Source: Diacronema lutheri (Eukaryota > Haptophyta > Pavlovophyceae > Pavlovales > Pavlovaceae). Taken from it: 64,000 nt of DNA. The translations under genes and the position numbers were made by a program. Each line of letters opens with the position of its first letter. The first letter of the stretch is position 1. The notes under the pieces were generated by a model. It had not been told where the DNA came from. It did no database searches and saw only the letters and a program-made list of their open reading frames with translations. The DNA lies in contig JAGTXO010000008.1 of the NCBI GenBank assembly GCA_019448385.1, positions 310,001 through 374,000 of the forward strand, given 5' to 3'. Below are positions 1 to 64,000 of the stretch, piece after piece.

Positions 1-2443
1 CGCTCGAGCGGCCCGCGCTGCGCGCGCAGCTGTGCGCCCTTCTCCTCCCGCACTACCTGCCACCCACCGCCGGCGCCGCCAGCGCGAGCGGAGGCGCCGG
101 CTTCGGCAAACTGCTCCCGCTGCTGCGCGCGCACCCGGCTGCGGCCTGTACGCTCCTCGCGCAGCCGCCGACAGGCGGCAAGGGCGGCGCGGCGGTGCGC
201 GCGCGGCTGGCGGCCAGCCTCGTCGAGCTCCTCGCGCGCCATCTGAGCGAGCCAACCGCGCCCACCGACGAGCCCACGGACGACGACGACGGCGCGCGCT
301 GCTCTGCGCTCGTCGCGCCGCTCGCCGCCCTCGCCGCGCTGCTCGACGCCGAGGCCGTCGCCACTGCGCGCACGCCGGCTGCGGGAGCCGCTGGCGGCGG
401 CGCACCGGGCGCACCGCCACAAAAGGTGCGCGCCCAGCTTGACACGTCGCTCACGCCATCTCTGGCAGATGCCCTGTGGGCACGTTCTCAGGGCTCGGCG
501 CTCGCGTGCGACACGCTCCGCCGCATCGCCGCGCGCCTGCCCGAGGGCGCCATGCCTGCCGTGAGCTCGGCGGTGGCGGCGGACTGCGCCGCCGTCTTGG
601 CCGTCATGCCCACCGACGCGCTGAGCCGCCACGCCACCCGCGCCGACGCCCGCGCCGACGGCGCGGAGGCAAGTGTGCGCGGCGCCAGCCGCTTCGCGGA
701 GGGCAGCAACGAGGGCGTCCTCGCGTGCGTCTGCGCGTGGGACCGCTCCGGCGCGCTCCTCGAAGCTATCGGCGACGCCCTCGCCGCGCCCCAAGCGGGC
801 GACGCGCACGGTCAGCCTGAAGCCGCGGCCAGCGTGGGCGCCCGGGCCGGAAAGCGGGGGCGTGCAGTGCCCGCCGCGCCCGCCGCGCCCGCGCGCGAGC
901 GTCTCGCAGCTGCCGGCCACGCGTGCGGGCTGCTGCTCGAGTGCCTCGATTCTGCGCGCCTGCGCGCCGAGCTGCTCTCCGCGCCGCGCCACCGCGCGGC
1001 GCTTTGCCGCCTGCTGCGCGTGCTCGGCCAGTGGCTGCCCGCTCTGCCCGCGCTCGCCGCGGAGCCGGCGCGCGCCGAGTCGCCGGTGGGCGCGCGCGCG
1101 CCTGCCGCGCTGCAGCTGCTGCGCGCACACGGCAGGCTCGCCCTGGCACTGGCCGCGCTGCCGCGCGACGAGCATCCCCAGCCGCCCGCGCCGCCCGTGC
1201 GCACGGCGAGGCAGGGCGCTCGCGCGGCCGCACGCGGCGGGCGTGCGGGCGGAGCAGCGGCAGCGGCCGCAGCGCCGTCGGTGGACGCCGACGCGAACGC
1301 CGACGAGCGCCGCTCGTGTGCGATGGGCGTCTCGGCGCTCGTCGCGCAGCTCCGCTGGGCTGAGGCGCTCGCCACGGGTGCGCGCGACCGACCGACCGAG
1401 CGTCCGGTCCTCGCCGAGGCGAACGGCCCCGAGCTGAGGCGCGCGCGCGTGGCCGATGGCGGCGAGGCGGGAGATGAGGTGAACGCGCGCGCGTGGGTAT
1501 GCGCCGCGCTCGTCGTGTGCGCGAGTATGGCGGCGGATGCCGCGGCGCTCGGGCTGTGCGCACGAGACGCAGCCGATGCTGATGCTGATCGTGTGGCGCT
1601 CGCTGGCGTGGCGCTCACGGCCGTGTGCGCTGCCGTGTCGTTCTGCCGTGCACACGCGGGCGGCGCGAGCGCTCTTGCGCTGCAGCGCGCCGCGCTTGCG
1701 CTCTCGTGGCAGCTCTTCGACAGCGCGCCGGCAGTTGTGCACGACGGCGCGCCGTGTGAAAGAACCGCGGCCGCCGTACGCCTTGCGCTCGCCGCGTCGG
1801 CAGCGGCACCCGCCGCTGATCCGGACGCGGCGACCGCGGCCGCGGCCGCGCGCGAGCTGCGCTTCGGCCTGTGCGCGCTCCTCTCGCTGTGCGCCAACGC
1901 ACCGCAGCTTCGTGCCGGACCCCTGGTCGACGCGCTCGTCACCACGCTCGTCCAAGCCGTGCCCGATCGCGTATCTCGCAGCGACGAGAACGCTTGCGCG
2001 CCGCCGGCGGACGAAGCAGGCGAGCAGCACGCCGGTGCGCGGCCGCGCGATGGCGTGCGCACCGCAGAGCCCGTGGACAAGCCCGACGCCGCCGTCACGA
2101 GCCTCTGCCTTCCGCCACACACGCTGGCGTGCGCAGAGGTGCGGCGCCGCCCTGCGTGCGGCGGCACGCGGTCACGTGCAGACGGCCGTGCCTTCGCGCG
2201 CCCGATCCGCGCCGCGCGCTGTGCTCCGCCTCACACTGGTACCGCTCCGCCTCACACTGGTACCGCTCGTTGCAACAGGCGCTCGCACGCACGGCGAAGC
2301 TGAGCGCAACGGTGCGCCGTGCGCTCGACGCGGCGCTCAACTGCGCGGAGAATGGACGCTCCGCGTCTGGGCCCGCGCTCGGCGCCCTGCGGCGAGCCTT
2401 GCTGCCGCCCGAGGACGACGGCGCAGCGCCGGCGCACGACTAG
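1..2443 (+). CDS. 3' part of a large Ala/Leu-rich helical protein, function unknown
   Basis: An uninterrupted frame runs from the left edge of the window (codons in phase with position 3) to about 2100 and is rich in Ala, Leu and Arg, with amphipathic segments like those of HEAT/ARM-type scaffold proteins. I recognise no catalytic motif. That frame ends at 2303 with an Arg-rich tail that looks like read-through. A better C-terminus, of the form LQQALARTAKLS...DDGAAPAHD, lies in another frame and stops at 2441-2443, so an intron or frame change probably sits between about 2030 and 2260; I could not fix its borders. The start is upstream of the window. Its stop is only 61 bp from the convergent nuclease gene. 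The composition resembles the 2047-residue protein at 21143-27500, but I see no clear homology. Confidence 0.55.
2223..2264 (+). repeat. 21-bp direct tandem duplication
   Basis: A perfect 21-bp unit (GCTCCGCCTCACACTGGTACC plus one base of the next copy) occurs twice in a row. The length is a multiple of three, so the reading frame across it is kept. It lies just before the presumed last coding segment of the first gene. Confidence 0.9.
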
Positions 2444-2504
2444 GCGCACGTGCCCTGCTCCTCCGCATGGAATGCAATCAGTCGATGGCGCTGGCCTGCC
2501 CGTG

Positions 2505-3506
2505 CTACGTCCGTCCCACCACGGCAGTGGCGCGCGCGCGCATCCGCGCCTTGTACTCGGACGGCAGCTCGAGGGCTCCTCCCCCCTTCCCGCCCGCCCA
2601 CACGCCACGGCCCTGCGCCTTTGCGCGCGCTTCGATGCGGTTCCACTTCTGCACGCCGTCGGCGCTGTCGTACTGCGCGCCGCCCTGCCGGTAGACGACG
2701 GCGAGGCCGTCGGAGAGCAGGTCCTCGCCCAGGTCGGAGCGCAGGGGCGCGAGGCCGCGCTGGTACTTGACCGATGCGACCGCACGGCCGTACTGGTCGC
2801 GCGAGAGGAGCTTAACGCGGATGCGGCGGCCGAGCAGACGCTTCTGCACGTACGCTTTCGCTTCATTGCCAAACGGCTGCGCCGGCTTGCCAAACTTGGC
2901 GACTTCAGGCGTGTCGATTGCCGCGAGCCGCACCTGCATAGTCGATTCGCTCAGCTTGGGGCCATGCTTGCCCGCTCTCGGCCGCACGCGCTCGGCGATC
3001 GCGCGGCGCGGCCCGGAGAGAAGCGGCGTGTGCATAACGCGCATCGTGTCGCCGTCCGTCACCGTGACGACGACGCACGGGATCTCGCGCTGCTGCCGAA
3101 AGTACTTGCCGGGGACATCGTCGACGGTGTTGAAGATCTCAAACGATTCAGCCGACGAGCTGACGAGCGCGCCAGCAGTGAGGCCGAGCACAAAGATGAC
3201 AATAACGCGCGCGCGCGGGTCCAATCGTTTGAACGTCGAGGACATCTTGAGTGCGAGCGGCCGCAGCACGCGCGCCGTGAGCTTGCCCCACGCCTCGCCT
3301 ACGATGGACGGCCCACCGCCACGCAGCGCGAGCAAAAGCGAGCCGTCGCGCAGCTGGGGCCGAACTGCTAAGCGCACAGCATCGCGGCTGGGCGCAGGCA
3401 CGAGGCGCGGCCCTCGCACGCGGGCAATCGAACTCGCGCCGCGATCAGCATTGGCGCCCGACGCGAGCGCGACGCCGCACACGACCGCGATGCGCAACGG
3501 AATCAT
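2505..3506 (-). CDS. Membrane-anchored staphylococcal-nuclease-like (TNase) protein
   Basis: Single-exon frame of 333 residues. It begins with a hydrophobic secretory-type leader (residues 1-20) and has a second hydrophobic segment at about 101-117 (VIVIFVLGLTAGALVSS), followed by a thermonuclease domain at about 142-305. Seen in the sequence are the metal-binding and catalytic signatures of the family: TDGDTMRV (Asp151/Asp153), QVRLAAIDTPE (Arg193, Asp198, Glu201) and QYGRAVASV (Arg241). The family hydrolyses phosphodiester bonds in DNA or RNA with Ca2+. The layout of leader, TM helix and nuclease resembles LCL3/YncB-like endonucleases. The leader may direct it to an endomembrane or plastid membrane, which is inference. 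The ATG at 3506 is the only start that includes the leader. Confidence 0.8.
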   Translation of the reverse strand: MIPLRIAVVCGVALASGANADRGASSIARVRGPRLVPAPSRDAVRLAVRPQLRDGSLLLALRGGGPSIVGEAWGKLTARVLRPLALKMSSTFKRLDPRARVIVIFVLGLTAGALVSSSAESFEIFNTVDDVPGKYFRQQREIPCVVVTVTDGDTMRVMHTPLLSGPRRAIAERVRPRAGKHGPKLSESTMQVRLAAIDTPEVAKFGKPAQPFGNEAKAYVQKRLLGRRIRVKLLSRDQYGRAVASVKYQRGLAPLRSDLGEDLLSDGLAVVYRQGGAQYDSADGVQKWNRIEARAKAQGRGVWAGGKGGGALELPSEYKARMRARATAVVGRT

Positions 3507-3621
3507 TTTCTCCTTTTTCTAAAGAGTTTTCCTGACTGGTGGCATGACTGACTGCAAGATTGTTGCGTAGCGACGGCAGTGTCCGCGCAGCAGCCCGTTC
3601 GAAGTTTCTGTGTTCCTTGCT

Positions 3622-4846
3622 CTACATGGCCATCGCGTAGCCGTGCCCATCCATCGCGTCCTCAACGCCCTTCGCCACTTCGCGCTGCAGCTGGTTGACC
3701 TTCTCGCGCAGCACATCGATCGCGACCTTCGCGATCAGCGCAGGCGGCATCACGCCCGTCGACTCGACCGAGTAGATGAAGCGGTCGGGTCGGTCGCGAA
3801 TGCGGATGAGCTCAGGCGCCGTCTTATCCTTAAGCTGATTGAAGTCGTTCCACCACTCCGCAAAGTAGGCCATCCTGAGGGCGTGTGGACCCACTCCGCG
3901 CGTGAGGCGGCGAATAGCGCGCGCGCGTACGGGCCGGGTGCCGAGCGCAGCCTGTGCGTGGCGCGCGGCGGCCGTGCGCGTACTTATCAAAGAAGTTGAT
4001 ATCCCTCGCTTTCTCCTCGTCGACTGCCTGCTCGTTCACCTGAATGGCCTTTGAGATGTCGTTGTACAAGAGGACCTTTGCAGGGCAGTTGCCCGGCGGG
4101 TCGTCGGTCGGCGTGTTGACAAACTCGTAGATCTTGTCGAGCGGCAGCGTGGAGAGCGCATCGTGGTTCAAATCGATCGCGCCGTCGGCGCACATCGCCA
4201 CAGTCCCGACCGGGTTGAACTTTGCGTGCTCCTTGCCGATGCCCTTGCGCGCTATCGCCTCGATGCGCAGCTCCTGCCCGCGCCCCATCTTCACGATCAC
4301 GATGCCGCCCAGGTCGTCGCCCAAGCCGTCGGCGTCGATGGGCACGACATCGGGGTGCTCGGAGACCAGGTCCTTTGAGGTGATGTTTCGCCTGTGCGCC
4401 TCCTCGCACTTGACGTCAAGCGTGAATTTGACCGAGCAGCGCGGACACGAGTCGTCGCAGGTGCAGTCGCGCGCATAATTGAATTGCGCGGCCATCTCGG
4501 AGCGCAGGGGGATGAGGCCGAGACGGTGCGCGATGAACTCATCGTGCAGCACGGACGTGTTCTCCTTCACCTCCACCAGGTCGATCGCCATCGTCGGCAC
4601 CTCAGCGAGCATGACACGCCGGAGCGAGTTTGCAACCGAGATGTCCACGTTGTTGAGCATGAAGGTGATGCGGTCCTCTGTCAAATGCAGCACCTCCACG
4701 CCAGGCTCGCCGCCGAGCCTTTCGTCCTTGCCCCTCTCCATCGGCGGCGGATGATGAGGCGCCATTCCTCCCGGCGCGCCACGCGCAAGAGATCGAGCGG
4801 CTTGTCGGAGCCACGATGCCGGCCGCGCGACGCCGGTACTACTCAC
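3622..4846 (-). CDS. RPB3: DNA-directed RNA polymerase II subunit RPB3-like
   Basis: Two exons, 4846-3984 and 3874-3622. The intron 3983-3875 (GTACGC...CTCAG, 109 nt) rejoins ...INFFDK to MAYFAEWW in frame, giving 371 residues. The N-terminal alpha-like dimerisation motif is clear (EDRITF, then VANSLRRVMLAEVPTMAID). The family zinc site is present as C128-x-C130-x3-C134-x2-C137. The C-terminal half carries FIYSVESTG followed by a helix, as expected for the second part of the dimerisation domain. RPB3 pairs with RPB11 during assembly of Pol II in the nucleus. The start is uncertain: ATGs at 4846, 4765 and 4741 all precede the conserved region, and homologues usually begin only about 10 residues before it, so 4741 or 4765 may be the true start. 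Confidence 0.85.
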
Positions 4847-4969
4847 TACTCGAACTCAACCTTGTGATCATGAAAGACAGAAAGAGAAAAAAACCCGGCG
4901 AGATACGACTGACGAGCAGTCGAGGAACGTACGCATTGCCGTGGGGCAAGACCGCGCCGGCCCGGAGCG
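4847..4969. promoter_or_regulatory. Short divergent promoter region (RPB3-like / CDPK)
   Basis: At most 123 bp separate the start codons of two divergently transcribed genes. The stretch is less GC-rich than its flanks (an A-rich run near 4870-4895), which suits a shared bidirectional promoter. No TATA box is obvious. Confidence 0.4.
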
Positions 4970-6667
4970 ATGCCAAAGCCCAAGACGCCGACGTCGTTCC
5001 AGCCGGTCACTGAGCTGGGCTACCGCGTCAAGTCGATGATCGGGCAGGGCGGCTTTGGCTCCGTGTACATCGCCGTGCACGAGCCCACCAAGTCGTTCCG
5101 CGCGGTGAAGGCGATGTTTAAGGGTGACACGGAGCGCGCGGAGATCGACAATGAGGTCGACATGATGCGCCGGACGGACCACGCGCCCAACGTGGCTAGG
5201 CTCCTTGAAGTGGCGGAGGACGGCCACTTCATCTTCATCTGCCTCGAGGCGTGCATGGGCGGGCACCTGCTCAAGCGGCTGAGCGAGCACCGCGTGTTTA
5301 CCGAGCGGCACGCTGCTGTCGCGATTGCTGACGTGCTGAGCGCGCTCGCGGTGCTGCACGGGATGGGGATTGCGCATCGCGACATCAAGCCACAGAACTT
5401 AATTTACTTCAACGAGCGCCCCGACGCGCCCCTCAAGCTCATCGACTTTGGGATGGCCGTCGACCTACGGAAGGCGCCGGGCGGCAAGGTGACCGAGTTT
5501 GCGGGCACAATTCGCTTCATGAGCCCGTCGATCGTCAAGGAGCAGCCGTACGGGTGCGAGTGCGACCTGTGGGCACTCGGCGTGACCGCGTACCTTCTCC
5601 TCTCGGGCACGTACCCCTTCAACGGCGCGACGGTCGACGAGGTGGCGCACGTGATCCTGCACGCTGATCCCAGCCTGAGCGCGCCTCTCTGGGGCAACGT
5701 GTCGGCGGACGGCAAGGACTTTGTGCGCAAGCTGCTGCGTGACCCGTACACCGAGCGGCAGCGCGACCCGAATGCGGCGATCGGCGACCTGCTTACCGTC
5801 TTTGACGCGAGCGATCATCCATGGATCCGGCACCGCGGCGCGCTGAGCGGCGCACAGCTCGACGAGGGCGTGCGCCAACGGCTCGCGAGCACGCACAACC
5901 GCAACCTGCTCGACGCGGCCGTAGGCAACCTCGTCGCCGCGCGGCTGCAGCCGGGCGACGTCGAGGTGCTCACGCGCCAGTTCGACCTGCTCGACACAAA
6001 CGGTGACGGGCACGTGACGCTCGACGAGTACCTGCAGGGGGTCGCTTCCCTCGAGGTGACATACGACGAGCTGCGCCGGCAGTTCGCCGCCTACGACACG
6101 GACAGCGACGGCCGGATATCCAAGCAGGAGTTCCTCTCGGCGTGCCTCTCGCAGAATTTGGGCGAGGCGCGCGAGGCACAGGCCGACTCGTTTGCCAAGC
6201 TCGCGGCGCAGCTGCCCAACGGCGGAATGGCGGGCAAACGGCAGATCACGCCAAAGTCGCTCGTCGACGCGCTGAAGCGGATGGGCTCATGCGACGACGC
6301 CGACGCGCTCGCAAAGGGCGCGATGCACGCGATCGCCGAGGCGGACCTCGACGAGGACGGGATGCTCTCGTTCGACGAGTTCCGCACGTGGGTCGAGCGG
6401 CGCAACGGCGCGTGCACCGGGCAGCTGCCGCCTGCGGTCGACGCGCCGGTCGCGCGCGCGTCGCGGTCGCTCCAGCGTGGCGGCCCGCTCACGCGCACCG
6501 GCTCCACGTTCTGGAGCGTTGCAACGCCAGCGGGCGTTGAGGGCGCAACGGACGGACCGTTGGGCGCGCGGGCGCGATGTGCGTCCATCTGTGTGCGCGT
6601 GGTGCCCGCGCTCGTCGCCGCGATCGCCTGCGGCGGCGCGCTGCTTGTCGCCACGGCAGGCCCGTGA
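4970..6667 (+). CDS. Calcium-dependent protein kinase (CDPK) with C-terminal hydrophobic tail
   Basis: Single-exon, 565 residues. The Ser/Thr kinase domain covers about 18-285: glycine loop GQGGFGSV, catalytic Lys47 (AVK), HRDIKPQN with Asp138, DFG with Asp159, and an APE-region replaced by MSPS. A regulatory stretch follows, then EF-hands around residues 343 (DTNGDGHVTLDE), 377 (DTDSDGRISKQE) and 460 (DLDEDGMLSFDE); the spacing leaves room for a fourth, degenerate hand. Canonical Asp/Asn/Gly/Glu ligands are present in these loops. Family knowledge: Ca2+ binding relieves autoinhibition. The last about 20 residues are hydrophobic (VVPALVAAIACGGALLVATAGP, split here as VVPALVAAIACG then GALLVATAGP), which suggests a tail anchor. 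That is unusual, because CDPKs generally use N-terminal acylation and this N-terminus has no Met-Gly. Confidence 0.9.
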   Translation: MPKPKTPTSFQPVTELGYRVKSMIGQGGFGSVYIAVHEPTKSFRAVKAMFKGDTERAEIDNEVDMMRRTDHAPNVARLLEVAEDGHFIFICLEACMGGHLLKRLSEHRVFTERHAAVAIADVLSALAVLHGMGIAHRDIKPQNLIYFNERPDAPLKLIDFGMAVDLRKAPGGKVTEFAGTIRFMSPSIVKEQPYGCECDLWALGVTAYLLLSGTYPFNGATVDEVAHVILHADPSLSAPLWGNVSADGKDFVRKLLRDPYTERQRDPNAAIGDLLTVFDASDHPWIRHRGALSGAQLDEGVRQRLASTHNRNLLDAAVGNLVAARLQPGDVEVLTRQFDLLDTNGDGHVTLDEYLQGVASLEVTYDELRRQFAAYDTDSDGRISKQEFLSACLSQNLGEAREAQADSFAKLAAQLPNGGMAGKRQITPKSLVDALKRMGSCDDADALAKGAMHAIAEADLDEDGMLSFDEFRTWVERRNGACTGQLPPAVDAPVARASRSLQRGGPLTRTGSTFWSVATPAGVEGATDGPLGARARCASICVRVVPALVAAIACGGALLVATAGP

Positions 6668-7025
6668 GCCGCCGAGCCCAGACCGTCCACGTCTGCTGCG
6701 CATGCATGCCGCGCACATGGACCCCGCCCTGAGATTCGTGGCGATCCTGACTGCGTAGGCAACCAAGGGCAATCTCCCAACACCCCCCCCCCCCCTTCCC
6801 CCCCCCCCCCCCCCCCCCGGCCGGCGCTCGCGCCGCGAAGCGTCCGAGTCGGACAGTCGGAGGGTCCGACCCCGACATGCAGGCGAGCGAATTCCTGGCA
6901 TCGCGCGTGCTGCGGCGCTCCAATCGACCAGTCCGCGCTGAGTGCACGCGCGTGTGCACCCCGTCGAGTGCGCGGCCGCGGACATTGTGCGAGGCTGAGC
7001 CGCTGCGGCGAACTGCGCTGCGCCA
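6668..7025. other. Intergenic spacer with poly(C) tracts and a dispersed-repeat fragment
   Basis: No gene is supported here. It holds two C runs of 13 and 21 nt separated by TT (6783-6818) and a segment (about 6857-7020) that resembles 37877-38105: both begin CGGAGGGTCCGACCCC, share TGGCATCGCGC, then a GACC..CGCG.GAG..GTGCACCCCGT stretch. This suggests an old copy of a dispersed element. Confidence 0.5.
6783..6818 (+). repeat. Interrupted poly(C) tract
   Basis: C13-TT-C21. Similar long C or G runs recur at 19317-19349, 44426-44454 and 45749-45765. Exact lengths may be affected by sequencing or assembly. Confidence 0.85.
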
Positions 7026-7628
7026 TCACGGTCGAAGTTTCAGCGCACGGTCGACTTTGGGCACGAAGCGCGCGCGCAGCCTTGCGGCGCGCCGACTCGC
7101 GCGTGCGGCCGCCGCGCCATCCATCGCGCACGCGCGTAGCTCGGCGTCGACTGCCTCGTCGAGCTGCTCCAGCGCGAGAGAGCGGGACTTGTTGTCGTGC
7201 GCGCGGCCGAGTGCCCGGAGCGCCTCCCATCTTGCGCTGGCGCTCCGCCGTTCAAACAGGCCCATGAGGCCACTGGTGATGCCCGAGCACGGCGCGCCGG
7301 TCGGCTGGCCGTCGCCCGCCAACGCGAGGCGAACGGTGCGCTCGCACTGCAGAGGGTCGTCGACGCACTCGACGATGAGCACGGGGCGTGCACGCTTGCT
7401 GACAATGTGCACGACGGGCGCCTTGTCGCACTGATGGCTGCACCCGACGCGCTCAACGCCAACGCCCTTGCCTGCGGCCTCGGCGCACAGCTCCTCAAGC
7501 TCGACGAGCACGGCCTCGCTGCCGCGCTGGCTGCACGTGTGGCCGGAGCACACGCAGAGACGGACGTGCGGCAAGATTGCCTCGCGTCGAGCCTGCAGTT
7601 CGCGCAAGAGCACGTCGGGCGCGGGCAT
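7026..7628 (-). CDS. Thioredoxin-like [2Fe-2S] ferredoxin domain protein
   Basis: 200 residues from the ATG at 7628. The N-terminal half matches the thioredoxin-fold 2Fe-2S ferredoxin type also seen in NuoE C-termini: LCVCSGHTC supplies Cys27 and Cys32, and VGCSHQCDKAP supplies Cys63 and Cys67, with the following PVVHI strand. The C-terminal about 100 residues are Arg/Ala-rich and helical with no known motif. An electron-transfer role is expected from the family; partner and compartment are unknown. The frame stays plausible upstream of the ATG (…EQLDSFS) to a possible splice acceptor near 7733, so a 5' exon with a targeting peptide cannot be excluded, although the zinc transporter on the same strand ends at 7752 and leaves little room. 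Confidence 0.65.
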   Translation of the reverse strand: MPAPDVLLRELQARREAILPHVRLCVCSGHTCSQRGSEAVLVELEELCAEAAGKGVGVERVGCSHQCDKAPVVHIVSKRARPVLIVECVDDPLQCERTVRLALAGDGQPTGAPCSGITSGLMGLFERRSASARWEALRALGRAHDNKSRSLALEQLDEAVDAELRACAMDGAAAARASRRAARLRARFVPKVDRALKLRP

Positions 7629-7751
7629 CGAGAACGAATCGAGCTGCTCGCCGGCTCGCGCGCTCGACAGAAGCGATGCCGACTGGACGGCGTCCGTGCA
7701 CTCCGTTGAGACGAAATCGGACGGAAGCCACTCTGATCAGAATTCGTCTCT

Positions 7752-9301
7752 TCACAACGCGGCCGCCTGAGCGTCCAAGGCCAGTGGGCTCGAGGCCGCG
7801 TTGGCGGCGCTGCCGGCTCTGAGGTCCGCGCCGTCCGACGTGCAGTGGCCACCTTCGGCTTCAAGCTGAAACGCCACGTGCACGACGCCGAAGGAGCGCG
7901 CGACCGCCGCCGCCTCAGCGAGCACGCGCTCGTCCGCAGCGCGCAGCTCGGCGGCCGTGCGCGCGCCCCTCGCGCATGCGACGCGCAAGTGGGCCGTCAA
8001 GCTGCTCACGTTGGGCGCGAGCGCAAACATGTGCAACTCGTGCACCTGCCGTGCGCGCGCGCGCACGAAGCCGCCACGTGTGGTATGCGCGCGTGGGCGC
8101 GAGCGGGCAGCGCAACGCGCGGGCGGCGTCGCGCGCGCGTACGCGCGCGCGCGCCGCGCCGCACCCCTTCGACGCCGTCGATCGCACGCAGCTGCTTGTG
8201 CACGGCGTTCGCGTCAATGCCGGCGGGCACGGCGCACATGAGCACCAGGACGCAATCGCGCGCGGTCGACCAGGTCGAGGCGAGCACGAGCACAGCGAAG
8301 CAGAGCGTGCTGAGCGGGTCGACCCGCAGCCAGTAGCTCAGGCCGTTCGGGTCGAGCCATCTGTCGCCAAGCAGGTAAATGAGCAGCGCGGCGAGCAGCA
8401 CGCCAATCGACTGAAGGAGGTCGCCCATCGCGTGCGCAAGCGCCGCGCGCAGCGCGACGCTCGTCTGTCGGTCGACGCCGGGCGCGGTCGCGCCCGCCGC
8501 ATGCTGTGTCGCGCCGCAACCACCCTGCACGCCGCAGCGCGCATGCGCGCGGTTCGGCGTGCTTGCGCGGCCAAGGCCGTGGCCAGGAGTGCGACCGATG
8601 CCGCACTCTTGCGCAAAGTCGTCGGAGCGGCACTCTTGTGCAAAGTCGCCGCTGCGTGGATCGATACCGAGCTCGAGCGCGTCGTGCGCCACGAGGCGCG
8701 AGGCGCCACGGCCGGCGCGGGGCGTGTGGCCGTCGCACCGGTGGCCGCCGTGATGGGCGAACGCGTGGTGCTCACCCAACACACAGAGTAGGACGAGGTT
8801 GAGCACGATCCCGACCGATGCGGTCGCGAGCATCGCAACGCCGTTGATCGCCCTTGGCTGGTGGAAGCGCTCGAGCGCCTCCAGGACGAGGACGCCCGTG
8901 ATGAACCAGATGAGCGAGAGGGAGAGGAGCGCGCCGAGCACCTCGGCGCGGTGCATGCCGAACGTGAACCTTGACGACGCCGGCCGCGCCGAGAGCGAGA
9001 GCGCCACGAGCGCAACCACGAAGCCGGCCACGTCTGAGAGCATGTGCACCGAGTCGGCGAGAATGGCGAGCGAGCCGGAGAGGAAGCCGCCGATGAACTG
9101 ACCAACGGTAAAGACGGTGGCGAGGCCCACCGCGAGCTGCAGCTTGCGCCTCGACGACTCGACCTCCATCGCGTGCGCGCCCATGAGCCTCGTCCCCGGC
9201 TCGACAATTCGAGCGGCCGCCATATTTGTTCGCCCGCCGTGCCCGCACCCACCCCCTCCTTTCCCGTCCCCCTCTTGCATGTCGGCCTCGGTGATCGTCA
9301 T
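7752..9301 (-). CDS. Cation diffusion facilitator, zinc transporter (ZnT-like)
   Basis: Two exons, 9301-8165 and 8045-7752. The intron 8164-8046 (GTGCGG...GGCAG, 119 nt) joins IDGVEG to VHELHMFAL, restoring the family's conserved cytosolic domain motif. The protein has about 476 residues and six hydrophobic segments. TM2 carries HMLSD and TM5 carries HAMGD, the paired HxxxD metal site of ZnT proteins. Between TM4 and TM5 lies a His-rich loop (HHAFAHHGGH) followed by an unusual insert containing two near-copies of (S/D)GDFAQEC. The family exports Zn2+ from the cytosol in exchange for H+. The ATG at 9301 (MTITEADMQEGD) is preferred; the frame stays open to 9586, but that extension is low-complexity. 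Confidence 0.88.
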
Positions 9302-9801
9302 CTTCGATGAGCTGTACGCGCAATACGTGCGCGAAGGGCGCGTCGATCCGAGCTCCGACCCGCGGCCCGCCTTCGGCCGCGCACACGCCGCCATCGCTCC
9401 GGCCAAGGGCGCAGCCGGCCACGTCGTCTCGTCGCACGAGGCGCCGCGGCCGCGCGCCGCGGCGCGTCCGGCCCTCGACTGCGCGGTAATCGGCCGCGTC
9501 AGCCTCCCGCTTCTGGATGCGGCCGCGCATGGGCCACGCGTTCCTGACACGCCGCCCGACGAGCGTATGCACGGCGAGCGTGCCACGACCGTCGGTGACG
9601 AGGACGCGAGCCTCCTTCCCGAGCCACCTACGCTCGGCGGCTGGTTTGTGAACCGCAGGCAGACGCTTGATGACGAGGCATCGCCAAACGCGATCGCGCG
9701 GCCGGTGGGTCCAGAGGAGGCTCAATCGGCTATCACTGACGCCGCGTGGCCGCAGTGGCTGCGGTGACACGCGAGCCGCTCATTTCAGCCGTGGTCCGTA
9801 C
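9302..9801. other. Gap between ZnT and PAN-domain genes; coding potential unresolved
   Basis: Open frames exist on both strands. On the minus strand, 9770-9540 encodes WLGKEARVLVTDGR, which vaguely resembles the first strands of an Lsm/Sm fold, but the expected continuation was not found in any frame. On the plus strand a frame ending at 9767 overlaps it. I do not call a gene. Confidence 0.3.
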
Positions 9802-12567
9802 TTAGTCGAGCTCATCCATGTCGGTGCCCGGCGACCGCGTCTGCGCGCCCAATGCGCCACTCGCCGGCACGCTCGAGCGGCTCGCTGCGAGCGTCGGCAC
9901 AGTCTGATCGCGGGTTGCGATGCCGGCCTGGGGCGTGCCCATTGCAAAGCCAGCGAGCTGCTGCGGCTGCTGCGCTGCGAGACCGTAGCTGGCAACCGCG
10001 GCCTGCGACGCGCCCGCCTGCTGCCGCAGAAGCGCCTGCTGCAGCATCTCATCGTCGTGCTGCCGCTGCTGCTGCGCCTGCGCCGCGGCCAGCGCGTGCG
10101 CCTGCTCAAGAGCCGCGCGTGCCGCCTGCTGCTGCTGCGCCCACATCTGCTGCTGCGCCCACGCCTGCAGCTGCGCTTCGGCAGCCTGCTGCGTCGCGTG
10201 CGCTTCCTTCTGCGCGCGCTCATAGGCCGCCTGCTGCGCGGCCGCATGCGCCGCAACACGCGACGCTGCCTGTGCGTCCGCCTGCGCGCGCTCGTACGCC
10301 GCCTGCTGCTCAGCCGCTTGCGCTTGCTGCGCGAGCCAGGCACGCTGCTGCTGCTCTGCGCGTGCCTGCGCGGCCTGTGCGGCCTGCTGTGCCTGCTGCG
10401 CCTGCTGCGCCTGCTGCGGTCGCATCTCGCGCGGCATTGCAAACGTTGTTGCGCCGCCGTCCAGCATGGGCACCGGCTGCGGCTGCAAGGGCGGCGCGAG
10501 CGGCGTCTGCGCGCCGGTCTCCCATGGCGGGCGCAGCGGCTGAGTAGGCGTCGCCCATCCATTCGCGCCGCCTTCGAGCGCGCCGAGCGCGCCCGTGGCC
10601 GTACCGGCGCGAAGGATCTGCTGCGCGCTCTCGTCCTGTGCGCGCCACCGCCGCTCAATCGCTGCGAGCTCGGCGGCCTCGTCGGCCGAGCGCACGGGCG
10701 ACGGCACGCCATCTGCGCTGATCTCAAACATGCGCCCGCTGTTGCCGCCCGCCGACCCGCCCGTGTCGTCGGCCGGCGACGCGAGCGACGGCGGCATGTG
10801 CCGCACGCCACCGAGCGCGTTGCCATCCAGCCCGCCACCGAGCGAAGCGCCGCCGGCGCCGAGCCCTCCTCCGCCCATGAGCGACGCGAGCGTTTCACGC
10901 TGCTGCTGCAGCTCTCTGGCCTGCTGCGCCTGCGCCTGCTGCTCCTTGCCGAGCTCACCAAGCCCGCCAAGCCCGCCGAGCCCGCCGCCAAGCGTGCCGC
11001 CGCCGAGCGCACCCTCATCCTGCCCGCCCGCTGCACCGGCAGGACGCTGTTGCGTGTCCTCCGGGCGCCGCCTGAAGCCGTCCGTCCGGAGGCGCGCGTC
11101 CGCCGTCGGCATCTGCACGGGCTGGCCCGGCGCGTGCTGCCGCGAGAGCCGCGACGGCCTCGCCTCGTCCGCGCGGCCTTTCTTCGCGCCGCCTTCGCCG
11201 GCCGCGCCGGCCGCGCCGGCGGTTGCTTTAGGAGTCCGGCCGGCGGATGCACCAGGAGTCCGGCCGGCGCCGCCGCCCGCGACACCGCCGGCCACCTGGC
11301 CCTCCTGAAGCGCCGGACCGCCGACCTCGGCGCGCGCAGGCGCGGCGCGAGCGCCGCCACCGCTCGGCCCGCCGCTGAGGCTGCCCGCCGCCTGCCCCTG
11401 CGCGCCCGCGCCGCCGATCCCGAGGCCGCGTAAAGCGCCCGCCTCAGGCGCGGCGCCAGTCGCGCTCGCCCACGAGAGCCCGCTCGCACCCAGCGCCTGC
11501 TGGATGCGCGCCCAGTCGGTCTCTGCGCCTCCATTCGGCGACGAGGCCGTCGCGCCGGCCGTGCCGCCGCGGAGCAAGGCTGCTCGCCCCACTGTGCCGG
11601 CTGGCTCGGCGTCGTTAGCGCCAGCCGCAGCCCGCGCACTCGCCGTGCCCCCCGCGCTGGCGCCAGCGCTGGGCAAGCCGACCGCCGCAGCGCCGCCCGC
11701 GTCGTTGAAGAGCGACTTCCACACATCCGCAGCTGAGCCCTTCGTGCCGTCGGTGCCTTGCGCAGAGCCGGAGGCAGCTGCCTGACCGCGCGCTGGCGTG
11801 GCGCCGGACTCCGCCTGCCCGCGCGCTGGCGTGGCGCCGGACTCTGCTTGCCCGCGCGAGCCCGCGGAGGCCGTGGCGCTGCCCGCGCTCATGCCTCCCG
11901 CCGCAGTGCGTCGAGCCGAGAGCCACTCCTCCAGCTGAGCGCGCTCGCTCGCGCCGCCGGCGCCTTGCGGCGTGCCCGGTCGCGCGCCGAGGCCGCCGGC
12001 AGAGCCGAGGCCGCCGGCAGAGCCGCTGAGGCCACCCGCGCGAAGGAGCGCCTCGAGGCCAAGGCCTTGCTCACGGGCGCCAGCGCCGGTGCCAGCGCCG
12101 AGGAGACCCTCACGCACCCCCTGCGCGCTGCCACCCCGGCGGCTCTCCTGCGCGCCCGTCGCGAGCGGCTCGGGGCCGGCCGAGGCCCCGCGCATGCTCG
12201 TGCCCGGCGGGCCGGCCGCGCCGACGCCGGCGCTGGCCGGGCAGGGCGTGCGCACGCCGGAGACGACGGAAGCGTCAGGCTCGAGCGTGATGCCCGCCAC
12301 AGGCCCTCCGCGCCCGTAGCATTGCTTGGCCAGGTGCTTGGGCGCGCGGTGCGAGAACCACGAGAAGGCCACGCAGCCGGGCTCGCGTGCGCACGCAGAC
12401 TGGCAGCCGCCGGCGTCGAAGTATTCGCCGAAGAAGTATGTGTCCGGGCGGCTTTCTGCGCGCGGCGTGCGCACGCGCACCGCGGTCACGCCCTGCTGCG
12501 CGGAGAAGCACACGCCGCCGTCGCCTGCGGCCGCGGCCGCGGCCGCGAGCAGAGAGACGATGAGCAT
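9802..12567 (-). CDS. Secreted PAN/Apple-like protein with Gly/Ala- and Gln-rich tail
   Basis: About 921 residues from ATG 12567 (945 from ATG 12639). The preferred start gives a textbook signal peptide (MLIVSLLAAAAAAAGDGG). Next comes a compact Cys domain: VCFSAQQG, YFFGEYFDAGGCQSAC, PGCVAFSW and KQCYGRGG, the spacing expected of a PAN/Apple-like adhesion module (family knowledge: binds protein or carbohydrate). The remaining about 800 residues are Gly/Ala/Ser-rich and then, near 9850-10440, Gln/Ala-rich with helical heptad character (QQAQQAQQAQQ, AQQQMWAQQQQ). The protein ends TDMDELD. I infer an extracellular or cell-surface role, for example in a scale or matrix. Function otherwise unknown. 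Confidence 0.6.
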   Translation of the reverse strand: MLIVSLLAAAAAAAGDGGVCFSAQQGVTAVRVRTPRAESRPDTYFFGEYFDAGGCQSACAREPGCVAFSWFSHRAPKHLAKQCYGRGGPVAGITLEPDASVVSGVRTPCPASAGVGAAGPPGTSMRGASAGPEPLATGAQESRRGGSAQGVREGLLGAGTGAGAREQGLGLEALLRAGGLSGSAGGLGSAGGLGARPGTPQGAGGASERAQLEEWLSARRTAAGGMSAGSATASAGSRGQAESGATPARGQAESGATPARGQAAASGSAQGTDGTKGSAADVWKSLFNDAGGAAAVGLPSAGASAGGTASARAAAGANDAEPAGTVGRAALLRGGTAGATASSPNGGAETDWARIQQALGASGLSWASATGAAPEAGALRGLGIGGAGAQGQAAGSLSGGPSGGGARAAPARAEVGGPALQEGQVAGGVAGGGAGRTPGASAGRTPKATAGAAGAAGEGGAKKGRADEARPSRLSRQHAPGQPVQMPTADARLRTDGFRRRPEDTQQRPAGAAGGQDEGALGGGTLGGGLGGLGGLGELGKEQQAQAQQARELQQQRETLASLMGGGGLGAGGASLGGGLDGNALGGVRHMPPSLASPADDTGGSAGGNSGRMFEISADGVPSPVRSADEAAELAAIERRWRAQDESAQQILRAGTATGALGALEGGANGWATPTQPLRPPWETGAQTPLAPPLQPQPVPMLDGGATTFAMPREMRPQQAQQAQQAQQAAQAAQARAEQQQRAWLAQQAQAAEQQAAYERAQADAQAASRVAAHAAAQQAAYERAQKEAHATQQAAEAQLQAWAQQQMWAQQQQAARAALEQAHALAAAQAQQQRQHDDEMLQQALLRQQAGASQAAVASYGLAAQQPQQLAGFAMGTPQAGIATRDQTVPTLAASRSSVPASGALGAQTRSPGTDMDELD

Positions 12568-12612
12568 GCAAGTCCACGTGTTCCGGACCCTTTTTCTTTT
12601 GGTTGGGTCAGC

Positions 12613-15600
12613 ATGGGGACCGTTTTGCCCAATGCCCACGACTGGCTAGGCAGAGCCGCACCGCCCCGCGTGCTAGCCACGTCGCTGGGGCTCAGCCCGC
12701 GTCAGCTGAAGCTCGCTTCGCTGCCAACAGACCCAATCGGCGCATCCGCGCGCGCCGCGCGCTCGCCGCCGCGCGAGACGACCACGCAGGCACCAACGCT
12801 CTCGGCGCGCACCGGGCCGTTTGCCGAGCTGCGCGAGCGGCCGTACGCGGCGAGCGTCACGCCGCGGAAGCATGGCGCATTACACCGCGACGCCGAGGAG
12901 CGCAAGGCGCTCGCGAGCCGGCCTGGCGAGCGCGCCCTCGCCGAGCTGAGCGAGACGCTCGTCGCGAGGCTGCCGCATAACGCAGCGCTCGTCGCCGGCC
13001 CCTGGCTGACGCCGCTACGTCAGCGCGCGCCCGCGCGCACGGTGGTGCGCGAGCTGCATATGCCGCTCGCCCTCGTCACGCGCACGCAGCGCGCGCATGC
13101 GCACAGTGCGCCCGCCGGCGCGCCCGCCCAGCCAGAGCGCGCGGCGAAGGGCAGCCATGGCCTCGGCGGCAGAAGCGAGCCGCCGCCTGGCGCGCGCGCC
13201 GCACGCGAGCTCGCCGAGCGCACGCCGAGCGAGCGGATCGGCTGCGCATTCTCGCCGGCCGCCGCGGGCCTGTCACCCAGACGCCTCGAGCGCGGCGGCC
13301 TGGCCCCGCTTGCCGAAGCCGTGCGTGAAAGCCACATATCGGCGCTCGACGCCTTGCTCAGAGCGTGCGAGGCGGCGCTCTTCAACGGCCTGCGCGCGAG
13401 CGCGGACGACTCGGCCACTGCGGAGCTCGGGCCAGCCTACGTGGTCGGTACCAGTGCCGCCGCCGCCGGGCGCGCGGACGCATCGCGTGCAATTCAGTCC
13501 CATATTGAAAGTGGCTGGGCGGACGCTCGCGCCCTCCTCCTCCTCGCGGTCGGCGTTCACGTGAGACGCGCGCAGCTGTGCTCAATGGGCGCAGCGCAGG
13601 AGAGCGAAGCGCCCGGCGCGCGCGTCGAGCCATGCGCACCCACGTCCGACTCCGCCGCTGGGCAACGCGGATCGTGCGGGTCGTGCGAGGGCGCGAGCGA
13701 CGGCCCGCCCGTGGAGCACCTCCTTCCCCTCCTCGTCGACGCGCAGACGGGCGCGCTGCTCGCGCGCCGCCTTGCCCCGCTGGATGGCGGCGAGCGCGAC
13801 GGCGGGGCGCGCAGGTCTTTTGAGCGCGTTACAGACACGGAGCTGCATGAGTTGCGCGCGTGCGCACTCGCCGCCATGCTGCTCGAGGGTGCGCTCGCTG
13901 CGCACTGCGCGGCGCGCGCGGCCCTGCCCGCGCACGACGACGACGGGCCGTCTCCGCGCGACGAGCTGCTCGCGGCGGCTGCGCGGCGGGTGGGATCGCT
14001 GCGCACGCGCTGGCGTGCGCCCTTCGCATGGGCCTGCGCGAGCGGCAACGCCATCGAGGCGCGCTACTTCGCGTCGGGCGGGGCCACCGCAGCGGCGTGC
14101 AACATCGGCCGCACCGCCCTGTCGGCCGCGTCGCCGCGCGCGCGCGCGCCCGCTGTCGACCACGTGCACAGCGCGCCTGTTGCGCACGTGCTCGCAGACG
14201 CGCGCCACCAGCACGCATTCGCTCTGGCGCGCGCGCACGCGGAGTACTTGCTCGAGGACGAAGGCGCGAGGCGCGCGCTCTGGGCTGCGGTCGAAGGGCC
14301 CGCGGCATGCGCGCTCGCGCCGCCTTCGGCAGCGCGCGCAGCGCGCGAGGCAGAGCGGATGCGCGTGTGGGATGTGCTGAGGGCGGAGGCGGCGGGCGAG
14401 CAGGCAACGGCTGACAAGGGGGATGCGCCAATCGCGCCCGGCGCGGCGCAGCCCGCCGAAGAACGCAGCCGCCTGCTCACGGACGTCGCGGCCGGTGCGC
14501 CTGTGGTCTCGCGCGGCAACGCGCGCGCCGCGCGCCCTCTGACGCGTGTGGTGCGCGTGCGCCATGCCCTGCGGGAGCTGATGCCAAGCTCCTTCTGGCA
14601 GCTTGCGGCAGAGCTCGGGGCGATCTGGGCCGACCCGCGCCGAGCTGAGCCCGACGGTAGCTTTGGCCTCGCGCTTCTCGTCTCCCCTGAGCTGCTCGCT
14701 GCCCTCGGCGCGGCCGATGCGCGCCTTGGCGCGGGCACGCGCGCCTCGCCGCCGCATCAACCGTCGGCGTCCGCGACGGCATCGACTGGAGCCGCTGGCG
14801 CGCTCCCTTACGACCCGGCGCGCTTCAGCGCGGCGCAGCGCCATTGGGCGACCGAGCGCGTCGCGCTCCTGCACCGCGACTGGCCCGGGGCGGTCGCGCG
14901 CGCCGTGCGCGAGAGCTGTTTTGAGTGCGGTGGCCGTTACAGCTTCTATGAGCCCTTCGAGGAAGCGTACGTCGGCTCTTCCGCGCACGGGCTGATGCGG
15001 CGCGTCCGGCTGGTGATGCGCGAGCAGCTGCTCGGCCTTGCGCGGCGGTCGATTCAGGCCGCCCTCGACTTCGTCACCGCAGCCGTTGGCGGCGGCGAGG
15101 ATGCGAGAGCCGACGGCGAGCGAGATGCGGATCGCAACCAGCGGGGCGCGGGGGGCGGCGCGCGCGAGGCGCCGGCATGGCGGGCAACGCAGCCGATGGC
15201 TTCGAGCCGCCTGTCGGCCGCGCCGCGCCGCTCGGTCGGCAAGCACGCCGCCGCCTCGCCGTCCGCGCCCGCGCTCGGCGCGCGACCTGCGCTCGCACGC
15301 TGCTCGTCCTCCGCCGATGCCGCCGTCACGTCGAGCGCGCCGCGGCCCGTCTTCCGCGCGCGCCTCGTGCTGAGCGAGAGCACGGGTGTCGTCTCCTTCG
15401 AGCCACCACTCGAGGCGATCGTCAGCGCGATCGGCGAGCTCTTCACTCCCGTCCGTCGGTTGAGTCGCGTCCCGTCGGTTGAGCCGCGCCTTCAGCTGCT
15501 CTTCACGATGGCGCCGGCAATGCTGTGCGATGCCGAGCTGGGCGCGCTGCTGCAAGAGGAGATGGTGCCCGCGCTCATGCGCGCAGACGGCCTCGTGCGC

Positions 15601-15988
15601 GCCGCCCTTGCCGGTGTCTTTGAGTTGGCGCACAGCCTCGAGCGCGCGGTCCCGCCCGGGCACGTCGCTGAGCGCGAGGACGCAGAGCTGACGCGCGAGC
15701 TCGCGTCCGAGCGCGCGCCCGGCGGCCGAGTGCCGTCGGGCGCGCTCAGCTCGGACGCGGGGCCGCCGTCGGCGTGTGCGCCGTCCGGACGCGAGCGCGC
15801 GCACGACGCCACGCCCGGCGGCGGCGGCGGCGGCGGCGGCGCGCTGCACGATGGCGTGTACTCGTCGTGCGCAAACCGCGCGATCCTTTCTGCGACCAGT
15901 CAGGCGCAGCCCACCGCCGAGGCGCCGCACAATTGGCTCGCGCACCTCGTGCTCACGGCGCACGAGTGCACACCTGCCGGCGCACGCC

Positions 15989-16039
<51 letters not shown>

Positions 16040-18129
16040 TGGCTTCGGACGCAGGCGTGCCCCTTGATGACAGCCTTGTGCTCACAGGCAAGGGTGGCGA
16101 AAGCAAGCGCGCGGGCACACACAGCGTGCGGCGGCTGCCGCGCTCAGCAAGCGCCGGCCGCGCCGCGCTTGGCGAGACGGTGCGCGAGGCATTGGGCGTG
16201 CCGCCGCGCGAGAGCCTCATGTCTGCAACGCTCATCGCAGACTCAGCCGCCGAGTCAGCCGCCGAGTCGGCCAATGCTTCGAGTCAGTTCGACGGGCGCC
16301 CGGATCGTGCGAGCCGGACGGAGCATGCGCTGAGTCCGGCGCGATCGCCGTCGCCTGGCGCGGACGATACCGTCGCTGCCGCCGCCGCCGAGGCCGAGGC
16401 CGTCGCCGCAGCCGCCGCAGCAGCCGCAGCCGCAGCTGACGCTGCCGCTGCGGACGAGGAAATGCTCGAACGACTCGCGGTCGAGCGCGCGCGCGCGAGC
16501 GAGTGGGCTCGTCGGTGGGCTGGCCGGATCGCGGCGTGGCGCGAGGCGGAGGAGCGCGTGCTGCGCGACTACCCCGCGCAGCGCGCGTTCGCGCTGCTCC
16601 GCCTCGACTGCGCGGATGCGCGCGATATGCAGAGCGCGCGCGCGCGCGCGCGCGCGGACACGTTGTGCGCGCGGCTGCGCGCGCGCGCGGCTGCGCTGTG
16701 CGAACGGGCGGAGGCGCAGTGGGCTGAGCTCGACACGGAGCTTCGGCTCGATGCGCAGACGATCGATGAGGCCCTCGCAATCGCGCAGCTTGTGCGCGCG
16801 CCCGGCGCTCGGCTCCTCGCCGCCGCACTGGGCGCAGCCGCCGCTGACGAGATCGTCGCGGAACTTGAGGCGGTCCAGTGGAGCCCGGACGACGAGCTGG
16901 CCGACGCGCTCGCGCGATGCCGCGCATGGCCCGCGCGCGTCTCCGCCTCGCACGGCGCGTGCGTGCGCGCGGAGAGCGTGCGCGTGCGCACGTGCACCGC
17001 GTTGCTGCGCGCTGATCGCGAGCGGCTTGGCGCGCAGCTGATCTCGCTCCGTGCGCTCATCGGCGAGGAGGAGACGACGGATTGGGCCGGGGCCGTGTTT
17101 GGGCTCGGCAGCGCCGGTGGTGTGGCGTGTGCTGCCCCCACGAGCGCCACCGCGCTCGGCTCCGCCGCGCACGCGCCGAACGCGCAGGAGCGCTGGCAGG
17201 CGCGCCGCCGCGCCGCCGCGGCGTCTGCGGCTGCGACGCGGAGGCGCAGCCGCGCGCCGCCCGAGCGGCCGCCGTCTCCGCTCAATGGCGACGCGCGCAC
17301 GTCCCTTCAAAGCCTCGCACAGGCGCGCATTGCCGTCACGCTCGACCTCGGCCGCGTGCTGCGCGAGACGCGCGCAGGTGCGTGCGCGCACGCGGCCCGC
17401 GAGCGCCGGTTTGGGTGGGTGCCGGAGGACGGGTACGTGAGCGCGCTCGACGAGCTGCAGGCGAGGCTCGAGCCGCTCGGCGAGCTCTGGGCGGCGGTGC
17501 GCGCTTTCTCCGCTGCAGAGGCGCGCTGGCTCGAGCAGCCTGCGGTCGAGGTCGACGCGGCCGCGCTGCGCGCCGCTGCCGCGCAGTGCAACTCGCACAT
17601 GTGCGCGTTGCACGACATTCTCGAGCAGCGCGGCGCGCGCGGCGCGGCGACGCTCGCGGCGGCTGTGCGCGAGCGCGTGCTCGTGTCGCTCGGTGGCGCC
17701 GCTGGCGCGCTCCTCGCGACGCAGAGCAAGTGGCTACGAGATGAGGACAAGGCGGCGCTCGCGCTGTTGCTCGGCCACGCGCCCTCGCGCTCGATCACCG
17801 CGGCGCTCTTCCTCGAGCTGACGCTCAAGCCGGAGGCGAGAGAGGCGCAGCTGCTTGGCGGATCGGCTGCCGTCTGGGAGGCCATCGAGGCGATCGCGCA
17901 GCGCGCAGAGATTGCGGGTGAGGTCGGCCGCACCGTCGGTGCGCTCGTCGACCAGGTCGTGCGCCGGCAGGTGCTCTTCTCGCGCACGTTTGGCACCGGC
18001 ACTGGCACCAGTTTGCTCGCCTCGCCCGCGGCCGTGAGGGCTGCGCCAGCGGGCGCAAGGGCGGAAGCTACACAGCCGCTCAACCGCCACATCGACGATG
18101 CCGAGGGCGGTCGCACGGGCTCGTTGTAG
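12613..18129 (+). CDS. Dynein heavy-chain tail-like protein lacking the motor
   Basis: 1838 residues in one exon from the ATG at 12613, 45 bp from the divergent PAN-protein start. The N-terminal half is Ala/Arg-rich without motifs. From residue about 913 comes a segment typical of axonemal dynein heavy-chain tails (LSESTGVVSFEPPLEAI, then helices). At about 1280 a long coiled helical region starts, and at about 1609 a DHC linker-like segment (ALDELQARLEPLGELWAAV, later LATQSKWLRDEDKAAL). It then stops at 18127-18129, before any AAA+ module; I see no Walker A/B. The next gene begins 31 bp downstream on the other strand, so no motor exon follows. It may be an assembly or anchoring factor, or a retired heavy chain. 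Recognition rests on pattern similarity, not a search. Confidence 0.45.
15991..16035 (+). repeat. (AGC)15 microsatellite coding poly-Ser
   Basis: Fifteen uninterrupted AGC triplets inside the dynein-tail-like gene, read as a serine run in that frame. Repeat-length variation is expected between strains. Confidence 0.95.
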
Positions 18130-18159
18130 TCGTTTTCAATTGGCATGTTGGTGAGCGTC

Positions 18160-19314
18160 TCAGTACAAAAGTTTGCCGCCCGTGAGCTCATCGGAGAAGG
18201 CGTTGAGGTGCGCGCGCAACTGGCGTGCAGCTGCGAGGCTCATGTCGCGCGGCACGCCTACCCTGTCGCGCAGGTAGGACAGGCTGCGCGCCACCTCCGC
18301 CGGCGGCAGCGTGGAGCGCGGCGCGGCACGCGCAGCGTCTGCTCCGGCGATGAGCGCGTGCACGACGTGCCGCAGCGCAGCGTCGACAGCAGGCACCGCC
18401 GCCTCGTCAGCCGCAGCGTACGGGTCGGCGAGCGGAGCAGCCACGCGCGGAGAGCCAGGCCTGCCGACGCCGCGAGCGGCAAAGCGCGCCACCTTGGCGT
18501 GGTTGCGCAGCAGCCGCTCGGCGGCCTCAAGGCGCGCAGCGTCGTCGGGCACCGCCGGCGAAAGCGGCTCGAGCGCGTCGGCGCCGGTGGCGGACGGGAG
18601 TGGAAGGGTCCACGAAGCGCCATCCGTGCCGTCAATCTGCGCGGCGTACGCTGCCGCGCGCTCGCCCGACGAGACGCAGCCCCCAATCTGCGGCGGCAGG
18701 TCATGCACGTGCGTGTAGTAGTCTGACTGTTACAAGAATGGCGGACACGTGGGTGACGCGGTCACACGCGCTCAGCGCACGGGAGTGCCGGACGCGGCGG
18801 CAATCGGAGGCGCTCGCTGATGCGCGCGCGCACCTTGATCCCTGCGTACCACGCGGTCTGCTCCTCAAGGGCGTAGAGCCAGCGGTCGAACGGGGCGTAG
18901 CGCGGGTCGCCGCGCACACGCAGGCCCTTGTAGTAGGGGAGGGACGCGCACATGCGCTCGGCGAAGGGGAGGAACATGAGATCGACCATGCTCACCTCCA
19001 CGCCGAGAAAGAAGGGCCCGCCGCTCCGCTGCAGCTCTGCGCAGACGCGCTCCATCGCTGCCTCAAAGCGGCCGCTTCCGTCCTGCGCCGAGCGCAGCCA
19101 GCCGAACCACGCGGAGAAGAGCGTGCGCTCCAAAGCCATCAGCTCGCGCGCGCGCGCAGCTTCGGCCGAGCCCGCCGGTGGCAGCATCGGCGTCTGCGGG
19201 AAGATCTCTTCAAGCGCATACATCTGCGCGAGCACCCGCCGGCGCACACGCCCAACCGACGCACACGCTCGAAGAGCTCAACGCCCAACCGATGCGGGCT
19301 TTGACGCGGCAGCG

Positions 19315-19349
<35 letters not shown>

Positions 19350-20031
19350 CGGGCTTGCGCGCATGGCGCGCACGCACAATGTCGTTCGACTCGGGAATGA
19401 TCCGCCCGTCAATGATGGCGACGGGTATCGCGCCCGACGGCGAGATCCTGCGGAAGGCTGCCGGCTTGTCGCCGTAGCACGACATGGGCACCTTGCTCAC
19501 CTTGTAGGGGATCCGCTTGGCCTCGAGGAGGCACCACACCTTCTGGCAGTACGGGCACCACTGCGACGGCAAGCGTTGAAGCGCTTGTCAGGTGCGCGCC
19601 CTCGCGCCGCGCGCGCACGTGCCCGGCGCGACGCTCGCGCGTGCGCGGCGCGACGCCGCGCTTACCGCTGCCGTGTCCCGAAAGAGCTCGACCCGCGGCT
19701 CCGTGCCCTCCGGCGCGTCGAAGAGACGAATGCTCGACTGGTGGTTCGCCGCGCCCCTGCCCACAGCCTGCGCGTCCCACTCCGCCCGGAATCGCTCGCC
19801 ACCTGCCTTTGCGCTGAGTACGCGCAGCTCATCCCACGATGGCGCGGCGTCGCGCACGGCAGCATACACCGCCGGATCTGACGGCGCGGCGGACGGGCGG
19901 AACGCGTCAAAGAGCCCCATGCGGAGAGCGCGCGACGAGCTTCGGATCGCCGCGCCCCTGCCGAGCTGGCCGACGCGATAGCCAGACGCTCCTCGAGAGA
20001 CGAGCGTCGCGATGCACGCTATCGCGAGCAT
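18160..20031 (-). CDS. Glutathione S-transferase-like protein with N-terminal leader, four exons
   Basis: Exons 20031-19666, 19560-19378, 19223-18834 and 18726-18160, 501 residues. All three introns (19665-19561, 19377-19224, 18833-18727) are phase 0 with GTAAGC/GTGCGT/GTGCGC donors and AG acceptors. Splicing joins VELFRDTAA to WCPYCQKVW, SNDI to MYALEEIF, and AGIK to SDYYTHVHDLPPQIGG, each a continuous family block. The thioredoxin-fold domain has the CPYC active site at 124-127 and the cis-Pro region SGAIPVAI. A helical GST C-terminal domain follows, then an extra C-terminal domain ending RDRVGVPRDMS-AARQLRAHLN, as in large plant and algal GST-like proteins. A hydrophobic leader and about 100 residues precede the fold, suggesting plastid or secretory targeting. 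A redox or deglutathionylation role is expected. Confidence 0.85.
19317..19349 (+). repeat. Poly(G) tract within an intron
   Basis: 33 consecutive G on the plus strand (poly-C in the transcript) inside the second intron of the GST-like gene. Length may vary or be mis-assembled. Confidence 0.9.
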
Positions 20032-20104
20032 TAACGCAAACCACCTTTATTAAACCTTTTGGCTTTCTCTTGAGTCGAAGACAAACAAACATAGTCGTCC
20101 AGAA
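20032..20104. promoter_or_regulatory. 73-bp divergent promoter (GST-like / L,F-transferase-like)
   Basis: This is the whole gap between two divergent start codons, and it is notably AT-rich for this region (a run of TTTATTAAACCTTTT around 20045-20060), consistent with a compact bidirectional core promoter. Confidence 0.45.
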
Positions 20105-21118
20105 ATGTCGGCCGCCCCACCGGCGGGTGGTGATGCTTTGGAGCTCGAGGCCGAGCTCGAAGAGCCACCGCAGGGCGTACAGTGGGCCGCGACGCAGCGC
20201 GCCTACCTGCGCGCGATCATCGAGGAGCAGATCCCAACATTCCGTGCGCGGCCCTACATCCACGATCAGCAGCACCTGCTTGAGCTGCTCGCGGCCGGGC
20301 TCGCGACGACGCTGCGCGACGAGTTCTGCTGGTCACTCTGCTTCCAGCCCGCGTTCGTGCGCATGCTGTGCCACGAGGGCTTTTTGCCCATCTGCTCGGA
20401 GATCGCGAACGGCACCGGCCTCTATGTGCTCCTGCCCAAGCTGCACACGCGCCGGTGCGTGCTGGAGTTTGGCAACGTGCGCGTGCAAAAGTCGACGCGC
20501 AAGCGCGCGCGCGGCTTCCGCATGTCGGTCAACCGGGCGTTCGCGCGCGTGATGGAGGGATGCGTCGAGCAGCATGGTGAGGACTGGCTCCACCCACCGA
20601 TGCGCGCCGTGCTCTCCCGCCTGCACGACTGGGAGCAGGCACGGCACGGCGTCGCGCACGACGGTAAAGCGGCCGGCGTGGCACCCGCCGGCGCATGCGG
20701 GAGCGCGATGGCGTCCTTCGAGCTGTGGGACGAGGCAGGGCAACTCGTCGCGGGCGAGGTGGGCTGCGTCAGCGGCCGATGCTACACGTCCTTCACCGGC
20801 TTCCACCGCGTAGCCAACGCTGGGTCGGTGCAGCTCGCGCTGACCGCGCGGCTGCTCGAGCGCGCGTCCTTTGCCTTCTGGGACCTCGGGCAGGAGTTCG
20901 AATACAAGGCGCAGCTCGGTGCGCAGCTGTGGCCGCGCGCGCGGTTTCTCGAGCGCTTCCACGCCGTGCGCGGGCAGCCGTCCGCGCTGCACGACGTCTC
21001 GCTCGACGCGCAGCTCCTTGCGGACCCGGCGCAGCTTCTCGGCCAGGCGGGCGAGCCAGCGGGCTCCGAGGGACCGCCCGGCCAGCCTTCCATGCATGAT
21101 GAGGTTGACGACGACTGA
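20105..21118 (+). CDS. Leucyl/phenylalanyl-tRNA-protein transferase homologue
   Basis: Single exon, 337 residues. The C-terminal two-thirds matches the Aat fold: SFELWDEAGQLVAGEVGC, then GRCYTSFTGFHRVANAGSVQ and FAFWDLGQE, corresponding to the family blocks around the aminoacyl-adenosine pocket. The N-terminal third contains GFLPI, as in bacterial Aat proteins. Bacterial Aat transfers Leu/Phe from tRNA to N-terminal Lys/Arg of proteins, creating N-degrons for ClpS/ClpAP. Eukaryotic homologues exist but are little studied; their residues and targets are unknown. There is no evident transit peptide (start MSAAPPAGGDALELEAE), so I infer the cytosol. The tail ends in an acidic EVDDD. Its stop lies 24 bp from the convergent neighbour's stop. 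Confidence 0.72.
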   Translation: MSAAPPAGGDALELEAELEEPPQGVQWAATQRAYLRAIIEEQIPTFRARPYIHDQQHLLELLAAGLATTLRDEFCWSLCFQPAFVRMLCHEGFLPICSEIANGTGLYVLLPKLHTRRCVLEFGNVRVQKSTRKRARGFRMSVNRAFARVMEGCVEQHGEDWLHPPMRAVLSRLHDWEQARHGVAHDGKAAGVAPAGACGSAMASFELWDEAGQLVAGEVGCVSGRCYTSFTGFHRVANAGSVQLALTARLLERASFAFWDLGQEFEYKAQLGAQLWPRARFLERFHAVRGQPSALHDVSLDAQLLADPAQLLGQAGEPAGSEGPPGQPSMHDEVDDD

Positions 21119-21142
21119 GGGCCGAAACGTGACACTGGCCTG

Positions 21143-23073
21143 TCAGATCATGAGCGGCAGCAGGCGCGAGAACCACCCTGGCTCGTCGCCGCTGCCCGTG
21201 TGCCCGCCATGCCCGCCATGCTCGCTGCGCGCGCACGTGAGCTCGAGGTAGCGGCTGAGCTGCTCGGACGCGGCGCCCGCGGAGCCGAGCAGATGGAGCA
21301 CGAGCGCAGCCATGCAGCCACTCGCGCACGACGACGGGCTTTGCGCCGTGTGCGCGTCAAGGACGGGCAGAATATGTTGCACGAGGAGGCGGCTGACTGT
21401 GGCGGGTGAGCTGCGCGCGAGTGCGGACAGAGCGTCGATCGCGAGGGCCTGGCTCGCCGGGCGGGAGGCATCGCACGCGGCTACGGCGAGCGCGGGCGCG
21501 AGCGGTTCTGCCGACCAGCCCAGCTGCGCGAGGGCGGGCGCTGTGCCTCCGTGAGCGCACAGCTCGGCCGCAACCCGCATGACCGCCTGCGCACACGCGG
21601 CGGGAGCGGAGCGGGAGCGCAGCGCGCGCATGGCGGGAGCCGGATGGGCGCATGGCACCAGTGCGCCGTGCGCGCGCGATGGACGTGTGCAGCCGCGCGC
21701 CGGCTGCCTGCTTCGCTGTGGGTCCGGGGTCGGCGTGGGAGCGGCGGGTGGACGCAGCGCGCGTGCCGGGCGATGGCGAGGGGTGTGTGGGTGCGCGCAC
21801 GAGCTCAGTCGATGGCTGGAGCCGGGCGTAGAGCAGCGGAGCTGCGTCGCATCGGCAGACGCGCGGCTCGCGCATGCTCTCATCGAGCTCGAGCGCGCTC
21901 TCCGCCGAGCCGAGCAGCAGCTGCGCGCATGTGCGCACGGCCGCCGTCAAGAATGCGCACGCGCGCCGAGCGCTCGGCGGGAAATCATTGGTCGCGGCGC
22001 ATGCCGCGCGTCGAACCAGCGCGCGGCACGCGGCGTGCACAGCGCAGCACAGGGCTGCTTCCGCCTCGCCGCTCTGCGCCGCTGGCAGCGCGCTAAGCAG
22101 CTCGTGTCCCAGGGCGCACACAGATGCGAGCGCACGCGCGCGCGCGCGCGCCGGCGTCGCCCGCGCGCTCGCGTCGGCTAGGCTGCGCGCCGCGTGGAGA
22201 GCGGCTGCGCGCGTGTCGACGAGGGTGTGCTCGAGCTGCGAGGCGAGTGCCTCCACAGGCGCGGCGTCCGCGGCGCCGTCCGCACCTCTCGCAGCATCGG
22301 CGGCAGCACGTGCGCCGAGCGCAGCTTCGAGTCGCTCGGCCGCACCGCGAGCGGCGCGTGCGCGACTGTTGTCCAGCTGCGGCTCAGAGGCGGCGCCACC
22401 CACGACTTCCGAGGGCACAGCGCGCAGGGCGGCGAGGAGGGGCTCGCCGAGCTCGGTCGGCTGCGCCGTGCACAAGGCGAGCAGCGCGGCCGACAGCGCA
22501 GGGCTTCGTCCGTTGCGCGCTCCGAGGCGAGAGAGCGCGTCATCCGCGACATCGCTCCAGCGCACACGCTGCGTCGAGAGCGGAGGTGCATGGCCGCACT
22601 CGCCGTGCGCCGTGCCCTCGGAGGCGTGCCCATCGGCGAGCGCGAGCAGCGCGGCGCACGCGCGCATGCCGCCGACAAACTCGCCCGCGCGAGCCGCGGC
22701 GGCGCGCGTCAGATCGAGCGGCGTAGCAACGAGCAGCCGCAACGCACAGGTCATGGCGCGCGCGCACAGGCGCGGAAGCGGCGCGGCAGCTCGCGCCCCG
22801 GCCTCCGCCCGCTGCGCGCGCGCGCCCCGTCCGCTCTGCCCGTTCCCGAGCCGCGCGGACGATGGCGCCGCGCGCCGAGCGGCGCGCGCTGCGAGGACGA
22901 GGAGGAGGAGCTGCACGCACGGCGCCGCGACCTCGAGGCGCGCGTCGGGCGCACGCAGCGACAGCTCGAAAGCGAGAGACACTACCAGCGCGGTCCGAGC
23001 GGCACCGTCGTGTCCGGTCCGAGCGGCACCGTCGTGTCTCTCGCGCAATCCGTGCGCGATAACCACGCCAACG

Positions 23074-23165
<92 letters not shown>

Positions 23166-26100
23166 TGCGCCCGCACGCCGATCTGGCCAGCTCGTGCGCG
23201 CGGACTGCGTCGGCTCCGCCGCCTCGTGCCGCGCTGCCGCTTCCATCGGTGGGCTCACGCCGAGCGCGCAGTGGGCGGCCACCGTGAGCAGAGCAGCAGG
23301 GCACGCGCAGGGGCTGGCAGCAGCATTCGCGAGCGCGCGCGCGCACGCCTCCGGCTGTGCGGCGATGGCCATGGCGAGCGCGCGCGCGGCCGATGCAGGG
23401 ATGGCCAATGCGGCGGGGCCCACGTCCGCCATGCGCGCACCGTCCGTGCGGTCGTCGCCGGGCGCGGAGGCAGCGGCCAAAGCTGAGGCCACAGCGCGCG
23501 CGCACAGCCGCGCAGAGCGTTCAAGCAGAGCCGCGCACGTCGCCGCGGGCCACGCGCACGGCTCTGCGGAGCGGGCCTCGCCGAGCGCGAGCTCGACGCC
23601 ACTCGCCGCGCACGCACGCCACTCACCGCCGCGCGCGGTCGCGGCAGCATCAAGCACCGCTACGAGCGACGAGCGTACCGACGCGGGATCGGCGCGCAGC
23701 GGCAGCCGCGCCCACTCGCCGGCGCGACCCGCGGCGAGCGCCATCTCGAAGAGCAGCCCGACCGCATCGACCTCGACGGCTGGCGCGTCGGCGCGCGCGG
23801 ACGTGCCTTGCGGCACTTCGAGCGCGCCGCGCGCGGCTGCCTCAAACATGGCGCGCGCCTCGGCGCGTTCGAGCGTAGCTGAGGAGTCTGCGGGCAAGCC
23901 TGCCCCCACGCACGGCCCTGCGCCCGCCTCGTCTGCCGTAGCCGCGAGGCAGACGCCGAGCGCGGGCGCGAACGAGGCCGCACCGCTGAGGGCTTCGCAC
24001 AGCGCACGCGCGGCACTGCGGTCGGCAGAGCGCGCGGCGCTGATCAGCCAGCGCGCGGCGGCGCACAGCTCGGGCTTCGCGCGCTCGCCCGGCGCACGAT
24101 GCTGCTCCTCCACCCAGCCCTCCTCACCGGTGAGCGGCGATGCGCGACTCCGTCGGCCATCGAGCGCTCGCACGCCGCGCGTCGCTGCCGGGCTGGCGGC
24201 AGCCGCCGCGACCACGCGCAGCGCGGCGCGTGCGATGGCGCCGAGCGAGGGCGATGCCCGCGCGTGTGCAAGCTGCGCGTCGTATTCCATACCTATCGCG
24301 ACCGCCGCGTTGCCATGAGGCGCGCGCGCCTCCAGCTCCGCAGCCTCGGCTTCGGGCGGCAGGCGCAACGGGCGGAGGGACCAGCGCCCAACGCACGCGC
24401 GAAGCGCGCGGAGCAGCGCGGCGTCCGCGCTGTGGCCGTCCGGCTCGAAGGTGCGCAGCAGCAGCGGACAGCCCTCGCCGCGCAGCTGGGCGAGCGCGCG
24501 CGAGCACGCGACGCGCAAGCTGCAGCGCAGCGCCTCGGCACGCGCGCAGGCGCCTCGCGCGGCGGCTTCGGACAGCTCGTCTGCCCAACCGTGGCTACCG
24601 GCGCCGCGCTCGAGGCCAAGAAGCGCACGGCTCGGCAGCTCCGACCAATGGCCGACGAGCGCAGCGAGGACCATGCGACGCGCGCGCCACACCGCCATTG
24701 CCCGCGCAGGCTGCCCCGTGCCCTCGTCGCCCCCGTTGCGCGCAGGCTGCCGGTACGCACCGTCGCCCGCCGCGTGCGCGCGCTCGGCGTGCTCGGTCGA
24801 CGCGCGCTGCGGCCTGGGCGGGAAGAGGCTCGCAAATAGGCGGGCGCCGCCCACGCCCGGCGCGCTGAGCAGCGCGGCGTACAGCTCGCCCACGCCCGCG
24901 CGCGCGCCGACGCCGAGAGGAAGCGGGCCTGCGCCAAGCGGCGTCTCGTTCGGCCCAGTGAAGCTCTCGGCGTCGCGCGCGGCGGTGAGGAGCGCGAGGG
25001 GCACGCACACGGACGGGGCAGCAGCGGCCGCGCCGCGCGCACGAGCTGGGTGCGCCGACGGCGTTGCGCCCGGCGGTTGGGTGGCGGCGGTGCCCACGGC
25101 CGCGGCGAGGAGCTTGCGCCAGCTCGCCGCTCGCGCGCCCGCCGCGTCGCCGGCGGCCGCTTGGCGTCCAGCGCGCGCGTCCGTCCCAGCGGTCGGCACG
25201 CCCGCCGCGAGCGCGCGCTGCACGACCGAGCTGAGCAAGCAGCGCGCCCCCTCCGCCCTGCTAGCAGCCGGCAGCAGCGACCAGAGCAGCACGGCACTGC
25301 CACGCGCCGCACAGTGCGCGCCGCTCGCCTCGCCGGCGCGCGGCGCACACGCGCGGAGCAGCAGCGGTATTTCGACGCGTGGGATGAGCGCGAGGGCGAC
25401 CGACTGCTCGCGCTGCGAGGACTGCGCCCCACCGACCTCATCGAGCTCGCCGCGGCCTGACCGGGCAGCTGCGCCCCTTGAGCAGAGGAGCATGAGCACA
25501 ACCTCGCACAGCCAGCACGGCGCTGCGCCCCGCCCTTCGATGAGCTCGCGCATCGACGCCTCCGCAACCGTCGCGAGACGGTCGCGCGCCGCTCGGCGCC
25601 TCGCCCTGAGCACCGCCTCTGCGCCGAGCGCCCGCTCGGTCGAGCCCATATGGCTCCGCCCACCGTCGTCCGCCGCGGCGACGGCCTGCACGGCGGTGGC
25701 AGTGGGCGCCTCGCCGCCCTCGAGCACCTCAAGCTCGCCGTGCACGGCGCGCAGCACCCGGCGCTCGGCCGCGCGCCGCGTTGCACGCAGCGCGCGCATC
25801 AGCGCGTCGGCGCGCGCGACGGCGGTGGCTGAATTGCGCGCGTCGGCATCGGGCGGATCAAAGGCGGCGAGGCGCGCGCGCTTGCTCGCGCGCGGCCCGT
25901 CGACTGTCTGCGCACCGACAGCTACCGCAGCCACCTCCTCGCCCTTCGCGTCGCTCTCCGAGCCGCTGTCATCAGCGGAGCTGCCGTGCGCTGTGTGCAC
26001 CGTTGTCGCGCCGCACAGCCGCATACTGGCGCAGACGAGCCAAGCCCAGGCCGAGGACGCCGCACCGCTCGCGCGCGCGGCGCAGACGGCGAGCACCGCG

Positions 26101-27500
26101 TCGGCTGCCGCGTCCACGCCGTTCAGGTCGTGCGCGAGCGCGTCCGCCTCCGCGCCGCTCGCTGCGCCGCTGCCCGCGGCGCGCATCGCCGCGAAGAGCC
26201 GCAGCGTGGCGGTGTGGGCGGTGACCGCCAGCGCGGCGTCGTCGGCGCGCTCAGCGCACGGCGCCGGCGTCGGCGCGCCAGGCCCTGCCACGCGCTGCGC
26301 AGCCGCAGCGTGTGGCGCGTGCGCGAGCGTAGCGAGGGCGCTCGCGAGCGCGAGCGCCGCCGCGGCAGGCGACGAGAGCGCGGCGGCAGCCAATGTGCGT
26401 TGCACCGGCCAAGGCAATTGCGCAAACGACGACGCAGCGGGCTCGTCGCGCGCGGCGCGCGACTGCGCGGCAAGCAAAGCGGCGCCGCCATTGCGCTGCA
26501 TCTCATCGGCCGCGTTGGAGCCGTGTTCGGCCGGCGGCTTGACGCTGCCGCCGCCGTCGTCCTCCTGCGCAGCCGCTAGCGTGGCCGCCGCGTCCGCCGC
26601 GCCGGCCGCGAGCGCGCCGGCGAGAGCGCGGGCGAGCGTGCGCGCGAGCTCAGCGCGCGCCTCGGGTGCGGCAGCCGCTCGCGCGCACGCCGCGAGCTCG
26701 TACGCGCCCAGCGGCGAGGGCTGCGGACAGACGAGAAGGAGCGCGTCGATGTAACGTCGTACCTGCGCGCTCGCCACCGCACGCCGCGCGCACGCCGCCT
26801 CGCGCGCCGCGGGGCTGCACGCCGCGAGCGGCGCCGTCGGCTCGGCGGCGCGCGCCGCACCGATGGCAACACGCTCGGCATCCGCCGGGGCACCGCTCGA
26901 GGCGTGCGCCGTGCCCGCGGCTTCCGTTGCGCAGCCGACGACGAGGAGACGGCGCAGCGGCCACAGCAGCGCGTGCCCGACCTCGCGCGGAGCGCGCGGC
27001 ATCGCGGAGCCCTCGACGGGCGAGAGCGCAGTGAGGAGGATGCCAAAGGCGCGCGCGCCGTCGGGCTCGCGCAACCCGAGGTATCGTGTCAGCGCGCGCA
27101 TCGCCGTCTCGGCGGTGTGGACCTGCTCCGCCGTCACGACGCCGCCAAACAGTGACCGGCGCAAGACAGAGACGATGGCGGGGCCGCACGCGCCACCAGG
27201 CAGCTGGAGCGCCCACGCGTCGATCGCGCGCTCGATCACCCACTTGCACGCGTGCGCACCCTCGGTCGAGTCGCACGCCGCCCAGAGGATGCGGACCGCG
27301 ACGACCGAGTTGGCGTATTGCTGCAGGCCGAGCAGGCAGAGCGCGCGCGGATAGGCGGCGACCGCGCGCGCGAGCTGCGCCGAGTCGAGCGGCTCGAGCG
27401 CATCGACCAGGTCGGCCCCGTCCACAACGAGCCACAGCGCGTGATGCGCCGACGAGAGGGCCGCCTCTATCGGCGCGAGCGACGACAGCGCCTCATCCAT
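21143..27500 (-). CDS. Very large Ala/Leu-rich helical protein, unknown function
   Basis: Two exons, 27500-21801 and 21586-21143, 2047 residues. The intron 21800-21587 (GTGCGC...GCGCAG, 214 nt, phase 0) replaces an Arg/Pro-rich read-through by a coherent helical C-terminus ending SRLLPLMI. The N-terminus is well formed (MDEALSSLAPIEAALSSAHH...). Throughout it consists of paired helices separated by low-complexity loops, as in HEAT/ARM scaffold proteins. I see no catalytic or nucleotide-binding motif and cannot name a family; large scaffold subunits (for example of Integrator-type complexes) are only a guess. Loops contain tandem duplications (see the repeats at 22991 and 23077). The start is 69 bp from the divergent oligopeptidase start. 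Confidence 0.6.
22991..23038 (-). repeat. 24-bp in-frame tandem duplication
   Basis: Two perfect copies of CGGTCCGAGCGGCACCGTCG (continuing TGTC). On the coding strand this repeats RTGHDGAA in the 2047-residue protein. Frame is preserved. Confidence 0.9.
23077..23165 (-). repeat. (GCGCCC)n hexanucleotide array coding Gly-Ala
   Basis: About 15 copies of GCGCCC, read on the coding strand as an alternating Ala-Gly stretch in a loop of the large helical protein. Confidence 0.92.
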
Positions 27501-27569
27501 CGCTTTCCCGCTTGCCGTGAGGCCATCCTCTGAGCGCCAAGACGTGCGTGCGGACGCTGCCGCCTCAAG
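27501..27569. promoter_or_regulatory. 69-bp divergent promoter region
   Basis: The entire interval between the start codons of the 2047-residue protein and the oligopeptidase. No TATA box seen; presumed bidirectional core promoter from spacing alone. Confidence 0.35.
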
Positions 27570-30437
27570 ATGGCGCGCCGGGCGTACGCTCTCGTGTCCT
27601 TCGGTGCCGGGGTGACGGGCGTGCTGCTGACGCGCGGCGCGCTCTCCGCACGCACCAGTCTAGCGCTCGGCATGCCGTCCATGCTCTCGTCCGGCGCGAT
27701 TCACGCCGGCGCGCGGCCTGCCTCGCGCCTGCTCCTCGACTCGCGCGTCTACTCGTCGTCGTCGGAGTCGGCGTCTGAGTCGGCATACGGCTCGAGCTCG
27801 TCGGGCGGTTCGTCGGCGTCGGGGTCGTCGCGCGCGTCCGCTTCGCGCGCGCGCGCGGTGGTGGCGCTTGGCCTCGCCGCGGCCACCGGCATGACGGCGA
27901 CCGCGGCGGCGGAGGGGTCCGTCCCGCTCCCGCCAGTCGCGCCGCGCCGGCCGCACATCGTCAAGGTGGGCAAGGTGGAGGGCGAGGACCGCGGGAAGGA
28001 GGCGTTTGATCCGCCCAAGGAGGTGGTTGACGAGCTCTACTGGCTCCGCGACGACAAGCGCGAGAACCCGGAGGTGCTCGCGCACCTGCGCGCCGAGAAC
28101 GCCTACGCGGAAGCGATGACTTCGCACCTCCAAACCTTCCGCGCGCGCATCTACGACGAGCTGCTCTCGCACGTGCAGGAGACGGACGATTCGGCGCCGT
28201 ACCCGTACGGCCCGTTCGAGTGCGCGCCGCGCGCCGCGCGTGCGGTCGAGCGCGAGGCGCGCGTCGGTGCGCGCGGAGGCGCTGACCGCCGAAGCGCCTT
28301 GCACCCTCTCCGTGGCAGGTACTACACGCGCACGATCGAGGGGCTCTCGTACGTGATTCACTGCCGCAAGCCCAAGGGCGCGAGCAAGGCGCGCGAGCAG
28401 GTGCTCCTCGACGAGAACGAGCTCGCCAAGCAGCATCCCGACCACTGCGACGTGGGCGCGGTCGAGGTGTCACCGTCGCACGCGCTGATTGGTTACTCGC
28501 TCGACGGCAAGGGGTATGAGACCTACTCGATCCATTTTAAGCAGCTCTCGGCGGGAGGCGCGCACCTGCCCGACGTGCTCGAGGAGACGTCCGGCGACCT
28601 CGTCTGGGGCGGCGACGACAGGACTGTCTACTACACCAAGTTTGACGAAGCGCACCGACCAAACTCCGTTTGGCGACATGCGCTCGGCACGGAGCAGAAG
28701 GACGACGTCAAGCTGTACGAGGACACGGACGGCCTCTTCTACGTGTCGCTTGGGAAGAGCCGCGACGGCCGCCTCCTCCTCGTCCAGTCCCACTCCTCCG
28801 AGACTTCCGAGGTGCACCTGCTCGAGCTGCTCAGCGCGAAGGGCAAACCGATCGACTCGGCCGCGCACGCCACGGCGCCGAGCGCGCTGCGCGTCGTCGA
28901 GCCGCGACAGCACAAGCTGCGATACTCGGTCGCGCACCGCAACGACTGGCTGTACATTACGACCAACGAGGGTGATTGCCACAACCAAAAGGTGGTCGTC
29001 GCGCCGCTGAGCTCGCCCGGCCGCGTGCACTGGAAACCCATCGCCGACTGCAAGGGGCTGCCCGTGCTGCCACACGACCTGAGTCGGACCATCTCGCACG
29101 CGGCGGCGTTCCAGGACCACGTCGTGCTCTCGGGCCGCGAGGCCGGCCTCACGCAGGTGTGGGTCCTTGAGATGGGCGGCGCTGGCCCGTGCGTGGGCAG
29201 CTGGCACCGGATTGAGTGGCCGGACGCGGCGTACGAGTGCGGACTTGGCCCCAACGAGGAATTCGCCTCGCGCTCGCTGCGCCTCGCCTACTCGTCGCCG
29301 ATCAAGCCGCGCCGCGCCATCTCGTACGACATGTCCACTCGCCGCTCCACCGTCCTCAAGGAGACGCCCGTGCCCAATTACGACCCGGCGCTTTATGCGA
29401 CTGCGCGGCGCGAGTTCTGGGCGCGCGACGGCACGATGGTGCCCGTCACGCTGCTCTGGCGCAAGGACAAGGTGAAGGTGGCGCTGCCCGAGAGCGCAAC
29501 GGGCGCGCCTGTCGAGCCCGCGCCCGTCCACCTCTACGGCTACGGCTCGTACGGCATGTCCGTCGAGCCCGCGTTCAGCTCGCGCGTGCTGCCGCTGATT
29601 GACCGCGGCATCGTCTACGCGATCGCGCACGTGCGCGGCGGCTCGGAGAACGGCAGGTGGCAGTGGTACGAGGAGAATGGAAAGTACCTCTCCAAGCGCA
29701 ACACCTTCAACGACTTTGTCGACGTGGCTAGCGCGCTCGTCGGCTCGGGCTGGACCACGCCCGGCCAGATGAGCTGCGAGGGGCGGTCGGCCGGCGGCCT
29801 GCTCGTGGGCAACGTGCTCAACCTCGCGCCTCAGCTCTTCCGCGCAGCCATCGCTGGCGTGCCCTTTGTCGACCTGGTCGTGACGATGTGCGACCCGTCG
29901 ATCCCGCTCACCATCGGCGAGTGGGCCGAGTGGGGCAACCCGGTACGCGCCCGATGCGTCGGCGCGTGACCCTCGGCGAGCGCGCGGCAGGACGACGCAC
30001 AACGACGTGCGCCGCGCGGCGACGCTCATCGCGCCGCGCACGCGCCGCGCGTCCGCGCGGCGGGCGCGCAGAACGAGCCGACCTTCTTCGAGTACATGCT
30101 GTCCTACTCGCCGATCAACCAGGTGAAGGCGCAGGCTTACCCGAGCGTCCTCGCCACCTCGGGACTGCACGACCCGCGTGTCGCATACTGGGAGCCGGCC
30201 AAGTGGGTGCAGCACCTGCGCGCCAAGCGCACCAACCCATCCGGTGACGGTCGCAACATTCTGCTCAAGATGGACCTGTCCGCCGGGCACTTCTCGGCGA
30301 GCGACCGGTACAAGTACCTGAAGGAGCTCGCCTTCGACTACGCGTGGCTCCTTGACGAGCTCGGCCTGCGCGAGGCCGACAGCGCGCCGCTGCCGCCCAC
30401 CGCACAGCCCGCCGCACAGCCCGCGAAGAAGCAGTGA
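27570..30437 (+). CDS. Oligopeptidase B-type prolyl oligopeptidase (S9A)
   Basis: Three exons, 27570-28219, 28319-29942 and 30072-30437, 879 residues. Intron 28220-28318 (GTGCGC...GGCAG) joins YGPFE to YYTRTIEG; intron 29943-30071 (GTACGC...CGCAG) joins EWGNP to NEPTFFEYMLSYSP. Both junctions fall inside conserved blocks. The first about 120 residues are a Ser-rich leader with hydrophobic segments, probably organellar targeting. A beta-propeller and the alpha/beta-hydrolase domain follow. The catalytic triad is visible as Ser707 (GRSAGG), Asp792 (LHDPRVAYWE) and His831 (SAGHFSAS); the spacing agrees with prolyl oligopeptidases. The family cuts short peptides after basic residues (OpdB) or proline; the EWGNP and YSPINQV motifs favour OpdB. 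Confidence 0.9.
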
Positions 30438-30671
30438 GGAGCACGCGCGGAGTACGCGAGCGAGGCAAGCATGCGGACGGTGGTTTTGAGAGATGAGAAT
30501 TGACAATTGCGCGCGCAAAACCCTTGCACGGCCAACGGGCCAACTCGTCTGGCCCCTTTCGCGGGCTGCGGGCGCATTGGATTCGGTGGCGTGGAGTCGG
30601 GCGCGCGCAGATGAGCGTGCGGTCCCGTGCCGCCGACTCGACGGGCTGAAGCAGTGCGGATGCAGCTCGTC

Positions 30672-33600
30672 TCACTCGAAGCGCGCCTTTGCGACCGCAA
30701 ACTGGCGGCGCAGCGTGCCGAGGCCGTGCAGGTCCGTCGAGCTGGCGGGGAGGGAGAACGCGGTGCGCAGCCGCATGCCGAGCTGCCACTGGCGCGACGC
30801 GCGCAGCCGGTACAGCGCGCGCCGCCGGAGCTGGCGCAGCTCGAGGACATAGTCCGGGTGCAGGCCAAAGCACGCGGTCATGAGCAGCACCTGCCCGTGG
30901 AAGGCGAGCTTCGTCACCACGACGATCTCCTCCTGCACACGCGGCGTGGCGCGGCGCGCGACACGAGCCGCACGCACGCGCGTCCGAGCCCCCGCGCGTC
31001 GGCGAGAGCGCGCTGGCGCGCGAGGGCGGCCGAGCGGCAAAGGGCGAACGGCAAGGCCGCGCGCGCGCGCGCGCGCGCACCTGCAGCATCGTGAGCCCGA
31101 CGGACGAGAGCGACGCGTCCTGCAGCGCAGTGGAGAGTCCGAGGACCATCGAAAAGATGGCGGCGGTGAGGAGGATCAGGTAGCGGATCGAGTCGTTGAA
31201 CGTGTCGTTCAGCTCGAGGACGTGCGTGTCGCGCGCCGCCTCCGTCTCGTGGTGGCTGCCCCACACGAGCGACTCCATCATCGGGATGTAATTGAGCGAG
31301 TTGGAACGGCGCCGGCTCACGTGCAGCGGCGACGGCGGCGCGGGCGCGGCGCGCAGCGCGCGCGTGGACGCGCCCCCGTGCGTGTTGGCGGCGAGCAGGC
31401 CCTCGCTGAGCGCGTAGAGGCGCGCGCCGTCGGCAGAGGGCCCCGACGCGCGCTCCGCCGCCTCGAGCGCCTCCGCCTCGCGCGCCGCGGCCGCGGTCGC
31501 GATCGCCTGGCTGACGGCGAGCGCGAGGCTCGGGCGCGACGCGCGCGAGACTGGCCGACGCGCGCGCGTGATGCGAATCTCGACCCACGGCGCCTCGAAC
31601 GCCGCGCCGTCGTCCAGATCGTCCGCGTAGCTCGCGGCCGCCTCGTCCCACTCGCCAGGCGTGGCGGCGTCATCATCGTTGCTCTCGCCCTCCTCGCCGC
31701 ATGCCTCGCCGGGGGAGGTGCGCGCGTCGGCGGCCGCGCGCGCGCGCACGCGGCAGCCGCCGTTCACGTCCGCACCGCCCCCGTTGCGCCCGCCCGTCTC
31801 GACCTGCTCGTGCCACGTCGCAATCAGCTCGCTCGACGCCGGCCGCGCCGTGAGCAGCCCGCTCGCGGCGACCGACAACTCGGCGTCGACCGGCTGGCCG
31901 CGCCGGCGCGGCTCGCCATGCTCATCGTCGACACGCGCGCCGCCGGCGTGCGCGCGCGGCAGGCTGACGCCCTTGCAGCGCGCGCGCGCGCGCGCGGTGC
32001 GCACGCTCTGCATGATCGAGCCCAAGGATGTGTCGTCCGAGCACTGCAGGTCGCAGCACCGCTCGCCACCGCCTTCGCCGCCAAGGTGCGCGGGCTGCGC
32101 GAGCGCGAGTTGCACGTGCGCAGCGAGGAGGACGGCGGGGGGCGTCGCGAGCGCCTCGCCGCGCGCCGACTCAAGCGACTCAGCTGTGTCCGTGCCCGCC
32201 GTCACTGGCGAGCGCAGCACGCGCAGCGGCTGCAGCGCGCGCGGCACGCCCGACGTGATGATAGGGGGGCAGCTCGTGGGCAGCAGCAAGGCGGGCGCGC
32301 ATGACATCGTCGCGGACGGAGGCGCGCGCGGCATGCCACACGCGCCGATGCCGGCACTCGGACCGCCGGCAATCGGACCGCTCGCGCCGCGGTCGCCCGC
32401 GCCGTCGCACGTCCGCGCCCTACCCGAGCCCACCACGTGCTGTCGCGCGCGACCCTGCGCGTGCTCGGCGCCCGCGCCCGGCGCGCCGCCGCCGGCGGCC
32501 GGCGGCATGCGCCGCGCGGCCGGCTGCGACGCCGGGCCGCCGGCGGCGGCCACGTGGCCGTCATCCAGAGGGCACGCGGGCGCAATGCCGTCCATTTCCG
32601 CCTCCGCCTCGCCCACCACCTCGATCTCGCGCAGCGCGGAGCTGTCGGCGAGCGTGCCGACGCGCTCCGCGCCGCCGCCGGCCGCGCCGAGTGCGAGGCT
32701 CGCGTGCGTGTGTGCGCCGCTCAGCTGCGGCGCGACGAGCGGCTGGAGGGCAGGCAGCCATCGTGCGTCGTACCAGCCCGCGTCGCCCTGCCCGCCGCGC
32801 GCGCGACGCGTGCCGGCCGCGCCTCCGCCCGTGCGGAGGACGGCGACCGCCCACTTGCACTCGACGCACGCCGCACCGGCGCGCGCGTCGGGCTGGTCCG
32901 TCGCATTGCGGTTGAGACGGAGCTCGGTGCGCAGGTAGCGCGCGTTGAAGAGGAGGAGGGGGAGCAGCGTGAGCGCGACGGCGAGGGTGAGGAAGCAGAT
33001 GCGCACGTACGGCGCGCGCGAGTTGAGGAGGCCAAAGACGCACTGGAATTCGGAGCGCGGGTCGCCGCGCGGCCAGCGCGGTCCTGATCGGTCGCTGAGC
33101 TGGCACGCCGTGACGAAGAGGGCGGCTGCAACGCACGCGGCGTGGAAGCGCGGCCGCTCGGCGCGCATCCGCTCGGGCGACGTGCGCAGCGAGCGGAAGA
33201 GCCGGACAGCGAGCGCGGCGGCGAGCGCGACCGCAAGATGCTGCGAGAACTGGCGCACGACGTCGACGGGCAGCTTGGTCGCGCGCGACGTCGACGAGTG
33301 TATGCACGCGACGGCGGAGAGGGACGAGGCGGCGTTGCACAACACGAGCGGCAGCAGCTCGGCGCGGAAGCCCGAGCGCATCTGCCTCGACACGGCAAAC
33401 TGCGCCACCATCCACACGCAGCAGCAGATGGCGAGCGCGTCGATCGACTGCGTCGCCGCGTCGAGCAGCCCGCGCGTCGACGCGAGGTCGCCGCGCGTCG
33501 CGCCAAGGTCGATCATCAGGCCGGTGATGACGATGAAGGGCGTGGCGACGAGCAGCGAGACCACGAGCATCCGCCCCGTCAGCTCGGTGCAGATCCCGTA

Positions 33601-34578
33601 CTGCCGTGCCCACACGTACACGGTCGGCGCCGGCGGCATGCAGCCGTACACGAACGCGAAGCTGATCGTCTGCGTGTCGTAGTCGGTGAGCAGGCCGCAC
33701 ACGTGGTACATGACGAGCGCGGCGACGAAGACCTTGACAAAGATGAGCGACGTGCCCACCAGCGCCGAGATCCCGTCGATCGGCGCGCCGACGCCGTCGC
33801 GCTTGCCGACGATTGAGAGCGACGTGCCGACGGTCAGCAGCGCCGTCGACGTGTAGGCCTGCCCGGCGAGCTGGACGAACTGCGAGACGGCGGTGGGGAT
33901 GCGGCCGCGCGCGGTCAAGTTGAGCACGAGGCCGAGTACCACCGCGATCATCACCGGCGATGACAGCGTCGAGCAGAAGACGATGAGCAGCTTGGCGCCC
34001 GGGCTGCGCGGCCGGCACGTCGCGCCGGCTGGCCGGCCGCGCTCGTCGTTGCGCTGCTGCTGCATCGCGGCCGAGCCGTACTCCATCATCATCAGGCCGA
34101 CGGGGTTGATGATCGCCAGCTGCAGCGGCACGAAGAGGTACACCATCTTCGCAAAGATGGGCGGGAAGATGGCCGAGACGATCGGCAGCGCGAACGCAAT
34201 GTCGTTGGACTTCGTCGTGAACACGGCGAACAGGCCGGCGCGCGCGATCGCCTCGGGCGAGCGGCTGCGCGACAGGGAAGCGAGCGCGGTGAAGGCGAAG
34301 ATGATCGCCTTCGAAATGAACATGCCGAGCAGCAGCGTCCAGTCGACCGACGACCAGTCGAGGTCGACGACCGACGCAAACAGCGCGCACGGGAGCGCGA
34401 GCAGCCCGCAGAAGCGCGACAGCCCGCCGACCTCCGCATCGTTGAGCACGCGCGCCGAGCGCATGAGGAACCCCGTGAAGATGAGCATGAGCGTGTACGC
34501 GAGCGCCGACAGCAGCGCGCCCAGGAACGGCTCATGCCGCTCGGGGCCGACGGGCTCGGCGGGAGCGGCGGGCTGCAT
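30672..34578 (-). CDS. PIN-like transporter fused to extra TM region (GPR155/LYCHOS-like)
   Basis: Two exons, 34578-31081 and 30932-30672, about 1252 residues. Intron 31080-30933 (GTGCGC...TGCAG, phase 0) joins SSVGLTMLQ to EEIVVVTKLAF. The N-terminal about 360 residues form a PIN/auxin-efflux-carrier-type bundle (KSNDIAFALPI, VYGCMPPAPTVYVWA, SLLVATPFIVITG). At least five further TM segments follow, then a long (about 400-residue) disordered cytosolic loop, then a final TM pair and a short basic tail. The combination of PIN domain plus additional 7TM-like region matches animal GPR155/LYCHOS, a lysosomal sterol sensor acting on TORC1, but no DEP domain was seen. The substrate in this organism is unknown. 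The gene shares strand and orientation with the upstream antiporter gene, 230 bp away. Confidence 0.72.
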
Positions 34579-34808
34579 CGTCAGCCAGACGATCCCCGCC
34601 CGCTCATCACCGTAAATAGGTGTTGCGATGCAGTGACGCCATACGATTGGCCGCGAGCGTTGGGCGGCACATTCCCCGGTTGGGCTCGACGAACCAACAT
34701 GGCGGACCGCTCACGGCGCAGAACTGCAACGCTGGCGCGCCAGCCTGCTCTGCGTGGCGCTCCTGAGGGCACGCGCGCGCTGCGCGCGCCGTGGCAGTTG
34801 CGAGCTAT

Positions 34809-37251
34809 CTAGCTGGCGCTCAGAACGTGAGAGAAGAGAGCGCCCTGCCCAAGGTAGGCAGCGATGCCCGCCGCGTACCCGACGGCCGCCGCGAAGCTCG
34901 CCTTCTTCAGGTACCAGATGAAATCGACCTGATGCGCGGCGAGGACGCGCGCGCGCGTGAGCGCAAAGCTGCCGTGCGCGGCGGCGCGCGGCACGGCGGA
35001 GCGCGGCGGGGCGCGCACCGACTCGAGGCCCATGAGCGCGACGCCCGAGGCGGAGCCGATGACGAGGATCGAGCCGCCCGTCCCTGCGCAGTAGGCGATC
35101 AGCTGCCAAAGCTGCGCGTCCTGAGGATATTGCGCCATGTCGTACATGCCCATCGTCGCCGCGACGAGCGGCACGTTGTCGATCAGCGCGCTCGCCACAC
35201 CGATGATCGCCGCCACCACCTCGTCCGATGGGAACGCGTTGGAAAGCGCAACGGCCAGCTGCTTGAGCAGGCCGGACGCGTCGAGCGCGCCGATCGCCAT
35301 GAGCACGCCGAGGAAGAAGAGAATCCCCGACGTGTCGAGCTTTGAGAGCGCGGCGGGCACCTGCAGCTCCTCCTTCTGCTCCTCGGCGTGGAGCGCGTCG
35401 GTGACGACCCACAGCGCGCCGAGGCCCGTGAGCATGCCCATGAAGGGCGGGAGGCCCGTCTTCTCGACAAAGACGGGCACGGAGAGCAGCGCGCCGACGC
35501 CGACGCCGAGCACGAGGCCGGCCGACGACGGCGCCGGCTTCTTGGGCGCGGCGAGCGCGGGCGGCGGTGGCGGCACGCCGGCGGCAAGCTGCGGCGAGGG
35601 CTCAACGCTGAGCTGCAGCACCGCCATTGACGCGATGAGCGAGACGAGCGAGCACGCGAAGAGGTCGGTGATCGTGTGCGCCGTCGAGAGCTGGCCGTTC
35701 ATCCACAGCATCGTCGTCGTCACGTCGCCAATCGGCGTCCACACGCCGCCCGCGTTGGCGGCGATCACGATCATCGCGCCGAAGAGCTTGCGCTCATCAT
35801 CTGAGTCGAGGAGCTTGCGCATGAGCGAGACCATCACGATCGTCACCGTCAAGTTGTTCAAGATGGCCGAGAGGAAGAAGGTGAGCACGCCGACGAGCCA
35901 GAAGAGCGTGCTCTTCGACGAGACCTGCAGCCGGTCGGTCAACGCGCGGAAGCCCTGGTGCGCGTCGACCACCTCGACGATCGTCGACGCGGCGAGGAGG
36001 AAGAAGCAAATGTCCGACACCTCGGCGAGGTGCTGTGAGAGCTGCTCCTCGAGGAAGGCGCGGTCGCCCATCCCGGAGAACTCGATGTACACCGCCCACA
36101 TGAGCGTCGCCATCAGCAGGCCGACCGCGCCCTTGTTCAAATCGAACAGTTCCTCGAAGATGATCCCCACGTACCTGTGGCGCGGCGCGCGCGCGCGCGC
36201 GCGTGCGCACGGCGTGCGGCGCGCTTGGTGAGTGTGGCGCTTAATGAGTGCAGCGCTTGGTGAGTGTGGCGCTTGGTGAGTGTGGCGCTTGGTGAGTGTG
36301 GCGCTTGGTGAGTGTGGCGCTTGGTGAGTGCGGCGCGCCGCGTGCACGCCGGTGCGCGCCGGCGCGTGCGCACCCAAGCACAAAGCTGCCGACCATCACG
36401 AGCTGCCAGTGCGCCGTGATCCACGTCTGCTCGGTGAAGAGCACAATTGCCGTCGCGAACAGCACGCCGATCGCCGCGAGCATGCCGACCTGCCCGCTGC
36501 CTCCCGGCTGCGAGCGGAAGCGCGGGTTCATCTCGGAAAGTCTATCGATGAACCGGCTCTGCAGCATCTCGGAGTCGCGCTGCACCCAGTCGGCGAGCGC
36601 GCCGATCGAAAGCACGCCCACCAACGACGCGACGTCAAGCCGCGCCGGGCTTGCGCCCGGCTTGATCACGGGCAGGTGGCGGATGCCGCGTGCGCCCATG
36701 AGCCGGAGCGCGCTCACGATCGTGCAGCTCGGTTCGACGGTGATCAGCTCGGCGGCGGGCGTGACGAAGGCGCGGACGGGCGTGGCGAAGAGCTCGACGG
36801 TCTGCAAAGTCATGTCGTCTGTCGGCACGATGCACTCCTCCGCCGGGTTGTCTGACGCGCAGCTGAGCGCCTTGAGGTAGTCGCGCTCGGTGAAGATCCC
36901 GACGACGATACCGCCGTCCTGCACGATGGCGCTCGCGCCGCGGCCGGCCTGAGAGAGCTCGCTGGCAACGAGGCCGATCGGATCGTCCGCAGACACCACC
37001 ACGTACTTGGGCGCGGACTCGTCGCCCAGCAGTGTCGAGACCTCGGCCGCCGCGCTCGACTCTGCTGCGGTGAACCCGCGCGCCGGATAGACGATTGGCA
37101 GCGGCATCATCCGCGCGGCGGACGGGCGGAGGGCAGGCCGCCGGAGCGCGCGTTGCGCCGCGCGCCCGAGGGGCGCGCCCGCCGAAGCAAGCGCGTCGAC
37201 GCCCGCCCCGATGGCCGCAAGCGCGGCCAGCGTCGGCCAGGCGTGGCGCAT
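34809..37251 (-). CDS. CBS-pair domain fused to NhaD-type Na+/H+ antiporter
   Basis: Three exons, 37251-36374, 36174-35019 and 34928-34809, about 717 residues (747 from ATG 37341). Intron 36373-36175 (GTGCGC...CACAG) joins VGSFVLG to YVGIIFEELFDLNKG; intron 35018-34929 (GTGCGC...ATCAG, 90 nt) joins ALMGLES to VDFIWYLKK. The N-terminus has a hydrophobic leader, then two CBS repeats (IVQDGGIVVGIFTERDYL; IRHLPVIKPG...VGVLSIGALADWV). A multispan NhaD/arsenite-permease-fold domain follows, with AEVSDICFFLLAASTIVEVVDAHQG (written here as AEVSDICFFLL and STIVEVVDAHQG), GGVWTPIGDVTTTMLW and GGSILVIGSASGVALMG. NhaD exchanges Na+/Li+ for H+; CBS pairs usually sense adenosine nucleotides. A leader plus NhaD suggests the plastid envelope, as for plant NHD1. 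Confidence 0.85.
36221..36332 (-). repeat. 16-bp minisatellite inside the CBS-NhaD intron
   Basis: Seven tandem copies of GCGCTTGGTGAGTGTG (one diverged: GCGCTTAATGAGTGCA). The array fills most of the 199-nt first intron of the antiporter gene. Each unit contains GGTGAGT on the plus strand, which is a 5' splice-site consensus, but in antisense to the gene. Confidence 0.92.
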
Positions 37252-37341
37252 CGTGTCCGTAACTCCGAAAGTGAATGTGTCACGGTTGCGCGTAACGACG
37301 CCAAGCCGTGCGCTTTTTTTCAAAGCAAGGCACGCTCTCAC

Positions 37342-38203
37342 TGTCGGTGCGCGTGACGATCGAGATGCTCACGGCAAGACGTGGAGTGGAGGAGCACGGA
37401 TCGCGTGCGCCGTGGATGCTGCGCAATGAGCGCAGTGGGAGCCAGCGCCGTGGCGCCAATGCGCGGCGCTCGGTCGAAGCCTGCGTCCCGCCGCGTTTGT
37501 GCACGGCACGTGGGCGTTGGACGTGCCTGCGCGATCGGCGAGGCACCGTAGGCGTGCGGCATGCGACGGCAGTGTGCGGCCGCGGATCAGCCAAGCACGA
37601 CACGCGCGTGCACGTCCGATCCCCAATTGCGTCGTGAGTTTTAGAAGGAAAGTACCCAGGGTCTATATACGGCGCGGTCCGGGCTGGTCCGGCCAGTGTA
37701 AGGCTGAGAGTACGACCCGGGTCGTACAATCAAGGGTTAAAAGCCAGCCAATGAGCGCTCGAGGGGTCGGGGCGAGGCTTATGACGAGCCTAGGACCGAG
37801 ACACCCTCCTGACCGGCCGATTTGGAGTAGAATTCGGGGTCGAGCGGGCGCGGCGGACGGAGGGCCCGAGCCGGGCCGACGGAGGGTCCGACCCCGGAAT
37901 GCGGGCGACCGGAAGGGCTTGGGTGATTTACGCCTAGTAGAATAGAATGGCGGATTCCGGGGGGGCTCGCAACTGGCATCGCGCAAGCTGAGGCCCCCTG
38001 ACTGACCGGACCGCGCCGAGTGCGCGTGCACCCCGTGGAGGGCGCGGCCAGTCGGACACTCTTCGCGACTGAGCTCGCCGCGGCATACCGTGCGCTGCGC
38101 CGGCGCGCTACTTGCCGTTGGCCGAGCTGCGGGTGTTGCGCACCGCCGTGTTGCGCAGCCAGCGGCTGGATGCGCCGGTGGCCGGAACCTTGGCGCGCTT
38201 TGG
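37342..38203. other. Gene-free, AT-richer spacer with palindrome and dispersed repeat
   Basis: I see no coherent gene. The stretch contains a TATATA motif (37663-37669), a perfect 18-bp palindrome GTACGACCCGGGTCGTAC (37710-37727), and a segment (about 37877-38105) that resembles 6857-7020. The lower GC content and shared repeat suggest remnants of a mobile element at the border between host genes and the accessory region. Confidence 0.45.
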
Positions 38204-38381
38204 CTAAGCGACCTCGGCCTGCACAGACTCGAACGCGTGCGTAAACTCGAGGCGTTGCAGGTGGCGAGCACGTGAGTTCGCGTAGGAGGTCTTGTACTCG
38301 GTGGCCTGACTGTCGACCGACGAGAGCTTGGGCGAGTTCGGCGGCACGTTGGCTCACTTGGGCTCGGTGCGCGGCTCTGCC

Positions 38382-38414
<33 letters not shown>

Positions 38415-39352
38415 CTTCGGACTCGCTGCCCGGCTCTGCCTGTGCGGGCGCGATGCACTCGGACTCGATGCCCGGCTCTGCCTTCGTGGGCGCGGTCGCG
38501 GGCACGGGCGCGCCCTCGACCCCGTCGCGGTTGAAGACATCGAACTCGACGCACACGCCGTGGTCCTTGAAGTCGGTGGCCTCGCTGTCGTTCGCGTAAG
38601 CCTCGGGCGAACTCGCAACGAGCGACGACATCTCGGCGTGGAGCCAGCACATCTCATGCTGCACCGCGTGTTCAGGTTCTCGAGCGCTCCGTTGAAAGAG
38701 TCACTCTCACCGAGGCGCTCGCTGCACCACACCAGATAGCCATCGAGCTTGTGAGCGTGCTCGTGCGCCCGTGCGAGGTCCTTGGAGAGCGCGTCGGCGC
38801 GCGCGCACATGCCGTCGCATGACATGGCCGGTGTCATGCTGTGCTTCCAAGGCCTGGTGCTCGGCGCTGAGCGTGTCGTGATCCTCGCGAACGAGCTGCA
38901 ACCAGCTGCAGCAGCCGCGCGACGCCGCTGTCGCCGACGATGCGCTGGAGCATGTGGCCCATGAGGTGTGCGCGGCACGTGGCGAGCGCCACATTTTTGC
39001 GCAGCAGCGCGAGGATCCGGGCGCCGCGGACGAGCCGGCCCATGCACTTGAGCGCGTAGATTCGGCCGCACATGCACGCGCCGACGACCGAGTCGGCGGG
39101 CCCGCCGTCGAGCCAAAAGTTGGCCTCGGCCGCATCGCGGCGGCGGGCGACGCGCTGAAGGATGCGCACGCGGTAGTGCCGGTCGACGAGCAGCTCGTCG
39201 CCGAAGATCTCGTCGGGCAGCAGCTCGGAGACGTTCTGGGGGTACATGCTGTGCGAGCGTGCACGCGACGAGATCTCGTCGGGCGTGCCGTCCGTTCGTT
39301 CAGAGCAGAGCGCGTCGGACCGGCAGACAGACGATGCAGCGCGCGAAGGCAC
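38204..39352 (-). pseudogene. Frameshifted gene of unknown family
   Basis: Coding-like sequence continues on the minus strand but moves through several frames: YPQNVSELLPDEIFGDELLV onward (39270-38890), then REDHDTLSAEHQALEAQHDT (about 38890-38830), then ADALSKDLARAHEHAHKLDG...FNGALENLN (about 38800-38665), then MQHEMCWLHAEMSSLV...GVCVEFDVFNRDG (38664-38520), and finally SSVDSQATEYKTSYAN...FESVQAEVA ending at 38204. Changes occur without convincing splice sites, so I read it as a decayed gene, or one with several sequence errors. The middle is helical and coiled-coil-like. A Gly/Ala hexanucleotide run (about 38387-38411) interrupts it. No family was recognised. Confidence 0.45.
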
Positions 39353-39659
39353 CTGCGGCGCGCGGCGTGGCCTCGCGTGCCGTCACGAAGCCGCCTGCGC
39401 GCACTGCGGAGGCGGCGAGCGCGACGAGGGCGGGCGCGGACGAGGTGCTGAGCGGCGTCACGTACGCGCCCTCGCTCGCCGAGCTCGACGCCGCGGCGCT
39501 GACGATGCGCGCGGCGTACCACACCGACCGCCCCTGAGACGATGCGCGGCGCCCGCGGAGGACTGGTCCGTTGGCGCGCAAACCGTGGGCGAAAGGGCGC
39601 GAAGCCAACGGCCGTCCGCGCACGTTCAAACGCGCGCATACGGGTGGCATCCTCCCACC
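39353..39659. other. Spacer before the palindromic element; no gene supported
   Basis: About 300 bp. A plus-strand frame ending at 39537 (...LSGVTYAPSLAELDAAAL) is possible but unsupported by any family. Confidence 0.3.
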
Positions 39660-40536
39660 TTCGGCGCCGCTTTCTAAAAGGGTGTAGGGTGTAGGGTGTA
39701 GGATGCAAAACAAGCCCTCCCCACATTTGGGCCCGACGTCATTCCTTCTTCGAAGCCGTGACGTTACTCACATACGAGTACTTTTACTTAGTGTAGGATG
39801 TATCTATTCTCTAGGTATTTGCATAGTGTAGGGTGTAGGATACGTACGGTTATGAAAGTCCCATAGGGGGGAGAAGGAATGACGCTGTGACGAAAGAAGG
39901 AATGACGTCGGGCCCAAATGTGGGGAGGGCTTGTTTTGCATCCTACACCCTACACCCTACACCCTTTTAGAAAGCGGCGGCGCCTCGGAGCATGGCGGCT
40001 CGACAGCATGGCGCCTCGACAGCATGGCGTCGTCCAGCGTGGCGTCCAGGATGGCGACTGCGCCCGGGCCGTGACGCCGCGACGTCGTTCGGCTGCGTCA
40101 CGGAGGAGCGCCATCCGTGCGCCACGGAGGAGCGGCAGGACCACGACGCGGCGTGACGCTGGACGACGCCATGCTGTATAGGCGCCATGCTGTCGAGCCG
40201 CCATGCTCTGAGGCGCCGCCGCTTTCTAAAAGGGTGTAGGGTGTAGGGTGTAGGATGCAAAACAAGCCCTCCCCACATCTGGGCCCGACGTCATTCCTTC
40301 TTTCGTCACAGCGTCATTCCTTCACTCCCTGTAGGACTTTCGTAACCGTACTTATCCTACACCCTACACTATGCAAATACTTAGAGAATAGATACATCCT
40401 ACACTAAGTAAAAGTACTCGTATGTGAGTAACGTCACGGCTTCGAAGAAGGAATGACGTCGGGCCCAAATGTGGGGAGGGCTTGTTTTGCATCCTACACC
40501 CTACACCCTACACCCTTTTAGAAAGCGGCGGCGCCT
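39660..40536. mobile_element. Nested palindromic (fold-back/MITE-like) element
   Basis: The 5' half (39660 to about 40047) is repeated in inverted orientation as the 3' half (about 40145-40536), leaving a loop of about 100 bp. Each half is itself a MITE-like unit of about 320 bp with long terminal inverted repeats: GCTTTCTAAAAGGGTGTAGG... ATGCAAAACAAGCCCTCCCC ... GGGCCCGACGTCATTCCTTC. Four copies of this terminal repeat therefore lie at about 39668-39754, 39898-39976, 40221-40304 and 40450-40526. The central spacer is also inverted-repeated (GCATGGCGGCTCGACAGCAT on the left, its complement on the right). No transposase is encoded. The repeats contain three GGGTGTA heptamers in tandem. Confidence 0.85.
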
Positions 40537-40629
40537 CAGAGCATGGCGCCCGCCCGCTCGAGCCGGACCTCCGCGCAGCCGGACTCGCCCCGCCCCGGGC
40601 TGCTCTGGCTGGGCGACGTCGTGCGCGCC

Positions 40630-40928
40630 TCAGAACGCCGCGCTCGCCACGCGCACGTAGCCCTCGTCCGGGTCCGGCTCGGGCGCCGCGTCGCGCACCG
40701 AGCGCGACGCGGCCTCGACGCCCGGCGTTTCGGCACGCGAGGCGACGGATGCCTCGTCCGGCCGGCCCCACGGCAGCTGCAGCTCGAGCTGGCGCTGGAT
40801 GATGCGCGGCGTCGCCACGCGCCCGTGCTGCACCTCGCGACGTCGCGCGCGCACGTAGAGCACGATCGCCACCGAGCCGCTGAGGCCCATCATCGCGCCG
40901 AGCAGCACCGAGATTGTGGTCTCATTGT
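40630..40928 (-). CDS. Possible C-terminal exon of a small single-pass membrane protein
   Basis: A frame following a potential acceptor (CCCAAGCAG) encodes one hydrophobic helix (SVLLGAMMGLSGSVAIVLYV) followed by a basic stop-transfer stretch (RARRRE) and a polar tail ending DEGYVRVASAAF. A convincing upstream exon was not found. The region 5' of it is occupied by the divergent helicase gene, so it may be an orphaned fragment next to the inserted element. Confidence 0.3.
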
Positions 40929-41104
40929 CTGCTTGGGCGCGAACGGAAAACGCGCGAAGGGTGGCGACGAAGATCGTTGGGTTGGGTTGGGCCACCGGCT
41001 CCCGAGGATTGCTTGTGGCGCTCGACTGACCGTTGGCCCAGCTTTTTTTTTTCTCGAACCTACTGTGGAGCCGCCTGCAGCGTGATCTCCCGCGCACAAC
41101 GACC

Positions 41105-43480
41105 ATGGCCGCCATCGACCTGCGCGCCTTCGACGCGGCGCTCGTCAACTGCGAGATCGTGAGCACGCGGCCGGTCAAGCCGAGCGAGCAGGCGCGCACG
41201 GTCGACAAGCTGAGCTACGGGCCGTCGCGCCGCGCGCTCGCCTTCGTCTCGCCGCCCTGCGTCGTCGACTGGCCCGAGCTCACGGGCGACGGCAACTTTG
41301 GCACCATGTACGGGCCGACGGACGTCGACAAGGCGGCGTACACGGCCGGCGTGACCGACAAGGAGCTGCCGATTGAAGGCGCGCCGCTCGCGCAGATGGA
41401 CGCCTACTTTGGCGCCCTGCGCGCCATCGACGATCAGCGCGTCGAGACGGTGCACGCGCGCCAGAAGGAGCTGCTCAACACGCGCGGCCTCTCGAAGGAG
41501 GAGGTGCGCGGCAAGCTCTCGCCCGCCGTCAAGCCCAAGTACGAGGACGACACGCTCGCGCACACGCGGCTGAACATGTCGACGCGCACGTTCACGTGGG
41601 CGGGCTCCGAGCGCGTCGTGCCGCTCGTCGACGCGCGGCGCGAACCGGTCGACGAGATCCGGCACGAGGACGTCTGCGCCATCGCCACGCAGCTCGACCG
41701 CGTCTACACGGGGCTCACGGGCTCGATGTTTGGCACCAAGTGGAACGTGTGCGGGGTCATGCTCCTGAAGCGCGCCGAGCAGCGGCCGCAGCCCGGCTCG
41801 GACGCCTTCGCCTCGTACGGCGTGCCCGCCTGGGCCGACACGTTCGACTCCACGGGGCTGTACGTGCCCGACGAGCGCGAGCGCGCGGCGGCGCTCGCGG
41901 CGGTGGCCGGTCTGCGCACGGCGCGCGCGCCGGCCGGGCCGGGCGGGCGCGAGCTCGCGCGCGCGCAGGGCTACCATCGCGCCGAGCGGGCTGCGAGCGC
42001 GGCGGCGGCGCGCGCGGCGATGGCCGAGGGCGGCCAGCAGTGCGCGCTCCACGGCGCGGTCGTCAAATCGGCGCTGCGCGGCGTGGGCAACCGGCTGCAT
42101 CTTTGCGACGCGCCGGGCGGAACGGGCAAGACGTTCGTCGAGCGCGCCATTATCGCCGCCGTGCGCGCGGATGGGCACGCGGTCGTCGTGGGCGCGTCCT
42201 CGGGCGTCGCCGCCACGCTGCTGCCCGACGGCCGCACCTTCCACTCGACCTTCAAGGTGCCCGGCGGTGCCGACTCCGACGGGCAAGCCGTTCAATGGCG
42301 TGCCGCGCTCCGAGCGCGGGCGCTCCCTGGCCGCCGCGGCGGCTGGTCGTGTGGGACGAGGCGCCGATGCAGACGCGGTGCCACCTCGACTCGCCTGATC
42401 GGTGTTTGCGCGACGTGACGGGCGTCGACGAGCGCTTCGGCGGCGAGACGCTGCTGCTCGCCGGCGACTTTCGCCAGTGCTTGCCGGTGGTGCGGCGCGG
42501 CTCGCGCGCGCAGATCGTGCGCTCCTGCCTCAAGTACTCGGCGCCGTGGCAGCACGATCGGCAGCACGCCTTGGTCGAGAACGTTCGCGCCTCGAGCGCG
42601 GCGCGCGACACGGGCGACGCGCTCGGCGCGGGCGAGTGGGCGGAGCTGCTGCGCAGCCCCGGCGACGGCGCCGTTCCCGCGGCGGTGCCGGCGGCCGGGG
42701 CCATGCCCGGCGCATTCCCGCTCGATCCCGTGCAGCTGCCCGAGGCCGTCGGCGGCGTCCCCATCCGCGTGGGCTCGGCCTACCCGACGGAGCTCGTGAC
42801 GACTTTGTCCACGGCGCGACGTGTTGGACCGACGACGGCTCGCTGTGCGACCGCGCGGTGCTCTGCGCCAAGCAGACGGACGTGGCGCGGATCAACTGGC
42901 TGGTGATCGGCCGCTTCCCGGGCGCGGCGGCGAGGTGCGCGTCGGCGGACGAGCTGGCGCGACGACATGGCGGGCGGGCAGATTGCGCTGGCGTCGGTCG
43001 AGTTCCCTTACTCGCTCGAGCACGCGCAGATGCCGCACCGCGTCCTCGACCTGAAGCCCGGGATGGTGGTGATGCTGCCGCGCAACCTCTCGCCCGGCGA
43101 GGGGCTGTGCGGCGGCACGCGGCTGATCGTGCGCGGCGTGCGCGCCGGCGGCCGGCTGCTCGAGTGCGCACGCCCCGGCGCGGCCGCCGGGCGCGACAGC
43201 ACCGTGCTCGTCGCGCGTGTCGACCACCACTCGCCCGACGACGGCACGTTCGCGCTTGTGCGGATGCGCCGCCAGTTCCCCGGTGCGGCCGGCGTAACGA
43301 GGCGCAGGGGCAAGCGCTCGGGTGCGCGGGCGTGTGGCTCGCCGAGCCGTGCTTCACGCACGGCCAGCTCCACGTGGCCGCTTCGCGCGTCGGGCACACG
43401 TCGCGCGTCCGCTTTGCGCTCGGCGCGGACCTCGTGACGCGCAGCGTCGTCTTCAAAGAGGTGCTCCGCGCGGTCAGCGG
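41105..43480 (+). pseudogene. Helitron/PIF1-type helicase with ssDNA-binding-like N-terminus, frame-broken
   Basis: From ATG 41105 the first about 260 codons resemble single-strand DNA-binding proteins of large DNA elements (FVSPPCVVDWPELTGDGNFG ... YTGLTGSMFGTKWNVCGVML), a weak call. Then come superfamily-1 helicase motifs: Walker A GGTGKT (42116-42133), a Walker B-like VVWDEAPM (about 42346), LLLAGDFRQCLPVVRRGSR (about 42450), LKPGMVVMLPRNLSPGEGLC (about 43050), and GQALG...EPCFTHGQLHVAASRV (43305-43392). These blocks and their order are those of Helitron/PIF1 helicases. They lie in different frames, with shifts near 42283, 42345, 42800, 42960 and 43300 and no obvious introns, so the gene is probably dead, or the sequence has errors. 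No Rep/HUH domain was seen upstream. Confidence 0.7.
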
Positions 43481-44459
43481 TGGCGAGGCGGCGGCGGCGG
43501 CGCTCGCCGCGGCCGCCGTCGCCGCCGCGCGCGAATGCGCGGCGGCGGCGCGCGGTGGCGGCGAGCGCGGCGGGCGCGGCGCGGACGGCGCGCGCGGCGC
43601 CGGCGGCGGGCGGCGCGCTGGCGGCGGGCGCGCCGCCGGCGCGCGGTGCTGGCCAGCACCCGCCGGCGCGACGCCCGCCGCGCCGCTCGCGCCGACGCGC
43701 AGCCGGCGGATGCTCGCCAGCACCGCGCGCCGCGCGACCGGCCCGCGTACCTGCGCGCCCTTCGCGGGCGCGCAGGGCGGCGCCAATGCGGCCGGCGTGC
43801 AGGGGCCTCAAGCCGGCGCGCCGCCCGCCGCCGCGTGGGTCGCCGCCACGCGCGTGCCGTCGGCGCTGCCGCCGCCCGGCGTCGCGCTCGCGCCGCAGCC
43901 GCCGCCGCCGCCGTCGCCGCCGCCTGCCGCCTGCCGGCAAGCTGGGCAAGCGCGCAGCGGCGGCGACGGCGGTGCGCGATCCGGCGAGCAGGCGGCGCGC
44001 CGCCGAGCCGGGGGCGGGCTCCGTGGGCGACGAGGCTCGCCCGCCACTGGCACCACTCGCGCGCCGAGCGCGCACAACGCGCGGGAGCCCGCTGCGTGGC
44101 CGGACGAAGCTGCGGTCACGGCTGAGGCGGATCCGACACGCCGTGGCCGTACAGCACATCGAGCAGGGAGGCCGTCACATCGACATGAATTTAAGTGCCA
44201 CATCGAGCACGTGATACCCTGCGGACTGGCGCCACTCCTGCCGCCCCTCGCGCCGAGCCCGCGGCGCGCGCCGGGCAGTTGTTGCGCGCGCACGCAGCAC
44301 GCAGCGCGCAGACAAGACGTGAAAAATGTGTCGCGGCGAGGACGAGGGCGAGCCCCGGCGGCTCGGCGAGGCGTCGCATCTCACACACACAGTGGCGCAC
44401 TCCGAACGGCCCGGTCCACATTGCGCCCCCCCCCCCCCCCCCCCCCCCCCCCCCGCGCG
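43481..44459. other. Low-complexity stretch between helicase and Fanzor remnant
   Basis: Follows the last helicase motif. All frames read as Ala/Arg/Gly/Pro-rich low complexity with no family motif. It includes a 29-nt poly(C) run (44426-44454). Part may be the degenerate N-terminal half of the Fanzor remnant downstream, but I cannot support that. Confidence 0.4.
44426..44454 (+). repeat. Poly(C) tract
   Basis: 29 consecutive C immediately upstream of the decayed Fanzor copy. Confidence 0.9.
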
Positions 44460-45256
44460 CGGCTAGCCGACGCGCCGGCCTCTTGCTCGCGGCTGTAGAC
44501 CCGGGCGCTGAGGGCCTCGTACATGCCGGGTGGCCGAGGGACAGAAGCCCGTCTCGGTCACGCTCGTGCAGCGCAAGCGCACTGCGCACGCGCGGCACGC
44601 GACCGCGCGCGAGACGGGCCACCGTGCAGCGCATCGGCCCCCGTCGGCGCCGGGTGCGCCGGGCGGCCGCGCCCTATGCGGCGCGCGGCGTGGAGCACCG
44701 AGGGCGCACGGTGCTGGAGGCCAACGAGCGGGTCAGCTTCACGCGCGCGCACACGCATGTGCGCACGCAGACGCGGCACGTGCACAACCCGCCCGCGCGG
44801 CTGAGCGCGCGGGCGGCGCGGCGACCTCAACTGGCGCGCGTGCACGCTCGCGGCGGCGCGGTTCGAGCGCGTGCATGCGACCGGGCGCGGGTTCCGGCCC
44901 GAGCAGCTGCTCGTTGTGTGCGGCAGCTGGCTGCACCGGTCGCGCGGCGGCGGCCGTGTGCGAGGCAAGCCGCCCGCGCTCGGTGAGGGGCTTGCTTTGG
45001 GCGCTGCGCCGGCTCGACATCGCGACGACCCTCGTACCCAAGCTGCGGAGATCCAACGGATGCTCGCAGCTGCGCGAGGTGAAGCGGAAGTGCGCCCGCT
45101 CCGAGCGCGACGCCCGCCGCGGACGCCGACGGCGCGCCGCTGGCCCGGCCGCGGCTGGCGGGCCGCGGCCGGTGCGGCGCGGCACCGGCACGCTGCAGCC
45201 GTACGTACGCGCGCAGAGCGCCGGGCGGTCGCAGCGCGTGGCGGGTGGCGCGGCGC
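44460..45256 (+). pseudogene. Decayed Fanzor (TnpB-like) nuclease copy
   Basis: Two blocks align with the intact Fanzor domain at 61-63 kb. LLLAAVDPGAEGLVHA (about 44480-44524, Asp codon 44498) matches a RuvC-I DPG motif. LLVVCGSWLHRSRGGGRV (from 44907), then GKPPALGEG, and in a shifted frame GLLWALRRLDIATTLVPKLR (about 44990-45050), parallels LLVCVGKWLRDHKGAQP, GAPP and GLLRELRRRGVAAVFVPEPY of the downstream copy; NGCSQLREVKRKC follows where the zinc ribbon begins. At least one frameshift (about 44990) and loss of the zinc-ribbon end show that it is non-functional. The Glu seen in the other copy (VPEP) is Lys here. It abuts the duplicated 5' end of the giant gene. Confidence 0.6.
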
Positions 45257-45770
45257 GATGCCCGCGGCGGCAAGCGTGACTCAGCGCGGCAACGTCGGGA
45301 GTGGTGCAGGCGGCGTTGAAGCGAACGAGAAGGTGGACGCGGCGGCGATGAGCGGCCACGGCCACACCGGCGCGTCACGGCCGCCGCCTCCGTCGCCTCG
45401 CGCGCGGAAGCGCGCGCGGCCGGCGCGACGGACGACGGCAGGGGCGTCGGCCGTGGCGGGCGTCGTGGGCGCGCCGCGCGCCAGCCACGCCGGCCTAGCC
45501 GGGCCGTCGTCGGCGTCGTCGTCGTCGGCGGCCTCGTCGTCGTCGGCCGGAACGGCGGCGCACTCGGCGCGAAGGAGGCCGACGGCAGCGCCGGCGACGC
45601 GCGCGTGTTGCCGCCTGCCGACAAGCTCGTCGCGCCGTGCGAGCGCGGTGTCGCCGTGTCGCCCTCGGCGGGCGACGTGGCGTGCGGCGCACGCGACGTC
45701 GACGCGGCCGCTGCCGCACGGCGGAGCAGGCGTGGCTGGTGCGGGGGCGGGGGGGGGGGGGGGGGTTGGT
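45257..45770 (+). pseudogene. Duplicated, truncated 5' end of the giant mobile-element gene
   Basis: MPAAASVTQRGNVGSGAGG, EANEKV, then GHGHTGASRPPPP and AVAGVVGA correspond to MPMAASVTKGPGVGDGAGS, DEAIKV, DGCTGTPPLR and VVAGVEGE of the giant gene's N-terminus (from 46074). Similarity is plain at DNA level (GCGGCAAGCGTGAC shared). The copy ends in low complexity and a poly(G) run (45749-45765). It appears to be a leftover from tandem duplication or from insertion of one element copy next to another. Confidence 0.6.
45749..45765 (+). repeat. Poly(G) tract
   Basis: 17 consecutive G, preceded by a GGGGGC run. It marks the 3' end of the duplicated gene fragment. Confidence 0.85.
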
Positions 45771-45936
45771 TGGGGGGTCGGTCGATAAGGTCGCTGGGGA
45801 CAATCTCCCATCAGAAACTCCCGCTTAAACAGCCGCTAGGGCGGCCGCGTCCGGCACGCCCAGCGCCGCGACGAGCGCGATGCATTCCACGAGCGCAGTG
45901 GTACATCGCTCGCCGTGGGGCGCACCACGGGCCTTC

Positions 45937-45943
45937 TATAAAT
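45937..45943 (+). promoter_or_regulatory. Candidate TATA box of the giant gene
   Basis: TATAAAT, within an AT-rich island (TTCTATAAATTTATGAGG), 108 bp upstream of the preferred ATG at 46051. It is one of very few TATA-like sites in this GC-rich window, so chance is less likely. Transcription start is not shown. Confidence 0.5.
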
Positions 45944-46050
45944 TTATGAGGCCAAGAGCGACGTCTTATCACACTTTCAAAAGCAGCGGATCAAAAGGCG
46001 TCTGCCAATCCGCCCGCGAGGACGACCGACGCGGACGACCAGCACGCGCG

Positions 46051-49000
46051 ATGGCGCAGGAGACGACCGGCTCGATGCCCATGGCGGCAAGCGTGACCAA
46101 GGGCCCCGGCGTCGGAGATGGCGCAGGTAGCGACGAAGCGATCAAGGTGGAGGAAACGGCGAAGACGAGCGGCGACGGCTGCACCGGCACGCCTCCTCTG
46201 CGCCCGGCCGCGCGCGCGGCCGGCGCGGCGGACGACGGAGGGGCGGCGGTCGTGGCGGGCGTCGAGGGCGAGCGCGACGCACTCGCCAAGACGGGTGCCG
46301 GCGGCTGCGACGACGACGCTCGCGAGCCGCTGTCGGCCGGCAAGCCCGGCGCACTCGCCGCCGCGGCGACCGTCGGGGGTCTCGGCGAGCTCGTCGGCAG
46401 CCTATGCGCGTGGCTGGCGCACGGCGCGGCTGGTGGCGCCATCGCGGCCATCTCCCCCGGGACGGCCGCGCGCGGAGCAAACGGCACGCCGCAGCGCGCC
46501 GAGCCGCCGGCCGCCGGCGATCCCGTCGCTCCGCACGCGTGCGTCGCCGCTGCGGCGCCCTTGGCGGGCAGCGCGGCGGCGCCGTCGTCGGCCGCGCGCG
46601 ACGCGCAGCGCGGCGTCGCGGGATTCGACGCGGCCGCGCACGCGCACGCGCGCGACGGCAGGCGGGCGGCACGGCGGATGCGCAAGCAAGAGGGGGCGGT
46701 GCACAGGGCCTTCCGCAAGTCCCTCTGGCGCGACGCGACGTTTGTCGAGTTCGTTGAGAAGCTGCGCCCCGACGGCAGCGCGCAGCTGCTCGCGCGCGAG
46801 CCCACGCGGCACGCGGCGGCGGTGCTGTGCGAGCTCGCGCGCGGCCGCGACGGCGCGAGCGGCGCGGCCGGGCTGCTGCACGAGATGAGAGCCGCCGATG
46901 CGCGCGCGCGCGAGGCCGCCAAAGCGGCGGAGGCAGCGGCTTGCGCACGGGACGCTGCGCATCGTGGCAACCGTGGCGCTGGGCGGTGCGGTCTTCGCCG
47001 GCATGTCAGCGCTGGTCGTTGCTTGCGCGGCGCGCACGGCGACCGGTGCGCTTTTTGGGGCCCGCCGCCCGCGGGCGGCCGCGCGCGGAGCCGACGACGC
47101 GCTCGGCACGCTGCAGCGCGCCGAGCCGCCGCCCGCCGACAAGGGCAAGCGCAGGCGCGCCAGAGCCAACGACGACCCCGTCGACGCGGCGCGCAAGGCC
47201 GTGGGCAAGGCGGAGGGCAACTGCCGCAAGGCAGCCCGCCGGCTGCACCTCGCTGCACTGGGCGAGGAGGAGGCGCAGCAGCGCGTGCTCGACGCCGAGG
47301 CGGCGGAGCAGCTGGCGCGCTCGCGCGAGCCGGCCGGCGGCTGGGTAGGCAGCGCGCGCGCGCGCGCGCGCCCCGCCGCGCGCGCGCCCGTCGATTGGCG
47401 TGCGCGCAGCGCAGAACGGCGCGCCAGCTCCGTCACCTGCGCGCCGCCGCGCCCGTGCCCCTCGCGCGCAGGGGCGCCCTGCGGACTTGCGGCTGCAACA
47501 GGCGCACTTTGGCATTCGCGAAGATGCCGACGCGGATGTGCGCCGCGCGCACGAGGCGCTGCGCCGGGCGAGACAGGGTGTGGCGTGCGCCAAGGCCAAC
47601 GTGCGGCAGATGGAGGCGGCGTTGCTCAACGCGACGCGCTGCGCCACCGCGGTGCTCGCGCCGCGTGGCGTGCCGGAGGGTGACGAGCAGGCCGCGGCGA
47701 GAGAGCAGGCGGCGCTGGACCGGGAGGCGCCGCCGGCCGCGGAACGCGCGGCGCCGACGGCGCGCTCGCCCTCGGAGCTGCCGTCCGAGTGGGGCCCGCC
47801 AGCGGTCGGCCGGCGCCCGACGCCGCGTGCACTGTCGCACGCCGCGGGGTGCGGGGACGACAACCCGTTTGCGCCGCTCGCAACCGTCAGCGGTGATTGG
47901 TCGCCCACGCCGAGCTTGCGCCCGCCGTCCTCGCCGCCGCGGCAGCCGCCGTCCGACCGCCGCAGCGCGCAGCGTCGCAGCGCGCGCGCGCGGCCGCCGA
48001 GGCCGACCGTTTCACCCGAGGAAGCGCTCGCAGCCGAGCGCCAGGCGCGCGCGCTGTCGGAGCAGGCGGAGCAGAGGCGCGCCAAAAAGGCCGCCGCCAA
48101 GGCCGCGCGCCGCGCCGCGCGCGCCGCCGACAAGCGGACGGCGCGCGTCGTCCACGCGTGCGTAAGCGCCGCCTTGCGGCGCGTCTGCACGAGCGTCGCC
48201 ACGGGCACGCCGCTCGCCGTGCTCCGCGAGCGCGCCGAGAGGCCGCGCGCGCCGAAGGCGGCGCCCGCGCCGCCACGCCGCGCAGCGGACGGCGGCCGCG
48301 CGCTCCGCCACGCGCGCCGTGCGGCCGATGCGGCGGCGGAGCGCGAGGCGGCGGTGGCGGCCGACGCCGACGAGCGGTTCGAGCGGCAGCCCTCCGCCGC
48401 CCGGTTCGACGGCGGCGATGGCGGCGGAGGCGGCCACGTCGAGGCGAGCGCGCGACCGCGCGCCGGCGAGGCCGGCGAGGCTGGCGCACACGGCGCGCCT
48501 GGCGCAGCGGGGCCCCCGGCGGCGTCGCTCGCGTCGCGCAGCCCGTGTGATGCGCGGCGCACGGCACGCCTCCCGCACGCACGCGCCGCAGCCACCTACG
48601 CAGGCAACGGCGGCTGGGGTGGCAACGTCGGCGGCGACGTGTGCGGCGATTGTTTCGGCGGCGGCGGCGTCCGTCGCGACGCCTGCGGCGGCGGCGACGC
48701 CACCTGCGGCTGCGGCGATGGCGGCGTCGGTGCTGGCGCTGGCGAGGCCCCTGCACACGGTGCGCCGGCGCGCGCGACGGCGTCGCGCTTGCTGCGCTTG
48801 CTCGGCGCGCCACGCGCCGTGCTCGGTGCGATGGCGCACGCCGCGGCCGTGTTGGCGCGCGGCGTGGCCGCAGCCGTCGCTGGCGTGCGCGCCGCCGCGC
48901 GCGCCGTGCGGCGCGCGCGCCGCCGAGCGCCTTGCGCGCGCCGCACGGCTGCGCGGCGCGCTCGCAGCCCGCCGATGCGCGACGTCGACGGCGCCCTGCG

Positions 49001-52000
49001 GCCCTCACAGTCCTGGCCGCGCACACGCCTCGTCTGCGGCCGGCGCCTCGCGCCTCTGCGCCGCGCGGGCGCGCGCCCGCCGCCCGCACACGCCGCGCCG
49101 AGTTCCCGCGCGCGCGCTGCGCAACCCGACAGCGACGCGCCGGCGTGCGCGCCGCGGCGCTCGGCGCCTGTCGGTGCGCCGCCGCGCGCGCGTGGCCTGT
49201 GCGCGGCGCGCGCACGGCGCGTCCTCGACGTCGCCGGCCGCGCGGCGCGGAGCGCGCGCCTCGGCGCGCGCATCACGCGCCAGCGCACGCCGGGCCCGTC
49301 ATCGGAGCCCTGCACGGCCGAGAGCGGCGACGGCGCGGGCGCCGGCGGCATCGGCGCGGCGGCGCCTGGCGCGGCGACGATGCGCGCCACCGGCGCGCGC
49401 GCAGCGCGCGCTGCGGCGGCGGCGGTCGGTGGCGCCTCGCGTCTCGCGCGCCGCGCGATGGCAAGCGCCGCCGCCGCTGCCACCTCCATAGCCGGCGCTG
49501 CCGCCTCCACCGTCGCCGCCGCCGCCGTTGCCATCGGCGCGGCCGTCACGTCACCGGCGTTCGCCGCGGCGCGTGGCATGGCGGCCGCATGCGTCGCTGC
49601 CTGCGCCCGCCCCACCGCCGCGCAGGCGGCCGCGTCGCGCGCGCTCGGCGCGCTCTTCGTGCTCGTCGACGCGGCCGACGCGGCGGGCGACAGCGACGCC
49701 GCGCTCGGCGCGCTCGCGGCCGCGGTCGACGCGACGGAGCTGCGCCCGCCGCCGGCCTTTTGGCGCGCGGGCCGCGCCGCGGCGTACGCACCGCGTCCGC
49801 CGCCCCTCAACTCGGCGCGGCCGCGCTACAACCGGCGCGCGCGCGCACCTAGCCCTCCCGTCGCGGCCGCGCCGCGCAATCTCGAGCGCGCGGTGCGCGA
49901 GCTCACGCGCGCCGCGCGCGCTGAGCGCGAGCGCGCGCCGGCGCCGCGCGGCGCGCGCGGCGGCGTGCTCCACGCGCTGCGCGCGTCGCTCCCCGTGCAC
50001 GCGCGCGTTGCGCTCGGCACGGACGCGGAGCTGCGCGCGGACATTGCCGCGTTCGCGCGCGCGCGCCGCGAGCTGCACAGCTTCACCGACGCCGAGGTGG
50101 CGGCGCTCGCGCGCCCGGACGGGCCGCCGCTGCCCGTGCGGCTCGCGTGCACGGCGGTCGCGCGCGCGCGCGGCGTGACCGTGCTGCTCGACATCGTGCC
50201 GCGCGGCGGCGGCGCACCCGAGCGGCTCGTGTGCCGCGCCCGTCGCCGCGGCGCCGCCACGCGCACGCCACAGCCGACAGCCGCCGTTATCGCGCGCGCG
50301 CCTTGCATAGCGGCGCGCGTTGGCCACACTGAGCCGGCGCGCGCGTGCGCGGGCGGACCGATCGGGGTCGTGCGCCTCCGTTCAGCGCGCCGCCGTTCTT
50401 GGCGTGGGGCGCGGCTCGACGTGCACACCCGCGAGCGGCTGGCCACACCGGTGCCATGCCACGTCGTGGCCTGCGCCGCCGCCTCGGCCATCGGCGCGTG
50501 CGTCGCTCGCGCGCGGCTTGGGCTTGCACGGCTGGCGCGCGCGTGGCCCTGCGCCTCCGCTCCACTAGCCACTGCTGCTGTCGCCTTCGCGCCTGCCGCC
50601 GACGGTGTTTTCCCCGCCGCACTAGCCGCTCCTGCATCCGCCTTCGCGCCTGCCGCCGATTTTCCCGCCCCACTAGTTGCTCCTGCATTCGCCTCCGCGC
50701 CTGCCACCACCGGCGTTTTCCCCGCGCCACTAGCCGCTCCCGCTGTCGCGTCCGCGCCTGCCGCCGCGGGCGTGTCTTCCGCCCCACTAGTCGCTGCCGC
50801 TGCCGCCCTCCAGGCCGCCTCCGACGGCGTTTTCCCCGCCCCACTAGTCGCTGCCGCTGCCGCCTTCCAGGCCGCCTCCGACGCCTTTTCCCCCGCTCCA
50901 CTAGCCGCTGCCGCTGCCGCCCTCCAGGCCGCCTCCGACGGCGTTTTCCCCGCTCCACTAGCCGCTGCCGCTGCCGCCCTCCAGGCCGCCTCCGACAGCG
51001 TTTTCCCCGCCCCACTAGTCGCTGCCGCTGCCGCCCTCCAGGCCGCCTCCGACGGCGTTTTCCCCGCCCCACTAGTCGCTGCCGCTGCCGCCCTCCAGGC
51101 CGCCTCCGACGCCTTTTGCCCCGCTCCACTAGCCGCTGCCGCTGCCGCCCTCCAGGCCGCCTCCGACGGCGTTTTCCCCGCGCCACTAGCCGCTGCCGCT
51201 GCCGCCCTCCAGGCCGCCTCCGACAGCGTTTTCCCCGCCCCACTAGTTGCTCCTGCATTCGCCTCCGCGCCTGCCACCACCGGCGTTTTCCCCGCGCCAC
51301 TAGCCGCTGCCGCTGCCGCCCTCCAGGCCGCCTCCGACGGCGTTTTCCCCGCCCCACTAGTCGCTGCCGCTGCCGCCCTCCAGGCCGCCTCCGACGGCGT
51401 TTTCCCCGCCCCACTAGTCGCTGCCGCTGCCGCCCTCCAGGCCGCCTCCGACGCCTTTTGCCCCGCTCCACTAGCCGCTGCCGCTGCCGCCCTCCAGGCC
51501 GCCTCCGACGGCGTTTTCCCCGCGCCACTAGCCGCTGCCGCTGCCGCCCTCCAGGCCGCCTCCGACAGCGTTTTCCCCGCCCCACTAAATGCTCCTGCAT
51601 TCGCCTCCGCGCCTGCCACCACCGGCGTTTTCCCCGCGCCACTAGCCGCTCCCGCTGTCGCGTCCGCGCCTGCCGCCGCGGGCGTGTCTTCCGCCCCACT
51701 AGCCGCTCCTGCATCCGCCTTCGCGCCTGCCGCCGATTTTCCCGCCCCACTAGTTGCTCCTGCATTCGCCTCCGCGCCTGCCACCACCGGCGTTTTCCCC
51801 GCGCCACTAGCCGCTGCCGCTGCCGCCCTCCAGGCCGCCTCCGACGGCGTTTTCCCCGCCCCACTAGTCGCTGCCGCTGCCGCCCTCCAGGCCGCCTCCG
51901 ACGGCGTTTTCCCCGCCCCACTAGTCGCTGCCGCTGCCGCCCTCCAGGCCGCCTCCGACGCCTTTTGCCCCGCTCCACTAGCCGCTGCCGCTGCCGCCCT

Positions 52001-53167
52001 CCAGGCCGCCTCCGACGGCGTTTTCCCCGCGCCACTAGCCGCTGCCGCTGCCGCGTCCGCGCCCGCCGCCGCGGGCGCGTCTTCCGCCCCACCAGCCATC
52101 GCCGCCGCGCCCGCCGCCAACGCGCGCACCGCCAACGTGCCCGTTGCCAACGAGGCTACCGCCACCGAACCAGCCGCCCTTGAGCTTCCCCTCCAACCCG
52201 CCAACTCGGCGCTGCTTGCGTGGGCGGGCGACGCGGCTGCGCGCCGGCTGGCCGCCGCCGCCGCGAGCGCCGGCCTCCCGCAGGCAGAGGTGGAGCGCAT
52301 CGCCAGCGGCGACATGCTCGCCTCAACCGTCGACGCGTGCTGCGAGGTCGTGCTGCGCGTGCACGGGCAGGCCGGCGGCGGGCATGTCTGCCACGTGCCG
52401 CTCGCCGCGCAACCCGCGGTGTTTCAGGACGACGCCGAGCGCGCCGCGCTGCTGCACCGCCTGCGCAGCGAGGCGACAACGCAGGCTGTCATCGGCGTGT
52501 GGAGCCCGTCGGACGAGCGCGGCGGCGCGGGCGGTGACGACGGCGCGCAGCTCGCCTCCGGCCATTTCACCGCGTTGCGCCTTGTGCGCGTCGCGCGCGC
52601 GGGCGAGCATCGCTACGACGCGGTGCTCGTCGACACGCTCGCGTCGCCCTGCAGGCAGGCGCTCATGCTCGCCAAGGCGATAACTGCCACGCTGCACGCG
52701 GCGGGTCTCGACATTTCGCGCGTGCGCCGCGCGCTGCTGCTCAACGAGGCGGCGCAGCGTGGCGCGACGTGCGGCCTCGCGATAGTGGGCGCGCTCAACG
52801 ACGCGCTCGCCGCGGCGGGCTGCTCGTCCGCGCCGCGCACGTTCAGCGTGGCGGACATGTACGCTGTCGGCGAGCGCCTCCGCGTCGCGCTGACCGGCGC
52901 GGCCAGCGATCGTGCGCCGGGCGGCGTCTGCGCGGTCACGAGCGCGGTGCGCGGCGGGGGCAGCCCCGATGGCGCCGAAACGCCGCCGCAGACGCGCGGC
53001 GCCAAGGCCGCCGCTGGCGTCACCGCCGCCGCCACCGCCGCCGCCACGCCGCCGCCGCCCGCGCTGGGCGCCGCCGCCGCCGCCACCGCCGCCGCCGCCG
53101 CTGCTGCCGCCGCCGTGGCCGCGCCGCCACCGCCGCCACCGCCGCCGCCGGCCGGCGACGCGGGCGA

Positions 53168-53240
<73 letters not shown>

Positions 53241-56200
53241 GCCGCGCGCACGTTCTTGAAGCTCGCGCCCAGGGCGCGCGCGGCCGCCTCGGCGCGTGAG
53301 GCGTTGCGCGCCGCGTGTGCGCGCGCGGACGCGGCGGCGTCGTCACACGCGTCGGCGCCGCACGCGCCCGCCGGTGCGCGCCGCCGGCGGCGCGCGGGCG
53401 CAGGCGAGCTGGCGCTCGCGGCTGCGCGCGCGCTCGCCTCGACGGAGCACGGCGATTTGACGGACGACGCGCTCGAGGCCGCCGTCGAGCAGGAGCTGGG
53501 CGACGAGCGCGGCCAACTGCTGCTGTGCACGCGGGGCGCAGCGGCGCAAAGGCCCGCGCTTTGCCGGCTCCTGAAGCACGCGTGCGCGTCGGCGCGCGCG
53601 GCGAAGCGCGCGCAATTCACGGTGTTCGTCGTGCGCGCGGCCACGCGCGGCGAGCGGGGGGGCGCCGCCGCGAGGCGCGTGGACTCGGTGGTCGAGCTGT
53701 CGTGCGCGCTGCACGAGAAGGCGGGCGCGCTCGGCGGCCTCCAGCGCGTCTGTGTGCGTGGCTTCGCCCTCGAGCGCCGCCGGACACTCGACGCTGGCGC
53801 CGAGGCCGGCGCGTCCGCCATCGGCCAGGACGAGCATGTCGAGGCAGAGGCGGGCGAGGCGTGCGTCGCCGGCGTGACGATGGCCAAGCAGCTGCGTCAG
53901 TTTGCCGAGCAAGCTGCCCGCGACGACGTGCTCTTCCACGTCGCCGTGTCCGAGGCCGACGCCCACGCCCGGCTGGCGCGCGTTGCGGGTGACGATGTCG
54001 GCGCGTACAGCGTCGTGCTCGCAGTCGCCGGGCTCGTCTGGCTGGCCAAGGCCGACGAGGTTGCGCCGGCGGCCGCCCAGCCCGCCGCCGTGCCGCCCGC
54101 CGCCCCGCCTGCTGCCGCCACGTCCGCCGACGCCGAGCGCGACGCCTCGCCTTCCGACCGCCTGCGCGCGCTGACGCTCGCCGTGCGAGTCGCGCTCGCG
54201 CGCGGCGTGCTGCGCCACCTCCTCGCCGACGCGTCGCCGGGCGCGTCCGCGACCGCTGGCGGTAGTTGCGCGACGCCCGTCGAGGCGGCCACGTCCGCCG
54301 CCGCGCCGCCCGCCACGGGCGTCGTGACGAGTGGCGTTGCGGCGGGCGCTGTGGCGGCCGCACCGGCTGCTGCGGGCGGTGCGATGGCGGGTGCATCGCC
54401 CATCACGCGGCCGGCGAAGCGCGCGCGGCGCACGCTCACCGCCGCTCCAGCCGCCTCGGCCGTTGCGGCCGCTGGAGGCGCACGCGCGGGCGCACGCGGC
54501 GCGGCCGGCGCGCCTCGCGCGCGCGCCGCGCGCGCGCCGGCCGAGTACGTCTGGCTTGCCATCGCGCGCCGGATGCTGGCGGCGCGACACGCGGCGGCCG
54601 CGGGCGGCGACTTTGTCGCGTCGTGCGTCGCCGCGATGCAGGCCGAGTACGGCGACGGCTGTGCCGTCGTCGTCGGCGACGCGCCTGATGACGCCTTGGT
54701 CGAGGCTGCGGCGGCGGCGCTGCTCGAGGGCAAGCACGCGGCGGTGAGCCTCGGCTGCGTCGACCGGCCGGCGGTGCTCGTCGTGCAGCGCGCCGTGGAC
54801 GCGCCCACGTCGCGCGTGCACGGGTGGTGCGCGCACGCGGCGGGCGCCGCCGAGTTTGACGAGGGCGCCGCGCACGGCGTGTTCAACGCGATCGTCGAGC
54901 GCGCGTGGGCGCTGCGTCCGGACCCGGCCGACGGCAGCCCGCCGCCCACGCGCACGTGGGAGGTCGAGCAAATCGCTGGCGACGCGCCCGACCAGGCGGG
55001 CGTGGCCGCGCTGCGCGTGCTCTACGCGCTCGTCGCGGCGCACGGCCGCTACCGCTCGGCCGCCGCGCTCTTTGGCGCGCTCGCGCAGCTGCACGCGCCC
55101 GACGCCGCCGGCGCGCGCGCGGAGGTCGTCGCGGCGGCGTGCGCGGTGCCGCCCGGCGCGCGGCCGGGCGCCGCGCCGGCGGCCGCGCGGGACGACGCGA
55201 GGGAGCGCGCATGGGACGGCGCTCAGATCGCCGCGCTCGCCGTCGGCGCGGACGCTGCGCGCAGGCGTGTCGCGCCCGTGCGCGCGCTCGTCGACGCGCT
55301 CGGCACGCCACCGACCTCGGCGATCACGGGCGGGCCGGCGGTCCGGCTCGCGGGCGCGGGCGACGGCGGCCACGGTGCACGGTGGGTGGGCGGGCAGGCG
55401 GCGACGCCCGCCGAGCAGCTGCCGAGGGAGCTGCTGCGCGCCTACCACGAGGCGGTGCTGTGCGTCACGCCCGGCAGCCTCCAGCTCGGCCCGGCGGCGC
55501 TCGACGCGGTCACGCGGCCGCGCGAAAACGACACGCTGGAAGGCCTCCTCGCGCGCGTCAGCTGGCAGTGCGGCGCGAGGGCGAGCACGTGCGCCATGCT
55601 CGCCACGTTTTCCGAGCAGGCGGGCACCGGCTCGCGCGTCGCGCTCAAGGCCCTCCGCACGAGCTCCGACCTGGCCGGGCTGACGGCGGCTGCGGTCGGG
55701 CAGCAGGCGCCGCAGACGCCGCCGCCGCCGCTTCTCGTGATGCTCGGCCGCTGCCCCAGCCCGCTCGTCGGCGGCGGCCTCTTCCCGCCCGACCGCGCGA
55801 CGGGCGAGCCGGCGGTGCACGCGGCGACGTCCGAGCTCGCCGTCGAGCTGCTGCGCGACGCGCGCGCGCTGGCCGGCACGGACGGGCGGCTCGTCGTGCT
55901 GTGCCTCGAGGCGTCCAACCCGCTCTGGTTCTGCCCCAAGGTGCGCGAGCTCGAGCTGCCGCGGACGCGGTCGGACGGCGTGCGCGCGTCCGGCTGCACC
56001 TGCCCTGCGACGTGCAGCGATGCGCGCGGCGCGGCGGGTGGCGCTGCCCGCGGCGCATCGACGCGGCCGGCGGCGCGCGCGATCAACAAGGCGGTGCTCG
56101 ACCACTTCGTCGCGCTTTTCGGCCGCGAGGGCTTCGCGACCTTTGAGTTTGCGGGCGGCGGCGAGGCGAGCTGGCTGTGCGACAGCGCGGCCGGCACGAC

Positions 56201-59200
56201 GACCGTCGCGGCGTGCGCGTCGCTGCCGCCGCGCATGGGCGATGGGCAGCTGGCCATCCGGCGGCACACGCTCGGCACGGGCGCCGACGCGCCGGCGCAC
56301 GCCGTCGTCTCGCTCCGCGTCGCGCACGTGAGCCACGCCATCCGCCGCGCGGCGGACGACGGCGGCGCGCGCGCCGAGCGGATGGCGCGCGCCGCGCGCG
56401 CGTTCTGCGATGTGGCGGCCGCGCTGCGCGTCGACGCGATCCTGGCGGAGGTGCCCGAGGACCGCCCGACGGGCACGCCCTTCCTTGGCGGGCTGCTCAA
56501 ATGTTGGGACAAACGCAACGGGAGCTGGACGGCGCCAGCCACGCTCGCGCTCGGAGACGTGCGCGAGGTGGCCAAGCGGACGGCCGACGCAGCGGCCGGC
56601 CGAGCGGACGAGGTCCCTGCGGCTGGCCGTCCGCAGGTCGCGGCGCGCGCGTGCGCTGGCGCGATTGGCGGCGGCGCGGGCGCGGCGGGCGCCTCGGACG
56701 CTGCGCCGCGTGCACTGGCGGGCGCGTCGGGTGCGCGCACGGACGGCGGCCCTGCCGACGCACCGCGCCAGCTGGAGAGCCGCTACGGCGAGGCGAGCAA
56801 GCTCGACCTACCCCAAGATTCCACTACGGGCCGCGTCCTCGACGCTCGCGAGGCCCAGGACCGCGCGCGCGTGCCTGCTGCGCCCGACGGCACAGCGCTG
56901 CGCCGCGTGCTCGACGCCGTCGGCGCGGGCGCGCCCGCGCAGCGCAGCCCGCGCTGGCACGACGAGCGATGGGAGGAGGTCACGGGCAGCAAGGTTGGCG
57001 ACGTCGTGAACGACAACGCCGGCGTCGCGCACGAGACGCTCACCGACGAGTACGTGCACCGGCGGCGGCGCGAGGTGCGGACCAAGGCGACGACCGCGGG
57101 CATCCTCGGCGAGGCCGTCGCGCTGCGCAAGCTGGCGGCCGCGTACGGCATCACCGTCGTGTGCAACCTGCCGATGGTGCGTGCGGACCCGCACGACAAG
57201 AGCGCGCCGTTCGCCTTCTCGCCGGACGGGCTCGCCATCCTCCCCGAAAACAACGAGCAGGTCCTCGTCGAGGTGAAGACGCTCACCAAGGCGGACGCCA
57301 AGGCGCACGAGGACGGGCCGCCGCAGCCGCACCGCGATCAGCTGCAGCTCGGCATGCACGTCCTCGGCGTGAGCAAAGCGCTCTACGTGCAGTACCTCAG
57401 GCACGAGGACCGGATCGTCGTGCACGTCGTGACGCGCGGCGCCGGCTGGCTTGCATTCGCGCAGCCGAGGGTGCAGGCCTTCTGGGCGCGCGTCGTCGAG
57501 CGGCGCGCGCGGCTCGAGCGCGCTCGCGCCGACCACCCGGCTGCGAGCCGGCGGCACCGGCGGCAGCAGACGCCGGCCGGGCCGCCGCTCGTGCTCGCGC
57601 TGGACGGGCGCATCCCCGCCGCGCGCGCCGCCGCGCTGCACGCCGTCGCGCACGGCACCGCGAGCGCGGCGGCGGTGACGGCGGCGGCGGCGACGGGCGA
57701 CGCGACGGCGTTGCAAGACGCGATCGCGGCGCTGCGCGCGCCCGTCGGCAATGCGGCGATCGCCAGCGCAGCGCGTGCGGAGGGCGCGGCCGTCGAGCGG
57801 GCGATCGCGTACCTCGGGCAGCCGGCGGGCGACGCCGCCGCCCGCGGCACGGCCGAGGCGGCCGAGGAGGAGAGGACGGTCGACGCCGACATCTGCGCGT
57901 TGCTGCACCAGCTCGGCGCGAGCGTGGCGCACGTGCACGTCGAGGACGCGGATTGCGTCACGCGTGAGCACTGGGGCGAGGCGGTGCTCGCTGCAGCGGA
58001 CGACCCGTCGAGCGCCCCCGCCATTTCGAGCGTCATCGTCGCGCACATCGTGCGCCTCGCCGGCTTTGGCGTCGAGCTCCCGCAGTCGATTCGCGTCGCC
58101 CCCAGCACGGCCGACTGGCACGAGGGCTGGCTCGACGTGCAGTGCGTGCTGCTGCGCACGCGCCGGCGCGGGCGGCGCGACGACGACTTTGTGGCCGTCG
58201 TCAGGCGCGGTGGGCGCTGGTTTGCGTGCGAGCCCGGCCGCGCGCGGCGGCTGCAGTGGCGGTCGGTCCTACGCCGCGCGCGCGGCGGCGTCGACGGGAC
58301 CGGCGAGGAGGCGTTCGCGATCGTCTACGTGCGGCGCGGCGACGCGGCCGGCGACGCGGCTGGCGACGCGCAGGCCGCACGGGCGCGCGGCGGGCGCGCG
58401 CGCAGGCGCACGCGCGGCGGCACGCGCAAGCGCAAGCGCGGCGCCTCCGCCGGGCTCGAGGCGGCCGCGCCCGCCGGCGCGCCGGCTGCCGCGCCCGCCG
58501 GCGCGCCGGCGGGCGCTGCTCACCGCCCGCCTGCCATGCGCGCCACGGTCGCCGCGCGCACCACGCGCTCTGTGACCGACGCGCTGCACTCGGCGCCTGC
58601 CGCCACGGTTGCGCCTGTCTTCGACTGGCGCGCCGGCCGCCCGCCCCCCGCCGCTCGAGCCCGCCACCCGCGGCCGCGTGGGCGCGCGCCACCGGGCAAG
58701 GCCTGGGACAGCGTCTCGGGTGCGTGGGCGGACAAGCCGACTGGTGCTGCCGTCGCCGCCGCGCCGCCGCCGCTGCCGCCCGCCGCCGCGCCGCCGCCCA
58801 CCGCCGCGCCGCCGCCCGCCGCCGCGCCGCCGCCCGCCGTCGCGCCGCCGCCCGCCGCCGCGCCGCCGCCGCCGCCGCCACCGGCGGCGCTCAACCGCTG
58901 GCAGCACGTCGGCGCGGGCGGCAGCGCGGCGGGCCGGCGGCTCGCGGCCATCGCACGGCGGCAGCGCGGCGTGCGCGCGCCGCCGCCCACCGCGCGCTTC
59001 CTCGCCACGCTGCCGCCACCGCCACGCGACGGCCTCGCGCGCACGAGCAAGCAGGCGCGCGCGAGGCGCAACGCGGACGGACGGCCGGCGCACGCGCGCG
59101 CGGCCAACGCGCGCGCCTTCTACCGCGGCGTGGAGCTCGGCGTGCACGCGACGCGCGCCATCGTCGACGCGCGCCACGCCGACCTGCCGCAGGCCGTCTT

Positions 59201-62200
59201 CGTGGCGGAGGCGCGGGCGATCGTCGCGCGCTCCGCCGGCGGCGGCGCGCTGCTCGCGCCGGACGACGTGCGCGACCTGTGCGACGCGCAGACGGACGCC
59301 GATCGCGCTGCGATCTGGGCGTCGGTGGGCGCGCACGAGGCGACGCGCATCTTCGCGCTCGTCACGCGCAACGCGAGCTTGGCGGGCGCGGCGCTGCTCG
59401 TGCTGCACACGCCGGCGGGCGCGCCGGCGCGCGCGCTCGGGCTCGTGGCGACGCGCTCGCGCGCGCCGTCGACGGGCGCGCCGCGCGACGCGCACAGGGC
59501 GCTGGTGCAGCGGTTGGACGTGCTGATGGACGCGATCGCCGCGGCGCGAGGCGCGTCGCCGCTCGAGCTCGAACACGCGCTCGCGCCCGAGCCGCAGAGC
59601 GCGTGCAACGCGCGTGCGGCCGCGCTGCTCTGCCTGCAGGCCGTCGCGGACGCGAGCGGCCGTCCCGCCGCTGAGGACGCGCTGGCCGCGCTCGACGACG
59701 CGCGCGGCATCGACCGGCACTGCCACGCCGTCCGGCAGCAGATCGAGGCGAAGCTCGCGTGGCGGCGCGCCGACGGCGCCGTCGGCGTTGACGGCGCCGA
59801 CGGCGCGCCCGCGCTCGCGCCTGCCGCCGCACCGCCGGCGTGCGCGCCGGCGCACGCTGCCGGCGAGGCGGCGGTCGACCAGGCGATCGTCACGCGGGTG
59901 CGCGACGCGCTGCGCGCGTGGGCGACGACTGGCACCGCGCCCAGCGCGGCGGTGCTCGACGACGCCTGCGCCGCGTACACGGCGCGCGCACGCGCGCGCA
60001 AGGACGCGCGCACGGCGCTGGGCCCGACGCGCGCGGCCGAGCTGCTCGCCGCGGCCGCGCGCGGCGGAGCCGACGGGGCGGATGCCGCGCGCGCGCTGCT
60101 CGGCGGCACGCCGCGCCTGCTCGTCGTGCTCCTCTGCGTGCCCGTCGCCGCGCCGTCCGGCGAGCCGCCGCGCCCGGTCGGGCTGCTCGTCGCCGACCGG
60201 CCGACGGACGACTCGCGCCCGGCCGCGCTCGTGCGCTACGACTTTGCGCCGCTCGACGCGGACGTGGCCGTCGCGGTCGGCGCGCATGCCGTCGCGCTGG
60301 CCAGTGCGATCTGGCCGCTGCTCGCGGCCGAGGGGGAGCCGCGGCCATCGCCCGTCGTGCGCTCGCAGCCGCGCGGCGGCGACGATGGCGCGTGTGCGCT
60401 CGCAACGTTCGCGTGCCTCGACGCGCTGATGACCGCCAGCGTCGGCGCGCACGGCCTCGCGGGCGGCGCGGGCATGCTGCCCGCGCTGGACGCGCGAGGC
60501 GCCGCGGCCGCCCAGCGCGAGCGGCAGCTGCGCGCGGCCGCCGAGAGGCTGGGCGGCACGGTCGCTGGGTGGCCGGACACGGGCGCGAGCGCGGCGGGCG
60601 CGAGCGTCGACGAGGAGGCGCGCACGTACGAGGTCGAGGCGGTCGTCGACGAGCGCCGCAAGGCGGGCAAGAAGGTGACGTTCCAGTTCCGGATCAGGTG
60701 GCGGGGCTACGACGAGAGCGCCGACACGTGGGAGCCTGAGGCCAACGTGAGCAGCGACCTCGTCGCCCAGTTCCGCAAGACGCGCGACGAGCAGAAGCGG
60801 CGCGCGGGCGGATCGGGCAGCGGCAGCGGCGGCGCGGGCGCGGCGTCGGCATTGGCGTCGGCGCCGCTTCGCGCGCACGGCGAGTCGGGCGCCGCGGGCA
60901 AGCGCGCCGCGGCGGGTGCCGCCGCGAGCGCGCGCGACGCCGCGGGCGCGCGCGCGCCGAGCGTTCCCCGCGCGCGCGGCGTCGAGCGCGCGCGCGTGGA
61001 CGAGCCCGCTGCGCCGAGCGCGCGCGCCGCCGGCGGCGCGACGGCGCGCACGCGCGGCAGCGTGCTCCCGGGCTTCGTGGTCAAGCGCTCGACGCTCAAC
61101 GCGGGGCCGCAGGCGGTGACGGCGCAGCCCGGTGCGCGGAAGGAGCTGCGGCGCATCGCGGCGGCCGTGCACAGGCTCACGACACAGGCGTACCGCGTCA
61201 TCAACAAGGTGGTGCGCGACGAGGCTGCGGTGGCGAGCGCGCAGGCCGTCGGCGCGGCGTCGGGCGGCCCGTCGACCAGCGTGCACACGTCGACCACGAT
61301 GGACAAGGGATCCGTCCGTGCGATCTTCTCGGCCATCGGCTGGCACAAGGACGAGAGCACGTACGGTGCAGCGCCGCGAGGCAAGCCCGCCGAGCAAGCC
61401 GCCGCGCAGACCAAGGCGGCGACGGCGCGCGCCGTCGGCGAGATGGCCGAGGGCGTCCAGCCCGTCTGCGCGGTGGGCCTCACGGAGATCCTCGAGGCGG
61501 AGGCGACGCAGGTGTCCACCGCGTGCCTGATGCATCCATCGCGCGTCGTGAACGGGCTGCTCCGCGACGTCGTCCGCGCGGCAGTCGAGCGCGACGAGGC
61601 GCTCGTCGCGCTGCCCGAGATGCAGCGAAACGCGCGCGTGCGCGAGCTGTGCGAGCGGCTGCTGCGCGGCGACGTGGAGGGCGCGCGCGTCGGCTGCCCC
61701 GCCGCGCTCGACCGCCACCTGCCCGACATGGTCCTCCACAAGATCGACTACAAGTGCACGCCCACGAAAAGGTGGAACTACGACCGGCACACGACGCGCT
61801 ACTTCCTCGTGCAGATCCGCACCCTGCAGCACGTGGCCGAGGGGCAGGCGCTGCTCTGCCGGCTCGCGCACATCCACACGCAGCTGACCGGACGGCCGCC
61901 GCGGTACAATGTGGCGCCGCTGCGCACGCACAATGTGCGCGCGAGGCGTGGCTGCCGCTGCCGCCGCCGAGCGCCCAAGCGCGCGCGCCGCCGCCGTGCG
62001 CGCCGCCCCGCGGCCAGGTTGGTCACGCGCCCGCGCGCTCGCGCGCCGCGCGCTGCGCGCAGGTGCCGCGCAACGTGCGCCTCGCCGCGAGCGCCATCTG
62101 GGTGACGCTTTCGGATGACGAGCGCAAGGAGCTGCGCGCGCGGCTCAAGGCGCTGGACCTGCGCGACCACGATGGCGAGCCGATCAAGTGGACAGGCACA

Positions 62201-63787
62201 AACGGCAACACCCCGCCGATGTCGGACGTGCGCGTCAGGTACGCGGTCTTTGCGACGCGCTTCGACATCTCCAACCGCGTCTTCGACTACGCCGGGCGCG
62301 AGCGGCCGCCGGCCGATCTGCCGTGGCACGCGCGGCGCTCGTGGGTTGGCCTCGCGCCGCTGCCGCGCGTGCCGCTCCCGGGCCGGCAGCCCGTCAAGTC
62401 GGTGGTGACAGATGGCGTCGCCGTGCACGCCGTCGGGACCGTCCTCGTGCCGAAGGCGCAGGCGCCGGCCGGCGGCTCGGGCGTCCTGCACCGCTGGCGC
62501 CGGCCGGACGGGCGCATCGCCGTCGCGCTCGGCTCCGAGCTGCGGCGGGCGATCGACGTCGAGGCGGCGGTCGTCGTCGCGGCCGACCCGAACATGGGCA
62601 ACATCACCACCTACTCTGCGCACGTCGGGCGGGCGGCCGTCTGGCGGCAGTTCACGCAGCGCGCGCGCGCGCGCGCCGCGGGCTTTGCGCGCGAGACGGC
62701 CAAGACCAACGCGGCGCGGCGGCGCGTGCGCAAGGACGGGCGCGGCGAGGAGTTCAGCGTGGAGGCGGACGAGGCGCGGCTTGGCGAGGCGCACAGCGCC
62801 AAGGTGCTCGACGCGGGCAAATACATCGCCTTCCACCGCGAGAGCGCGCGGGTGCGCGAGCGCGCCGCCGAGCACGTGTACGACGCGCCGGCGCGCCGGA
62901 AGGAGCGCTGGCGGCGCGACAGCGGCGGGCGGTCCAACGCGGCGCGCGTCGCCGAGGCGCTCATCGCGGCGCACTGTGTCGACGGCGTGACGCGCGACCG
63001 GCTGCTCGTGTGCGTGGGCAAGTGGCTGCGCGACCACAAGGGCGCGCAGCCCAAGGGCGCGCCGCCCGCCTTCCAGGTGGGGCTGCTGCGCGAGCTGCGG
63101 CGGCGCGGCGTCGCGGCCGTCTTCGTGCCCGAGCCGTACACGTCGATGCACTGCTCGATGCCGCGGCTCGCCAAGGGCGGCAGGCTGCAGCGCTGCGGCG
63201 CGGAGCTCGCGCAGAACCCGCGCCTGCCCGTGGCAAAGGGCGGCACGCGCACGGTGCACGCGCTCGTCATCTGCCCGGCGTGCAACGGCGGCAAGAAGCC
63301 CGTGCACCGCGACTACAACGCCGCGCGCAACATCTTCTACGACGTGCACGACATGGCGGCGCACGCGGCCGGGCGCGACACCACGTCGACGCCTGAGCGC
63401 TTTGCCCTCGTGCTCGCCTGGTGGGCGCGCGGCGAGGTGTGGGAGCGTGAGGAGCGCATGGTGCACGGCGAGGGCGACGACTGCGACGACGAGTGCGACG
63501 GCGACGACGAGGGCGACGACGAGGGCGACGACGACGACGACGACGATGGCAGCGGCGACGGCGGCGGCGGCGAGGGCGACGGCGACGGCGACGGCGACGG
63601 AGGCGGCGGCGGCGACGACGACGATGACGGCGGGGGAGGCGGCGGCGGCGACGGCGGTGGCGACGACGGCGGCGGGCGCGGCGGCGGTGGCGGCGGCGGC
63701 TCTCGCGCCCGCACCCCCGCCCGCGGAGCTGCCAGCGCCAGTGCCGGCGGCGGCAGCGCGCGCGGGCCGAAGCGCGGCCGGCGTTGA
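46051..63787 (+). CDS. Giant multidomain mobile-element protein: C48 peptidase-like, YqaJ nuclease, chromodomain, Fanzor
   Basis: Frame 46051 to about 46940, then a second frame to 47344, an intron 47345-47471 (GTAGGC...GCGCAG) joining PAGGW to GRPADLR, a huge exon 47472-61934 (4821 codons), an intron 61935-62062 (GTGCGC...CGCAG, phase 0) joining LRTHN to VPRNVRL, and a last exon to 63787. The change of frame at about 46930-46970 has no evident intron. Order of parts: Ala/Arg-rich coiled N-terminus with a hydrophobic segment (VATVALGGAVFAGMSALVV); 27-unit repeat array (50568-52094); C48-like peptidase; poly-Ala; further peptidase-like segments; an unassigned region (55.4-56.6 kb); YqaJ exonuclease; a segment resembling a ubiquitin-peptidase C-terminus; Pro/Ala repeats; two more peptidase-like segments; chromodomain; Fanzor; acidic/Gly-rich tail. 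I infer that it drives a giant transposon. Whether it works as one chain, or is cleaved by its own peptidase domain, is unknown. Confidence 0.7.
50568..52094 (+). repeat. 27-unit, 57-bp coding tandem array
   Basis: 25 units of 57 bp and two of 51 bp. Three main unit types are VAAAAALQAASDGVFPAPL, VAPAFASAPATTGVFPAPL and AAPAVASAPAAAGVSSAPL. Blocks of five to six units are themselves repeated (units 7-12, 13-18 and 22-26), so the array grew by higher-order duplication. Every unit length is divisible by three and keeps the giant frame open. Expect copy-number variation and possible assembly collapse. Confidence 0.95.
52200..52910 (+). other. C48 (Ulp1/SENP-like) cysteine peptidase domain in the giant protein
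   Basis: Catalytic pattern of the Ulp1 fold: His (codon 52563) in SGHFTALRLV, Asp (52632) in YDAVLVDTLASP, Gln (52755) and Cys (52770) in NEAAQRGATCGLAIVGAL. His-Asp and Asp-Cys distances (23 and 46 residues) are close to those of Ulp1. The family removes SUMO/ubiquitin-like modifiers or processes polyproteins, and Ulp1-like domains are common in giant eukaryotic transposons. Confidence 0.65.
53173..53241 (+). repeat. (GCC)n tract coding poly-Ala
   Basis: About 23 GCC triplets giving an uninterrupted alanine run between the first and second peptidase-like segments, preceded by a Pro run (53129-53150). Confidence 0.9.
55400..56570 (+). other. Uncharacterised globular region of the giant protein
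   Basis: Well-conserved-looking, non-repetitive sequence (LLRAYHEAVLCVTPGSLQLG, LVMLGRCPSPLVGGGLFPPD, LVVLCLEASNPLWFCPKV, VDAILAEVPEDRPTGTPFLG). The alternation of hydrophobic strands with charged turns suggests an alpha/beta fold, possibly another nuclease or transposase core with acidic residues (LEASN, EVPED). No family recognised. Confidence 0.4.
56920..57520 (+). other. YqaJ / lambda-exonuclease domain in the giant protein
   Basis: All family motifs are visible in order: HDERWEEVTGSKVGDVV, ILGEAVALRKLAA (Glu codon 57111), FSPDGLA (Asp 57225), VLVEVKT (Glu 57270 and Lys 57276), and RDQLQLGMHVLG. These are the PD-(D/E)xK metal ligands and the helix that follows. The family degrades one strand of duplex DNA 5'-3' and supplies tails for single-strand annealing, a plausible step in integrating an element. 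Confidence 0.82.
60624..60800 (+). other. Chromodomain in the giant protein
   Basis: TYEVEAVVDERRK, FQFRIRWRGYDES and DTWEPEANV form a classic chromodomain of about 55 residues followed by a basic helix. Cage aromatics are in place: Tyr (codon 60627), Trp (60699), Tyr (60708), Trp (60729). Chromodomains read methylated histone tails; in transposon integrases they direct insertion to heterochromatin. Confidence 0.88.
61071..63430 (+). other. Fanzor (eukaryotic TnpB/OrfB-like) nuclease domain
   Basis: The N-terminal helical part starts GFVVKRSTLNAG and LRRIAAAVHRLTTQAY, typical of Fanzor/TnpB. After the intron comes SVVTDGVAVHAVG, then RuvC-I VVAADPNMGN (Asp 62585). LLVCVGKWL sits where RuvC-II is usually found, FVPEPYTSMHCS carries Glu 63131, a four-Cys zinc ribbon follows (63152, 63194, 63272, 63281), and RuvC-III is HRDYNAARN (Asp 63311). 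Family knowledge: Fanzors are RNA-guided DNA endonucleases carried by eukaryotic transposons and giant viruses. The tail after 63430 is Asp/Gly-rich. Confidence 0.8.
63475..63710 (+). repeat. GAC/GGC-rich low-complexity tail coding Asp-Gly runs
   Basis: Dense GGCGAC and GACGAC repeats give an acidic, glycine-rich C-terminus of the giant protein just after the nuclease. Confidence 0.85.
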
Positions 63788-64000
63788 CGCACGGCCGAGC
63801 CGCGCAGCGGTCGACGCTTTGCGGGCTCTGCCCAGGTCGCGCGCGGCTGGCGACGCGTGCCGCGCGCGGCACGACCGTGCACGCCGCCACCCGTGGCCGA
63901 GCGCGCCGCACCAGCCGGCCCGCTCCAACCGCCGTGCGGATCACGGACGCTCGCTACGGCTCGTCGGCGCGCGTCACCTGCGCCGGCGGCCACGGCGCCG
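63788..64000 (+). other. 3' flank of the Fanzor gene, cut by the window edge
   Basis: No coherent gene is seen. In TnpB/Fanzor systems the guide RNA is transcribed from the end of the gene and the flank beyond it, so this is where one would look. It is GC-rich with several short inverted repeats, but no conserved scaffold could be identified by eye. Confidence 0.25.

Follow-up and report, generated by a model that had tools for sequence, protein, structure and literature searches.

Fanzor nucleases are known from many transposons, and their role there is open. The closest described systems are CRe-1, CRe-2, and CRe-3 of Chlamydomonas, which are Helitron2 elements bearing a Fanzor1 protein; in the available portion of the source (PMC3627910), CRe insertions with exact 5′ ends are free of target duplications and the remaining insertions have duplications of variable kind, and Helitron2 elements are characterized by asymmetrical terminal inverted repeats and terminal hairpins. 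The same portion gives the Fanzor signature as D-X(125,275)-[TS][TS]xx-C4 zinc finger-X(5,50)-RD. According to the accessible text of PMC10711439, an alternative Glu sits six residues ahead of the first zinc Cys in Fanzors, and the sequence DPG at RuvC-I is near exclusive to them. The most abundant repeat of Auxenochlorella is an uncharacterized Fanzor-encoding element (PMC12633428, in the sections available). Fanzor-bearing algal transposons are already known.

The element analyzed here, from the haptophyte Diacronema lutheri, resembles the CRe elements (PMC3627910, available portion) in being an algal DNA element with a multi-exon Fanzor1-type protein, in having exact-5′-end insertions that lack target duplications, and in showing more 3′ than 5′ ends. 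In contrast to them, it is ~31 kb long, its Fanzor is fused with an exonuclease and a chromodomain, a helicase is on board, no Rep domain was detected in the frames scanned, and the terminal hairpin pattern was not recovered. Compared by description with the Auxenochlorella repeat (PMC12633428, same sections), it is likewise an abundant Fanzor-encoding element of a compact algal genome, but no fusion is mentioned for that repeat. Polyproteins of chromodomain LTR retrotransposons (PMC6338049, accessible part) are also mobile-element chains with a chromodomain, whereas the frames scanned of the Diacronema element gave no match to a reverse transcriptase or an integrase. The Fanzor nucleases treated in PMC10711439, PMC10432273, and PMC11423790 share with it the alternative Glu, the D-E-D triad, four zinc cysteines, and the RD motif; they differ in having DPG rather than DPN at RuvC-I and in their guide RNA, none having been seen here, and the accessible portions of these three papers do not mention an exonuclease-chromodomain fusion.

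The initial annotation of this DNA, made from sequence alone, knew of no described element with its domain order in one chain. No description of a Fanzor-exonuclease-chromodomain fusion was found in the open-access literature searched, to the extent that its text was available. In the available main text of the D. lutheri genome paper (PMC8379373), words beginning with transpos- and the word Fanzor are absent. A single element undescribed in that literature makes up an appreciable part of a compact genome already published, and a Fanzor placed in one chain with a resection nuclease and a chromatin reader, in a young and successful element, would make the role of the Fanzor in transposition testable.

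A young 31-kb DNA element with fixed short ends

The stretch of DNA analyzed (hereafter, the window) comprises 64,000 nucleotides, C71:310001-374000 of the 43.49-Mb, 103-contig D. lutheri assembly. Its right part is occupied by a plus-strand element whose anatomy, together with that of the giant chain that it encodes, can be given with high confidence (Table 1).

Table 1. Features of the element in the window; coordinates are window positions unless a contig is named
Feature	Position	Strand	Remarks
Mobile element, ~31 kb in full form	37663..64000, continuing 192 bases past the window	+	Limits set by abrupt loss of similarity to other copies
Element ends	Left CTATATACGGCGCGG..., right ...GGCTTGACCATCTATAC at G000:C71:374192	+	Exact end counts
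Imperfect palindrome, internal, left part of element	39662..40533	.	Arm pairs 207 + 174 nt, 97% complementary
PIF1-like helicase gene	41030..42903	+	Two or more coding frames, including 41030-42415 and 41377-42903
Replacement segment, ~2 kb	44083..46076	+	Stands where the full-length form has 7.7 kb
Exon 1 remainder, giant gene	46077..47344	+	Frameshifted near 46939 relative to four full-length copies
Intron 1	47345..47471	+	GT-AG, phase 0; inferred from reading frame alone
Exon 2, giant gene	47472..61934	+	4,821 codons in window copy
Tandem-repeat tract, Ala-rich, in exon 2	50769..52148 (approximate limits)	+	Read in the window copy
Segment A, C48 candidate	52149..52988	+	His, Asp, Gln, Cys-Gly in protease order; no profile support
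RecE/YqaJ-type exonuclease domain	56934..57506	+	SPDG...EVK...QLQ motif, profile matches
Chromodomain	60627..60779	+	Pfam E 6.4e-12; HP1 alignment
Fanzor N-terminal half	61062..61934	+	End of exon 2; assigned by position before intron 2
Intron 2	61935..62062	+	GT-AG, phase 0; inferred from reading frame alone
Exon 3	62063..63787	+	Fanzor C-terminal half, Asp/Gly-rich tail, stop

Exact matches to the two ends number 186 (left) and 207 (right) across the genome, and the many copies combine identical ends with differing flanks, as is characteristic of a DNA transposon. When each left end was paired with the nearest same-strand right end within 45 kb, using 96 left and 100 right ends among the matches listed (four left ends on C47-C49 being excluded), 66 of the 96 left ends found a partner. 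Among these pairs, 30 span 30.9-31.1 kb, 9 span 29.0-29.5 kb, 7 span 26-27 kb, 12 span 21.4-22.3 kb, and 8 have other lengths; together they account for 1.86 Mb, or 4.3% of the assembly. The copies are closely similar, with 99-100% identity over the Fanzor exon in the 98 copies scored (412 candidates) and at least 99% over the YqaJ domain in the 150 copies scored (233 candidates). The DNA element, ~31 kb in length, is young, has short termini of fixed sequence, and has been amplified in a haptophyte genome. Protein searches for relatives elsewhere returned the same sequences and one short helicase match.

The right ends read CATCTATAC with few exceptions, and the left ends are more varied: CTATATACGG is present at 40 of the 96 compared, and TATATAGG at 14 of 19 picked from the other 56. 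Flanks were compared for 34 copies, in three of which the right flank is at most one base long, leaving 31 testable insertions; in 30 of these, a target duplication of more than 6 bases is absent, and the lone insertion with a 12-13-base duplication adjoins sequence that at other places resembles the left end of another family. The mean longest match between flanks was 4.67 in a first set, against 3.97 in re-paired flanks (maximum, 5.27), and 3.74 against 3.78 in a second, values that do not leave the range of re-paired flanks. A G directly follows the right end CTATAC in 13 of 15 copies of the first set and 10 of 17 of the second, that is, in 23 of 32 copies ending in CTATAC or a one-base variant of it. 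No target sequence beyond this G preference is shared by the flanks compared, so the element does not insert by guidance to a single site.

Two other readings of the ends were rejected. A site-specific recombinase with CTATATACGG as its host target does not fit, because CTATATACGG occurs 125 times as against 186 left ends and is carried by the minority of left ends given above. The element is not a chromosome cap: TTAGGG arrays stand at other contig ends, and on contig C29 the element and such an array occupy opposite ends. By hand count among the matches listed, ~13 contigs break off exactly at the right end of the element or a few bases from it (including C1, C3, C5, C6, C8, C10, C12, C13, C26, C29, C32, C43, and C71) and three (C32, C49, and C72) break off at its left end, an asymmetry with a nominal two-sided p of 0.02; these contig ends are probably assembly breaks at repeats. 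At five places (L098, L101, L105, L108, and the right flank of L039), CTATATACGG is followed by AGCGTC..., perhaps as the left end of a related element family. Diverged left ends of the element itself were seen at L100, L107, L109, L112, and L114, and also at L116, where the match extends over 257 bases only.

Comparison with full-length copies shows that the window holds a 26.5-kb variant. In the full copy at C9:2136663-2167711, a PIF1 helicase, a ubiquitin-hydrolase-like protein (Pfam UCH, E 4.3e-8), and the giant gene are encoded; the window copy has a 2-kb segment in place of 7.7 kb that hold the gene for this ubiquitin-hydrolase-like protein together with the beginning of exon 1. The 2-kb segment recurs at 99.3% in two other copies (on C5 and C3), which marks the window copy as a replicated variant. 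Among the variant members, exon 1 was read in the window copy, where a 2-base deletion near 46.94 kb frameshifts what remains of it. A 21.6-kb copy on C43 retains the YqaJ domain and also the region that begins ahead of the chromodomain and runs to the Fanzor. The palindrome of nearly 900 bases is matched in part, in reverse, by the copy on C30.

Domains of the predicted giant chain

The single giant frame that the initial annotation described is real. Positions 47349-62105 are open on the plus strand for 4,918 codons, as compared with a median of 837 and a maximum of 1,467 codons for the longest plus-strand frame in 200 simulated 64-kb sequences (order-2 Markov, modelled on the element part of the window). 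In a full copy, G+C by codon position shows one coding phase throughout exon 2, the tandem-repeat tract excepted, with a shift of phase at either end, which fits two putative phase-0 GT-AG introns. In all four full-length copies, the corresponding sites preserve the frame; intron 1 is 127 bases long in the window copy and 133 in those four, and the 128 bases of intron 2, as measured in the window copy, separate Fanzor halves that are in phase. The proposed start at 46051 has to be abandoned, as this position lies inside the 2-kb replacement segment and the ATG of full-length copies is ~2.4 kb upstream of the base matching window position 46077. Read as three exons (1,225, about 4,400, and 574 codons), the giant gene of each of the four full-length copies specifies one predicted, stop-free chain of 6,196-6,213 residues, in which long low-complexity stretches separate the exonuclease (RecE/YqaJ), the chromodomain, and the Fanzor at the C-terminus. 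Exon 2 of the window copy exceeds that of full copies by 735, 285, and 228 bases, all whole codons.

The exonuclease assignment is based on both profile and motif, the latter of the form D...ExK...QxQ. Against the PHROG family of RecE-like phage exonucleases, the domain scores E 6e-18. Against Pfam YqaJ, with its cut-off of 22 bits, the score is 28.2 bits in a sister copy and falls below the cut-off in the window copy, both as part of the whole chain (15 bits, E 0.031) and as a separate piece (20.1 bits, E 8.1e-4); TIGR03033 is likewise matched by the window copy below its cut-off (E 1.4e-5). The predicted structure of this piece has a pLDDT of 48.1 and a best Foldseek E of 0.26. The likeness to the RecE and lambda-exonuclease (YqaJ) family lies in the profile and in the motif listed in Table 1; in contrast to that family, the Diacronema domain is embedded in a ~6,200-residue chain of a eukaryotic element. 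In the chromodomain, alignment with HP1 shows that the aromatic cage residues are retained.

For the Fanzor, the Pfam TNB domain is matched over its cut-off (E 4e-6), and no profile match was found for the N-terminal half. The published signature is present in exon 3, with Asp 175 followed by the zinc cysteines 364, 378, 404, and 407 and by RD 8 residues on; the RuvC Asp lies at window position 62585, the alternative Glu at 63131, and the last Asp at 63311, after the cysteines. The alternative Glu precedes the first zinc Cys by six residues (EPYTSMHC). RuvC-I reads DPNMG, so that the protein is best termed Fanzor-like. Compared with another Fanzor of the same genome (L118, G000:C9:377500-386500), the C-terminal half scores E 1.7e-8 and the N-terminal half 0.12. 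L118 itself has DPG and the alternative glutamate, and a repeated hydrophobic segment lies upstream in the same 1,681-codon frame. In all, 31 loci of the genome outscore the Fanzor of the element with PF07282; at least one of them (L120) is a relic of the same element, and 13 have an identical score of 43.9 bits, in frames of up to 1,779 codons. Predicted RNA folds at the right end are no more stable than those of shuffles (z -1.49 and -0.16), and in the search for a guide RNA every Rfam family stayed below its threshold.

The fourth domain of the initial annotation, a C48 peptidase, was not recovered. Its profile, PF02902, picks out nine places in other parts of the genome but nothing in the window copy; segment A, the candidate stretch, has no relative in Pfam, PDB, or PHROG searches, and its relic copy gave no C48 profile match; and the His-Asp-Gln-Cys motif is not above chance (4, as compared with a shuffle mean of 3.8). 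A C48 (Ulp1) identity of segment A is therefore not supported. The AlphaFold model of this segment is too poor for use (pLDDT 44.7). The check by profile search named in the initial annotation thus recovered YqaJ, chromodomain, and Fanzor, which do occur in that order in one chain of a mobile element, whereas the C48 domain and, with it, C48 protein processing as part of the proposed single machine are not supported. Multiple protease-like repeats within the chain were also considered and rejected, the phmmer signal being at or below that of shuffled controls; with hhalign, segment D against the ubiquitin-hydrolase-like protein and one other pair gave E 0.005-0.007 over 27-35 residues. In exon 1 of a full copy, L028:4175-5077 resembles by eye a restriction-endonuclease core (GEVTTVHF), with no profile support.

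Constraint on the giant chain

Long frames are common among the copies: of the 150 copies scored, 94 have the YqaJ domain in a frame that stays open for 4,400 codons or more and 112 for 4,000 or more, the remaining 38 having shorter frames. Exon 2 is free of stops in five of five copies, which is weak evidence because only 2.4 stops were expected from the observed substitutions. Within exon 2, most of the insertions and deletions that distinguish copies comprise whole codons, whereas most of those in two non-coding control stretches do not; one compound indel, with pieces of 29, 4, and 18 bases, sets the copies C9a and C30 apart from the other three and keeps the overall frame. Among four young copies, dN/dS is 0.97 overall and ranges by region from 0.21 (N-terminal half of the Fanzor, 11 changes) to 1.58.

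Comparison with the diverged relic L120 (G000:C49:212500-216800) gave dN/dS of 0.44 for segment A in frame, against 1.06 and 1.35 in the shifted frames. Two Fanzor pieces gave 0.35 and 0.78, and the stretch 3900-4483 gave 0.79, much as in its shifted frames (0.69 and 0.78). This pattern indicates protein-level constraint for only part of the chain. In the relic, a ubiquitin-hydrolase-like piece stands directly before segment A, and the chromodomain region is deleted ahead of the Fanzor.

Mechanism and competing explanations

Besides the giant gene, the element carries a helicase whose frames match Pfam PIF1 (E 1.7e-15 and 1e-24), with no Pfam family matched by its N-terminal part. No transposase was found in the frames scanned, namely the giant frame and 20 of the 57 frames that a full copy has in its first 12 kb. 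New copies would then be made by an unassigned segment of the chain, by another frame, or by a cut-resect-copy route. The best explanation, on which confidence is evenly poised, is that of a ~31-kb element with a helicase, a ubiquitin-hydrolase-like protein in the full copy, and the giant chain, in which the chain would function as a single DNA-processing machine. Its proposed roles in resecting ends, targeting chromatin, and RNA-guided cleavage are predicted from domain identity. The chromodomain would bring the giant chain to methylated chromatin; DNA would be cut by the Fanzor, with a guide RNA supplied by the right end of the element; the RecE-like domain would resect the break; and the helicase would drive strand separation for replicative copying of the element. 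This cut-resect-copy mechanism is offered tentatively, as a possibility short of probable. It is improbable that the element represents a new transposon class that dispenses with a classical transposase and combines Fanzor cutting, RecE-like resection, and chromatin docking with break-induced, helicase-assisted replication.

Alternatively, the giant chain could be a polyprotein, cut by a protease of the element into separate nuclease, chromatin, and Fanzor proteins. The protease could be the ubiquitin-hydrolase-like protein, which belongs to a protease family and is encoded in the full copy, or a C48-like segment A, whose His, Asp, Gln, Cys-Gly order is kept in the diverged relic, and the long low-complexity stretches between domains also favor cleavage. 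However, the C48 profile is absent and the motif order is at chance, the variant class of the window has replicated though it lacks the ubiquitin-hydrolase-like gene, and no cleavage site was recognized in the chain; a polyprotein is accordingly possible but unlikely.

That the element is a derived rolling-circle element of Helitron2/Helentron type, with a Rep protein diverged beyond recognition and an accessory Fanzor as in the Chlamydomonas CRe elements, is also judged unlikely. The PIF1 helicase, the near-uniform lack of target duplications (with the one exception noted), and the excess of right over left ends speak for such an origin, but neither the giant frame nor the 20 frames scanned in the first 12 kb yielded a Rep (HUH) match, terminal hairpins and asymmetrical inverted repeats were no better than in plain shuffles, and the N-terminal part of the helicase matches no Pfam family. 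A Crypton would carry a tyrosine recombinase, and no such domain was found in the same frames.

It is doubtful, too, that the length of the frame is due mainly to the very high G+C of the genome and that each domain comes from a transcript of its own or from an internal start. Long antisense frames do occur (1,291 codons in the same region), and a public source predicts a 570-residue protein starting in exon 3. Against this, the frame far exceeds the simulated maximum and most scored copies keep it at 4,400 codons or more; across intron 2 the two halves of the Fanzor stay in phase, both in the window copy and in four of four full copies; and frame residues 4381-4650 contain no in-frame Met, so that a Fanzor translated from a separate ATG would be missing its beginning. 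That the element is a piece of an endogenous giant virus, or derives from one, is scarcely credible, for although Fanzor genes are present in giant viruses (PMC3627910, available portion) and the accessible text of a Mimiviridae paper (PMC3620924) contains the words YqaJ and Ulp1, capsid and polymerase are absent among the frames scanned, three scans of viral contigs gave no relative, and many copies share the same two ends.

Outside the element, frames of ~2,100 codons at 11737-18126 (plus strand) and 21360-27659 (minus strand) have no Pfam match at E 0.01. On the minus strand at 30268-34710, the window encodes a membrane transport protein (Pfam Mem_trans, E 9.3e-16).
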